Position numbers and translations under genes: made by a program
In this document: in pieces, positions 1 to 64,000 of the stretch
Position numbering within the stretch: the stretch's first letter is position 1
Layout: every line of letters begins with the position of its first letter
Assembly (NCBI GenBank): GCA_964017235.1
Contig: OZ024931.1
Span: 137,270,033-137,334,032 of the forward strand
Length of the DNA stretch: 64,000 bases
Origin: Sabellastarte sp. h YS-2021
Taxonomy: Eukaryota > Annelida > Polychaeta > Sabellida > Sabellidae
Reading direction: 5' to 3'
Notes under the pieces: generated by a model
Seen by the model: only the letters and a program-made list of their open reading frames with translations
Database searches by the model: none
Told to the model about the DNA's origin: nothing

Positions 1-3000
1 AGAATTCTGGAAAACAACAATTACTGTACTTCAGGTTGGGGAGTCCAACCAACACCCCCAAAAGGTGGGTTACCCAGTTGGCACCCATGTCACATTGCTT
101 TCATGCACGATGCAAAACTTACTTAGCGTATCAGTCTAGTTGCATTTTATTCCAGCTAATTTTAAGTTTAAAATTTAGTATGTTTCATCAAAATACTATA
201 AGAATATTTTTCACAACAACTTCTGTGTAATGCTGCACAATTTAATTTCATCATGATGAGACTGTATAATAACACATCAATATGAACTTTTTAAAGTATA
301 CTTCCATAATGTACTCTTTTATATACATTTGTTACTGATGTTTGTGGAAAATAACAGAGTATTTTAATATTATCTATTAATATCTGACAGTTTTTGAAAT
401 AACACTTGACATTTTTTTATATCACAATAACCACCATACTTGGATTGCACTTCCTTCATTTGTCTTTCAAGCCTGCTACACTTAAAAATTGTTACATCTT
501 GTTTTAACTTTTTTTGTATTTCCTGAATAATTTTGTAACAACTTTTTCCTTATCTTTTTCCTTATTACTGACTGGTTTTAGCAGAGTTTTATATTATTCA
601 GCAAAACTTCTTGTTTTGAGACACTAATAATTCTTACAAGAGGGTGTGACCATGACATTGTCAGTAAATTTCTGAAATGATGTTACTTGGTCAAGTAACT
701 CAGTAGGGTTACTCTGTAAGGTGTTGGCTTTTAGTGTGTTGTGTCTAGGTTTCGAAGGTCTGAAGATGGCTTGACCTTTTTCTATTCCAGTAAATATTCA
801 TAAACCTTTTTCCTATGTTTCTACTCAAGGCTCAAACCTACACCCACATATCAGTTAATATGAATGAAAGATTGTTTCTCTGTGCAACTTTAGCTCAAAG
901 TTATCATGGGCCTAGACCTGGGTTTGAATCTGGAGTTTTAATGCGTTTTCTACTTAAATTTGCTTGGGCTATTGACTGACTTTGGGAGCCCTTTTTATTA
1001 GCCTCAATCTCAAATGGGGCTGCAATGTATAGGAATCCTGGTACTGTGAAAAAGACGCTAGAGATACATGTTATGTTATCTATCTTGAGATAGATTTTTT
1101 ATGATTCTATATATTTGGAAACAATATAATTTATACAATATTATAATATTTTAGCTACACCATTCATGTCTTTTTTTGGATTTTAATTTTGGATTTCTTT
1201 TGGATTGTAATTCTGCCATCAGTAACAATATGATTTATTTCAAACCTATGTGATTTTGTAATTTGTGTAGTAAAATTATTGATTATATGATTGCTATAAA
1301 TGATATTTGGTTATAAGGTTCGAGGAACAAAGCTTTCTATCTATTCCCAAAACCCTTGCAGATTTACTACAACCTTACCATTGATCTATTTGTACAAATT
1401 ACACCAGACAGATTGTGTAATAAAATTCACAACGTATTATGTTTTTTTTTTTTTATATATAATCTATCATATTTCATTGCGAAGTAACATATTAAATTTA
1501 TATTGTTTGATGTATTTCTTTTCTTTTTCTCTTTTCATTGTTAAATAAATCAAAAAATATTAAAAATAAATCCAAAAGCTCACAACATTTGAATTTTGTC
1601 TTAGGTTTTGGTATAAAGGTAATAAAAGTTTTGTTGTCAATTTTTTAAACACATGTTACAATTTTCTAATAAAGTAAGCAGTATATGGTATGATTTGTAA
1701 CAACATGTGAGAAAGTATCAAACTGTGGCCTGAGGTGACAGTGTCACCACTCTTATTTAACAACCAAAAAAATCTACTTTTAGGTAATTTAACTTTTTAT
1801 AAATATGCACATACTTTATCTTCACTATTTGTCACATCATAAACAACAAAGATTAATCTTGATCAACAGTATAACCCGTGTCTGTCCATAAGCAAACTCA
1901 TTGTACAAATCTGCTTGGTATAGATCATGAATGTATCTGATCCTCGTAGGAACAAGATACCATTTTAAGAACCCTCATGTGTTTTAGCATCTCTTAAAGA
2001 TGTCACAAACTAAAGTCAGTCTCTTTGATGTAATCTAAAAGTCACATGCAGAAGTTTATTGAAGACAGCAAATCACATTTGACAAGACATCTGTGTATAC
2101 AAAATGCTATTTTAATCAGAATCCAATCTGATAACCATTTTTTCTGAATATAAATCAGGTATTTGTTTAAAAAGTAAATATAGTACTTACAATTTAGTCA
2201 CCATTTATGTATTAAATACAGCAATGGATAACTTCTCTAATAATTGTACTCCATTGTAAGCTTAATTAAAATTTTGAAACTTGTCTTAGTCTTGAGTTTT
2301 TTCCAGTGGGTGTTTTGCGACTTACAATTAAAAATATCATTTGCCCAGTCATTACTCTAGTAGCTGCACATGCAGGAAGACTAAATTGAATTTCAATAAT
2401 CTGATTATTATATCTGTCAAAACATTGTTGATCTTCATTTAGGGCAATACAGCTTCAGTTAAATCTGGGGAGTAATGGACAATTTTGGATATATTGTTGG
2501 TCAAAGCATACACATAACATGTTGTCACTATGTGTTCACATTAATATTTCTAAATTTTGCTTTCTAATAAAATAATCAAATTATGAGAATTTATCACTGA
2601 AAAGAGTAATCCTTTATGGGAAGACTTATGTTCTTTAGGTACAGCACAAAGTTTAACACATGTGCAAACCCTATTAACAATAACACAGATGTCAAGGGTT
2701 TTAGAATAAATACTCAGATACTGATATTTTTCCCTCCTTCACCAGAATAAGAAAAAAGATGCAACTTAGTCTTGTACCTCAGGTGTTGCTGAGTGGAATT
2801 CAGGGTTTTAAGAAAATACAGAGCTGTTGCACTTTCCATGTAAGCCCCCCAAAATCACAAATAAGATGTTGCTGTAAATCTGAAAAGCAGCAGAAAGAAA
2901 TACTTTTTAAAAAGAAAGTGTATCTGCAAGACATATTTTTCCGTATCAGTTGTAAACTTATTCTCCAACATATATTCTTAATTTTCAGGAACAGGCATTT

Positions 3001-5500
3001 TGTCTATAAAGGTCTTAAAGGGATAATGTAATGAGATTATTTAAAGCTGTATAACGAGCCTGAATAGTCTCTGATTGCCGACATATTTTATTTACCCATA
3101 TCTAATTTCACTGAGAAATGAAAGTAATTTACAGACAAGCCATGCTTTCTTCGCATATCATTGCCTCATTGGATGTGTAATTTGGCCACAATTCCTCAAC
3201 AATAATATTTCTAATAATCTTGATGGTCACCATCATGTAGCTTCCACCAAACACTTATAAAAATGTAGAAAGTCTATTTTACACAATAAATTGATTGCAC
3301 TCATCAGTAACTTGAGACATTTTGTCTTGGTGCCGGCCTCTTGTTTCAGTCAATGTGCTCTGTGGTGGTTCTTCCCCAGGCAATGACTGTTTACATCTCT
3401 GTGCACAGAGTACAGCCAATTAGAACACATTTTTAAAAAGAAAAATAACTAAATTTGTAAATATTACATTGTAAACCATTATTACCATACAATTTATATT
3501 AAACAATCTTCCTTCACCATATCACCAAGCAAATGTCTAAAAATATAGATGAAAATTTGGTAAATATTGCTCAATGTAATCTGTTGTAATTAAGTTTACC
3601 AATGTGCCGTGGCGATTCAGTACTCTGTGAAAACTAGCCATGTGAACAATAAAAGGGAAACTTGACATCTTTTTAATTAATTATTACAGCCAAACAGATG
3701 TAAATTGAAAAAATGGTAAGTTAGATTACATTACAGAAAGTTAGGCTTTAGAGAATGGTTTTCACTAATGTGTTACCACATAATCTAGAACTCTTGGGAA
3801 ATTTGAATAATTACAAATTAATAAATTTTAACTCACTTAATAAGATTTTCCATATGAGATTCGGTAATGTGATATCTCCTGGTCAACCGGGTAGCTGCTT
3901 CACCCATTGTTGAAGCTGACTTCACTTTCATCTGAATGAACACCCTTACTTTCAGTTTTGGTAACTTTCAGTTCATCATCTTATTTCCTGTCAAGTTTAT
4001 AATTGAATAGGTTTTGAATAAATTTAGTATATACTGGCAAAAGGTCACTGTACATTTGGCCCTCTAAAACTACATATTTTTAAGAAAATAAAACCAGTTT
4101 ACCTACTGTTTTAGTTTGAACAAAGATTTTCAGATTAAATTTAACTAAGATTTTATTTTGTATATGTAGTTTGCTTTGCTGTAGTATATGTATTTTATTC
4201 TGTTTATGTCATAAAGTTATATTAAGACTATTATTGTGGGATACTGAATTTTGACGTGTCATATTTGAGATTTTAAGTGTGGTATCATGTCTATTCTGTG
4301 TTTGATATTATTGGGAATTATTTGATTGTTTTGATGGGTATTTCTAAAAGTTAAAATGCTCATATAGGAGCAGTGTTAGATGTGCATGAAGGTGTATTTA
4401 AAGCTAATTCGTGGAGAGTATGCCTATGTCTGCATATGAGTATATTTTTGGGATTAAATTAATAAGTACTGATTTTTAAGGCATGAGAATTAAATAAAAA
4501 ATAGGTACTGATTTTTAAGTAATGGGAATTAATATTATGTTTACTGTATCTGCTAGTATGTGTATACAGTAAAACTTCCCTTGTGAACCCCATATTTGCA
4601 GAACATGTGTATATGGAGTCACAAAGTTCTAAATTAAAGTTACTTCTAGGTAAATCTCAATAAGATTTTGGGTAAATTAATGGATAGGAAATTTGCAGCA
4701 ATCTGTATTCCACTAATATGCATGGGTTAACACTGTGCAGAATGTGCAGGCGGCACCCACATTTAGAAAAGTAGGTTGTTTTATTATCAGTCAAGGGTTG
4801 GGTTATCAGAGGCAACTTTACTTCAAATGTAAGTATTAATGTATTTACGTTCCAATATAATTATGTCACTGTGACTGATTCTATATAAATGATTTATTCT
4901 ATGTAGATATTTGTCCCTTTACATGACATATTTTAGTGTAAATTCTATGCTGCTAAGATTTACATTTCATTTGTTTGATTCTGTCTGCTATTTTTTTATA
5001 TAACTTAGGATGTGTCGACACATCTTATTTAAGTTTATGAGACTAAGCTAAGGCTAAGAGTCTGGGAAACTGTAAGGAGTTTTTTTATTTGATTAGAGTC
5101 ATTGGATAAGAATTTTATAAACTAAGTGTTTTTACTTCGTTCTTGTAAGTTGATTGATTTGGTATATATTTTATTTTAATAAATTTAATATATATTCCAA
5201 TTTATTCATGATTGTTTCTTATTTGGTGCGAGCCATTGATGTGTGTTTTGCTCAACAATACAAGTGGTCAAACCTCTCTATTAGTTTAGGATAACAAATG
5301 GACCGGGCATGTAGCGGGCATTGCTTAGGTGATTTCTCTGTGACTTGCTTGATTTTGTCAACTTTTGTTGACTGGGGGCTATTTATAGTTATTTGGTATT
5401 CAACACAAAAACCAGTGCCTTCCATATTTGAGAAAGCATCTATAGTGGTGTGACCGTCACAGTGTTTACCAGTTATAAATTTTAGATTTTCCTTATATAT
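1..5500. other. Gene-free AT-rich stretch
   Basis: No reading frame here has recognisable domain content and all open frames are short. A tRNA B-box-like string (GGTTTGAATC) occurs near 931-940, with no convincing A box or tail, so I do not call a SINE. Nothing else identifiable. Confidence 0.6.
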
Positions 5501-6229
5501 ATTAAAAATGATGTTCTTAGATTGATAGGAATGTCAGGCAGGTTAAGTTACAGTGGTTTCCCAATGGACCAAGTACCTAAGGCATTCCTGATGCTAACAT
5601 TTGTCACTGGTGACAATTTGAGCAAATGTGGAAACACGAACACAGCAATTGAGAAATCATGGTCTTTTACAGCAAGTCTTTCACTGCAAATTCACAGCAA
5701 TTATATGTACAATATTCCAGACAATTAAACTCAGAATGCACCCAAAGTTAATTGTTGTAGTTCTGCTTAAAAACGAAACAGATGCATTTACCACATGCTT
5801 TCAATTAATATTCTTGGCACACCCTTTCACTTCTGCATCTAAAGTAAGATGGATGTTTTTGTTTGTAAATAATTTTGAATTTTGTAAACACGTTGGTTGT
5901 CCATTATTTATGATAGTAGGATATGAAGAGTGATTGTGTCTTGGCACCTTGGAAGTTTTGTTAGAACTGCTACATCCTAATGCACTTTTTAAATTTGAAA
6001 ATGAATGAATGAATTACAGCAATTTGTTTTGGTTAGGGACTGAGTTCATTACTTATATATCATCGGTTATTTTTACAGAACATTCCCAAAGCTAGCTATA
6101 GCCATACATTGTGGAACAATTGCTCACAGATGCTTACTCACGGTTCCAGAAATTTCCTGTTAACCAAATTGAGGTGATAGATAAAAAATTTGAGAATGAG
6201 TCTGACTGAGGACATCTATGCTTACTCTA
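5501..6229. other. Intergenic, short unassigned open frames
   Basis: Two overlapping plus-strand open frames (5522-5728 and 5628-5933) show no family I recognise and no repeat structure. They are most simply chance frames. Confidence 0.45.
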
Positions 6230-6239
6230 TCTGGTTTCC

Positions 6240-7033
6240 TGATAATTTTTGACAAGATTCCAGAAATAATTTACCCATAATGTTATTCCCGATTAAAGAT
6301 TTAATAGGAAGAACTGGAATAAGGTTTGTGGCATTAGAAACACCCCAGTAGACATCATTCTCCGTCTTACAATTGAGGGTTTTTTAAAAATATTTTTTCC
6401 TTTAACTACCTCCAGTCGATCTAAAAACCCGAGATTGCTTCATTTTTTCGGATATACATAATTTCACTTTAATCAATTCATTTCTAGTTTTCAAGATTAA
6501 TGAGCTGTCTAGGTGGTTAAAAATATTAAGAGGGTCGATTTCCTGAAGAATCCCGAGACAAATAGTATCATTTTTATAATGTTTAGCGAGCAGGTGGCAA
6601 AACATTTGTTCTGATGAATAATAGATATTCTCAACTCTCATGGGACAATAATATAGATTAAATAAGGGATCCTGAACCTTTGACACCACTTGGCAATCAG
6701 AGTCCCATGATGAGAGTGTAATTTTAATGGCCTAGTACTGATCCTGTCATCCAGTACCTCTCTCTTACAATAAAAATTGTTAAAGCATATTTTATTTTGT
6801 GAATAGGTAAACATGTCAGTCTCTCTCATTCTAAATCCTAGATTAGTTGGATAACATATGTCCCCTGTTTTCAGGGTATAGGAAAATTCAGCAATGACAT
6901 CAGTTAATTTTTTTGAAATGCTTTTGCATGAAATTTTTTGTCCACCATCTTGATCTTTTATAATATACGATTTTGAACAGAGTGATTTCCTTATCAATAC
7001 TGATACGACACCTTCTGGAAACCCACAGAGCAT
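6240..7033 (-). pseudogene. Decayed NADAR-domain protein fragment
   Basis: On the minus strand a frame from 7033 to about 6690 is followed, after a frameshift near 6685, by a second frame that carries the hallmarks of a NADAR (YbiA-like) domain. The start reads DPLFNLYYCPMRVENIYY, then SSEQMFCHLLAKHY; a stop near 6402 and another shift follow, and the C-terminal signature WGVSNATN ... NNIMGKLFLESCQ appears at about 6250-6350. Family knowledge: NADAR proteins act on N-glycosidic bonds of ADP-ribose-type substrates, and some remove ADP-ribose from guanine bases. The upstream ~115 residues (GVVSVLIRKS ... TGDICYPTNLGFRMRETD) match nothing I know. Frameshifts and stops make this a relic. It may be host-derived or part of an unrecognised transposon; no transposon ends are visible nearby. 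Confidence 0.55.
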
Positions 7034-8270
7034 TCAACTTGTCAGAACAAGACTTAAAAGTTTGTTATGATATTTTCCCTGCATCTGTCTCTTACACTAG
7101 GATTTAGTTCTGATTAATTTTTACTCATATACAAACTGTCACTTTCTGTTAATTCAGAAGAAAAAGGTTGGCAGGTTAACAGGAGAGTGCTTAACAGTCA
7201 ATATGATTACAAAATGATGGACGGTGATTTTGGCCTCAATGATGTCAGTTACTTTAAGTAACCTTTTCCATCGTCACTGGTTCTGGGTCAATTTGTTTGA
7301 GAGAGACTGGGGTCTGTATTGCTTAGATCCTGTAGGGCGACATTGAATCTTTGAAGACCTAGTAGCGTCAAATCTAACATACAAATATTTTGGGCTTAAA
7401 ACATTGCACTGATCATCCTGTTTGCATAAATACCACTCTTTTTAGAACAATCCAGTATTAATGATTCTACAGTTGATTTATTTACTCTAAATTAGCCATT
7501 TCTCCTGTCAAAACCTGCTAGTGAGAAACTGTGTGTACTACGTACACAACTGTGTACACAACAAATATGATTGTACCATGAATGCTCTGTGTGTGCATAC
7601 AGAAACACACAGTTTCAGTGTGGTGTGTTTTTTTTCTAATTTGCATTTGTGTATGTAGACAATCATTTATCATATATATGTCTGATAAAAATAATTTTTA
7701 TAACTTAATTGATTTTGATGATAATAATAGTGTACAAAGTAGCAAAAATAATGGAGAGAACACAGACCTTCCCAGATAGGATTGATAGGAATGTACAAGA
7801 ATAAAGCCTTTTAACTTTTGGGCCTGTATATCTGATAATGAAAGTAGTAATAAAAAGGATAATTTGGACCAAAATTATTCATCTAAACTTCATTGGTAAG
7901 ACAGTATTGACAACATTTGAATGCTTAACAGTGAGATATATACTGCATTATCATATTGGACAATAATAAAACATTTTATATCTGGAACCAGAATCTTACA
8001 AATGTGCAATATATCATATCTGGTTTTATAGGTTCTCGGTGATGGTGAGGATGTGGGACATATGGGTTTGGAAATTGAAAATCAGGGGTTAGATTTAACC
8101 TTTAACTTTTAAAAAAGAGAATATGATACCATAGATTTTTCTGAATTTTTTTCATGTCTATCAAACAGTACAAATGCACGTTTTAGAATCATATACATAA
8201 ATCTTTAAAAAATAATCGTTTTCTTAATTGTCTAAGTATTCTTCAACACAGTAGATTATAATGTTAATTA
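7034..8270. other. Gene-free stretch
   Basis: AT-rich with short chance frames only. It has some CA/GT-rich runs near 7520-7660. No domain, repeat array or transposon end was recognised. Confidence 0.5.
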
Positions 8271-8482
8271 GGGGCCATAGTGACACAGTGGTAACATTCT
8301 CGCCTCCCAAGATTGGTGGTTCAAACCCTAAACCTTATGTGGGAAAGTAGTTGCTTACCAATGGTAGCCAGTTTACATGAACTGTATGCTCTGGTTTCCT
8401 CTGCTCACAGAGCTACCCGTCATCATATCACCTGTACAGTGTTCAAAGTGTTGTAAAACCCCAAATAAATAAATAAATATAA
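8271..8482 (+). mobile_element. tRNA-derived SINE
   Basis: The 5' end GGGGCCATAGTGACACAGTGG contains an A-box-like string (TGACACAGTGG) and GGTTCAAACCC at 8318-8328 is a good B box, so the head is tRNA-related. The body includes CTGGTTTCCTCTGC and ends in CGTAAAACCCC-like sequence (here TGTAAAACCCC) before an (AAAT)n tail at 8464-8482. A second copy of the same family lies on the minus strand at 39272-39498. A weak possible target duplication (TATAATGT on both sides) is not exact at the boundary. Confidence 0.8.
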
Positions 8483-8499
8483 TGTATATGAATACGGCA

Positions 8500-9280
8500 G
8501 GAGATTTAAACACATTGTTGAGTAAGTCTATTGTAACTCCAAAGTTGTTGCAGTTAGAATATTTGTCTAACATATGCTGTTCACTTATTTTGTCTTAACT
8601 ACCATATGGCACAGATACGAGCTCCATTGCATATAATAAATGACTAATAGCTATTTTCTCATTTATAGTTAAATAACAGAAATAAATGTTAAATATCTTT
8701 AAAAGATTTACAGTTAGGCCAATGTAGGTTAACTATTGGTCGTACAAATTATTGTATGCTAAGTCAATGCATAGGCAATCATGTGTTGTGAAACTTTTGT
8801 TGTTGGATTTGTCCTATGACCCCCTCCTTCAAGATCAAATGGGGATATACTATCTCCAAAGGGCCTAAAAACTCATTTATTTTTTCTCTTAAAGTTTGGG
8901 GATGTTAAACTAACCTCCAAGAATCTTGGGCTGTGGATCTTATGATTGTTTTTTCACTCAGTTACCTTTGGGTCAGGAATAGCATACTTAGATTTCAGAC
9001 TGTAGCTCATTGCATACCAATCAATAGCTATTTTGAGATTCTCACTACTGAATACACCATGTGTAACTTTTAAACTGTTACAGTTGGAATATTTTGTTAA
9101 AGTATTTTACCCATCTAAATATAGGTCAGCTATAATATGGTAAGTTTGCAGACCTGCAGCTTATAGCACAGCTGACAATAGAAATTCTGAGATTCTAACT
9201 ATTGAGCAAATTGTTTGTAAATTGAAAACTATTGCACTTAGAATGTTTAGTTAAAATATTTACTCATTACTTTCTGAAAT
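8500..9280. repeat. Degenerate copies of a ~130-bp repeat family
   Basis: Strings such as GAAAACTATTGCA, TTAGAATATTT, CAGACCTGCAGCTTATAGCA and ATAGCTATTTT recur at loose spacing. The same vocabulary (TTCAGACCTCTAGCTC, GAGTAATAGCTA) forms the tandem block at 34015-35200. The copies here are too diverged to delimit units by eye. Confidence 0.5.
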
Positions 9281-9635
9281 AACTAAATTTTTTATGTCTA
9301 TATTCCTGTATTCACTGTCAGTTTACATACAATGATTCTTCAGATTTTTTTACATGTTTTTATCTGTTCATATGTATTTGTGTATATGTGAAACTCCTGC
9401 ATGAAACTTATATGGTGCATGTATTTTTCTGGTTTTATTTTTAAAGGAGTTTTGTTTTTGTCATTTTTGTCTGTCATGTATATGTTTTATTGGTTAATGT
9501 CTAAAAATTTTGGAAGCTTATTACCCCAAGTTGTATGTCATATTTATTCTGCAATGTATTTATACCAAATGGCAGTATATTCCTGAGTACATATTCACTT
9601 TATTCTATACAATTTCTATATTTGACATATTGCAT
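9281..9635. other. AT-rich stretch upstream of LINE fragment
   Basis: A 61-codon open frame (9401-9586) is hydrophobic and T-rich and looks like chance. It could contain the decayed ORF1/5' part of the LINE that starts to be recognisable at 9636, but I see no homology. Confidence 0.4.
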
Positions 9636-10434
9636 GTCCCAACATCAAGATTATCTCGGGAAATTGTCAAGGATTAAGAGATATTTATAAGCGAACAGAT
9701 ATTTTAAATTATCTAGCTGATAATGGTCCCGATATTCTCTGTCTGCAACACACACACTGGTTAACTGATGACCAAAAATTTATTACAAAAAGTGAATGTC
9801 TTCTAAATGATACAAGAACAAATGCTAGGGGGGGGGGGGGGGGGGGGGGGTGCAATTTTGATAGAAAAAAATTTGAATGCAAAATTTCGTCAGTACAAGC
9901 TGATGACTGTGGTAACTTTATTTCTGTCCTAACTTTGAGTGAATTTAGTATTAGAATAGTAAATCTTTATGCCCCAAATATTGATTTCCCCAACTTTTTC
10001 AATTTTGTAAAAGAGAAAATTGAAATATTAGATCATGATAACTGCATCATTTGTGGAGACTTTAACCTTGTATTAGAACCAACAATAGACTGTCACAATT
10101 ATAAAAACAATCCAAAAGCTAGAATTACCTGATTCAGTCAATGAATTCATTACACTTAAAAGATGCTTTCCGTTATTTTAATGAAGATTTAAAGCACTAC
10201 ACATGGCATTGAAAAAATCCAATCAGGTGTGCTCGGCTCGACTATTTCTTGGTGTCTGACAACCTCATAGATTTGATTAATAAATGTGATACCAAACTAG
10301 GATACAGGTCCAACCATTCATTTATCAAGCTACATTTAACAATTTGTAAATTTAAAAGAGGTAGAGGTCTGTCAAAGTTTAAATGTTCACTTTTAAAAGA
10401 CACAGATTACCTGATTTGCATAAACAACTTAATT
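9636..10434 (+). pseudogene. L1/Tx1-type LINE, endonuclease part (5' half)
   Basis: The frame beginning at about 9636 reads NIKIISGNCQGLRD, then DILCLQHTHW, VNLYAPN, CIICGDFN, RLDYFLVSDN and YRSNHSF, in the order of an apurinic/apyrimidinic-type LINE endonuclease. The usual LQETH glutamate is replaced (LQHTH) and the SDHS aspartate is Asn (SNHS), so the nuclease is dead. A 23-nt poly(G) run at 9828-9850 sits at the normally Gly-rich G-V-x-I-L-I segment and breaks the frame; another shift lies near 10130. The element stops abruptly at 10434, where DIRS element 1 is inserted, and resumes at 16754 with matching reading context (INNLI then EKLNYAV). Confidence 0.85.
9828..9850 (+). repeat. Poly(G) run of 23 nt
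   Basis: An uninterrupted run of 23 G residues lies inside the decayed LINE endonuclease frame. It is a homopolymer expansion of a Gly-coding patch. Confidence 0.9.
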
Positions 10435-10440
10435 GTACGT

Positions 10441-10460
10441 CCCGGCATCTGGGTGCCGGG
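10441..10460 (+). promoter_or_regulatory. Terminal hairpin of DIRS element 1
   Basis: CCCGGCA, loop TCTGGG, TGCCGGG forms a perfect 7-bp stem 6 nt from the element start. The same layout (GATGGCA, TTTGGG, TGCCATC) opens element 3, with different stem bases but preserved pairing and loop. It may be a recombinase or reverse-transcription signal. Confidence 0.6.
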
Positions 10461-10696
10461 TAGTTCAGCCCTAGGGGCCCCTAAGTTCGGTTTCTGATAG
10501 TATTAGCATATAGCTTGCCCTGATTTTTGATTGGTCAGTGGCTGGTCACCTTGGGGCTTGACCAGTGATTCGGCCATTTGAAACTTGGAGGTGACAGGGG
10601 TGACATTGCAATTATCAGAAGCCATTTACAATTACATTTACAAGTTATTTTAGGTTTTTTAGTTTTTATTGTTTTAAGTATTCTTTTTCTGACGAC

Positions 10697-11857
10697 ATGG
10701 CTGCATCCACTCATCAGTATAACTTACGATCGGCTGGTCAGGGCACTGTAGAACTACCTGTGGAACTTCATATGTCAGAGGACAGCACGTTCATGAAGGA
10801 ACTCCTGGCTTCCCAACAGGATTCAGAAACCGGGCAAGTGTCAGACAATGATTCTTCCATAAATGAATCAGATTGTGAAGCGTTAATTGCTAGTTCTGAG
10901 AGTGATGATAATGATTCCCGGGAACATGTTGTAAAATCACTCAAAAATTCTAGAAAGTCGGATCCGACAATGTCGGACTCTCAAAGTACCTCTCAGCAAG
11001 CCATTAATATCCAAATTCTTGAACAGTTACAGTCACTTGGTAAAAGATTGGATGTTATGGGAAAAAATTCTTGTAAAAAGAGTACTGACACCACAAAAAT
11101 CAAAAATCAAACCTACAAATCAAAGGTCAAAGCCCAACCAGCGGTCACACCGCCTCCTGCCCTCCAAGAAACCAACGTGCATGATTTACATTCTTTGAGG
11201 CAAGATGCCAACCTTCAATTTCAAGTTGAAAGGCGGTCACAGGAATTGGCTTCCCTTAACAAAACAGGTACTAAAGTTAAGTCTTTAAGGGGGGTCCAGT
11301 TGAAGTTTTAGTACCCAATCGAGTAAAATGGCCCCATGAGTATGTCCTATCTGGTAATTCAAAAGAAAGAATATCTTATGATCAGTTGTCCATTACACAG
11401 TGGGTGGCTGGTTTTGGTCGCATCATGGAGGAGGAAAAAAATTCTGAAATTAAAGATTCCATGCTAGATTACTTGGTCTCACTCTTTGATGATGCCAATG
11501 ATTTCTCCTGGGATGCGGCCAAGGCCAGCCACGCCGTTTTACTATGTAGAATGGAACAAGGGGAAATAAGAAATTATACTGAGTTCGAAAAGATTGACAG
11601 AATTAGAAGGGCACATGCCCAAAGACATAGCCAACCCCCCCAAAGTTATCAGCATGCAAACAAAACAGGTCAAAGAAACAACAAATCCATGCCCTGTGTT
11701 CTACAACAAAGGGACATGTAATCAGCCCAAAACACATGAAACACGTGGAATTCTGTACAGACATATATGCTCTGCCTGTTTCACCAATGGTAAGGCTTTC
11801 AATCACAGTGAAATCGAATGCAAAAACAAGTTGAAAAAATTGTCAAAAAACGAATAA
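10697..11857 (+). pseudogene. DIRS element 1 ORF1 (gag-like)
   Basis: Starts with an ATG giving MAASTHQYNLRSAGQGTVEL, matching the MYNLRSSS start of intact element 3 ORF1. It has an acidic, Ser-rich N-third, a coiled-coil-like QILEQLQSLGKRLDVM segment, the conserved core LSITQWVAGFGR ... AKASHAVLLCRMEQGE, and a C-terminal Cys/His cluster (C, C, H, then HICSACF, H, C). The frame shifts at a G6 run near 11291-11296 and back near 11700, so it is broken in two places. It ends in LSKNE* exactly over the -1 frameshift heptamer. Family knowledge: ORF1 of these elements is the nucleocapsid-like protein. Confidence 0.85.
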
Positions 11858-11884
11858 CTTTGGGTGCTCATATTATGAGTACCC
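11845..11884 (+). promoter_or_regulatory. Predicted -1 ribosomal frameshift signal (element 1)
   Basis: In the ORF1 frame the codons are TCA AAA AAC GAA TAA, so A_AAA_AAC (11845-11851) is a correctly phased X_XXY_YYZ heptamer two codons before the stop. After a 9-10 nt spacer, GGGTGCTCAT (11862-11871) pairs with ATGAGTACCC (11875-11884), 10 bp with one G-U. The -1 frame continues directly as ORF2. Elements 2 and 3 keep the same arrangement. Confidence 0.75.
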
Positions 11885-14551
11885 ACACTTATTCTCATAG
11901 ATTTGTCTTTAATTCTACAAATTTCACTGCTAAGTTGGAAAGTCAAGTCCACAAAGATATAGCCTTACAATGGTATCGAAAATGGGCTAGTTTCAAAAAT
12001 ACATCACCTAATATGACATATGCCCAAGCAGTCAAAAACAATAGGGCTAAAAATAGTCATATTAACAGGGATAGGAATGCCATGCTTGCATCTCCCCCCA
12101 AAAAACACAATTCGCGTGACCCTCCCAAACACCCTGTCCATGTGAACACTGCTACGGACAAATCTGCGTGTTGTGTAAAGAAAACAAAAGTCTTGCGTAA
12201 TGAAAAGAATGTACCTGTCGCATTGTCCAATAGATTTCAAATATTGGATACTTTACCCGACGACAACAATACCTGTACCAGTCAGAGTATCTCTCGCGAT
12301 TCAAGCGTGTATAGTACTGAATTAGAGGACGGGGATACAAGCAAGCGTTCTTTTCAGCACTCATGGGAGTGCAAACATCCCTCCAGTCTTGGTACTATCC
12401 AGCCCTTGTTGGCTGTGCAGGAAAATTCACATTGTCAGGGCAATAAAAACAAAACTGGGTCTTTCGTTGGGGAAAACATGCATACCAAGACTAAGTCTGA
12501 CAATTTGACAGCACCAAATTTGTCAGATTTACATGTGACTTCCTGTGAAACATCACAAGTTGTTACGGATTTTCCACACATATCACAAGACCTTGGCATT
12601 ATTTACCAGCCCCAGTTGGCTGAAACTGAACATTCTTTCTTGGGCAATAAAAACAAAACTGGGTATTTTGATGGGGACATTAGAAATGCCAATGACTTGC
12701 AAGATTTGAGTGTTATGTATGAGAACCATGGTGATGTTATTGATGTGATGGACACTGCAATTTTACATCAACTTTCAGACCAAAACTGTAGCCGTAATAG
12801 TACGAATGACTCAAGTCATGTTAAATACCTACCATATGATACTGTTGATACAAGTGAATCACAAACCTTTGGCTTTATACCAAAAGGTACCTTAAAGTTA
12901 TACGATGGTGACCCAGGAGTTTGTAACAGCATACCAGATATCATAAGTGCACATTTACTAGTTAAAGACAGTGGTTGTCCAAATTTTTTGGGCTGTAGGA
13001 TCCCTGTTGTGTCAAATCTCAAATGTGAAAACTGGTCTTTCTATTTAAAACAATATTGGGACAAACAGTTACCTGATTTGCTAAAATTTGGATTTCCTCT
13101 GGATTTTGACCATAATTGTGTTTTACATGCCACGGAGGATAATCATAAGTCTGCATTACTCAATGCTCATCATGTAGATAATTATATTGCAGAAGAATTA
13201 AGCCATCAGGCCATTTTGGGCCCCTTTGATACAAAGCCAATTAACTTACATACCTCTCCCCTCATGGTCAGGGATAAGCAGGATAGTCATAGTAAGAGGA
13301 CCATTATGGATCTCAGTTGGCCTGAGGGCCATTCAGTTAATTTTGGCGTGTCTAAAGACCTGTACCTGGGCACTGAATTCATATTAAAGTATCCTTCTAT
13401 TGATACCATCACTTCTTCCTTGAAAAAATTGGGTCCTGCTGCTATGATCTACAAAATAGACATCAGCAGAGCTTTTCGTCAGATCAAAGTAGATCCTGGG
13501 GACATTGACCTATTAGGTTTTAAAGTTAATAATCAGTATTTTCTCGATCTTTCGGTCGCTTTCGGCTATAGAAATGGGAGCAGATCTTCCAGAGATGTAC
13601 AGATGCAATAAGATACATTATGTCCCATTATGGTTTTCACAATCTCCACAATTATATTGATGATTTAATATATACTGGTCTCCCCTCAGAAATTCATGCT
13701 TCATATGTCTTTTTGAAACAGATATCTCCATGAAGAAATTAGTACCCCCTAGTACGATTGTAACATGCTTAGGCATTCAAATTGATACTGTTAAAAGAAC
13801 ACTCTCAATTCCAGAAGGTAAGCTACAAGAAATTACTAACTTGTGTAAAAATTGGGTTTCAAAAACTTACTGTAGCAAGAAAGATTTACAATCTTTATTA
13901 GGAAGTCTACTATACATCACCAAGTGTGTAGCTCCAGCCAGAGCATTTTTGAACCGAATGTTACTACTGCTACGTCAGAACACCCATGTATCAAAAATAT
14001 TATTAACACAAGATTTTTTTCAGGATCTGGCTTGGTTCAACACTTTTCTTCAGTTGTACAATGGGGTCACCTTTTATGATCAAGTTCCTTCCAACATTGA
14101 AGTGCATTTAGATGCATGTTTAACAGGATTGGGTGGCCACTTTGGAAACATAATCTATACTTTACCCATACCCCTGGGGTTCGAACAATATGATATCACA
14201 CAATTAGAGATGATCAATATTGTAGTTGCAGCAAAGATATGGGCTTCCCATTGGTCCAACAAGAAAATTTGAATATATTCTGATAACATGGCTGTCGTTC
14301 AAGTTCTTACTACAGGCAAAGCCAGAGATCAAATCCCTGCAACATGCGCTCGTAACATATGGCTAATAGCAGCCATTAATAATATTCAATTCCAGTTTTC
14401 ACATATCCCTGGTAAAAATAACAACCTGGCTGACCTGTTGTCCAGATGGCACATGGTTCACAATAGAATTGATAAGTTACATTCACTTATTTCCAATTAT
14501 GTCTGGATTCCCACCCACCTTACCTTAACACATCTTAATACCTCAATATAG
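11848..14551 (+). pseudogene. DIRS element 1 ORF2 (RT and RNase H)
   Basis: The frame entered by the -1 shift is open to 13611. A ~350-residue N-terminal linker contains two NKNKTG motifs; then come FGFIPKGTLKLY, FGFPLDFD, AILGPF, IMDLSWP, IYKIDISRAFRQIKVD (first RT Asp) and YIDDLIYTG. A frameshift near 13575 precedes the YIDD part, and another near 13725 removes a few residues before KLVPPSTIVTCLGI. RNase H follows: HLDACLTGLGG, QLEMINIVVAAKIW, then an in-frame TGA (14270-14272), SDNMAVVQVL and NLADLLSRW. Catalytic residues of both enzymes are still readable, but the copy cannot make a full protein. Confidence 0.85.
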
Positions 14552-14552
14552 C

Positions 14553-14577
14553 ACTGCTTTTCTTTCTGTATTTCAGA
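14553..14577 (+). promoter_or_regulatory. Candidate splice acceptor before the recombinase frame
   Basis: A pyrimidine-rich stretch (CTGCTTTTCTTTCTGTATTT) ends in CAG right after the ORF2 stop; the recombinase frame is open immediately downstream without an ATG. Element 3 has the same arrangement (TATATTTTTAG), in the same codon phase. No donor could be assigned. Confidence 0.4.
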
Positions 14578-15551
14578 TATACAAGGTCCGGCAGCCCAGC
14601 TGGCCACCTTGGCGTCTTCTCGTCTGCTCCAGGGCTTCAGGCCTGCAACTATTAGGCAGTATCAGAGAATGTGCACGACTTCATACTGTATCAGGTGGCG
14701 GCTGGGCTGCCGTCCTCTCAGGTAGATACTCAAATCTTATTGTCTTTCATGGAATTTCTATGTCAAAATGGCCACTCCAAACCCAATATTGCAAACTATA
14801 TGGCTGCAGTTAGAACCCTGTTCATCCTACATGGCTTTTCCACAGAATCATTTAGAGATCAAAGAATTCAGTTATATTTAAAAGCACTGAAAATTAATGC
14901 CCCTTTTCAACCTACCATTCGCTCTACTCTGGATATCCAAAAACTACAGTCTTTGCTTAAATATTGTGATTCAGTTCCATATTCCATGACTTTCAAACCA
15001 TTGTACCTTACATGTTTCTTTTCCTTCCTCAGACTTTCCAACATTCTCCCTCATTCTGTGGCCACTTTTGATTACACCAGACATCTTGCTAGGGGTGACT
15101 TCATCAAGTCTGGGGAGGGAGCAGTTTTATTGTTAAAATGGTCGAAAACCATTCAGGACAGGAAATCCACTGTTACCATACCCCTCCCATCCTTGGGCGC
15201 GTCCCCCTTATGTCCAATCAAAGCCCTTGACCTCATGATTCAAAATATTCCAGCTGATCCAAATCACCCATTGTTCCTCATAAAAACCCCAGAGGTTTGG
15301 TCCCACTTACAGACTCCATTGCGCGCAAGCATCTTAAAAAAGAATGTGCTGCATTACAAATATATCCATCACTGACATTCCATGACTTTAGAAGGGCTGG
15401 GGCTTCTTGGGCTTTCAGCCAGGGGGTCCCACTAGAACATATCATGAAACATGGGACTTGGAAATCGGATGCCATTTGGACATACTTGTCCTCCTCCACT
15501 TCCACTGTTTCCCCCGTGTCTGCAGCTTTTCAAGCAGCCCTACGTCACTAG
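14573..15551 (+). pseudogene. DIRS element 1 tyrosine recombinase
   Basis: The N-terminal core-binding part reads SSRLLQGFRPATIRQYQRM, shifts frame near 14670, then continues LLSFMEFLCQNG. The catalytic domain has the first Arg in FFSFLRLSNILPHS, the Lys in LLKWSKTIQDR and, after a frameshift near 15295, HDFRRAGASWAF (H-x-x-R), KHGTW and the nucleophile region IWTYL. This is the R-K-HxxR-H/W-Y set of tyrosine recombinases, which in DIRS-order elements replaces a DDE integrase and inserts a circular DNA. Two frameshifts make it non-functional. The stop at 15549-15551 lies 15 bp before the first 3' direct repeat. Confidence 0.85.
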
Positions 15552-15565
15552 TTCTACTTGGCCTT

Positions 15566-16001
15566 TGGGTGTCTCTCTCTCTCTACTTAAGTTATCTGAA
15601 AATTTTCTAATAATGTTAAAAAACCTTCTTTCCTTAATATCTCACCATTAAATGCTGGTTTACAGTTGTGTAGCATCACATTTCTCCACCTATCTACTTT
15701 CCGGAACTTCACTACTTTCATATCTGAAGTCAATGATTCTGGTGTCACTTGGGGTTTGAACCACCTCTCTCTACCTATATCATCATAGGCGTATGCCATT
15801 TAGTGTCAGTTTGACCTTTAACCTTGAGCAAGGTCAGCCTAAATTGCTTGACCTCAGTCTCGTCACTCTGACTTAACCTTTTGACCTTTGGTCGGAGGTG
15901 GTTCAATCCCCTCGTATTCAGCAATATATGTGGTCAGTTAACAATTTTCATAGACATGGATAAAATATAAACATGTGCATTTAGAGAATAAATTAGAAAT
16001 A
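15566..16001 (+). repeat. 3' direct repeat, copy 1 (element 1)
   Basis: About 435 bp starting TGGGTGTCTCTCTC and ending near AAATTAGAAATA. It matches 16265-16699 with about six differences by eye. It starts just after the recombinase stop, where B1 starts in element 3, so it is probably the B1 repeat. Confidence 0.85.
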
Positions 16002-16264
16002 GATACTTAGATGATTTTACATGTCTTTTACTGAATTGTTGCCCTATACGTTACTGTGATCTATGAGTTTTTATTGTTATTAAGGGGCCGTACTGCTCGG
16101 TCATCCAGGTGTATATATCTTTTAGCTAGACAGATTGCAAGGGGCAGCAGTTCACTGTCCACATCACTGGTTTCATTTCGACTTCTTTACACCTTTTCCT
16201 TTGCATCTTGGATTTTCCTGGCTGTAAGACCTGTATAGGGTGTACATACATAACTTTACCCATC
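16002..16264 (+). other. Spacer between 3' direct repeats of element 1
   Basis: By analogy with element 3 this should hold A2, a copy of the 5' end (10435-10690). I see at most a weak match (TACGTTACTGTGATCT against TACGTCCCGGCATCT), so A2 is either diverged or absent. Confidence 0.5.
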
Positions 16265-16699
16265 TGGGTGTCTCTCTCTCTACTTAAATTATCTGAAAAT
16301 TTTCTAATAATGTTAAAAAACCTTCTTTCCTTAATATCTTACCATTAAATGCTGGTTTACAGTTGTGTAGCATCACATTTCTCCACCTATCTACTTTCCG
16401 GAACTTCACTACTTTCATATCTGAAGTCAATGATTCTGGTGTCACTTGGGGTTTGAACCAGCTCTCTCTACCTATATCATCATAGGCGTATGCCATTTAG
16501 TGTCAGTTTGACCTTTAACCTTGAGCAAGGTCAGCCTAAATTGCTTGACCTCAGTCTCGTCACTCTGACTTAACCTTTTGTCCTTTGGTCGGAGGTGGTT
16601 CAATCCCCTCGTATTCAGCAATATATGTGGTCAGTTAACAATTTTCATAGACATGGATAAAATATAAACATGTGCATTTAAAGAATAAATTAGAAATAT
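16265..16699 (+). repeat. 3' direct repeat, copy 2 (element 1)
   Basis: Second copy of the ~435-bp repeat, probably B2. Similarity stops near 16699, while the element appears to end at 16753 with TGTCTTGGGG and CTGAC. Confidence 0.85.
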
Positions 16700-16753
16700 A
16701 TATTTAAAACCCAATCTGGTGTTTTTACTGTCTTGGGGCTCTGGGGGGCTGAC

Positions 16754-19700
16754 AGAGAAAAGTTAAACTATGCAGTGTGTGTCTATAATCCAGACTCGAT
16801 AATGCAAATACATGATTCCTCGATTAATTTTGCTATTTCTGATAGTCAATTCCTTAAACATTACTGCTACAAATAAGAGGTGAAACTATAAAATTTGCTT
16901 CAGCCTTAAAAATTAACCTGAAAAGAGAAATTGATTTAAAGAAAGAAATAGAATCATTAGAAATAACAATGGCAGTATGGACTACTCAGAACTTGATATA
17001 ACAAAGAAAGAACTTGAATTTTTATGAAAGGAAAAATTAAAAGGAAAGTATGATAATATCAGAACCCAATGGCTAAGTGAAGGAAAGCCTTCAAAGTACT
17101 TCTGTTCTCTTGAAAAGCACTATTTACACTGAAAAACTGGTAAAAGGTAGTAACTGAAGATGGAAAAATATTAACCGACCAAACAAAGATCCTGGATAAA
17201 TTAAACTGATTTTATAAAACCTTGTTCTGTAGTAGAGATGCTAAAATTTCTGATTACTGTACAAAGGAATTGGACACATTGACTGGTCTTACCAAGATGA
17301 CTGATAATGAATCAAGCCTTCTAAAGGGTTATCTTATAATTAAAGAAATAACTAAGGCATTAAAATCTATGAAGAATCAGAAGTCTTCTGGGGTGGATGT
17401 GTTTCGAGCGGAATTCTTTAAAGTTTTTGTGGGTAAACTGAAATATTTCATCTTGCGATCATTGAACAGTGGGTATTCATCTGGACAAATATCAATCTCA
17501 TTGAGGCAATGTGTAATTTCTTGTCTCCCTAAAGGTAACAAGCCAAGGCAATTTTTAAAAAAAAACTGGAGACCAATATCCCTACTATCAGTCATATATA
17601 AGATTGCATCTTCTGCTCTTGCGTCAAGATTACAAATGGTTCTAGAAAAAAATCATTTCAAACACACAATCAGGATTTATGCGTGATCTCTTTATTGGTG
17701 AAAATACAAGATTAATTTATGACATAATACACTATACAAAGGAAGAAAACATCCCTGGCCTTTTAATGCTACTCGACTTCCAGAAAGCTTTCAATTCTGT
17801 TTCTTAAAAGTTTCTACATTCTGCCTTCAACCTGTTTGGATTTTAAAAAGGCTTTTGTCAATGGGTTAAGGTTCCTCAATGTGGTGTGCTTTTGGATTTC
17901 TTTGATATTGAATGTGGATGCAGACATGGTGTTCCAATATCACCTTATTTATTTATCATCTGTGCCCAAGTTATGTTTCTATTAATAATAATTAAATAAA
18001 ATGAAAGGCATATATGTAAATGGCATAGAACATAAGATTACACAGTTTGCCAACAATACAACCTTAATCCTAGATGGAAACAAAGATTTCCTAATAGCTG
18101 CCTTAAATATCCTTGAGGTCTTTAGCTCTATGTCTGGACTTTAGATAAATATTGAAAAAACCAAGCTGATTTGGATTTGAAAACACACACTCTAGTGACA
18201 AAATTGATATTGGGAAGAATTTGGACTGGGGAGCCACCACTTTCACTCTCTTTGGTCTTAATTTTTCAGTAGATCTCAGTTCTATTGTAGAGTTAAATTA
18301 TACACCAGTGATTCAAAGCCTGTAATGACTTTTTCATGTTTGGAGCAAAAAACACCTTACACCACTTGGAAAAATAGCAGTCATAAAAACATTAGCCTTG
18401 TCAAAGCTCAATCACCTATTTCTGTCAATACCATCACCAGGAGGAGATATTTTCAAAAAATAGAAACATAATCTTAAATTCATTTGGAATGGTAAGCCAG
18501 ACAAAGTGAAAAGGATAATTTTCACAAAACAATACTGTGATGGTGGCTTAAATATGATAAAATGAAATTACTTTGACTGTGCACTTGAAATAACTTGGAT
18601 ACACAGAATCTATTCCAGCTGCAATACACCATGATTAAAGGTTGCAGAACATTACCTTGGATCTATAAAAAGCTATTTTTCATATTTATCTACACAAACA
18701 TAATAACAATTTCTGGGCTCAAATGCTGAATTATTGGAGTCGCCATTGCCAGTATTCCAATCATTAACACAAATGATGCTTTAAGTGATTCCCTCTGGAA
18801 TAATTCCAAGGTGTCTAGGCTTCAACTTTTTCTACCAAATTGGTTCAACAAAGGCATCATATCAATTGGTGACTTAACTCATGAAAATGGTGACTTTCTG
18901 TCTCAAAATATCATGAAAAAGACATATAATATCAAAACCAATTTTTAAGAATATCACCGAGTTACTACTTGTGTAAATATATACATGGCAAAACTAAAGG
19001 AGAAATGTACAAGGCACCAAAAACCCTTCCTTCCTAGTCAAATAAAAGTTTTACAAAAGTTAAAGAAAGGAAGTAAAGATTTCTATAGGATCCTGAATAA
19101 AGATGATCCAGGGAATCTTTTTTCGAATTACTCTTTTTGGGAAGAAGCTTAGCATATAAATATATCAAAGGACAAATGGAATCTAATATTCAGGATCTGT
19201 TTCAAAACTATAAAGAATAATGACATCATGTGGATGCAATATAGAGTGCTATACAGAATTCTTTAAAGAAAATGGTTATCTATTCAAAATTAAGCGACAT
19301 ATTGATGGTATCTGTAACTTTTGTAAACAGAAAAATGAAGCCATAATACATATTTTAGTCGAATGTGTTTGTGTAAGATGATTCTGATCTGAAGTAAGTA
19401 CATTAATAACATAAAAAATTGGGTTAAACTTGCCATGTAGCATAATTTTAGGCGATCTTTCAAATAATGTATCAAATTTTCCAGTTAATGTAATCTATCT
19501 AACCACAAAGTTTTTATTTTCCAAATCTCAAATTCAGCTGGCATTTTGTCTGTTGGGAATTTCTGCAAATATTTAAATAAACTACATATCTTGAGCAGGA
19601 ATATGTTGCTAAATTGGAATTCAAACATTGCAAATTTAGAAATACTTGGAGTAACTTTATTGCATTGTTCTCTTATTAAAGTTAATGTAACCTTTTAAAA

Positions 19701-19830
19701 TTGTAATATTTTAAGTGATACCCACTGTGATACTGAACTATGTTTATTGAAGTTTCTTGCTTTTTGTAAAATTGTATACTGTGATTGTGATGTCTTTTTG
19801 TATTGGTAATAAAAAAATAGATTTAAACAC
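16754..19830 (+). pseudogene. L1/Tx1-type LINE, reverse transcriptase part (3' half)
   Basis: Continues the LINE interrupted at 10434. Readable pieces: EKLNYAVCVYNPDS, LLLQIRGETIKFASALK, then the RT segment at 17222-17686 with ALKSMKNQKSSGVD, RAEFFK and NWRPISLLSVIYKI. After that come LLMLLDFQKAFNSV (normally D-F-E-K-A-F-D), CRHGVPISPYLFIICAQ, FANNTTLILD (normally FADD) and INIEKTKLIW. Frames change often and stops are frequent, and both Asp of the YxDD-type motif are Asn, so it is inactive. The 3' end lies near the A-rich GGTAATAAAAAAATAG at 19805-19820. The order and the PISPYLFI motif suit the L1/Tx1 clade. Confidence 0.85.
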
Positions 19831-21423
19831 ATCCAATGCTATCACAGGATCTCGACATCAAACATATGTCACATATTCCTTGATTAAATTGACAATATGA
19901 GTTACTTGTTAAATGAGGGAAAATTATCCAAAATATATTGTAAAGTTAATTTGCTTTCCAAATAATTTTTTTATTTTACTTTTGGAACACATTGAAATCC
20001 TCACATCAAAAATCTCTCAATATTTGAACAGAAATCCCAAGATGCAGAATTAAAAATCCCCAAGATAAAATATTCATAAAATAAAAGAATAAAATAAGAA
20101 TAACATACAATACACTTTATCTGGGGGGTGTTTGAGTTGGTTTCACAGCATATATTAACTAAAATGATGAGCAAAACCATTTATTAAAGAAACAAACTAT
20201 TTTAAATTTTACTAAATTTCTACATAGGCAACAAGACAAATGAAAACTACATTTCTGATTAGAAGAACAGGAAATTGAAGTCACATTAAATGTCTACATG
20301 TGTATACTGGTATAGGTCTACATGGTATAGTTTTTGTACTGGTGAATTTTAATGCCACATCTTGAGTTTCTATGGGTTTGAAAATATTCAGAGATTTTTG
20401 ATCTGGGGATTTTCAATCTATAGATTTTCATACACAGTCCTTACTTATAGTCAAGCAATTTTAAATTTGTCAATTGGTCAATGTAAGACAATTTTTTTAA
20501 CAAGTTCATCAACAAACAGCAAATCATATAGTGAAGTCAATACTGTGTTCACTGACTACACACAACAGATGACACATGCGCAAGAGATAAAATGGCTACT
20601 GTTTGTGTTGAAGCAGAAAGCCCACAAGCAACATAAAAAGTGAAATGTTTATCTAAGTACACAACTCTCAGCTGTGTGGTTATAATTACCGGGCTGTGTG
20701 CATGTTATTTAAATATATGAAACAAAGTTGTATGTTAGGTGCTACTAGTGGAATGATATTATAGGCAGCAATTGTGCTTGGGACTGTATTGTCCTTTTGT
20801 ACTTATTTACTAATTCATTGCTTTAACTGTAATGATTGCAATACTGATTTGAGATAACCAGTTATGACCAATGTTGGCTGGCTGACCATTACTGGTAGTA
20901 GAATTCATACACGTATTGTTGGCAAGTGTGGCTTAGTTTCTTAAAGTTACTGTAAATATATTGCATTACATGCATTTGAGTTATGATATGCAGTGGTCAT
21001 AAAATAGTAGTTAATCATGATCATTATAATCTGCTTAAGTAATACATCTCTGTTTGCTTGATGATGGTCACTGCAATATTAATCTTATATTGATATGGTG
21101 GACTACGTGTTTTCACTGGTAGTTATGTGTTACTAACAAAATGTGGCTCCTTACATATATTTTATGGTAACTACTTTATTCTGTGGTTAAAGTTGTGACA
21201 AGGTGCTCAAGGTAATAGTACCCTTATGTTAAGCTATTGCTTGGTTAACACGATACAACATCATATTATGATAAGAATGTATTGTTTGCTCCACCATTAA
21301 TGTAAAACTTTTGGATCATATCTAAGGTTTATGTATTTTAGTAAGTTTATGCTTCTGTACTGTTAAAAGTTATACAGATGGACGTATTGGCGGCTTATAA
21401 TAATTAGTACTAATAATAGTACA
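19831..21423. other. Gene-free stretch
   Basis: AT-rich DNA with chance frames only (for example 20362-20643, no domain). No repeat or transposon end recognised before the foldback element at 21424. Confidence 0.5.
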
Positions 21424-21527
21424 ATAATGTGATTTTGTAGGGAACTATAAGTTTTTACAGGCACACCATGAATCATAACAGCCCGAGTGCCTGTAAGAAT
21501 CTATAATGCCCATGCAAAATCATATTA
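21424..21527. mobile_element. Foldback MITE, short copy
   Basis: The left arm AATGTGATTTTGTAGGGAAC...TTTTTACAGGCA and the right arm TGCCTGTAAGAAT...GCAAAATCATATT are inverted repeats of nearly 40 bp with a small centre. It is the same family as 21980-22116. Confidence 0.75.
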
Positions 21528-21605
21528 ACTGTCCTGCTGGGATTCAAACCCCACCTCACGATTAAAACATTGAGCACTTTACACTTACAGCCACAGAGAT
21601 TTACA
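21528..21605 (-). mobile_element. Possible tRNA-derived SINE head
   Basis: Read on the minus strand, TGTGGCTGTAAGTG (A-box-like) is followed about 35 nt later by GGGGTTTGAATCCCAGC (B-box-like, with a T-arm-like stem). No body or tail could be delimited. Confidence 0.35.
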
Positions 21606-21979
21606 AACTCTGAACCTGTAAAATGTTATTTATTATTTCATCAGTAATAAACTCATTCAAGACATTCATTTTTCTAACTTTTCATTTCTTAACTTTAACT
21701 CATACCACTTGTACTCATATCATTGTAACAATTCATTTAAGCTGTTTATTCTCCTTTTTATTTGATCAAAATCTATCAAATATATGATATGGCATTTTGA
21801 AAATTTCAAGTGGGAGCAAACCATTTGTAAACAAACTTACAAGAAACATTAAAACATGCATTAATATTATTATTTCCAAAATAACGGGCGGATAATGAAA
21901 GAACCTGTGCAAATATGGTGTTTTATGGACCTTTAAAAACATGAATGATCAAGGGAATCCTGCCTATCTAATAATAATA

Positions 21980-22116
21980 GAACAATAATGTGGGTTTGTA
22001 GGGCATTATAGGTTTTTAGAGGCATGTCATGGATTACTGTCGTTAGGCCCATGGGCAGTAACGATTCATGAAGTGCCTGCAAAACCTATAATGCCTGTGC
22101 CAAATCACATTATTAC
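21980..22116. mobile_element. Foldback MITE, full copy
   Basis: The left arm TAATGTGGGTTTGTAGGGCA, TTATAGGTTTTTAGAGGCA pairs with the right arm TGCCTGCAAAACCTATAATG, CCTGTGCCAAATCACATTA. The centre holds TTAGGCCCATGGGCAGTAA. Almost the whole element is a hairpin. It is non-coding and must depend on a transposase supplied elsewhere; the superfamily is not determined. Confidence 0.8.
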
Positions 22117-22679
22117 TATTATTATAAGATCTGCCTTTGTCATTATTATTAATCTAAAATCTCGTAAATGATATTACTAACAACAAGCAACCTAATTAAT
22201 GGCCCGCCACTCAGTGAAGCGTGAATTATGCTGTTTTAGCATACATATAACAAGTGTATTGCTCAGCTTACTGAATGTAAGGTTTGCTACTTGTTATCAT
22301 GTAATTTTCACTTAATGTTATGCGTGAATGTTACTTGCAATAATCTAAACATGATGCAAAAGCTAAAAATGCAAAATCAAAAGTATTGTGTTTGACTCAA
22401 ATGTTTCGAACACCTCCCCTTGAAAAATAATGTAATGGGGTTCAACCCAAAGTACAAAATTATTTCTTCAGAGTGGTGTTAAATTTACAGGAAATGCACT
22501 ATATTTTTACCAAAAAAATTGTTTTCCTTGGGGGCATGCCCCGACACCCCTAGTTATGGTATGTTTGATGTGAACCCCCACCTTACTCTGATGTGAACCC
22601 CATCTTACTTAAAGGCTGGATCCACCCCCGGTTTTACACGATTCCCTGAGCTGTTGAATGTGGAAGGCCTTCAATGATT
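22117..22679. other. Gene-free stretch
   Basis: Contains a C-rich patch near 22530-22640 with repeated GTGAACCCC strings (22570-22605). Nothing coding recognised. Confidence 0.5.
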
Positions 22680-22849
22680 ACATGTTCATATCAGTTAGTA
22701 GTATAGATGTTAAAACGCTGGATAAAATATTACAAACCAAAGAACTGACTGATGCTGATTTCTGTTCCTTCCACACCAAGACCCACGCTTTGCTATCAAG
22801 AATCCAGGCACAACAGTGAAATAAGATCTTCTGTGTGTTTGTGCAGAAG

Positions 22850-23345
22850 CCACAGTAGCCCTTGCTCACCGAAATGATTTGGTAACGTCCATCCTCCAGG
22901 ACGAGCAACCCAATACAGTGGCATCCTTTGTAATTGAAGTATTCGCTCCCTGCATGGGATGGTTTCTTGGTAGTTACATGCTTTCCATCAATGGCGGTAA
23001 CATTGTATGGGATGTTCCACTTGATCCTGAAGACCTGGGACTGATTTCACAAAGGGACTTAAGTCCAGATTTAGACTTAAATTTAAGACTTGGGTCAAAA
23101 GAATGTTAAGTCTGTGGTCTTAGACTTATCGGATTTTACAAAGCAGCTAAGTCCATGAATATTGTTAAGTAAGTGGACTTAACTTTAAGTCTGGGAGGTA
23201 GTGGGCTTAAATTTTGTAAAAAGGATTTAAATATGGCCGCCATAAACTTTTCTCCACTTCAAAATTTGAAATGGCTGTAAAGTATAGTTAGACAGAACAC
23301 CTCACTAAAGTGGTCTTTGGGAAGTTTATATGTGGCAACAAGGTT
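22850..23345 (-). pseudogene. PIF/Harbinger transposase fragment (HARBI1-like)
   Basis: On the minus strand 23030 to about 22870 reads WNIPYNVTAIDGKHVTTKKP then HAGSEYFNYKGCHCIGLLV and LEDGRYQII, the first catalytic Asp region (AIDGKH) and the following YNYKG segment of HARBI1-type DDE nucleases. The sequence then diverges, so the second and third acidic residues are missing. Further upstream on the same strand (23260-23345) ENLVATYKLPKDHFSEVF could be the N-terminal part. The two are separated by a MITE-like insert at 23037-23232. Family knowledge: these transposases need a Myb/SANT-type partner. Confidence 0.7.
23037..23232. mobile_element. MITE-like insert in Harbinger gene
   Basis: Starts CTGGGACTGATTTCACAAAG, GGACTTAAGTCC, close to the left end of the MITE at 52865 (GGGCCCAGATTCACAAAAGG, TCTTAAGTC). 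It is rich in CTTAAGT-type strings and ends in TTAAATTTTGTAAAAAGG, an imperfect inverted match to the start. Confidence 0.55.
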
Positions 23346-23405
23346 TTCCTTTTCAAAACAGCCCTTATCCTTAGATAAAAATACATCAAATGACGGATAT
23401 ACCTT

Positions 23406-25124
23406 CTATTGTAAATGGTTTTGTACCCACCATTTTTTAACCTTTAAAGATCCATGACGAAATCCGAATGCCAAAGCACGATCTAAGAAGTATTGGTTTC
23501 CAAATTTCATGCCTAATAAGTCAATATCGCCTGAGTCGACTTTTATATGACGAAAGACCCTACTTATGTCAATCTTATACATTTGAACAGAAGGACCAAG
23601 ATTCCGTAATGAATTCATTATAAGATCAACTGAAGGGAATTTAAGTTCATAATGAGTACTCAGATATACATCCTTAGCCACCCCATTGTTTACAGAAGTA
23701 CCCTTGGGCCAACTAAGGTCCATAATGGTTCTCTTTGAACTAGAGTTTTGTTTATCTCGTACAAGTAAGAGAGATGTGCATGTCAATGGGTTTATTTTCA
23801 AAAGGACCTAGTATGGCCTGATATTGAAGTTCTTCTAAGAATTTAGAGATATGACCTGTGTTCTCATTGGCAGAAGTATGGTTCTCTTCCACAGAATTTA
23901 ATGGACATTCCCTATCAAAGTCAAGAGGGAATCCATATTCTAGTAGATCACACAACTGTTGATCCCACTAATTGGCCAGATAATATCTCCATTTGGGGAT
24001 ATTAAGACCTGAGTTCACAGGTATACGGCAGCCCATGTAATTGGGTAATTTGCTGGCTTTTACTAGAGTGTGTGCTTGCAGAATATCTGGAACTTCGTTC
24101 CAAGTAACTGGAGATCCTACATATAACTTAAGTGAAGATTTAGGAATAAAACCAAAGTCCTTAGTTTGTTTCAATTCTGATTGCTCAAACATGTGGTCAT
24201 ATGGTGCAACATATTCTAAAGTGATAGATGGATCTAAGGCCATCTCTTGATATTGAGGCTCTAAGTTTCCGGTTTGAGTATTATCATCAATTGACTTGTG
24301 CATACTAAGACTGTCTGTGGTTGTGCCGTGACAATCCTTGTCAAAGGATGTAGAAGTAGCATTACGTTTTTGAAGAGAGTCCCTTTTCAAAAATTCAATT
24401 TTTTGTTTCGCCAATTTTTTATTTGACTTGTGAACCAAAACAGTTTTATCAATGGAACACTCATTTGCTTTGGCATTTTTAAGTACCCATTGCTAACAGG
24501 CTGCTTTTGTGTAAAGGTGATGCTGCTAATGTCATTAGAATCCCCTTCCAAAAACCCATTTTTGTTTTTTTTTCCCACAAAAGTACTTTTGGTCTGGTCA
24601 GTCAACATCGGCTGAATAGAGCAAACATCATCCATAGGTATTTGCAGCAAGGGTTGAAACCTATTGGTTAATTGCAATGGCTTCATAGCCTCTGTGGCCT
24701 CGGTCACACTACCATTATTTCCAATTTTTTGGCAATTTTTGTAATTTTTACAATCTTTTACTAACACTTGCCTTTTATATGAGTTTTGAGATTTTACTTG
24801 TTGATAAGTGTGCCGACGCTTTTTGCCAAACTTGCTATTATCAGCATCAGAACTACTTGTATATGACATATGACATCTTCTAGGGACTTGCCAAATTTCC
24901 TCAGATTGTGGTATTTCTTGGTAAAAGTTACACAACAAAGCTTGTGCATACGATTTATTTTTATCTATTATATCAAAAGCTTTAAAATTTTTAAACCAAT
25001 GCACTACCGTTTCTTTGTTGGTACAAAGTTCAGATCTACCAGCCGGCAAAAAGGAATTGTACAAAAATCTAGAGTGAAATCTTTGGGTGAGGACTGTTTC
25101 GGACCCACCACTCTTTACTCGTTT
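23406..25124 (-). pseudogene. DIRS element 2 ORF2 (linker and N-terminal RT)
   Basis: Entered from ORF1 by the -1 site. The linker has TNRFQPLLQIP and GKKNKNG, then a frame change near 24400, then FGFIPKSSLKLY, LPNYMGCRIPVN and a stop where Trp is expected (near 23965). RT motifs follow: YGFPLDFDREC, AILGPFENKP, IMDLSWPKG, MYKIDISRVFRHIKVD and ALAFGFRHGS. The gene is cut off before the YxDD motif. Confidence 0.8.
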
Positions 25125-25127
25125 TTT
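25084..25127 (-). promoter_or_regulatory. Predicted -1 ribosomal frameshift signal (element 2)
   Basis: The ORF1 codons TCA AAA AAC GAG TAA place A_AAA_AAC (25127-25121) in phase. Downstream TGGGT (25107-25103) can pair with ACCCA (25088-25084). The -1 frame runs on as KKRVKSGGS into ORF2. Confidence 0.65.
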
Positions 25128-25785
25128 GACAATTTTTTGTTTTTGTTTCTGCAATTTTGTTCCGAATGGTTAAAAGTTTTGCCTGATTGCTGAAAGCAAA
25201 AAGCACAAATGTACCTGTAAGTGATACCTTTAGTGTCGTGTGACCTTTGGTGGACACATGTGCACTGATTGTAGTATGAACAGTTAAGGACTTTGCCTTT
25301 TACCTTTTTCTGTGAATTTTGAGCCTCATTAGTTGAGGAAAAGACACGTCTTTGAGCATTAGCTCTCCTAATTCTATCTAATTTCTTGGTTTTGGTATGA
25401 TTTTTTACCTCACCCTGTTCCATTCTACAAAGCAGCACTGCGTGGCTGGCCCTTGCCGCATCCCAAGAAAACTCATGCATATGATTTGATAGCCTGCTTA
25501 TTGGCAGCATCGGATAATGCATTCACCCCAGGTAAAGTACTTGAAGTACTAGAAGTACTATGTGTGTTTTCTGTACAGGGGTTCTGTTCATCACCCAAAC
25601 TCTCTACTACTGCAATCTAGATCAGATATATCTGATTCATCCGCATCCGAATTTTGTTGATTTTTTGACAATTTTGACAAAAATTCTGAGTCACTGGTCA
25701 TATGTATTTGCACAGGCAGTTGTACTGAGTTTGAAACAGAACGTAAATTATACTGTTTCTTGCCTTTCTCTGCCATTTTGTTCAT
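25115..25785 (-). pseudogene. DIRS element 2 ORF1 (gag-like, internally deleted)
   Basis: Begins MNKMAEKGKKQYNLRS (the QYNLRS start shared with elements 1 and 3), runs about 64 residues, then has a deletion and stop near 25590. It resumes at the C-terminal core FSWDAARASHAVLLC, RMEQGEV and the Cys/His cluster ending NKNKKLSKNE*. Compared with the 392-residue intact ORF1 of element 3, about 200 residues of the middle are gone. Confidence 0.8.
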
Positions 25786-26379
25786 TCACACAATACTTAG
25801 CACAATATGCATGCTGTGACACACAATAAATATTTCAACAATATAACACAAGTTTGATAATCAAAACATCATGGTTATCAGCATGTAAAATGTTAATATC
25901 AACCGTATAACAAAGCAGTATTAACACAAGGTTTAATAGTCAAATCTCACGATTTCAGCATGTAAAGTGGTAACATGAACCGTATCACAGAAACAGTATG
26001 AACACCATGGTTTATAGTCACAATGCCACGATTCTCAACTGTTAATAACACCTTAAAACAATGTATATAAAATAACGTAAATAAAATGAATTAATAAAAT
26101 GAATTAAAAACACTTAGTCGCATAGAAGTTGGTTGAAGTCTGCTGAGGTCTTCTAAGTCTTCCAAATTTTTTAGGTGTTGCCTCGTGTGATTCCAACTTC
26201 AAAATGGCAGAGTGAAGGAGGGTTCAAAAGCAAAAACCAATGGGTGACCAATCAGAAATTGCCACATGAATTTTTGGTATGAAGTAAAATAATTTAAGGT
26301 TTATCAAACTTCTTCAGAACTGACCTCGGCCACACCTTCATGAGGCCCCGAAAAGTACAAAATGCCTGAACCTCTCTAC

Positions 26380-28092
26380 TTTTATGAGACCTGCACTGAG
26401 TGGTTACATAAATATTTGATAGTAATCTTCTTGCTTATATATGTAGTTATGTGTTCCACAATTGGGTTTTTGCATCTCAGGGAAGATTTGGTCAGTTGAG
26501 TTTCTGAGAACAGAGTTCAGTATATTAACGCTGATTATTTATAGGATGGGTTATTTCTAATTTCCTTCAGTCCATGGTATTTGTAGTGGTGCTGATAATA
26601 ATGTCATGATAGACTACCAAATGTTTTCCATGCAGTCCAAATCTAGGGACAGAGTACAATCTGTGGTTGATGTTAATTATTTCATCTCACTCTGGTCTTT
26701 ACTCTTAATTCTTCCCATAGGTGTCTCAGTTAGAAAGATGGAGCCCTTATACTAGAATTGTTAAAACGCTTTTCATTGTCATTTGCTACTGTTCCTTCTG
26801 TAGACATTGAGACACATCCAGATCTTACAATTTTGTTCCTTAAAATTTTGTTTTCTGCCCAACCATTCCCTAATTCTCTATGTCACAAGTTGTTTGTTGT
26901 GCCGGTGTCAATGGTAGTTTGGTTAAAATTGTATGATCATCTTTAGGCATACATTGTGTGGGGTAGATCATGTGAAATTATAGAGGATCTTACTATTTGT
27001 TGAAGCATTGGTCTCAAAGATGAATCTTTGTGACGAATTTGTTTCAAACTATTTAGTATTTTTAGTGTTTCAGGTTGCATGTAATTATGCATGACTTGAG
27101 TTTTCAATTATTAGTCGAAGAATTTCTTAGATCATATAGTATGTCAGCTGCAATTTTAAATATCCATTTAATTAATTATTCAATTGATATGATACCAGTT
27201 TAATTTGCTATATAATTTACTCACTTTAATTGCTCTCAACTGGACAGTAAAACCAACAGATAAGCAAATAATCTGAAAAATGGAAGGAGTCGCATGACCA
27301 GGAGACACATTATTTCAAAGACTGAGTGTACCATAAAATTAATGTAAATGCAAGATTGTAAATGCATCACTTGCTTTGGCAGAAAGACACAAAGTATTTT
27401 CAAAACCGAAACAAGAGCAGGGGATACATATTACTTGATAGAGTCTGATGACCATAAGTGAAAATATCAGGGAAAAATTGTAGATATAACAGTTATAAAC
27501 ACTTGGGTCCAAAACAGCATTTAAAATATTCAGGAAATTAGGCTAAACTGGATTATATTTAAATTAATTACCAGTTATAATCGAACTGAACAATATTAAA
27601 CATTTTACTCTGTGCATTTTTTTCGGGAGGGGGGGGGGATTGGGAGTAGTTTTGTACATTGAAAAAAAAGATCCATGACTTTCAGACTGTCCCAACATTT
27701 GTTAGTAACAAAATAATTGATGAGCAATATGATTACTAATACCCTCCATCCAATGTCCCATGATCAGAGTACATACAGAATATAAAGAACCTGGCATAAT
27801 TCCACAGCTAATTTTACTGTTCTGGTTGTATGACTGTCCCTAGATGTTATTACCTATTCAAAATAATTTCATATATATTGATTATATACGCTGTCATGGA
27901 AACTAAAAAAGAGCCACATAAAAGATTGCGACATTTTGTTACACTCTGAGATACTCTGGTTGACGGAACAATAAAATGGTTTCATTTGTAAGGACAAAAT
28001 TCTTTCAATATCCCTTGGTTATGATGCTTACATTCCTCTTAGGCAGAGAATCAACGGTAGGAGCTGGGGTTGGGTACATGGGGCATTCCGAA
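26380..28092. other. Gene-free stretch
   Basis: AT-rich; the only open frames are short (26758-26946) and lack domain content. A G-rich run lies at 27625-27641. No transposon recognised. Confidence 0.5.
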
Positions 28093-28136
28093 TCAATCAA
28101 TCAATCAATCAGTTGTCCAGGTGCTTAATCTCCGTA

Positions 28137-31100
28137 TCAATGGATTCTAAGGCACACCATCCAATCCGTAAGGCATAAATCATGAGACATTAGACATGTT
28201 CCGAGTCGTTGCCAGGGAGGCGGTCCGGTGTTCTGTAGTAAGAAGCTATGGTGGGAATGATTTCTGAAATAGGTAGGTTTTGAGTCGACTTTGAAACTGG
28301 AGAGATTTGGAGCACTGCGTATATCATATGGAAGATCATTCCATAACTTAGGGGCATCATATGAGAAACTATTGTTAAAATGGACCTTTGATTTATGGAT
28401 GGAAGGACAGTAAGAGGGAACCAGAAGGAACAAATTTTTGGGATTGGAACGTCTTGTATTCACGGCAGATTTGTACAAGGGGAGATATGGTGCAAAATAC
28501 TTAGGCTGGCCAGTGGTGAGGTACTTATAGACCAAAACTAGGGTTTTGAAGATAATACATTGTCTAACGGGTAGCCAATGGAGTGTCCTAAGGGTGGATG
28601 TAATGTGAGTGTACTTTGAAGCACCAGTGACAAACCGTGCAAGTGCATTTTGAACATATTGGAGCCTTGTAGCACTTTGGGATGACAAACTGCAAAAAAG
28701 AGAGTTGCAATAATCCAAACGACTACTGACCAGAGCATTTGCAATCACCATTGATGTATCCACAGAGAGAAACCTCCTGATACGATGAAGGTCCCTGAGG
28801 CTGATAAAGCAGGATTTGATAACAGAATTTACGTGATTGGTGAAACAAAACTTTGCATCAAACAGAACGCCCAGATTGCGTACAACATCTGCGGGAGAGA
28901 GACAATTACCCAGGATATTGACAGGTAGTGAGTCACTGAGCCATTTGTGTCTGTCTTTGGCACCGAAGACTATGAATTCTGTTTTATCAGGATTTAGCTT
29001 GAGTTTGTTTTCAGACATCCAGACCTGAATATCATTCAAACATGATTTAAGACGGTCAAAAGACTTGAGACTATCATCAGGGGATAAGTGAATGAACAAC
29101 TGAGTGTCGTCCGCATAGAAGTGGTAACGGACTCCGGTATATTTTCTGATGACTTGACTAAGAGGTGTTGTGTAGAGGGAAAACAGAAGGGGACCTAAGA
29201 CAGAACCTTGGGGGACTCCAAATTTCAATTTGAACAAATTCGAAAGACTAGAACCAATCTTGACTGACTGAAAACGATCCTGGAGATAGGATCTAAACCA
29301 TTTTAATGCCGATCCAGCAAAACCAAATCTAGACGACAGACAGGATAGGAGTGTGTCATGATCAATAGTATCAAATGCCGCAGACCGGTCGAGTAGCACT
29401 AGTGCTGTAGGCATGCCCTTGGACAGAGATAAGTGAATCTCATTTTTGATGCACAACAAGGCAGTTTCTGTCGAGTGCCCCACCTTGTAGGCTGACTGGA
29501 AAGTATTACCAAGATCATGAGAATCCATGTGAGATCTAATTTGGGCAGCCACAATTCGCTCGACCAGTTTTGACAAGAAGCTAAGACCAGACACTGGTCG
29601 GTAGCTCTTCAAATCCTCTTTTGAAAGGGTGGACTTTTTGAGGAGGGGAGTGACAATAGCCTGTTTGAAAGGATTAGGGAAAATGCCGTTTTTGAGGGAC
29701 AAGTTAACTAGTTTAGTCAATGAAGGGAGAAGAATGTCAATACATTGTTTCACAATGTGAGTGGGGCATGGATCAAGGGAGCAAGTTTTAGAAGGGGATT
29801 CCTTGATAAACTTAAGGACTTCAGTCTCAGTGACAGCTTGAAAGGAACAGAAAGTCGGCGGCTCCTTGTCTGGATGAAGAACCTGGGATCGGGTGTATTT
29901 AAAGGTGTCTCGAATCTTTTTAATTTTATCAATGAAAAACGAACCAAATCTGTTTGCTAAAGACTTTTCATCATCAAAGGATGGGAGGACAGTAGAATTT
30001 GACCGACTTAATGTTCTGTTTAGTGCATGCCATAACCTCTTGTTATTTTCACTGACTAGATCACGATAGAAACACCCCTTGTTTCTATTTAGGATGTGGT
30101 TACATCTGTTTATCTGTCGTCGAAGACGGGAATGATTTTCAGGGGATTTGTCTCTTCTCCAGGCACGCTCAAACTGCCTTCTCATGCACTTGGCAGTTCT
30201 ATACTCATCAGTTATCCAGCTTGGGGCTGGTTTGATGAGCTGTTTAGTCTTCACTGGTGCATGAATATCCAGAAGGCTAGACAAACCAGACATGTACTGT
30301 TCATGCAATAAATCTATGTCATCAGATGGTGAGCTAACAAACAGAATAGTCAGGAGGTCACTTCTGAATTTATCAATGTTCAATTTATGGTACTGACGGA
30401 AGGTAACAACTTTCTGAATTGGTGTATCCAAAGATGGAAAGTCAACCACACAAGAGATAATTTTGTGATCACTGATGAAGCCTGACCCTTTCACATCAGA
30501 AATTGCAGAGAACTCGGATGGAGCCATCAACAAATCTAAGGTATGACCATGAAGGTGAGTAGGAAAATCAATGTATTGGGACAGACAGCAAGAATCCATG
30601 ACTGATTTAAATTCAGAGACTGTTGGAGACATAATGTCGACATGAAGATTAAAATCACCACAAATGACAAAGGAGGGGGATAAGGAAGACAAAAAACCCA
30701 CATATGACAGAAAATCTTCAAAAAATTTTACTACAGATGAGGGAGGGGGCTGGTAAATGACCCCAAGAAACAAGCGATGCCCATCAAGAGTGAGACAGAC
30801 AGTGTGATTTTCAAAGGAGGAGAACTCAGGGAAATGAATGGTTTTAAAATCAAGAGCAGATTTAATGAAAAAGCCAACACCGCCACCACATTTATTTTCT
30901 CTATTGGTGTGAACAAGGGAAAAATCTTCAGGCGTTAACTCATTTAAAAATGAGGGTGTGTCTAGAGCTTTGCTATGGGTCTCGGTGAGACCAAAAACAT
31001 CAAAATTTCCAGTTTGGATTTCATCACAGAGAATTGGACCTTTATTCCTAATGGACCGGCAGTTAGCAAACCCAAACTTCAATGGCCCAGGATTTAGAGC

Positions 31101-31190
31101 GACATCACCCGACAATAGAACCAGAGCAAGCTGCCTGAAAGATGCCTTTTCACAAAAAGTGACTCTATGTGTCCTGACATAAATGAACAA
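28137..31190 (-). CDS. LINE ORF: 2A-like peptide, APE endonuclease, reverse transcriptase
   Basis: 1,017 codons without a stop. Residues 28-36 are GDVALNPGP, a 2A-like motif. The endonuclease follows at once: N43 (ANCRS), E70 (LTETH), GDFN at 178-181, HTLDLL near 217 and SDH at 240-242. The RT spans about 450-760, with SYRPVSGLSFLSKLVER, D601 in LVLLDRSAAFDTIDHD (Arg is unusual after the Asp), FGVPQGSVLGPLLF and YADD at 692-695. The tail has LHWLPVRQCI and YDAPKLWNDLP, usual for this group. The codon used here as residue 1 is TTG; the frame is open further upstream to about 31325 without any ATG, so the true start is unknown. An intact frame suggests recent activity. Confidence 0.9.
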   Translation of the reverse strand: MFIYVRTHRVTFCEKASFRQLALVLLSGDVALNPGPLKFGFANCRSIRNKGPILCDEIQTGNFDVFGLTETHSKALDTPSFLNELTPEDFSLVHTNRENKCGGGVGFFIKSALDFKTIHFPEFSSFENHTVCLTLDGHRLFLGVIYQPPPSSVVKFFEDFLSYVGFLSSLSPSFVICGDFNLHVDIMSPTVSEFKSVMDSCCLSQYIDFPTHLHGHTLDLLMAPSEFSAISDVKGSGFISDHKIISCVVDFPSLDTPIQKVVTFRQYHKLNIDKFRSDLLTILFVSSPSDDIDLLHEQYMSGLSSLLDIHAPVKTKQLIKPAPSWITDEYRTAKCMRRQFERAWRRDKSPENHSRLRRQINRCNHILNRNKGCFYRDLVSENNKRLWHALNRTLSRSNSTVLPSFDDEKSLANRFGSFFIDKIKKIRDTFKYTRSQVLHPDKEPPTFCSFQAVTETEVLKFIKESPSKTCSLDPCPTHIVKQCIDILLPSLTKLVNLSLKNGIFPNPFKQAIVTPLLKKSTLSKEDLKSYRPVSGLSFLSKLVERIVAAQIRSHMDSHDLGNTFQSAYKVGHSTETALLCIKNEIHLSLSKGMPTALVLLDRSAAFDTIDHDTLLSCLSSRFGFAGSALKWFRSYLQDRFQSVKIGSSLSNLFKLKFGVPQGSVLGPLLFSLYTTPLSQVIRKYTGVRYHFYADDTQLFIHLSPDDSLKSFDRLKSCLNDIQVWMSENKLKLNPDKTEFIVFGAKDRHKWLSDSLPVNILGNCLSPADVVRNLGVLFDAKFCFTNHVNSVIKSCFISLRDLHRIRRFLSVDTSMVIANALVSSRLDYCNSLFCSLSSQSATRLQYVQNALARFVTGASKYTHITSTLRTLHWLPVRQCIIFKTLVLVYKYLTTGQPKYFAPYLPLYKSAVNTRRSNPKNLFLLVPSYCPSIHKSKVHFNNSFSYDAPKLWNDLPYDIRSAPNLSSFKVDSKPTYFRNHSHHSFLLQNTGPPPWQRLGTCLMSHDLCLTDWMVCLRIH
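31083..31109 (-). promoter_or_regulatory. 2A-like translational recoding motif
   Basis: Encodes GDVALNPGP preceded by the hydrophobic LALVLLS. The classical core is D-V/I-E-x-N-P-G-P; here Glu is Ala, which may lower activity. 2A-like sequences are known at the N-terminus of APE-type LINEs of several invertebrates. The endonuclease begins within three residues of the Gly-Pro junction. Confidence 0.7.
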
Positions 31191-31639
31191 AATGGATTTG
31201 GTAGTGGGTCCATCATATTTACGTCCATGCAGGCCGACATCGCACCTAGTCTGAATTCTGTTTTGACTCTTATGGTAATGTACAAAGAGGCCAACAATAC
31301 AAGGAAAGAAGTGTAACAGTACGCATCATAAGGAATTACAAACCACAGATGAAATGGAAACATGCAAAAATTGACAGCGAATAAAGACACGGATTTTGTG
31401 CTTGAGTGTTTCTCTTGAATCAACAAAATTTAAATGTGATGTTTATTTCAAAAGGTTTAGTGGTCGCTTAAATATCATTTTTTGAGGGGCATCCTCAGCG
31501 CTGAAGTGAGTGTGCGCGATGGGGGACGGTATGTACATAGTAAGAGAAAAATATATCACTGAAAAGTTAGCTTTTACTTATCACACAATATAAGTATAAC
31601 ATTAAGGAACACAAACAAATGATTCAGAAAAGATAGTAA

Positions 31640-33775
31640 CAGATTTGGTCCCCCTCTCCTCCTCCCCATCCCCCACTGGGACATGTGTCACTGAGCATCC
31701 CTGACTGCGTACATGGCAGAGATCCTCCTCTCCTCAACCACCCCCCCCTGGGGACATGTGTCAGTGAGTGTCCACTACTGTGTACATGGTACAGATCTCC
31801 TCCACCATCTCCCACTGGGAACATGGGTCACTGAGCGTCCCCCACTGTGTACATGCCAGAGATCCTCCTCTCCTCCACCATCTCCCACTGGGGACATGTA
31901 TCACTCAGCGTCCCCCACTGTGTACATGGTACAGATCCTCCCCTCCTCTCCCATCCCCCACTGAGAACATGTGTCACTCAGCGTCCCCCACTGTGCACAT
32001 CCCAGAGGTCCTCCTCTCCTCCACCATCCCCCACTGGGGACATGTGTCAGTGAATGTCCTCCACTGCGTACATGGTATAGATCTTCCTCTCCTCCACCAT
32101 CTCCCACTGGGAACATGGGTCACTGAGCGTCCCCCACTGCGTACATGCCAGAGATCCTCCTCTCCTCCACCATCTCCCACTGGGGACATGTATCACTCAG
32201 CGTCCCCCACTGTGTACATGGTACAGATCCTCCCCTCCTCTCCCATCCCCCACTGAGAACATGTGTCACTCAGCGTCCCCCACTGTGTACATCCCAGAGG
32301 TCCTCCTCTCCTCCACCATCCCCCACTGGGGACATGTGTCAGTGAATGTCCTCCACTGTGTACATGGTATAGATCTTCCTCTCCTCCACCATCTCCCACT
32401 GGGAACATGTGTCACTGAGCGTCTCCCACTGCGTACATGGTACAGATCCTCCTCTCCTCTCCCATCTCAGACAGACAACATCTGTCACTCAGCGTCCCCC
32501 ACTGTGTACATGCCAGAGATCCTCCTCTCCTCTACCATCCCCCACTGGGGACATGTGTCACTCAGCGTCTCCCACTGCGTACATGGTACAGATCCTCCTT
32601 TCCTCTCCCATCCCAAACTGAGAACATGTGTCACTCAGCGTCCCCCACTGCCTACTTACCAGAGATCCTTCTCTCCTGCACCATCCCCCACTGGGGACAT
32701 GTGTCAGTGAGTGTCCCCCACTGCATACCTGGTACATATTCTTCTATCCTCCCCTATCCCCCAATAAGGACACTTATCAGTGAGCATCCCCCACTGCGTA
32801 CATGCCAGAGATCCCCCTCTCTTCCACCATCTCCCACTGGGAACATGTGTCACTCAGCGTCTCCCACTGCATACATGCCAGAGATCCTCCTCTCCTCCAC
32901 CGTCCCCCACTGGGGACATGTGTCAGTGAGTGTCCCCACTGTGTACATGGTACAGATCCTCCTCTTCTCTCCCATCCCTCACTATGGACATGTGTCACTG
33001 AGTGTTCCCCTTTGGTACATGGCTGAGATGTCCTCCCCATCCCCCACTGGGGACATGTGTCACTGAGCATCCCCCACTGTGTACATGCCAGATATTCTCC
33101 TCTCCTCCCCCATCAACACTGTGGACATGTGTCACTTAGTGTCCCCCACTGCATACTTGGCTGATATCCTCCTCTCCCATCCCCCACTGGGGTCATGTGT
33201 CACTGAACATCCCCCACTGTGTACATGGCACAGATTCTCCTATCCTCCCCTATCCCCCAATAAGGACATTTATCAGTGAGCATCCCCCACTGCATACATG
33301 CCAGAGATCCTCCTCTCCTCCACCATCCCCCACTAGGGACATTTGTCAGTGAGCATCCCCAACGGCATACATGGCTAAAATCCACCTCTGCCCCCAATCC
33401 TGCAGTAGGGACATATCTCACTGAGCATCCCCCATTGTGTATATGCCAGACATCCTCATCTCCGCCCCCATCTCCCAGTGGGGACATGGCTGACTGAACG
33501 TCCACCACTGCCCATATGTCTGAGATTCTCCTATTCTCCCCCATCCCCCACTGGGGACTTGTGTCACTGAGCTTTCCCCACTGCACACATTGCCGAGATC
33601 CTCCTCTCCTCCCCCATCTCCCACTATAGGGACATGTCTGACTGAACGTCCCCCACTGTGTACATGGTTGCGATCCTCATCTTCTCTTCCATCCACCACT
33701 AGGGACATGTCTAACTATGCGTTCCCCACAGCATACATGGCTGAGATTGTCTTCTCCTCCCCCATCCCCCACTGA
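31640..33775 (+). repeat. Minisatellite array, 73-bp unit (orientation 1)
   Basis: About 29 imperfect units of 72-73 bp built from CCCCCACTGNGTACATG, G-rich/CT-rich linkers (CAGATCCTCCTCTCCTCC) and CACTGGGGACATGTGTCA. A four-unit higher-order repeat is visible: 31856-32147 recurs at 32148 with a period of 292 bp. Long open frames on both strands are by-products of the period and have no coding signature. The same family lies inverted at 36249-38330. Confidence 0.95.
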
Positions 33776-33806
33776 TTTATTTCAAGTTTAGCATGTGGAT
33801 GTAATT

Positions 33807-33834
33807 GTATCCACCGGATGCATCCGGTGGATAC
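33807..33834. repeat. Perfect 28-bp palindrome
   Basis: GTATCCACCGGATG followed directly by its exact reverse complement. It lies just beyond the minisatellite and carries the string GGTGGATAC that recurs at 35195-35203. Confidence 0.9.
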
Positions 33835-35203
33835 TATGGTTTTCGCGGGGTATGCCGCAGTGTGTAGATGATTTCTTGTTACCCCTCTGCAGCCAAAAGT
33901 ATTAGCAGTAAAGGCCTCAAATTTGCAGGATAGGTTCAATGGTACAAAAGCTTGCCTCCGATTTTTTTTGGCCTCGTTTCGAAAAACAAGATAGCTGCCA
34001 TGGCCGTTTCATTCAAATTTTTAATTTTTCTCAAATAACTCCTTCACCTACTTTTGGGAAAACTTTCACTTGGTAAAGTTTCAGACTTGTAGCTAATTAC
34101 TCAACTCAAAATGAGTGAATGTTAATTATCTGTAAAAGTATTGCGCATATTCAATGTTTATCAAATAAATCATTCATCTACTTTTGGGAGAGCTTTCACA
34201 TGGTGAAGTTTCAGACCCGTAGGTAATTGCTCACCTACTAAAAATGAGTAAATACGAATTATCTCTAAAAGTATTACAGATAGCCACTACGCTAGAAGTA
34301 TTGCAGATAGCCAGTATTTCTGAAATAACTCATTCACCTACATTTCGGAGAGCTTTCAATTAGTGAATTTTCAGATCCGTAGGTAATAATTCACCTACTC
34401 AAAATAAGTAAATGCCTATTATCACTGAAAGTATTTCAGATAGCCAGTATTTCTCAAATAACTCATTCACCTACATTTGGAGAGCTTTCACATACTAAAG
34501 TTTTTATGTCAGCTGACTTGTCAGTCAGTTGACATTATGTCATCACTCTGCAGAGTGGGTGAACGTGTCCGCATATGCGTGAACTACTTCTCCTCCAAAA
34601 CTTCAAGGCCTAGAGACATGCTGTTATTTTTAAAAGATACCTTATCTATCGAGGATGAAAAATTGTTCAAGGCATGCAAATCTGGCGGATCGTCTGTTTG
34701 CTAGACACATTACAAGGGGGGTACCACCACCAAAAGTGTGAACATTTCAACACTTTATCACAATTTTCTCAGTGACTATTGCAGAGATTTCACTCATATC
34801 TTGAGTGAGTATGAGACCTGTATCTGTCTTATTTTTTTAATAAATTTTTAAAATAATTTTTAATGCATTAAAATTCATGAAATCACTTATAACTTGAAAA
34901 GTGTTGCATTTAGAGCATTTTGTTAAAATATGTTATTCAGCTACTTTTTTCATGGCTACAACATGGTGAGTAACTTGGGTGTCTATCTCAATAGCTAAGT
35001 GAGTAATACCTATTTTTGTACTTTTCACTAACTTCAATCATGAGTAAAATCACTTGTTACTTGAAAACTATTGCAATTAGAGAATTTTGCGCAAATCTGT
35101 TATTCACCTACATTTGGGTCAGATTTGGGTTATAGTAAAATTTCAGACCTCTAGCTCGTGGCATAGCTGAGTAATAGCTACTTTTGCCTTTGCTGGTGGA
35201 TAC
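33807..35203. mobile_element. Possible non-autonomous element with internal ~130-bp tandem repeats
   Basis: Bounded by GTATCCACC (33807) and GGTGGATAC (35195-35203) as short inverted ends. Inside, units beginning TCAAATAACTCATTCACCTA start at about 34031, 34161, 34320 and 34453, each with GAGAGCTTTCA, AAGTTTCAGACCCGTAGGTA and ATGAGTAAAT. More diverged copies occupy 34770-35160. Element with internal tandem repeats is a design known from mollusc pearl/Helitron-like repeats, but no Helitron end was demonstrated. A 75-codon frame at 34477-34704 has no recognisable domain. Confidence 0.45.
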
Positions 35204-35611
35204 ATCTTGCATCTGGCCACAAATGCCTCCTTGGTTTAGTTTGCTCTTATCTTATGGCCTATTGTGAGGTGACCTAAAACTGCCATTTATAAAAGAATCA
35301 TATTGAGTTTAAGTTTTAATATTCCTGTACAGTATTGTGGGAATAGTTCAACAGATTTTATTCATTTTTTGCATGGATATTTTATTGGAATTAAATAAGT
35401 GCCTTGCATTAAGGTGACCTCAAGCTCACAGTGATAACAGAATTGTGATCATACTATGCATGTATAAGTAACAAATCCTTAGCAGAATATACACACAAAG
35501 ATTGCCTTAAAGTCCCTCACAGTTTGCAAACTAACACCGAGTTTAAGGTTAGGGCAATGTTTGTATCTTTGGGCGAGATTTTATGAAAACTTTGGACTGC
35601 CAAATTTTTTT

Positions 35612-36105
35612 TCTTTGGCTAACTTTAATATTCAATTTAGTTACTGGAATATTCGAGTTAGTAACTGAAATTTGCAACTTACTGGCTTGAATATACCAGT
35701 TAGTAACTGAAATATACCGGTTAGTTAACTTGAATATACCAGCTAACTAACTAGAATTTATGAGTTAGCTAGCTTGAATACACGAATTAGTTAACTTGAA
35801 TATACAGATTGGCTAACTGGAATATTTGAGTTAGCCAACTGGAATGTATGAGTTATCCAACTGGAACATACCAGTTAACTAACTTGAATATATGGGTTGG
35901 CTAACTGGAATATATGATTTAGTAACTGGAATGTGTCAATTAAATTACTTACCATCCATATTTGTTAATCCAGTGTATTGAAACTTGCCTAGTTTTCCAT
36001 TAAAACACTCTTGACTGTTATATTCTAGTTAACTAACTCATATATTCAAGATAGTAACCTCTATGTTCAAGTTAATAACTCATATATTCATGTTAGTAAC
36101 TCTTA
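35612..36105. repeat. ~24-bp degenerate repeat with internal inversion
   Basis: From 35640 to 35945 about a dozen copies of a unit like TTAGTTAACTTGAATATACC follow head to tail. At 36024-36105 the unit appears in the opposite orientation (TATTCAAG...AGTTAATAACTCATA). Each unit contains the palindrome GTTAAC or a variant. Confidence 0.8.
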
Positions 36106-36110
36106 TATAA

Positions 36111-36248
36111 GGTCCTTGGTGGCCTATTGGTTAGCAAGTTTGGCATCTAATCACAGGCTGTTACCTCTGTGGGTTCAAGTCCCACAAGTGGCAATGCTGA
36201 GGACCTCTCCCAATATGACTTTGGCTGTTGAACGGGATGTAAAATATC
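36111..36248 (+). mobile_element. tRNA-derived SINE fragment
   Basis: GGTGGCCTATTGGTTAGCAAG is a good tRNA D-arm/A-box and GTGGGTTCAAGTCCCAC at 36170-36186 is a perfect T-arm with B box. The anticodon stem does not fold well and the sequence continues past a tRNA 3' end, to ACGGGATGTAAAATATCAG, so this is a tRNA-like SINE rather than a tRNA gene. It abuts the second minisatellite directly. Confidence 0.7.
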
Positions 36249-38330
36249 AGGATATCAGCCATGTATGCCGTGGGGGACACTCAGTGACAAATATCCACAA
36301 TGGGGATGAAGGAGGATAGGAGAATCTCTGCCATGTATGCAGTGGGGGATGCTCAGTGACACATGTCCCCAGTGGGGGATGGGGAGGAGAGGAGGGTCTT
36401 AGCCATGTATGCAGTGGGGGATGCTCACTGACACCTGTCCTTAGTGGGAGATGGGGGGAGGATCTCAGCCGTGTACGCAGTGGGGAATGCTCACTGACAC
36501 ATGTCCTTAGTGCGGGATGGGGGAGGAGGAGAGGAGAATCTTTGCCATGTACGCAGTGGGGGATGCTCAGTCACACATGTCCCCAGTGGGGGATGGGGAG
36601 ATGAGGAGGATCTCGGCCAGGTATGCAGTGGGGATGCTCAGTGACAAATGTCCTTAGTAGGGATGGAGGAGGAGAGGAGAATCTCTGCCATGTACACAGT
36701 GGGGAATGCTCACCGACATCTGTCCTTAGTGGGGGATGGAGGGGGGGGGGGGAGGAGAGGAGGATCTCTGGCATATACACAATGGGAGATGCTCAGTGAG
36801 ATATGTCCCTACTGCAGTATAGGGGGCGAGGTGGATCTCAGCCAAGTATGCCATTGGGGATCCTCACTGACAAATGTCCTTAGTGGGGGATGGGAGAGGA
36901 GAGGAGGATCTCTGGCATGTATGCAGTGAGGGATGCTCACTGATAAATGTCAATAGTGGGGGATAGGGAAGGAGAGGAGGATCTGTACCATGTACACAGT
37001 AGGGGACGCTCAGTCACACATGTTGCCAGTGGGGGATGGGGGAGGAGAGGAGGATCTCTGCAATGTACGCACTGGGGGACGCTGAGTGAAACATGTCTCC
37101 AGTGGGAGATGGTGGAGGAGAGAAGGATCTGTACCATGTACGTAGTGGGGGACGCTCAGTGACACATGTCCCCAGTGGGGGATGGTGGAGGAGAGGAGGA
37201 TCTGTACCATGTACACAGTGGGTGACATTCACTGACACATGTTCCAGTGGGGGATGGTGGAGGAGAGGAGGATCTCTGGCATATACGCAGTGGGGGATGC
37301 TGAGTGACACATGTCCCCAGTGGGAGATGGTGGAGGAGAGGAGGATCTGTACCACGTACACAGTGGGAGACACTCACTGACACATGACCCAGTGGGGAAT
37401 GATGGAGGAGAGGAGGATCTCTGGCATGTACGCACTGGGGAACGCTGAGTCACACATGTCCCCAGTGGGAGATGGTGGAGGAGAGCCGGATCTGTACCGT
37501 GTACACAGTGGGGGACGCTGATTGACAGATGTCCCCAGTGGGGGATGGTGGAGGAGAGGAGGATCTCTGGCATGTATGCACTGGGGGACGCTGAGTGACA
37601 CATGTCCCCAGTGGGAGATATTGGAGGAGAGGCGGATCTGTACCATGTACACAGTGGTTGACACTCACTGACACATGTCCCAGTGGGGAATGATGGAGGA
37701 GAGGAGGATCTCTGGCATGTACGCACTGGGGAACGCTGAGTCACACATGTCCCCAGTGGGAGATGGTGGAGGAGAGCCGGATCTGTACCGTGTACACAGT
37801 GGGGGACGCTGATTGACAGATGTCCCCAGTGGGGGATGGTGGAGGAGAGGAGGATCTCTGGCATGTATGCACTGGGGGACGCTGAGTGACACATGTCCCC
37901 AGTGGGAGATATTGGAGGAGAGGCGGATCTGTACCATGTAAACAGTGGTTGACACTCACTGACACATGTTCCCAGTGGGGGATGGGGGAGGAAAGGAGGA
38001 TCTCTGGCATGTACGCAGTGGGGGATGCTCAGTGACACATGTCCCCAGTGGGGGGATAGTGGAGGACAGGAGGATCTCTGGCATGTACGCAGTGGGGGAC
38101 GCTCAGTGACACATGTCCCCCATGGGAGATGGTGGAGGACAGGAGGGTCTGTACCATGTACGCAGTGGGAGACACTCACTGACACATGTTCCCAGTGGGA
38201 GATAGTGGAGGAGAGGAGGATATCAGCCATGTACGCAGTAGGGGATGCTGAGTGGCACATTCATCCAGTGGGGGATGGGGGAGGAGAGCAGGATCTTAGT
38301 TATGTATATAGTGGGGGACGTTTTCCGGGA
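36249..38330 (-). repeat. Minisatellite array, 73-bp unit (inverted orientation)
   Basis: The same family as 31640-33775 in reverse complement: GTGACACATGTCCCCAGTGG, GGGATGGTGGAGGAGAGG, ATCTCTGGCATGTACGCAG. There are about 28 units. A four-unit higher-order repeat of 291 bp is nearly identical between 37374-37664 and 37665-37955. A G-run of about 13 occurs at 36739-36752. Open frames here are repeat by-products. Confidence 0.95.
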
Positions 38331-39257
38331 TTTAATATCATCCCACTTTCCTACTGTGAACACACTATATGTATTTACAAATAATTGATTCTCCCTGTCC
38401 ATAGTGGGGGACGTCCCAGGTTACGTACATTAGTTTTGTCACTCTCGTCAGCGATGCAGATCCTCTTGCATTTTTTAATGGTCCACCTCCAGTAACCCAC
38501 GGATAGACTGTTTACTTGGCTTATCAGATCAAATAACGTGATCGAATTCATGTGCAAGTCCAGAAGCAATATCAAAGTTCTATTATAAGTAATGGTCGTG
38601 TGTGGTATTACACATTCTTATGTTGCATAAGATCATGTATAGTGTCTTGGCCTTCAACCTCATCTGAAAGGGTAAGAGGTGCAAACATGTTTTCAGTGAT
38701 AAAGAAATAACTACAGTGCACATGACCTACTTGTGAACTCAATTCTTAACCACTTTTGCCAGTTATATTTTTGAGATTTTTGAGATTTTTTTGGCACCGT
38801 TGACTGGACTGGGGAGACCTTGTTTTTAATTTTCACACTATTTATTTTAGAAACCTCATCATTTCTAACTAAATTGGATCCAATCATCCTGTGAAGGTCA
38901 TGTTTTTTTTGTTTACATTAGCTGGAACCACCTGAGCATACGTTTTTCCTACAAATCAGCCCAGTCTGCTCTGCAGTTATAACTAGATCCATTGTTAGCA
39001 ATGTTAGATTACACAATTTTTGATTTGTAATCTTTTACAATTCTGTTTACACATAAACTATCTGCACTGCACTGATTTTATTGAAACTCTGCAATATTTG
39101 GTCAAATGCTTGTGTTCTTTCCCCTTTGTGAAACAAATCATAAGATTAAACAGGGATTCAAACTAATCCTGCCTGGTGATGTCCATAATGTAAATGGTTG
39201 TGAGGGTGGCAAACACACATGGTTTAATAATAAACAACATAACCAATTAGGTTACCA
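38331..39257. other. Gene-free stretch
   Basis: One isolated minisatellite-like string (AGTGGGGGACGT) occurs at 38404-38415, just outside the array. Otherwise AT-rich anonymous DNA. Confidence 0.5.
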
Positions 39258-39512
39258 AATAGAATGGTGAAGTTATTTGGGGTTTTACGTTGCTTTCAAC
39301 ACTGTACATGTCATATCATGACGGGTAGTTGGAAGGGCAGAGGAAACCAGTACATACAGTTTGTCAGGGTTTTGTACTGTAAACTGCCCACCAATGGCAA
39401 GCAACTACCAGCTTTACCACTTGAGGTCGGCCCGGGAACCAAATCCCGGCCTCAGAGGTGGGTGGCGAGAGTGTTGCCACTCTGCCACCGTGGCCCCTAA
39501 TAGAATGGTGAA
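39258..39512 (-). mobile_element. tRNA-derived SINE with 14-bp target duplication
   Basis: The SINE body (39272-39498) on the minus strand starts GGGGCCACGGTGGCAGAGTGG (A box TGGCAGAGTGG), with a B-box-like GGTTCCCGGGCC, then CTGGTTTCCTCTGCC, and ends CGTAAAACCCCAAATAA. It is the same family as 8271-8482. Exact 14-bp direct repeats AATAGAATGGTGAA flank it at 39258-39271 and 39499-39512, showing LINE-type integration. Confidence 0.85.
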
Positions 39513-39959
39513 AAAAATGTGTTGAGAAGAATGTTGAGAAACATTCTAAGCTACAGAAAACAATGTTGGGTAAACAAAATGACTTTGCATGTAGTCAAAA
39601 TACCAAGACGAGATGCAAAGCAGACAAAATGTGACACAAGAGGCTGACAACAAGGTGAATAATACATTCAGGTGTGATAGTATAGATAGCCAGTGTAAAG
39701 GAGACATACAGGTAGATGAAGGTGAGAAAGATACTACTGACACTATGGAAAACAAAAGGCAATTGATGGCACTCTAGATGGTCCCAGTTGTTATAAATAT
39801 AAGTTGTTGTATGATGTGAATGGCAGAGATGATGATAAATTATTCAATTCAATCATGTTTTACATTGGAGAGTATCCTCATACTGGCTCGCATGGTGAAG
39901 ATGTAAGTCATGTACAGTGTACAAATCAGTGAAAGTACAAGTTTGGCTTTGTTGTTCAT
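39513..39959. other. Intergenic stretch
   Basis: No recognisable coding or repeat content apart from short chance frames. It may include the strongly decayed N-terminal linker of the DIRS fragment that becomes readable at 39960. Confidence 0.4.
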
Positions 39960-41055
39960 CTTACAGATCCAATACTTCCTAAAGACCAGGGTATCAGTAG
40001 CATGAACATAAAAATCGAATTTCTTTATAAAATGAAGCGAAGAAATATTTAAAACCTAATTCTATTAGGGTTATTGAAGTTTGGAAAGAAAAACTTAGTT
40101 CATATTGGGATCAACAAGCAGCTGTTAGAATTATTATAATTTGGGTTCCCCTTGGGATTCAATAGAAAGTGTCTACAAAAGATAACGATAAATCAGCTAT
40201 AGAAATAGAAACCCTAGAAATGTTTCAACATACATAAAGGAGGAAGTTGAACACAAGTCTATATATGGTTAAAGGAGAAAGGAGAATCCTATAGAAAGGG
40301 GACATGTGTCTCCTTTCAAGACATGACACAAACCAGACTCGAGTTACTGAAGGGGTTATATTGGACCTTAGTTGGCCAAAACACTGGTCTGTGAATGATG
40401 ACATTGATAAGCATGTGTGCATGGGTTCTAATTTTAATCTAACATTTCTAACCAGAGGGCCATATTTTCAAAATTGATGTGAACAGGTCATTTCTCCAAA
40501 GATTGACCCCTGAGATTATGATTTGTTGGGTTTAAGTTGGCAGGGCACCTATATTGGCACCTGTTTGTCTTTTGGATGCAGACATGGAAACCAGTTTTTC
40601 AGAAGACCAGCAATGCCATCGAGTATATTGTGAGAAGCAAAGGACATGGTGTTATAAATTATACTGACAATTTCTTTGGTTTTAGCACCCCGTCCATGGC
40701 AGCTAGCTCTTCGCAGGCATCCAAAGATTTAATTCAAGATCTAGGATTAACCATCAGCCAGAAAAAGCTGGTTCCATCCACTATAAAGGCTATTTGTTTA
40801 GGAGTCTAGGTAAACACAATAGCAGTGCAATCTCAATACCAACTGAAAAATTAAGACAGGTCAAAAATATTGTTGAATAATATCAAAATATAGGAGAAAA
40901 TACAAAACATCAATTACAATCAATTTTAAACCTTTTATTGTACATAAGTGTGTAAAGCAGGCTAGATATATTCTAAACCGTATGCTGATATTGATGCTTA
41001 ATATGTTCATGTAATGGGAAAGTCTCATAGGATAGCAGATTTGTTGTCTAGGTGA
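39960..41055 (+). pseudogene. DIRS-order element 5, decayed ORF2 fragment
   Basis: Across several frames the plus strand shows WDQQ-like text, FGFPLGFNRKC, HIFKIDVNRSF, YTDNFFGF (in place of Y-x-D-D), LGLTISQKKLVPSTIKAIC and finally HVMGKSHRIADLLSR, the last RNase H motif. RNase H is internally deleted. Stops are dense. It meets the oppositely oriented element 4 fragment at about 41056-41090. Confidence 0.7.
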
Positions 41056-41059
41056 ATGA

Positions 41060-42141
41060 GTGATTGATCAGATGCATATGAAATATGTTGACCATTTCTA
41101 GATGGACTATTGTACACTCTTTGTAACCCTTTTCCTGTGGGAGGAAATACACCAGGTTTCCAAATCTACCCTCCAATCCTGTAAGGCAAGGATCTAGGTC
41201 AATAACATGATCTATACTTCTATGATCATAAAAATTGACACCATAAGGAAGGAACTTGGCAAACCAACGAACATTGAGTGGACAATCTGACGTAAGCATG
41301 ATTTTTGAGAATTTTGACTGGATCTCAGCAAATCCAACATCCTATTTAGGAAAACTCGAGCTGGCTTAATGCACTTGAGAACGTATAAGAGTAATCTCAG
41401 AATGGACTGTAACTGCCTTTTGGTACATGAGCATTTCTCAAGCCATTCCTTGACTGTGTCATTTATCTGATGCAACTTGTCAGAGGGTATAGAAATAGTA
41501 CCTGCGACAGTGTCTTTGCCCAAAGAAACGACATTTGTTGAGGGAGGGACTAACTTGCTCTGACCTAAATGTTCAATGAGGGTCAATAAATGGTCTAAGG
41601 CACGTTGCCTATACCAATGTAGTCATCAATATTATCGATGATGTAGAAACTAGCTTGACACATCAGGAAACGCACAGCATCACTGATACATTGAAAAATT
41701 TGACTTCAATGCCATGTCTCAAATGGTAGACAGGTGTCCATGTACGTCCCATTCAACTCAAGGCCTAAGAGGTCATAATCCTCAGGGTCCACCTTGACGT
41801 GTCTGAATGCATGACTTACATCAACTTTGTATAGGATGACACCCCTACCTAGGAGTTTCACCTCATTTGTGATACCATCTACCGAGGGGAAGGTAAGGTC
41901 AAACTGACTGTCCAAATATGTATTTTTGTTAATACCAGAATTGACTGATGCCCCCAACTAAGGTCTATCATAACACAAAGCTTATCAGAATTTGGCTTAT
42001 GTCTGGTCATGAAGGGTGAACACTGTCCCCTTTCAATGGGATTCTGGTGAAATGGACCCAAAATTGCATTGAACTCAGTTTCTTCTTCAATATAAGTGTC
42101 AACATTTGACGGGTAGTTGACTGCAGACGAGTGACTTTTTC
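41060..42141 (-). pseudogene. DIRS element 4, 3' part (RT and partial RNase H)
   Basis: Read from 42141 downward: SHSSAVNYPSNVDTYIEEE, NAILGPFHQNP, LCVMIDLSWG, VILYKVDVSHAFRHVKVDPE, then IIDNIDDYIGI (YIDD box variant), SKLVPPSTNVVSLG, CIKPARVFLNRML and DPCLTGLEGRFGNLV (RNase H), ending in HLEMVNI at about 41085. It is in phase with the 5' part at 49628 if element 3 is removed. Frameshifts near 41590, 41700 and 41920. Confidence 0.8.
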
Positions 42142-42828
42142 ATTTCAAGTCACCCTTCCCCCCAAGACAATGAAATGCAAATGTGGGATAATATATTATT
42201 TTTATTATAAAACATGACATCATTTATTTATTGTAACATGTCAGCAATATTATATAATATAAAAGTGTCATTAACAGACAGATAAACATGTAATATAATC
42301 TTATTTCCCAAGTAATTTTGACCCAAATTTTGAACCCAGGCTTGATCAGGGACACAAATTTCTTTGCTAACCCGAAAGCCATAAAATGTTAACATATCCT
42401 CAATATTGCTTTAAGGCTATGCTATAAAATTTACCACATAGATATTGCACAGCCAATATATACTAGCACATTGTGCAAATGTATGAATGACTAAACATTT
42501 GCCAAAAAACCCTGTCACTAGAATAGAAATTGCACAATACAGTGTTTAACCCTCCCCAACATTAAGATACACACCACTAATATATATAACAGCCCAAAAA
42601 CTGGGCGGGTACCCAACCACAGTTGTGAACCTGACCAAAGTTGCCTATACTTAATTACTAAAACTTTTGAACTACCCAATGCACAAGTGACAGAGAAGCC
42701 AATTGGACTATTGCTACTTTACTTTTTTAACTTTAACAAGAGCAATGCCTGGCTTAGTATCAGCTAGTATTGTATTTGTATATTTACACACATGAAATTT
42801 ATGATATTCTGTAAGCTAGAAACTGCCA
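42142..42828 (-). repeat. B2 split direct repeat (element 3)
   Basis: 687 bp matching 43687-44373 with about three substitutions. Its outer end carries GTCACCCTTCCCCCCAAGAC, the reverse complement of the conserved 3' terminus. Confidence 0.9.
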
Positions 42829-42953
42829 TTGGACTATTGCTACTTTACTTTTTTAACTTTAACAAGAGCAATGCCTGGCTTAGTATCAGCTAGTATTGTA
42901 TTTGTATATTTACACACATGAAATTTATGATATTCTGTAAGCTAGAAACTGCC
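42702..42953. repeat. 126-bp tandem duplication at inner end of B2
   Basis: ATTGGACTATTGCTACTTTA...AAACTGCC occurs twice in direct succession (starts 42702 and 42828). B1 has only one copy, so the duplication arose after or during insertion. Confidence 0.9.
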
Positions 42954-43493
42954 ATGCCAATTAGTTGGCATATGTGTGTATTTACCGACATGAGTTATAA
43001 AATATAGATAAATACATTACTAAAACAATGTCTCGACATGATAGATAGTAGCTCGTAAATAGTAGTAATTACATACAATGTAAAAGCATGTATAAGTTTA
43101 AATAATAATTTATGATAATTACAAGAAACTGTATTAGAAGTAATTCAATATGATAACATTGCTATGTTTTGAATGGATAGCATACATAAGCAAGTGTCAA
43201 TATCAACAAGATACTGCTGGCTACCAGACTGTTCATAACGCCAGATGAAAAAGGCACTTCCATAATATGACCATACGTCAGCTTCACTAGAAAAGAATCC
43301 GAAGTGCAATCGGATCCGAATCGTGAGGTAGACACAGCTATCACTGCCAGAATGTATAACATCATCCAATGCTTTTCTTGCCCAGGGAAGTAAGTTCACT
43401 ATCTTAAGCATCTTTTATCTGAAAATAGAATCAAAGGCAGTACTCTGTTCTATGACATAAGGGGTAGGGGACCCATGAGACCAGAGGGGAGGG
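42954..43493 (-). other. Spacer between A2 and B2 with an 88-codon frame
   Basis: Minus-strand frame 43411-43145 (starts MLKIVNLLPWARKALDD) has no family I recognise. It is preceded by TTCTATTTTCAG, a good splice-acceptor string. This ~540 bp is absent from the other repeat copies. Confidence 0.45.
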
Positions 43494-43686
43494 GCATAAA
43501 ATTCTGCATGTGTCCTCGTTGCTTCCTAAAATTGAAATGGCAGAATGAATGTGGTAATTCAGAGAGGTCTCCCGCTGTCCAGTCTTGACTAATAAGGGGA
43601 GTATATGCAAATTTTTGGTGTATGCTAACATAAAGAAAGAAGGGAAACCGAAATGAGCCCGATGGCACCCAAATGCCATCTAACAC
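43494..43686 (-). repeat. A2 split direct repeat (element 3)
   Basis: 193 bp matching A1 (49435-49627) with two substitutions. It joins B1 directly at 43686/43687 and includes the terminal hairpin. Confidence 0.9.
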
Positions 43687-44373
43687 ATTTCAAGTCACCC
43701 TTCCCCCCAAGACAATGAAATGCAAATGTGGGATAATATATTATTTTTATTATAAAACATGACATCATTTATTTATTGTAACATGTCAGCAATATTATAT
43801 AATATAAAAGTGTCATTAACAGACAGATAAACATGTAATATAATCTTATTTCCCAAGTAATTTTGACCCAAATTTTGAACCCAGGCTTGATCAGGGACAC
43901 AAATTTCTTTGCTAACCCGAAAGCCATAAAATGTTAACATATCCTCAATATTGCTATAAGGCTATGCTATAAAATTTACCACATAGATATTGCACAGCCA
44001 ATATATACTAGCACATTGTGCAAATGTATGAATGACTAAACATTTGCCAAAAAACCCTGTCACTAGAATAGAAATTGCACAATACAGTGTTTAACCCTCC
44101 CCAACATTAAGATACACACCACTAATATATATAACAGCCCAAAAACTGGGCGGGTACCCAACCACAGTTGTGAACCCGACCAAAGTTGCCTATACTTAAT
44201 TACTAAAACTTTTGAACTACCCAATGCACAAGTGACACAGAAGCCAATTGGACTATTGCTACTTTACTTTTTTAACTTTAACAAGAGCAATGCCTGGCTT
44301 AGTATCAGCTAGTATTGTATTTGTATATTTACACACATGAAATTTATGATATTCTGTAAGCTAGAAACTGCCA
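43687..44373 (-). repeat. B1 split direct repeat (element 3)
   Basis: Begins 10 bp after the recombinase stop codon and is nearly identical to B2. Confidence 0.9.
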
Positions 44374-44382
44374 AATGCCAAA

Positions 44383-45344
44383 CTAAAGTGAAAGGTGCTG
44401 TTGGAAAGTGCGAGAAACTTGAGAGGAGGAAGATGGTACAGATTTAATGTAAGTCCATACTGCATTGGAGGACCAAGTGCCATGTTTCATAATTTCTTGT
44501 CAGGAAACTCCATTCTGGAATGCCCAGGTAGTGGCAGACTTTCTAAAAGAATGGAATGTTAATGGTGGTTCAATGTTTAACATTGTAGAGATCATTTTGA
44601 GATGCTTCCTAGCTGCAGAATCAGCCAATGTCACAGTTTTACCTTGATGCATGTTTAGGAAGAGAGGGGAATTGCTTGAAGAAGGAATAGCTGCAATCAT
44701 TTTTTGCAAAGCTGCAATGGGACACAATGCTGAATCACCTAAAGCAGGAATGGAAATAGTTGAAGTTTCTTTACGATCTTGCATCGTTTTTGACCATTTA
44801 ATTATTACTGTACAGAATTTTTGACCAAAAATTAGATCTCCTCGAGATAAATGCTTTGTAACGTCAAAGGCAGATGCAGAATGCGGAAGGATATTTCAAA
44901 GTCTCATGAAGGAAAAGAAGCAAAACAGATATAATGCCTTGTATACTAGAGGTTGTTGTAATGCACTGGTCATATTTACAATTTCTTGGAGCATCTGAAT
45001 TGAGATAATTTTGACGGTTCTGGGTTTGAATACTGCATTAATCTTAAGGGATTTGGTGTACAAGGTGATTCTGTGGTCTTTAAAGGGTTCTGTGTTCAAA
45101 CCATGAATAATGAACATGGCCCTTATTGCAGCTAAATGATTTGAGATAGTGGAATGTGATATACCACTACTATAACAAAATTCCATGAAGGACAACAATA
45201 TGACAGTATTCACCTGCAGCAGTTGAAGATTTTCAATCTCAAGGAAAGCTAGGAACAGTGTGAACATTCTACGATATTGTAACCCGGTGGCTGGTCGAAA
45301 ACCTGTGTGTAGCCTATTTATTGCTGCAGTAGCAAATCTTGAAG
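44383..45344 (-). pseudogene. DIRS element 3 tyrosine recombinase
   Basis: Open from just after a candidate splice acceptor (TATATTTTTAG): SSRFATAAINRLHTGFRPAT, LLSFMEFCYSSG, then the catalytic domain with Arg in FFSFMRL, KWSKTMQDRK, SFRKSATTWAF in LTFHSFRK (H-x-x-R), KHGTW and VWTY. The frame is unshifted but has in-frame TGA codons after FMRL (44896-44898) and after NGVS (44500-44502). The protein ends SSSQVSRTFQQHLSL*. Length matches the family; two nonsense codons make it inactive unless read through. Confidence 0.85.
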
Positions 45345-45366
45345 AATCTAAAAATATAATATATAG
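45345..45366 (-). promoter_or_regulatory. Candidate splice acceptor before recombinase (element 3)
   Basis: TATATTATATTTTTAG lies between the ORF2 stop and the first recombinase codons, at the same place and phase as the CAG in element 1. Confidence 0.35.
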
Positions 45367-48019
45367 TTAAACATTCATATTTAACTTGGTGTGATCCAGA
45401 TGTACTGGCATCCAGATGTACTGTGGGACAAGACTGGACAGCGTTTGAACTTGTACTTTGGTGCCCTTCCATCTAGACAATAAATCTGCCGTGTGATTTT
45501 GAGCACCTGAAATGTGGTTAACAGTTAATTGTATGTTAAATAATGAAGTTAACAGCCAAATATTCCTAGCACATGTTGCTAATACAGTATCTCTAGCCCT
45601 ACCTGATCTTAATACATCTACTACTGCTAGATTGTCACATTTAAGCTCTATAATTTTATCTTGCCAGTATTCACCCCATATCTTTAAGGCAACCACAATA
45701 TTTAAGATTTCCAAGTAAACTATAGTGTAATTTTTATATTCTAAAGGAATTCGCAAATGATAGACCATATTATCAAAAGCACCCCCAAAACCAGTCAAAC
45801 AAGCATCCAAATGCACTGTATATTGTGGTTTCTGATGGTCATAGAAAGTCACTCCATTATATTGATTTAAGAAAGTGTTAAACCAATTCAAATCTTTATA
45901 AAATTTGTTATCTAAGGTGATTACTGACTTAACTGTGTTATCCCTCAACAATTGCAACAGTCTGTTTCCCCAATAACAACTGAAACTGATTTTTTGTAAC
46001 TCTAGATTTAAAAGCAAAGGCTGAGCAAATTTGCTGAATTTCTTTTAGTTTCTCTGAAGGTATTTTTAAGGTTTTATCTACCGTATTAATCTCTATACCA
46101 AGGCATACGGCACACGAGGTAGGGGCAATTAACTTGGACTGGCTGATTTCCAGACCTAGCTCCTGTAACAAACCGAGCAGAGTACTGTAAGACTGATGAA
46201 TATCCTGCGGTAGTCCCGTATAGACCAGATCGTCAATATAGTTGTAAAGATACGGAAATTTATATTTGTGCTTCATTATGTACCGTACGGCGTCCGTACA
46301 CCTCTGAAAGAAAACTGAACCATGCCTAAAACCGAATGGAAGCGTACGATCAATAAAGAGATGTTCATGTTGAATTCCTAAAAGATCCAAGTCCCCAGGA
46401 TCAATCCTAATGTGTCTAAATGCTCTACTAATGTCTATCTTATAAAGAAGTGCCGTAGGACCCAAAAATTTTAAACTGTTAATTATGGTATCCACTGAGG
46501 GGTAGTTTAATTCAAAATATGTGTCTAAATACTTGTCTTTTGCTACACCATCATTAACAGATTGGCCTACTGGAAAACTTAAGTCTAAAATGACACGCCT
46601 GTTTTCTGAGTGAGGTTTCTCCCTAGTTAGAAAGGGGGATACATGACAAGGGAAAGGATATTCCTTAAAAGGGCCTAATATAGCTTCATATTCAATTTCA
46701 GTTGAAATATATTTATGAACATGTTGTGGAAATTTAATTGCCGAGGAATGGTTTTCATATGTGCCATTCAAAGGCTTGGAATGATCAAAATCAAGGGGAA
46801 ACCCATATTGCAAAAGGTCAACAATTTGCTTGTCCCAATATTCAGATAAATATGATTTCCATGCTGGTATGTTAAACTGAGCATTAACAGGAATTCTGGC
46901 TGCCATAAAATTTGGCATGTTGGAATTTCTAATAATTTTATGTGCGTCTATTATATTGGGTACATTACCCCATACAATTTCTTTTCCTGAATAAACTAGT
47001 AGATCATTCATAGGCAAAAACCCAAAGTTTTTGCCATTTTGATATACACAGTTTCGATAATCTTTAGAGTGAAATGCATTAAGGCGAATAGCCTCTGGTA
47101 TGTTACGTTTACGTTTATGGGCAATGCCCCCCGTATCATAAATCATAAACATATTATCTCCCAGTTGTTGCTGCTCGCATGCTAAATCATGACTTGCAGT
47201 TACTGGGTCTATGTTTTTGTCAACATTTTGAACATTTTTTCCCATGTTTTTTTAGGTAACTTTAGCATTTCGAGGCTCAGTGCCCAATTTGGCCCTAATT
47301 CCGTTTTTATTGCCCCTGAATTTAAATTTTGCCTCGTGACAATTTGCTGTGGTTTTGGTGCAATTTGTTTGTGTGATCTGACACAATCTTTGGCCCATTT
47401 TATTTGTATTACTTTGTACAGAAGTTGCATGGACCACGCCATTTTTCAGTTCACATGATTTTCCCAATGTTAGCCCAGTTTTGTTTTTATTGCCTTCCAA
47501 TTTGTTTGTAAAAGTATCATGTGTTGCACCATGATGACTTTGCCCATTATCATCATTATCGTCTTCTTTATTTCTCAGTAATTGAAATTTATTACTTACA
47601 GGCCAGCAATATTCCTGAGTATTGGTATTTAATCTCAATTTTCCAGTACCAGCATTTGATGAAGAGTTATCAATTTTGTGTACTACTTTGACCTTGCGCT
47701 TAACTCGAATGCATTTGCTGGGAACGCATTGAGAATCTCTGTGACAAGGGTTTGAAAGTACTTGTGATTGACCATTGCGTTTGAAGCTTTGCTTCGAAAC
47801 GCGTTCTTGTGTCTTATCAAGTAACTTAGTCGAAAGAACTTGAGCAAATGTTTTGTTTGCGACTTTTGTGTTAAATGATTTATTAACCATAAACCAATTA
47901 ATCCACTCATCACGTGAGGCTTGTAATTCTCTATTTACAGTATCACGAGAAACATTTTTATTTACAAATGTTCTATCTACATGGGTGAGCACTGTATTGT
48001 GTCCACCCATTCCTATTCG
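45367..48019 (-). pseudogene. DIRS element 3 ORF2 (RT and RNase H)
   Basis: Entered by -1 frameshift. The linker (about 250 residues) includes SNKFQLL and EGNKNKTG and is cut by one TAA at 47252-47254; the same frame continues. RT: FGFLPMNDLLVY, YGFPLDFDHS, AILGPFKEYP, VILDLSFPVG, LYKIDISRAFRHIRIDPGD, LPFGFRHGSVFFQRCTDA, YIDDLVYTG and SKLIAPTSCAVCLGI. Near 45985 a deletion of about 20 codons plus a shift joins QLLLG to NRLLQLLRDN. RNase H is complete: HLDACLTGFGG, YLEILNIVVAL, CDNLAVVDVL, NHTADLLSRW. The active-site residues are all present; one stop and one deletion inactivate it. Confidence 0.88.
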
Positions 48020-48025
48020 TTTTTT
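47981..48025 (-). promoter_or_regulatory. Predicted -1 ribosomal frameshift signal (element 3)
   Basis: The ORF1 codons TCA AAA AAC GAA TAG place A_AAA_AAC (48025-48019) in phase, two codons before the stop. After an 8-nt spacer, ATGGGTG (48010-48004) pairs perfectly with CACCCAT (47987-47981), 7 bp with a 16-nt loop. The -1 frame reads on into ORF2. Confidence 0.75.
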
Positions 48026-49191
48026 GAGCCTTTTTGCTTGTTCTTACATTCTACTTCTGAATGAGGAAATGTTTTTCCTGCAGATGCAAAACAAGAAGCA
48101 CAAATGTGCTTATATAAGACCCCCCTGGTCTCATGGGATTTCTTTTGAAGACATGTTCCCTGATTGAAATAAGTGCAAGGCATAGATTTGGTGATTTTTG
48201 TGAATTTTTTGCCATTGCTAAATTCTTGAGGGGACGTTTGAGAATATGGGACATGTTTTTGAGCATTAGCTCTCCTAATTCGATCTATAGCCGAGATGTC
48301 AGCATATGAATTAACCTCTCCCTGTTCCATCCTACATAATAACACTGCATGGCTGGCTTTGGCCGAAATCCAAGAGAAATCATTAGCATCATCCATGAGG
48401 GAGATCATGTAATCAAGCATGTGTTTTCTAATTTCCAGATCTGACTCATCCCTCATGGTCCGACCAAAGCCAGCCACCCACTGTGTAACAGAGAGCTGGT
48501 CATACGTGACATGTTCTTTTGATAGCCCTGACAAAATATACTCATGAGGCCATTTAATGCGATTTGTGACCATGACCTCTACCTTTCCGCCTCTCTGAGA
48601 CTTAAGTTTCGGGTTCATACCTGTCTTAGCAACATCCGTAAGTTCTTGCAAACGCTGCTCAACTTTAAGTTGTATTAGGGCATCTTCTTTCACAGATTGC
48701 AATGTGGGCAATTTATGATCATCAAAAGTTTTTGGTTGTTGTTTGACAGTTGTGTTAACCACTTGTTGTTGTTTGACCTTTGTTTTCTTAATTTTTGTTT
48801 TATCTGAAGTCTTTTTACAAGCATCACCCTCTATTTTATCCAATCTTTTTCCTATTTGTTGCAATTGTTGCAAGATCTGAGAGTTAATAACCGATTGCAC
48901 TTGCAAATTCGACGCGACATCAGCTGCTTCAAAATCTAAACCATGTGACTGTTTACTCTGTTTGTTGATTCCATCAGATGTGGATTGAATCTGCTCATCC
49001 GAATGTTGAATTAAAGCATCACAATCAATATCACTGTCTGATGTTTCATTCGAATCCGACATAGTTGGTTCAGTAGTAAGTGATGTCTGTTTATGATGTA
49101 ACAAATCTTTCAAAAATTGGTTATCATCAGCTAATTCAATTTGAACGGGAAACTGAACCGTATCCTTACTACTAGATCTGAGATTGTACAT
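48013..49191 (-). CDS. DIRS element 3 ORF1 (gag-like), intact
   Basis: 392 codons from an ATG (MYNLRSSSKDTVQFPVQIEL). The N-third is acidic and Ser-rich (SDSNETSDSDIDCDAL). A predicted coiled coil follows (NSQILQQLQQIGKRLDKIEG), then a basic segment, the conserved core WPHEYILSGLSKEH, LSVTQWVAGFGRTMRD and SAKASHAVLLCRMEQGEV. A C-terminal Cys/His cluster (CTYFNQGTC, SHETRG, HICASCF, FPHSEVEC) is likely a zinc-binding nucleic-acid-binding domain. It ends GSKNE* over the frameshift heptamer. This is the best reference for the damaged copies in elements 1 and 2. Confidence 0.9.
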   Translation of the reverse strand: MYNLRSSSKDTVQFPVQIELADDNQFLKDLLHHKQTSLTTEPTMSDSNETSDSDIDCDALIQHSDEQIQSTSDGINKQSKQSHGLDFEAADVASNLQVQSVINSQILQQLQQIGKRLDKIEGDACKKTSDKTKIKKTKVKQQQVVNTTVKQQPKTFDDHKLPTLQSVKEDALIQLKVEQRLQELTDVAKTGMNPKLKSQRGGKVEVMVTNRIKWPHEYILSGLSKEHVTYDQLSVTQWVAGFGRTMRDESDLEIRKHMLDYMISLMDDANDFSWISAKASHAVLLCRMEQGEVNSYADISAIDRIRRANAQKHVPYSQTSPQEFSNGKKFTKITKSMPCTYFNQGTCLQKKSHETRGVLYKHICASCFASAGKTFPHSEVECKNKQKGSKNE

Positions 49192-49434
49192 AACGAGACA
49201 TTGGTTAAAATACTAAAATACTATGCACGCGCCAGTATTGTATCATATAACATTAATATTGCACATGTTATATTCAACACATTTATAATATATAACGAAG
49301 AAGCATGTAAATAGTATATCACGAGGACAAAGATTGAATAAAACAATGTAATGATGTAAAATACTAAAATACTAAAACATAAAAAGAAAACCATACAATA
49401 TCTGCAAACACGTGTTGTATTCATATGATTTCCA

Positions 49435-49627
49435 GCATAAAATTCTGCATGTGTCCTCGTTGCTTCCTAATATTGAAATGGCAGAATGAATGTGGTAATT
49501 CAGAGAGGTCTCCCGCTGTCCAGTCTTGACCAATAAGGGGAGTATATGCAAATTTTTGGTGTATGCTAACATAAAGAAAGAAGGGAAACCGAAATGAGCC
49601 CGATGGCACCCAAATGCCATCTAACAC
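49435..49627 (-). repeat. A1 split direct repeat, 5' end of element 3
   Basis: 193 bp; the outer end GTGTTAGATGGCATTTGGG contains the terminal hairpin GATGGCA-TTTGGG-TGCCATC (49602-49621). The flanking base pair beyond 49627 belongs to element 4. Confidence 0.9.
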
Positions 49628-50590
49628 CTTCACGCCTCAATGGACAATTCCTATTGAAATCTAAAGGGAAACCAAATTCTATCTGTTGCAAAAATTGTTG
49701 GTCCCAATAATTTATTAATCATGACTTCCACTCCCTTACCTTTAATTGCTACTTCAGTGGAAGCCTGGCTTCCACGTAGTTAGGTTTGTTCATGGCTCTG
49801 ATGAGAGAATGGATGTTAAAAAGTGACAAGACATCTGAACAATTAACCACACTAATGTCAGGCATTATTTGTTCATCGAGGGGAACAACGCCAAATTAAA
49901 ACTGCGATTGGTTCTAACATTTTTTGAACAAAGTACAATTATTTTGCTCCTGACACTTCACACCTTGGGTGCCAACATGGAAAGTGCACTGGTAAATTTC
50001 TCTTCAATACCTGCCAAATTTATGTTGTATACAGGACAAGTTTGCAAGTTTGATTGTTGATTCGTATCAACAACGCAGCCTCAGTGTTCACACTAACACG
50101 ATGCCTGGGACTGCCTACCTGACATTCCCAAGCTCAAATGTCAATAACACAATGCTTTTGAGGCGACAAAGTGTCAATCATGACTTCAGAGATGGAATCG
50201 ACTGGACTACTGACAGAATTTGTAACACATTTAACAACTTCAGATATGGCACAGGTGGATTTGTTTTTCGATGCAAGAAAATCAGAGGTTTGAAGCTCTT
50301 ACCTTTGCAAGCAAGACTAGCTTCTACCATTGCTATATTGACTTTTTGAGTTGTATATTACTCTACTTTTGTGTATTTTTTGTCATCATGTAGACCACCA
50401 TCTGTGCCATGACTGTCACTTTTGAGTACTTCACTGTACACTACACTACAAGAGTGATTGCTACACAAAATTTTGCTTTGAACTTTTTACATTATTTTTC
50501 ACCTGTTTTTTGTACAGCTGCCCAGCCCTAGTGACTGACAGCTCCTGGCTCGTTTTTGAGCTATTCTTTTTGTGTATACAAACTTTTTCT
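49628..50590 (-). pseudogene. DIRS element 4, ORF2 N-terminal part
   Basis: Minus-strand text near the insertion: FGVVPLDEQIMPDISVVN, HSLIRAMNKPNYVEARLPLK, WDQQFLQQ, FGFPLDFNRNCPLRREG, ending at 49628 and resuming at 42141 in the same frame. Between 49870 and 50590 there are many stops. The linker is poorly conserved, as in other copies. Confidence 0.7.
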
Positions 50591-51658
50591 ACATGTTACA
50601 GTTGGTTACCCATAGAAAGGCAAAAAAAACCACAAATATGATGGTGTAGCCTACCATTTCATGATCTTTCACTAAAGCGAGCATACCAGTCTGAAAGTTT
50701 TTGCAAAACCAAGGTTTCCTGGTGTATTCACCGAATTTTTGCCAATTTGACTTACTCGAACCTATGTGCTTCTGAGCATAAGCTCTTCGTATATGATTTA
50801 TCCTGTCATGAACTTCCCGTGTAACCTTGCCATGCTCCATCCCACAGAGCAAGACAGCATGAGCTGCTTTAGCTCCTTGTCACGAGAAATCTATGGCATC
50901 CTCCATCGACTCCCCCATGTAAGCTACCATCATATTTCTATGTTTTGCTGAGGGTTCATCCAAAATATTTTGACAAAAACCATGGACCCACTGGGTCAAG
51001 GACAGCTGGTCATAATTTACTGTCTGTCTATTGACACCACTTAATATTGGTTCATGGGGCCATGCTACTTTCGTTTTGACAGAAACTTCTACATTTCTTC
51101 CTCTTTTTGATTTATGTTTACATGCTGTATCCCTACCTGAACATTGTGAATTGTTTCTAACTCTGTAATTCGTTTGTCAACCTTCTTTTGTAACTGAGGG
51201 GACTTCAAAACCTCTAACCTGGGAGAATCAATATCTGAGGACGAATCACTTGATATTTGAACCCTTCTTTTAGTTTTAATCTTTCTAACAGTAGAACTAC
51301 TATTAGGTGCACTGAACTTTGAAGTACTTAACTCAAGTGAGTCCTGTGTGTCACCAGCAGCAGCCATTTTGTGTTCCACCTTGTCCAACCTGTTGTTGAC
51401 TTTTTCCAGCTGTTCCAGAATTTTCCAATGCAACTGCTGTCCGTCAAGCAGCCCCTCACCAGCTTGGGTCATGGCAGCATCTCCTACAAGTCCATTAGCA
51501 TTCCCTGGTTGATCTTCCACAGCTAGCTTGCAGTTTCTTCCTGTGGGTGGAACATGTCTTGTGTCACACTTTTTGCAATTTTTTTTGCTTACACTCTGCA
51601 TTTTTAACACTAGCCACATTGTAGCAATTAAGTCAATGTTTACTTCTGAAATATACAA
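50591..51658 (-). pseudogene. DIRS element 4 ORF1 (gag-like, divergent subfamily)
   Basis: N-part (51658-51089) with Cys-rich KKNCKKCDTRH, then LHWKILEQLEKVNNRLDKVEHK (coiled-coil region) and a Ser-rich stretch. After a frameshift near 51110 come VAWPHEPILSGVNRQ, LSLTQWVHGFCQ, KAAHAVLLCGMEHG, IRRAYAQKH and CKNFQTGMLALVKDHEM. The core motifs match elements 1-3 but the N-terminus differs, so it is another subfamily. A degraded CTCAAAAACGAG near 50555 may be the remains of the frameshift site (one A short). Confidence 0.75.
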
Positions 51659-52864
51659 ATAAACTCGAGATTTAGTGCTCTGGTCAAATCAATAACAGGC
51701 TGAGAATTCTGGCTAGAAGGCTAAATTAAGGCTTGCGCAAATATAAATATAGGTTAGACCATCCCTCAGAGTAAAACAAAAACTGAGCCTGTTGCTAACA
51801 TAATGACCACAAAATCTCTGCAATCAGTTTAAGTCCAGCCTCAAATTATCTAACAGTTCCTTGTCAATGACAGTATCGTCTCCACTTCATAGTTCCTAAA
51901 ACATTCCAAACTAAATGACCGTTTCATATTATGTACAATATTTACAATTTACAACTTTAAAACAAACTAAAATCATAAAATAAAGTCAAAATAAAATATT
52001 TTTCCATGTCTCTCGCTTGCTTGCAAATTTCAAACTGAGAATCCTAGCCAATTACATAATTTTGTTTGCAGATCACCCGTGTGATGTCATTTGTACACTT
52101 TTAGACTGGTCCCCTATCCTGCATTTTAAGGCAGGACACAAACTATCACTGTCTTGGGGAAGGACTGACTCCTGTTGCGCTTTGACATCTCAAGTGATTT
52201 TACAGTTTTAGTTTACCTAAAATAACATTCAAGCAATCATTCTGTAGTTTTCAAAGTTTGTTGATTTTTTTATTAATTTTAGTAATTGGAATTGGTTTAG
52301 TAATTTTTTTGTAGAGGTATGACTTTTTTAAAGACTTATGTAATTATAAAACTTAAATACTATCACAATCAAGAACCACTTATTATTATTAAGTTGACAG
52401 TGCCGTGTTCAAATCTATCTACTGTTTGAAAATGAAAAGACTTACACATTAAAAACAAGATACCATAACTATCAACACACATAAGAGTAAAGTTGGTGTT
52501 CAACTATTGCACTAGTCCTCTAAAGATCAAGATAAAATACATAAACATTTTCTGTTCGGAAAGTTATTTTTTCCAGATTTTCTAAAGTTGGATATTTGTA
52601 AACCTATCAGGTAGCTACCAGTGTCATTCCCAATAATGTCAAACAATGTGAATTTATCATAAATTTTGCCTGATTCTTATCTGATTTTTTTATTGGCAAA
52701 CCTTAATAAGACTGTGCCACTTCTGTGATATATCATAAACTTTGCTCCTGATTGTAAAATTTGGGGAGTAGGGAGGTGAATCTGTTCATCTTTTTCTTTG
52801 TAAACCTGAATTGTGACCCTCGAGAGCATTGCAAACCTGTTGCATAGAAATCCGCAAGGTCCTT
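51659..52864. other. Leader of element 4 and gene-free DNA
   Basis: Probably includes the 5' leader of element 4, but no terminal hairpin was found. At 52147-52169 CACTGTCTTGGGGAAGGACTGAC resembles the 3' terminus of elements 1 and 3 in plus orientation, without any gene attached. Confidence 0.4.
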
Positions 52865-53440
52865 GGGCCCAGATTCACAAAAGGTCTTAAGTCTTAGACA
52901 ATTTTTTTGCTTAGACCAGTCTTAAAGTTATGACTTGTCTTAGCTAAGATTTCTCTTAAATTGGGATTCACAAAAAGTGCCCAGTTTAGCTAAGACAAAA
53001 TTTGTGCAAAAAGGCTTAACTACTTTAAATTCAAATTAACAAATTTTAGTAAAACAAAATCATTTTTCATCGATAGACACACCAAACATGCTCTTCAAAA
53101 TTACAAAACAGATTTGTTACTTTTTTGTAAAGTTATGTAAAAATAGTAGTCTTTGTGTTTTATTGTGTCAGTTATTTTTATGACCATATTTTTACCACAA
53201 GAAGGTAAAATATAGAAATTTATAGGTAATTAAATGATGTGAATTTCTATTACAATCCACAGAAATTACTTTTATAGGAAGTATAGATCCACATAGTATA
53301 TTTTTTGTTGGCATAGCAAAGGGTAAAATGTAAATACACGCAATGGTCTTAACTTTATGACAAAATTCTTGCACAGTTTAGACTTTTCTCTTAAAGTTAA
53401 GACAATTTTTTGTGAATCCTTTTTGTGAATCCCAGCCCAG
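52865..53440. mobile_element. MITE with ~20-bp terminal inverted repeats
   Basis: The left end GGGCCCAGATTCACAAAAGG and the right end, read inverted, CTGGGCTGGGATTCACAAAA are imperfect TIRs. CTTAAG/CTTAGAC strings are dense at both ends, and an internal copy of GGGATTCACAAAAAG occurs near 52962. No coding capacity. Related to the insert at 23037. Confidence 0.7.
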
Positions 53441-55402
53441 ATAATTTCAAACAGTTTGAAATTCTTGTGAACTATTCCCAATTTTTATCTGATCTTACAC
53501 TCGTATATCTTGTCATAAACCTAGTGAACGCATCGGGAACCTTGAAATTGTATGCCAATCGTAAGCCTTTTGTCTCCCTCAGTGACATTTGACAAGAAAT
53601 TTGAATCTGGAAAATAGGGTGCCATAAAAGTATCATAAATACATAAAAGTCAAAGGATTCCATCGCAACAGGGTTTATGATGAGGGGTTTATGATGAAAA
53701 GGATTTAGATTGGATTAAAAAGATTGGTGTACGATGCGATTACGATGGCCTCATGGTGACAGTGGGATTAAAATGATATCAAAATTACACAATACTCTGT
53801 ATAATCAACCAATTCAGGCCTCAGCATTCATTTCATGGCTAGATATCGAGGAGTACAGACATTTACCTGATCAAGTTGAAATATTTTTATTGGACTTAAT
53901 ACTCTGCAATAGTGTCGATATCACTTTTTAGTTGAAGTTTTATAGGGCATTAAAAGTAATCTCGGAATTCTACCAAAAAAGACCCAGAAGGGAATGCCTG
54001 TGGCAACAGACTGACAGGCAAGGTCAAGAAGCCCAGATGGTGAGAGTGGAAGTGTGGTTTGGACTTAGGAATACTGGGGGCAGGGCTACACAGGAGGCTG
54101 CTATGAAAGCCAAACAGGAAGACACTGGGGGGTTTAAACAGGAAGCTACTATGCAGGCTGCAAAGGAGGATGCTACTACGAGGACTACATTATTATTTCA
54201 CTGATAGGAAGAAGTGGCTTAAGAAGTTTTGGTTTCTCAACACCCACGAAGTGTGCCATCATTCTTCAAAGAGTGCCTTTGAGCGAGCCTGTGAAAACAC
54301 AATTATAAGGCCACCTGATGCTGGCCCATCAGAAGAGACAGATTAACCCCAAGCTGGGGAATCTGGTTCAATGGAGTCGATTTTACTTGGCAGCAGATGT
54401 GGATTACTGGAGGAACCACTATTACTATCTGGTGTCTACTCCACCCCTTCCCAACTTCCAGCACAAAAACCTTGTGCAACCCCACCATGAGCTAGTCAGA
54501 GTTCTAGATGGAAGCTCAGCAAAGGAGAAAGAATTTAAAAGCACTCCAAGACAATGGAATAAATGATCCACCAGAAGTTCCCGATTGACCCCACAGCTGC
54601 ATATTATGCGTGGCTGCATTTTGAATTGGCGAATCTCTTCACAGTGTCTACACAAAGACAGACAGCAACAAGGACAAAAATACAGTTTGCTCCACCAAGC
54701 TATCTGAACCGATTTTGGGCCACAGCCACAATTTAGACAGTCAATACTAACAATGTAGCTAATGCAAGACCATCATCATCCTCCAACATTTCAACCACAG
54801 CCCCCAAGGGCCATAATAAAAACCAAGAATGGGTTATAATAATATATTATCTATCATTTTCGCATTGGCACATTATACAACAAATTTTGTTACACATAAT
54901 TCAATATTTATATAATTACACCTACTAACATGCTGAAGGTGGCCTGAATCAATTCTGAGGTCGGTACCTGACACGACCTTGATGTATATAAGGTCAAACT
55001 AGTTTATGATACATTAACAAATCCCAGGGTGACAGATGAAAGAATTTGTTATTAAATAAAATAAAACTGGGGTAAGATAATGAATTAAATTGGAAGGGGA
55101 TTTTAACAACCACAAGGTTCAAATGAATAAGACAACAGACACATCATTTGTGTCACTCATTCACACCTTGCTGTTTACCTCAGTAGATGATAGCTACAGT
55201 CAGTCCAACAGCCAAAGCCACTCCTGCAATATACCAGCAAGATGACCAGTGGCCAGTATTCAGCAATATTTTAAGGACCGTCAAACCTTCCAAAACAATT
55301 ATTCAGCAGTGTTTAAATAAAATAAAAAAACAAACCCCCAACCAAACCATACAAATAAAATTAAACAAACGAAAACCTGATCATTATAGTCAAACAGGGT
55401 GA
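53441..55402. other. Unassigned stretch with several short open frames
   Basis: The plus strand has frames at 53734-53931, 53932-54204 (with KQE/ATMQAA-like low complexity) and 54318-54566 (RFYLAADVDYWRNHYYYL). Composition looks more coding-like than the surroundings, but I recognise no family and the frames do not connect. It could be a decayed transposon gene. Nothing recognised from 54700 to 55402. Confidence 0.35.
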
Positions 55403-55640
55403 TATAGCACAGGGCATACCACTTTAGTTCCCCCTGCTAAAATTATTTTATTCAGGATTCAAGCTCTTCCCCATAATAGCAACACAAATTGTTATGACAC
55501 AGGGCATAACATTTTAGTCCCGCAAATCTAATTTAGGGTTCGAACCCTTCGTCATTTTTCTCAGCCAAAGTATTGTGCCACAGGGCATACCCAACTTAGT
55601 CTGTCAAAAGTTACAAACATTCCATGGTTTAAACCGTGCC
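55403..55640 (+). repeat. Three tandem degenerate tRNA-like units
   Basis: CACAGGGCATA-type A-box regions start at about 55409, 55497 and 55579. Each is followed 40-60 nt later by a B-box-like string: GGATTCAAGCTC, AGGGTTCGAACCCT (perfect B box, near 55537) and GGTTTAAACCG. Spacing is 80-90 bp. Confidence 0.55.
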
Positions 55641-55975
55641 ACCTGTCTTCCATCCAAAGTCCAAATATGTTTGCATTTCAATGGGGGAGCGTTCAAACCT
55701 TTTTCACCTCACTGTGAGCTAAATTCCTGGCAAGTTTTAAGTTCCATGGGGAAGGTTATAACTAACACACCTCTCAGCAAAAGTCCAAACAATTTATTTG
55801 AAATCACACATGCATTTATCGATAAAGTATAATAACATCTTTATTTAATATTCTTGACAAACTATGATAACAAATACACATTGACGAAAACAAACATTAT
55901 CACTTTGTTAGAGGTAGATATAGCGAATTGTATCATAACAATTAAAACCACATTTACATGTGAGTTCAGACAAAT
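55641..55975. other. Gene-free stretch
   Basis: AT-rich; nothing recognised. Confidence 0.5.
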
Positions 55976-56230
55976 AACATATATTTCAAAATGCTATGCA
56001 TACACATATCACTGAAACATTTCAAACATACAAATAACAAATATTTCAAACTGCTATGCATACACATATCACTGAAACATTTCAAACATGCAACATATTT
56101 TACATAAACATTAATACTGATATCATACTGATATCATCACAAATATTTCAAACTGCTATGCATACACATATCACTGAAACATTTCAAACATGCAACATAT
56201 TTTACATAAACATTAATACTGATATCATTC
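55976..56230. repeat. Tandem repeat, 60- and ~107-bp periods
   Basis: CTGCTATGCATACACATATC, ACTGAAACATTTCAAACAT recurs at about 55991, 56051 and 56153. The last two are part of a longer unit that includes ACATATTTTACATAAACATT. Confidence 0.85.
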
Positions 56231-56329
56231 ATGTGTAAATGGTCCTTTAACCAGCGTCAAGATGTTAAATCCTTTTTTATCTTCATTCCTAAGGTAATCT
56301 GCCAGAACACTTCAATGTGCCTTTGCAGC

Positions 56330-56960
56330 TTCAGTGGGCTTTCTTCATTGATAAGACATCTTTTTTCCTTGCAATACATTGTGAAGGTTTAAGACCATGT
56401 TATCTACTTGCAATTGTCCTTTTCTAATTGAATACCCGTTCATACCCATCCAGGCTTCTGCAGGAGAAGGGTTGCATTAGTCCGGTTCAGAAGAAGAAGG
56501 CATTATCACCAATGGAGAAGTACTTCACTTGGGATCTGGGATCAACATCTGATTCTGCCATAATCCTGTGGGGTTATCCTCAATCTTTTGCCTAAGATAA
56601 CTAGTCATAAAAATCTGGCTGCCAGAACTGGTTCCACAGGTGGCAGTATCAAACCAGATAAGTTTTAGTCCATGTCCACCAGGACAAGCAGGACAAGGGA
56701 GTGGAATCCCTGGTAATTAAAGTACAGAATCCCCACTTTTCTGGTACCTCTCCCTAAATCCCTGCTTGATATCCAACAAGTCCTCCGGAAGGTAGGACAA
56801 TTAACATCCTCATTACGGTAGTATCTGATTATGGCATCCCACATCTCAGGGATGAAGCAGTTAATGGTGGACCTCCCGTCCCCGAAGGCTAAGTGAAGGG
56901 ATACATAGTCTCCCCTATCTGGCTAGATGTCTTTATGTTTCAGGCCTGGGCTGAACGGCT
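56330..56960 (-). pseudogene. PIF/Harbinger transposase, decayed (HARBI1-like)
   Basis: Across frames on the minus strand: HLAFGDGRSTINCFIPEMWD (helix-turn-helix region), FNYQGFHSLVLLVLVDMDYK (Y-x-Y/N-x-K-G-x-F and second-Asp region), LIWFDTATCGTSSGSQIF (normally GSxSDAQIF) and SIGDNAFF (GDxAFPL). The order and spacing are those of HARBI1-type nucleases. The AIDGKH segment is missing, probably deleted. Many stops. Confidence 0.65.
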
Positions 56961-59620
56961 CTCTGAGAAAGATTTGTCTGCCTCTAGAGGTCTGATGTAA
57001 ATTGGTGCTTAATTTCAGTTAATATCATCAGCATTAAATTGGTGAAAGGGGGCTCATCTGGTTCCTAGAGATCTGATATGAGATTATGGTATTGATCCCT
57101 GTCCTCACATCTCTTTCGCTGCTGCCTAACCCAAATGAATGGGACCCACCTACTCCTTTGTTCAGAACTTTTCATCTGAACCTCATAACTATTTCCAACA
57201 TCTCCCTGAACAGTTGCAGAAATATAACCATGTTATGTAGCACTTCAGCTAATACTAGATCAGGGTTTTTCAAATTCCCTATGGTCAATAAATTTTATCT
57301 GTCCAATCACCCCTATATTTAGGGATCCAGGCTTGGACATCCAATTGAGCCTATTGTAAAGATCATATATCTATTGTATATATTTTACCCGATCAGGATT
57401 GCATCACAAAATGTTTTTGGGAGCAATCGTAAAACCTGAAGTCACATCAGCGAGTGGGTTGTTATCTCATGTGTCAATCTATCAATTTCTGGCCCACTGA
57501 GCCTCCAATCACAGAACATTTTCTGATTCCCAAATTTTCACAATTAGGTGCAAGGTTTATGAAGTATCGCAGAAATGAAACAGCCCCATAAGACAATCCT
57601 ATCACAAACCCATTGTTATGCATTTATGTCAATTTTTGGGATCGTCTGTCCTAAGCTCATCTCTTTGGTCGTAAACCTATCAGGAAATTTTGGCAGGTTC
57701 TTTTACTTTTTGATTGAAGAAAAACGTGCATATATTTATTTTGGACCAGTTTTATACAATCACAAGTTAGAGATCCAGGTTACAGATCCGTTTTTGATAT
57801 GGTCAATTCATCTCCGATAAGATAACAATGCATTTTTATCATCATCAGTTTTTTGCTATTACTCAGTATTGTTAAAGCTTAGAATGTATCAGATGAACAT
57901 GAGGGCAACAAAATATATCAAAAAAAAAAATAAAAAAGTAGATATATAATGCAATAATATAAATAAATCTTTCTTTTTTGTTACAGGCATAATTGCCAGA
58001 ACCTTGTCACATCAACCATGCACTGATGTGGTGGACAATCAGGTGGGCATTCAGTCTTTCCATAATTCCTTGAGGTTTTGAATAAACGTTTCTTCAAAGA
58101 TGCGAATATATTAAACATATTTGTAATCATACTGTAACGATAAAATATACAACACTGTGCTTAATACAGATAGAAAATACAGTTATCATATCTTGTTTTA
58201 TAAGCACAAGTTTAGGAAAACTGTGACACACCCTTCAACATACCCCATGTTTTGAACATTTTAAATCATTTTAAAACGTTTTTAATGTTTTCTTGGTTTG
58301 TTGGTTGCAATCTATCTTTTAAGATTTATTTATTTATTTACTTAAAAATAAAAATAAAAACTCAAAATTGTAAAATAACAGTTGGTATTTATCTACACCA
58401 CACAGGTATTTCAATCATGCAACGACCAATGTACTGCCACAGCACTTGCAGAGTACAGTGTTTACATATAGCATTGAGTCTTTTAACTCAGCTGCACAGG
58501 GGTATACTATCACAAAGAAACACACAAAATAAACACCTAATTTAATCACTGGATTTTCAGTTACTATAGAAAAGTTAACATATCCATGGATGATATTGAA
58601 ATTATATCAAGAACAATGAATACAGGATCACACACTATTTTAGCTATCAACACTGAAATATATGAAATACTTGATGTTTTATTGAGGTGTAAAGTTAAAC
58701 TTTTTAAATAGATAGCACATCAAATTTCTGATACATTTACATTTTAGGAAATGCCACCATGGGAACAAATTCAAGTACATTGTATCTGATTGGCCAGTTT
58801 TTCCGAGGTTAGTAACTTTACAATGTTGACAAACTTCGACTCAAGTGTTTAAAATATTTTTCTGGGCTATATTTCTAGTGACAATAATCATTGTTTAGAG
58901 TCATTAACCAGGCAAAAAGTATCTCAAAATAATTGGTTAGTGCCATTCAAAAACTTGATGTAACATTACGTACTATCACATGAAATTGTGAGACATTAGC
59001 ATAAAATATTTCACTCTAATAGCATAACATATAGTACCATTTAAAATTTTTGAAACAAAGTAAAGTATATTAAATATTGAAACTGCATTAAAATATTATA
59101 AATCATGCCTCTCTTAATTTGTTATTGGTGTTCAAAGTTAAAGCTTTCTGAATATAGCATAATCTGATATATTTCAGAATGTTGGCTATTTCGGTCATGT
59201 GCAGGGGGAGATAATTCAGGTACGACTAGTCAGTGGCATATAATATGTATATATAATATATAAAAATCAGTTTGGTCTCAAAAAGGTTTACTTAATTTTT
59301 CTGGACTCGTATTCAAGAGACAATTTAAAAATTTAAAAGACCAAGAGACAAATATTTAAAAATAACCGATGTTTAATAAACATAGTGTTGTAAGTTAAAT
59401 GTGTGTTAAAGTGAAATATTAGAAAGTCAACACCATGGTAAATTTTTTTCAAACGAATCTGTACCACAATGTTGCTCGCACAGACACATCCATTCTTAAG
59501 TAGAAATTCCACATATCAAATATGTGTCGAGTTTTTGAGTCATTCAGGCTCTCTCCTTTGAGGCATTCTCAGAGATTTCCAGAATTTGAATGTAATAAAA
59601 TCTCGCTAGTTACTAACCCA
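56961..59620. other. Gene-free stretch
   Basis: AT-rich with short frames lacking domain content (57086-57322, 57575-57820, 58252-58545). I recognise nothing else. Confidence 0.5.
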
Positions 59621-59960
59621 GTAAACACTAAAAACGTTTTAAAATAGTTTAAACATTTACAAAATATTTTTAAAACCAATTAAACCCTATCTTTTTTAGT
59701 TACTAAATGTTTCCAAGTAAATATTTACTCTGTAATGTATAAAAGGTTTTACAAACATTCTCTATACAAACATTTTTTTCTGAGAACATTATTAAATGTC
59801 CATAACATAAGCCAAAAAAACTAGTATTGACTAGAAAGATTTTTAAACATTTATAAAATATCCAAAGAAATGAACATTATCCTGGAAATGTTTTTCAAAC
59901 ATTCATCATGAAATGTTTGAAAAACAGGATGGATTAAACATTTAAACAACAATTGCTGAC
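59620..59960. repeat. AAACATTT / AAATGTTT-rich block
   Basis: Starts CCAGTAAACACTAAAAACG, then AAACATTT and its inverse AAATGTTT recur many times in both orientations. It resembles a hairpin-rich MITE or satellite, though boundaries are not clear. Confidence 0.4.
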
Positions 59961-59962
59961 AA

Positions 59963-60181
59963 ATGCCAAAGATTGTCAGAAACATTGTTTTGACATGTGT
60001 TGTGTTGCATAACATGCTGTGGAAGCACCAAGGCAGAGTAGACAAGGTATCCACCCCAGGAGATGACATAGCGGCCAATGCAAATGAAGCAGTCGTATAT
60101 TTGCCTGATCAAACTTGTTCAAAAGTCTTTACTTTGCGTCATTCAGAGACAATAAATGAGTACATTTTTCAACAGTCTTGA
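59963..60181 (+). pseudogene. Harbinger transposase C-terminal fragment
   Basis: PKIVRNIVLTCVVLHNMLWK is the C-terminal signature of HARBI1-like transposases (usually V-x-x-C-C-V-L-H-N-x-x). Only this last segment, about 70 residues, is present; the DDE domain is not found upstream on this strand. Confidence 0.6.
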
Positions 60182-60587
60182 TTTTACATTCTTACTGGAA
60201 ATAAAAACTTGTTTCAGAGACCCCTATAGCTTTGCTGCTCAGGTGCCAAAATTTTCCAACAGGATTAAAGTGCATCTTTGCAATACTGTTTATCCTGTCA
60301 TAAACAGTGCTGGGTGCAGTCCAGAAGTAACTTTGTTGTCAGCTGTGTCAAAACGGTTTTGATAGGATCTGATAACATTCGCTCCAACAATTAAACAATT
60401 GACTTACACACTTGCTGGAATACACATGAAAGGGCATCTGTTCAGTGCAGTCATAAAAGTCTTTCGCCATTCATTGTTTTCACTATTAGTGTTGTAACTG
60501 TTAATTGTAAAGTTATTTCATGTTCACACAAAACTGATGTATAATCAGTGGTCATTTTCTCACCTTTATGCAGGTGTTCCACTGGAA

Positions 60588-61060
60588 CCAACAGGCCGGT
60601 AACTAGAGAGTCGGGGACAATGTTTACATGGTGGGTTAGGGTCGGTTTCAACTTACCGACCTGTCAGGGAGAGTCTACAACCATTGCCAACCCTTGTATC
60701 CGACCCTAATTTCAGCCCCCTAGCAACAGACCTGTCGGTTAACTTAACGGCCTGTCGATAACACTTCCCGGCTTGTCGGTTAATGAAACAGGCCTGTCTG
60801 TGACAAGTATCTGGCTTGTCCCAAATATGGACTTCCCGACTCTATGTGATGACTCACCGACCGTACGGGAAGTGTTACAGTACAGTCAGTAACTTTAGCC
60901 AGTCTGTCTGCAACTGTTCCCAACAGGCCGGTAAAAGTTACAGGCAAACAGACAAGCCGTAAACAATAACCGACAGGCCTGTTACACTAACAGACAAACT
61001 GGGAACTGTAACCCACAGACCAGCAATATTTTTGCTTCTTACAGCCTATCGGTTTCAAAG
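60588..61060. repeat. Dense array of GGCCTGTCGGTAA-type motifs, both orientations
   Basis: At least ten imperfect copies: AACAGGCCGGTAAC (60590), TTACCGACCTGTCAG (60654), AACAGACCTGTCGGTTAAC (60725), AACGGCCTGTCGATAAC (60746), CGGCTTGTCGGTTAA (60769), AACAGGCCTGTCTGTGAC (60787), AACAGGCCGGTAAAAGTTAC (60922), AACCGACAGGCCTGTTAC (60967), plus weaker ones near 60810, 60855 and 61040. Spacing is irregular (20-60 bp) and the core is itself near-palindromic. This looks like subterminal transposase-binding repeats upstream of a transposon promoter. Confidence 0.65.
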
Positions 61061-61068
61061 TCTGTGGG

Positions 61069-61080
61069 TATAAAAAGGCG
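61069..61080 (+). promoter_or_regulatory. TATA box
   Basis: TATAAAAAGGCG is a near-ideal TATA element about 225 bp before the first ATG (61295, CACCATGC context) and directly after the motif array. Confidence 0.6.
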
Positions 61081-61294
61081 AGTCGGTAGACAATCTGTGT
61101 ATATTTGGGCTTGACTTGTCCAGAGACAAACTTGGTGTGCAGCTTTTCTTTTGGTTTTTATTTTTTGGAAATTAGCTAGACTTGAGCTAGGCTTGACTGC
61201 TTAGGAGTGAAATCAGTTCTGTGAGGTTTCACTTTTATTTTATTTTAAGCTTTGTTTTTTAAAAAAAAGCTGTACAATTGATTGATTGTCCACC

Positions 61295-62793
61295 ATGCGA
61301 AGGGGCAGAAGGAGAAAGATTGAAGTACCAACTGGAGATACTCAACCACAGTTTGAGTTAGGAGATACAGCTGAGGATATAGAGATAAGGAGCAGGGAGA
61401 GAGAGGAGAGGGAGGAGAGAGAGGAAAGAGAAGGAAGAGAAGGACAGAGAGAGGATGGAGAGAGAGAGGGAAGAGGAAGAAAGGGGAGAGAAGAGCGCAT
61501 GAACAGATATGGATACTGATACAGAATCAACTCAATCCAGACAGAAGAAGGGCCAGATGAAGCCCATTTTCTTGAGTGATTCAGACGAAAAAGCCATCGT
61601 TGAGTTCATTAAACAGCATGAGGAACTTTGTGACAAGACCAACAACAGTTTCAAAGACAAGCAGAAGAAAGAAAGACTTTGGGAGCAGCTAGCAGCTTCC
61701 AGAAACTTGCCTGTCAAGACTGTGAAGAAGTGGTTTGAGGCTAAATGTACCAGATATGGCAAGCTCACTCAGACGAAGTCAGGACAAGCAGCTGAGAAGA
61801 GTACAGAACGACAGACCTGGTTGTAAGGACAGTTTCAGTTTTCTACGAGGTCACATCAGAAAGAAAGGAGATTCCAAGTCTTCTGCATTCAAGTCACCCC
61901 AGAGGTCTTCTGCAGCCACAGCTTCAAATTCAGTTCAAGATACATCCAGGGACACAGAATCTGAGATGGGAATCAGCATTGCATCAGATGTTACTCATCA
62001 GCCTTCAACCACCAGTCCTAAGCGATGACAGCCTCCAGTTGCAACAACTACATCATCTGCAGATCCAGTCTTAGATCAGTTCCATCAGATAAGCTCAATG
62101 CTTTCCACATTTATGGGTGCACGTCAGGACCCCACTCCAAGTCCATGACAGTCATTCTACAACTATTTCCACTCTGAGATTGAACATCTTGAAGAAAGGG
62201 ACTTTTTAACTTTCAGGAATAAGACAGTGAAGCATCTCAGTGAAGTACAGTACAAAGCCGAAGAACGCCAGAGAAAGGTCACCACAAGGCAACATGCCAC
62301 CACATTTCAACTTCCAGAAGCAACACAGGCCACAGGAGAACATGAATACATACTCACCATTCCAGAAACTCAGACAGTTTCCATTCCAGTTGTACAGCCA
62401 ACACAGACTTCCACTGGAGAACCTGTTACAGTGATTGCAAAAGTACAGCAACCACAAAGGCCTTCATCTTCATCACCGTCTACACAGCCTGCTACTTCTT
62501 ACATAATTGTGGATGACCAACAGCCTGGGTCTTCCAGACAGATGATTCACAACCCCACTACAGTTGCCTCTTCACAACAGGAGGAGAGTCAGCACAACAC
62601 TTCAGGATTATCCAGTATCTTTTGGCTATTCCAATTATTCTACAGTATCAGTAGATCAACACCACAGCCATTTCACCCTCTCAACCTCAACCAGCAACAT
62701 CACCAGTGCCATATACCACTCATCATGAACAGTCAAGACCTCCCAGCTAGTCCAGCCAGGACAGTCAGCGGATTAGCCCGCACAGCGGATTAG
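61295..62793 (+). pseudogene. MADF/Myb-SANT-like DNA-binding protein of a DNA transposon
   Basis: Starts MRRGRRRKIEVPTGD, followed by an Arg/Glu low-complexity run encoded by a ~120-nt purine tract (61376-61500). A frameshift near 61515 leads to the MADF-like domain: LSDSDEKAIVEFIKQHEELC, KQKKERLWEQLAASRNLPV, TVKKWFEAKCTRYGKLT. A second shift near 61825 gives DSFSFLRGHIRKKG. After stops at 62026 and 62146, FYNYFHSEIEHLEERDFLTF leads into a Gln/Thr/Pro-rich tail. Such proteins accompany PIF/Harbinger and related transposases and bind transposon DNA. The context (subterminal array, TATA) supports that. Two shifts and stops make this copy inactive. Confidence 0.7.
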
Positions 62794-62801
62794 CCCGCAC
62801 A
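62767..62801 (+). repeat. 17-bp tandem duplication
   Basis: GCGGATTAGCCCGCACA occurs twice in direct succession. Confidence 0.85.
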
Positions 62802-62810
62802 AGATGCACC

Positions 62811-62836
62811 AAACCCAGCCCTTTTCAGGGCCACCC
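62811..62836 (+). terminator. Histone-type 3' stem-loop
   Basis: AAACCCAGCCCTTTTCAGGG followed by CCACCC: stem GCCCT/AGGGC, TTTC loop, A/C-rich flanks before and ACCC after, as in metazoan replication-dependent histone mRNAs. The basal G-C pair of the consensus is an A/C mismatch. No histone gene is recognisable upstream. Confidence 0.5.
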
Positions 62837-63049
62837 GAATCTTCCAAAAACAATTAATAACTGCTATGTTTGCCCCAAAACAAAAAAAGCACACCATCCA
62901 ACACTTCTCCACAGTACATGAAACAAATTATGTGAATGAATGAGTGAATGTTGAATAAATTTGAATAAACTTCAAACCCTAAATATAAAAAAAAATTAAA
63001 AACCCCTAAAAAATGAAAGCAAAACCACCATCCAAACCAAACAAAATTT

Positions 63050-63411
63050 TAAAAAATTCCACCCCCCAAAAAAGGACTCGAACCCACAATCCCCCCCAAA
63101 AAGTGGAGTCAAACCCACAACCCTCAAAAAACAAAGTTGTGGACTCAAACCCACGTTCCCCCAAAACAAAGATGTGGACTCAAACTCATGTCCTTGTGTC
63201 CCAAAACCAAACATTAAATAAAAAGTCACATCTAAACCCACGTCCCTCCAAAACAAAGATGTGGACTCAAACTCATGTCCCCGTGTCCCAAAACCAAACA
63301 TTAAATAAAAAGTCACATAGAAACCCATGTCCCTCCAAAACAAAGATGTGGACTCAAATCCATGTCCCTGTCACCCAAAACCCAACATTAAATAAAAAGC
63401 CACATCCACAC
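63050..63411 (-). repeat. 87-bp tandem array with tRNA B-box-like core
   Basis: GATGTGGACTCAAACTCATG starts at 63171, 63258 and 63345 (period 87). Upstream partial units have GGACTCGAACCCAC (63075) and GGACTCAAACCCAC. On the minus strand these read GTGGGTTCGAGTCC, a perfect tRNA T-arm/B box in the first unit and decayed versions in the rest. The 133-codon plus-strand frame through it (63013-63414) is a by-product of the period (29 codons). Confidence 0.75.
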
Positions 63412-64000
63412 TGACAGACCAAAAATTGTGAACCCTAACAAAATATTCAAAGATGTGTGTGGCAAGGGATTGATAAATTGAGAAAAAAATATATTTATCT
63501 GGGATTGCAAAGCTTGCATTTCTTTTTTCTGGACAATTTCCTAGCATTTTTTTTAATTCTTGTAAATTCTGGAAATAGTTACAGGTATTTATTTGGACAC
63601 TTTCTTTAATCCAACTTTGAAATTATTTTTCAGCAGAATAAAGCCAGGTCATCTTGGGTGATATGTCTACTTTGTTAAGTGAGGACCTGGGTTTGAATTT
63701 GTGATATAATTTGGCTTTTTTCAACTGAATGTGGGATGGAATTGTGTTTCTGATGGGAATATTTGTGGTGATATTGAATTGGAATTAAAATGTTGAAAAA
63801 TTGGGGTTACTTTTTTGGGAAGTAGCACTTTGCTTAATAAAAATGGATTATTTTTGCAGTCCTGAAAAGGACTGATTAAAAATAACAGCATCTTCTTCCC
63901 CTAGGTCTTCTTACACTCTGTCCTCCTGCCCACCCAGCGCCTCCACGTGGTTAAAATAGTCTTTCAGTAGGTCTTGTTGATGTTTAGCCTCCCTTCCTGA
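63412..64000. other. Gene-free stretch
   Basis: T/G-rich plus strand; no gene or repeat recognised. Confidence 0.5.

Follow-up and report, generated by a model that had tools for sequence, protein, structure and literature searches.

How do the retroelements at this annelid locus make their reverse transcriptase? Many retroviruses produce their copying enzyme by a −1 ribosomal slip; to our knowledge, the control of the ratio of Gag, reverse transcriptase (RT) and recombinase in tyrosine recombinase (YR) retrotransposons has been little studied. The window analysed here, the whole 64,000-nt stretch of contig OZ024931.1 of Sabellastarte sp. h YS-2021, holds three elements with an in-phase A_AAA_AAC heptamer near the gag stop codon, E1 on the forward strand and E2 and E3 on the reverse strand. 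A fourth, decayed element on the reverse strand, E4, had been missed by the first-pass annotation and is split by E3. The junctions between gag (ORF1) and ORF2 carry the following features.

11845..11851, + strand: E1 slippery heptamer A_AAA_AAC, in gag phase
11855..11857, + strand: E1 gag stop codon TAA
11861..11885, + strand: E1 hairpin of 11 bp after a 9-nt spacer (z −7.5)
25121..25127, − strand: E2 slippery heptamer A_AAA_AAC, in gag phase
25115..25117, − strand: E2 gag stop codon TAA
25086..25109, − strand: E2 weak hairpin of about 6 bp after an 11-nt spacer (z −0.3)
48019..48025, − strand: E3 slippery heptamer A_AAA_AAC, in gag phase
48013..48015, − strand: E3 gag stop codon TAG
47981..48010, − strand: E3 hairpin of 8+3 bp after an 8-nt spacer (z −3.4)
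50552..50558, − strand: E4 homologous site CAAAAAC, with one A fewer
50515..50545, − strand: E4 hairpin of different sequence (z −1.4)

The three junctions of E1, E2 and E3 follow the pattern nnA AAA AAC GAR TAR in the gag frame, and the window holds exactly three mismatch-free copies of the 15-mer TCAAAAAACGARTAR. The E4 junction reads TCAAAAACGAG, followed by a hairpin unlike the others. The first-pass annotation had placed the heptamer in ORF1 phase just before the gag stop and ORF2, which encodes RT, in the −1 frame; both statements are true of E1, E2 and E3. It had further described a hairpin at each junction; the stem lengths and spacers are slightly different from those first given, and when the 45 nt downstream were folded singly, the fold was significant in E1 and E3 and not in E2. 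Because AAAAAAC alone occurs at chance frequency in this AT-rich DNA (29 seen in the window, 30.5 expected), only its phase, place and conservation carry weight.

The class of these elements can be read most fully from E3, which has the following layout, given here with the first open ORF2 pieces of E1 and E2.

49435..49630, − strand: E3 split direct repeat A1, 98.5% identical to A2
48013..49212, − strand: E3 gag ORF, stop to stop, 399 aa
47252..48043, − strand: E3 first open piece of ORF2, −1 frame
45938..47251, − strand: E3 reverse transcriptase piece of ORF2, RVT_1 over the cut-off, YIDD by eye
44500..45366, − strand: E3 tyrosine recombinase frame without a start codon, broken by one stop
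43686..44373, − strand: E3 split direct repeat B1, 99.6% identical to B2
43494..43689, − strand: E3 split direct repeat A2, 98.5% identical to A1
42141..42828, − strand: E3 split direct repeat B2, 99.6% identical to B1, after which E4 sequence resumes
11812..13611, + strand: E1 first open piece of ORF2, −1 frame, with a weak RVT_1 match below the cut-off at its end
24387..25169, − strand: E2 first open piece of ORF2, −1 frame

The repeats of E3 thus run A1, ORFs, B1, A2, B2, the order of split direct repeats, and a blastn comparison found its left end copied directly, not inverted, at the right side. E1 has the B1/B2 pair only, and split direct repeats looked for at the left end of E2 were not seen. 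Pfam matches in E3 exceeded the cut-off for RVT_1 and Phage_int_SAM (the YR N-terminal domain) and fell below it for RNase H and Phage_integrase (the YR catalytic domain); in E1, RVT_1 matched below the cut-off only and the YR piece had no match. By eye, YIDD and the YR motifs (R, HxxR, Y) are readable. No match to an integrase core or a protease was obtained in the 10 ORF pieces scanned with Pfam, and none to the Dam methyltransferase (PF05869) in the genome (82 candidates scored); the gap between RNase H and YR is short.

DIRS1-like elements carry inverted terminal repeats, internal complementary regions and a methyltransferase. E3 differs from them in that its repeats are direct and the genome gave no Dam match. 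Its repeats and domains mark E3 as Ngaro-like and not DIRS1-like, which refines the DIRS-order label of the first-pass annotation. Its layout matches that of Ngaro retrotransposons in passages of PMC4157794, PMC9210276 and PMC8547959, with split direct repeats (A1..B1A2B2), gag, RT–RNase H, YR and no methyltransferase. DIRS1-like elements are also YR retrotransposons with gag and RT–RNase H, often with overlapping ORFs, in passages of PMC3266345.

Several further observations concern the surroundings of the elements. The flanking frames, read by eye, suggest that E3 has inserted within ORF2 of an older E4 (49630 and 42141, − strand), and a partial third B repeat lies at 42828–42960. A Cys/His-rich motif is visible by eye near the C end of the E3 gag. 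E1 is flanked on both sides by frames that look like those of non-LTR retrotransposons by eye (9626–10132 and 17210–17686, + strand), suggesting that it sits inside a LINE-like element. A 73-bp repeat forms two mutually inverted arrays (31650–33770 and 36230–38420), and a 1062-aa open frame at 28137–31325 (− strand) reads by eye as a non-LTR retrotransposon endonuclease/RT.

Is the heptamer kept in other copies? We searched the genome (1.786 Gb, including the window), in which TCAAAAAACGARTAR had 799 exact matches, compared with 38 for the reversed pattern. So that the heptamer itself would not select the copies, we used as queries the gag protein pieces of E3, E4, E1 and E2 that end before it. 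For each query, 150 of 7,039 to 11,947 candidates were scored, and in total 159 junctions were used (49 for E3, 63 for E4, 27 for E1 and 20 for E2), the E3 and E4 of the window included; for the E3 query 50 junctions were examined and one, the 9.5-kb tandem copy L056, was excluded. The first 30 copies in the E3 and E4 samples were the top ranks and the rest were hand-picked, as were all copies in the E1 and E2 samples, the hand picks being chosen for a spread of scores and, mostly, for greater length of the open frame. The exact heptamer was present no more than 8 nt from its expected place in 130 of the 159 copies (46 of 49 for E3, 46 of 63 for E4, 22 of 27 for E1 and 16 of 20 for E2); since the copies share ancestry, these counts are of copies and not of independent events. 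Of the 67 copies whose phase was traced, 65 carry the heptamer in gag phase, so the in-phase conservation that the first-pass annotation had proposed to check extends well beyond the window. In the 29 copies without it, the C of the following CG had become T, an A was missing, an A had become G, other changes were present, or the stretch examined contained no junction; no common replacement heptamer was seen among them. From the heptamer copies we derived a non-redundant set of 65 junctions (90% cut over 70 nt), in which the heptamer and the preceding A are fixed by the way the set was selected. Relatives outside this genome were sought in viral contigs (RT, gag and YR alignments), GTDB genome contigs (RT) and phage records (tblastn), and nothing was found.

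Counted from the heptamer, the −1 frame runs through 200 or more codons without a stop in 52 of 67 copies, and the +1 frame through 100 or more in one of 67. The offset of the gag stop from the heptamer start is +10 in 44 of 65 junctions, +28 in 20 and +31 in one, and the 21 later stops fall in the hairpin loop (alignment A5), so that the heptamer, and not the stop, is the fixed feature. Nor is nnA AAA AAC expected from codon usage in gag, where 19 copies use AAC for 46 and AAT for 114 of 160 Asn codons and AAA for 300 of 452 Lys codons, with A in 28% of third positions.

A start codon for ORF2 was sought in the 65 junctions and was mostly absent. The frame opens 1–16 codons upstream of the heptamer in the 55 junctions with a visible stop, mostly without an ATG. 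Four of the 65 have an ORF2-frame ATG upstream of the heptamer (for 10 of the 65, the sequence examined did not reach back to the upstream stop), and 13 have one 9–15 nt past the heptamer start; in 34, none is found downstream within a stretch of up to about 137 nt. These counts bear on the idea that ribosomes come to translate RT by reinitiating after termination, or by leaky scanning as far as a start codon in ORF2, with the A-run and the hairpin incidental. In the 13 junctions with an ATG near the gag stop reinitiation is possible, but the scarcity of upstream ATGs and the 34 junctions lacking a downstream one speak against either route, and both leave unexplained why the heptamer is fixed when the gag stop can move; we regard this account as very improbable. 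The long −1 frame, the scarce upstream ATGs and the movable gag stop together favour translation of ORF2 as a fusion to Gag.

We then asked what lies downstream of the heptamer. A fold with z below −2 was found at 51 of the 65 junctions (median −3.4), and the 166 control windows gave 4 (median 0.0); for the first 56 junctions, those without the E2 sample, the figures were 48 of 56 and 4 of 148. Eight of the 14 junctions that miss this value are E2-like (2 of 10 E2-like junctions pass), and L027, L030, L104 and L144 have essentially no fold signal. By an automatic measure the spacer is 5–9 nt in 42 of 65 junctions, shorter spacers arising where stems were extended toward the heptamer and longer ones where the script cut stems at internal loops. 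Three stem sets were counted separately, with L027, L143 and L146, which the script had labelled E1-like, moved to the E3/E2 set (alignment A7) as their stems or neighbours fitted that register. Because the stem registers were derived from folds of the same sequences, which favours the percentage paired over that of slid controls, the following values are to be read with that advantage: 85.6% of cells are paired in the E4/D set (23 sequences; 16–49% when slid), 75.8% in A7 (30 sequences; 32–45% when slid) and 94.4% in the E1 set (12 sequences; 29–52% when slid).

Double changes occur at 8 of 13 pairs in the E4/D set, where one pair is A-U in 10 sequences and C-G in 10, and at 4 of 9 pairs in the E1 set. 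For A7 the slid controls come near to the true register in double-change pairs (9, compared with 4–9 when slid), so the support for this set comes from the percentage paired and from the covariation score (0.232, compared with 0.059–0.159 when slid). Stem sequences differ between lineages and the predicted pairing is kept. The covariation check suggested by the first-pass annotation thus gave kept pairing with double changes in three stem sets, the E2-like lineage being the weakest. What these comparisons show is the site with its phase and frame relation, its persistence from lineage to lineage, and paired stems in which both bases of a pair have changed.

The first-pass annotation had reasoned that intact copies with ORF1 and ORF2 in one frame would count against frameshifting. 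As tested here, 4 of the 600 gag matches listed for the four queries lay in an open frame of more than 900 aa, a threshold below which shorter single-frame copies are invisible, and the reading stands on this count. The four are L109, L108, L056 and L110. L108 has no exact heptamer and, by reading of the letters, an upstream shift. L056 (G000:C18:15530000-15539500) owes its long frame to a tandem duplication of ~2.8 kb, which has fused its ORF2 start to a second gag, giving a frame of 945 aa. L109 (G000:C2:174286990-174287240) has seven A at the slip run and a gag match within a 1232-aa open frame, and is possibly a natural single-frame fusion.

Such a copy is what one might expect if RNA polymerase or reverse transcriptase slipped on the six-A run and an extra A put RT in frame, an explanation with which the run being kept in heptamer copies and the changes of A-run length among heptamer losses also agree. 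Against it, the run is short, the C that closes it holds a fixed phase and a paired stem stands nearby, none of which polymerase slippage needs, and we give it as little credence as reinitiation. Least probable of all is that an overlapping coding constraint (K-N in gag, K-K-R in ORF2) conserves the site without frameshifting: the two frames do overlap there, but ORF2 is open for just those 1–16 codons upstream (55 of 65), mostly without an ATG, the site is kept despite differing flanking residues (Ser, Pro, Ala, Thr or Gln before it, mostly Glu or Asp after it), and the stems covary.

The gag/RT junction of these Ngaro-like elements is thus very probably a programmed −1 ribosomal frameshift signal that gives Gag–RT/RNase H, and the conservation, phase and covariation described above support the frameshift interpretation of A_AAA_AAC and hairpin put forward by the first-pass annotation. 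A ribosome translating gag would arrive at A_AAA_AAC, where a hairpin a few bases downstream would impede it and both tRNAs would shift back one base to AAA_AAA_C. A fraction of ribosomes would then go on in ORF2 to give Gag–RT/RNase H, and the remainder would end 10, 28 or 31 nt past the heptamer start, giving Gag alone. The slipping itself, its ratio and the element's need for it we infer from sequence. In passages of the review PMC5009743, A_AAA_AAC is among the most shift-prone heptamers, the spacer is 5–9 nt in many studied cases and, of 51 animal elements surveyed, 28 have pol in the −1 frame.

How, then, is the recombinase made? YR occupies a separate frame, of 327–354 aa in many copies among the matches listed, and sequences resembling splice sites lie in gag and ahead of YR. 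Both kinds are carried by E1 and E3 in the window.

48619..48620, − strand: E3 candidate splice donor CAG|GT in gag, phase 1
45348..45350, − strand: E3 candidate splice acceptor TAG before YR
11268..11269, + strand: E1 candidate splice donor CAG|GT in gag
14574..14576, + strand: E1 candidate splice acceptor CAG before YR

A succession of RT–RNase H stop, pyrimidine-rich tract and YAG, resembling a 3′ splice site, is seen at 14549–14577 (+ strand), at 45369–45347 (− strand) and in copies L169–L193. In a sample of 20 copies of the 150 listed, in which [CT]AG was chosen by pyrimidine content and not by phase, 9–12 of the preceding 14 nt are pyrimidines and the acceptor-like site has a constant offset modulo 3 to YR in all 20. 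The YR frame is open from this site to the YR match in 20 of 20, and no YR-frame ATG lies between the upstream stop and the match in 16 of 20. The C end of RT–RNase H was recognised in 17 of the 20; its stop precedes the acceptor in 14 of these, and the RT frame relative to YR is 0, 1 and 2 in 6, 5 and 6 copies, respectively. This varying relation fits the variable YR frame of fungal Ngaro elements, which is the same as that of RT–RNase H or shifted from it in passages of PMC3783388.

On the donor side, CAG|GTR was found at the matching place in gag in 54 of 58 E3-like and E4-like copies, the two groups that the counts cover (27 of 29 E3-like and 27 of 29 E4-like; L010–L038 and L060–L088), the E4-like count being lenient because the seven expected positions on which it relies were taken from the very set of sequences in which the site had been picked. 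Fifty of these sites are in phase 1 (25 E3-like and 25 E4-like). The site was picked by eye, a search by score alone giving several weak sites per copy, and CAGGTR occurs ~2 times per copy in gag. Splicing between such sites would connect gag directly with YR, leaving RT out; since the donor is in phase 1 and the acceptor leaves two bases, the N-terminal part of Gag would be fused in frame to YR. One search pattern for a processed, spliced E3-type copy had no match in the genome. On balance we lean towards one transcript that would give three products, namely terminated Gag, frameshifted Gag–RT/RNase H and a spliced Gag N-terminal part joined to YR, so that both enzymes would carry a part of Gag.

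The proposed signal is built like those of animal LTR retrotransposons and retroviruses, with X_XXY_YYZ in the gag frame, a short spacer, a hairpin and pol in the −1 frame. The elements around it differ: LTR retrotransposons have LTRs and a DDE integrase, whereas here there are split direct repeats (E3), a tyrosine recombinase in a separate YR frame and no match to an integrase core or a protease among the 10 ORF pieces scanned. No frameshift signal in Ngaro is described in passages of PMC3783388, PMC9210276, PMC4157794, PMC8547959 and PMC6681497, and programmed frameshifting in YR retrotransposons also goes unmentioned in passages of PMC3266345, PMC3212892, PMC10294476 and PMC12477816; the founding papers of Goodwin and Poulter, and the review of Poulter and Butler, may mention it. 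Where "frameshift" appears in these passages, it denotes mutations, the frame relation of YR or, in a reference title, the ciliate Tec2 element. Neither DIRS nor Ngaro occurs in the portions of the review PMC5009743 that we consulted.

A spliced Gag–YR product, if true, would account both for the lack of a start codon in most YR frames and for the varying position of that frame relative to RT. The conserved junction signal, if true, would mean that the control of the Gag to Gag–Pol ratio known from LTR elements also works, or has re-evolved, in the YR order, which uses a different integration enzyme. The many variants within one genome, with their differing stems, would form a natural series for the hairpin requirements of frameshifting.
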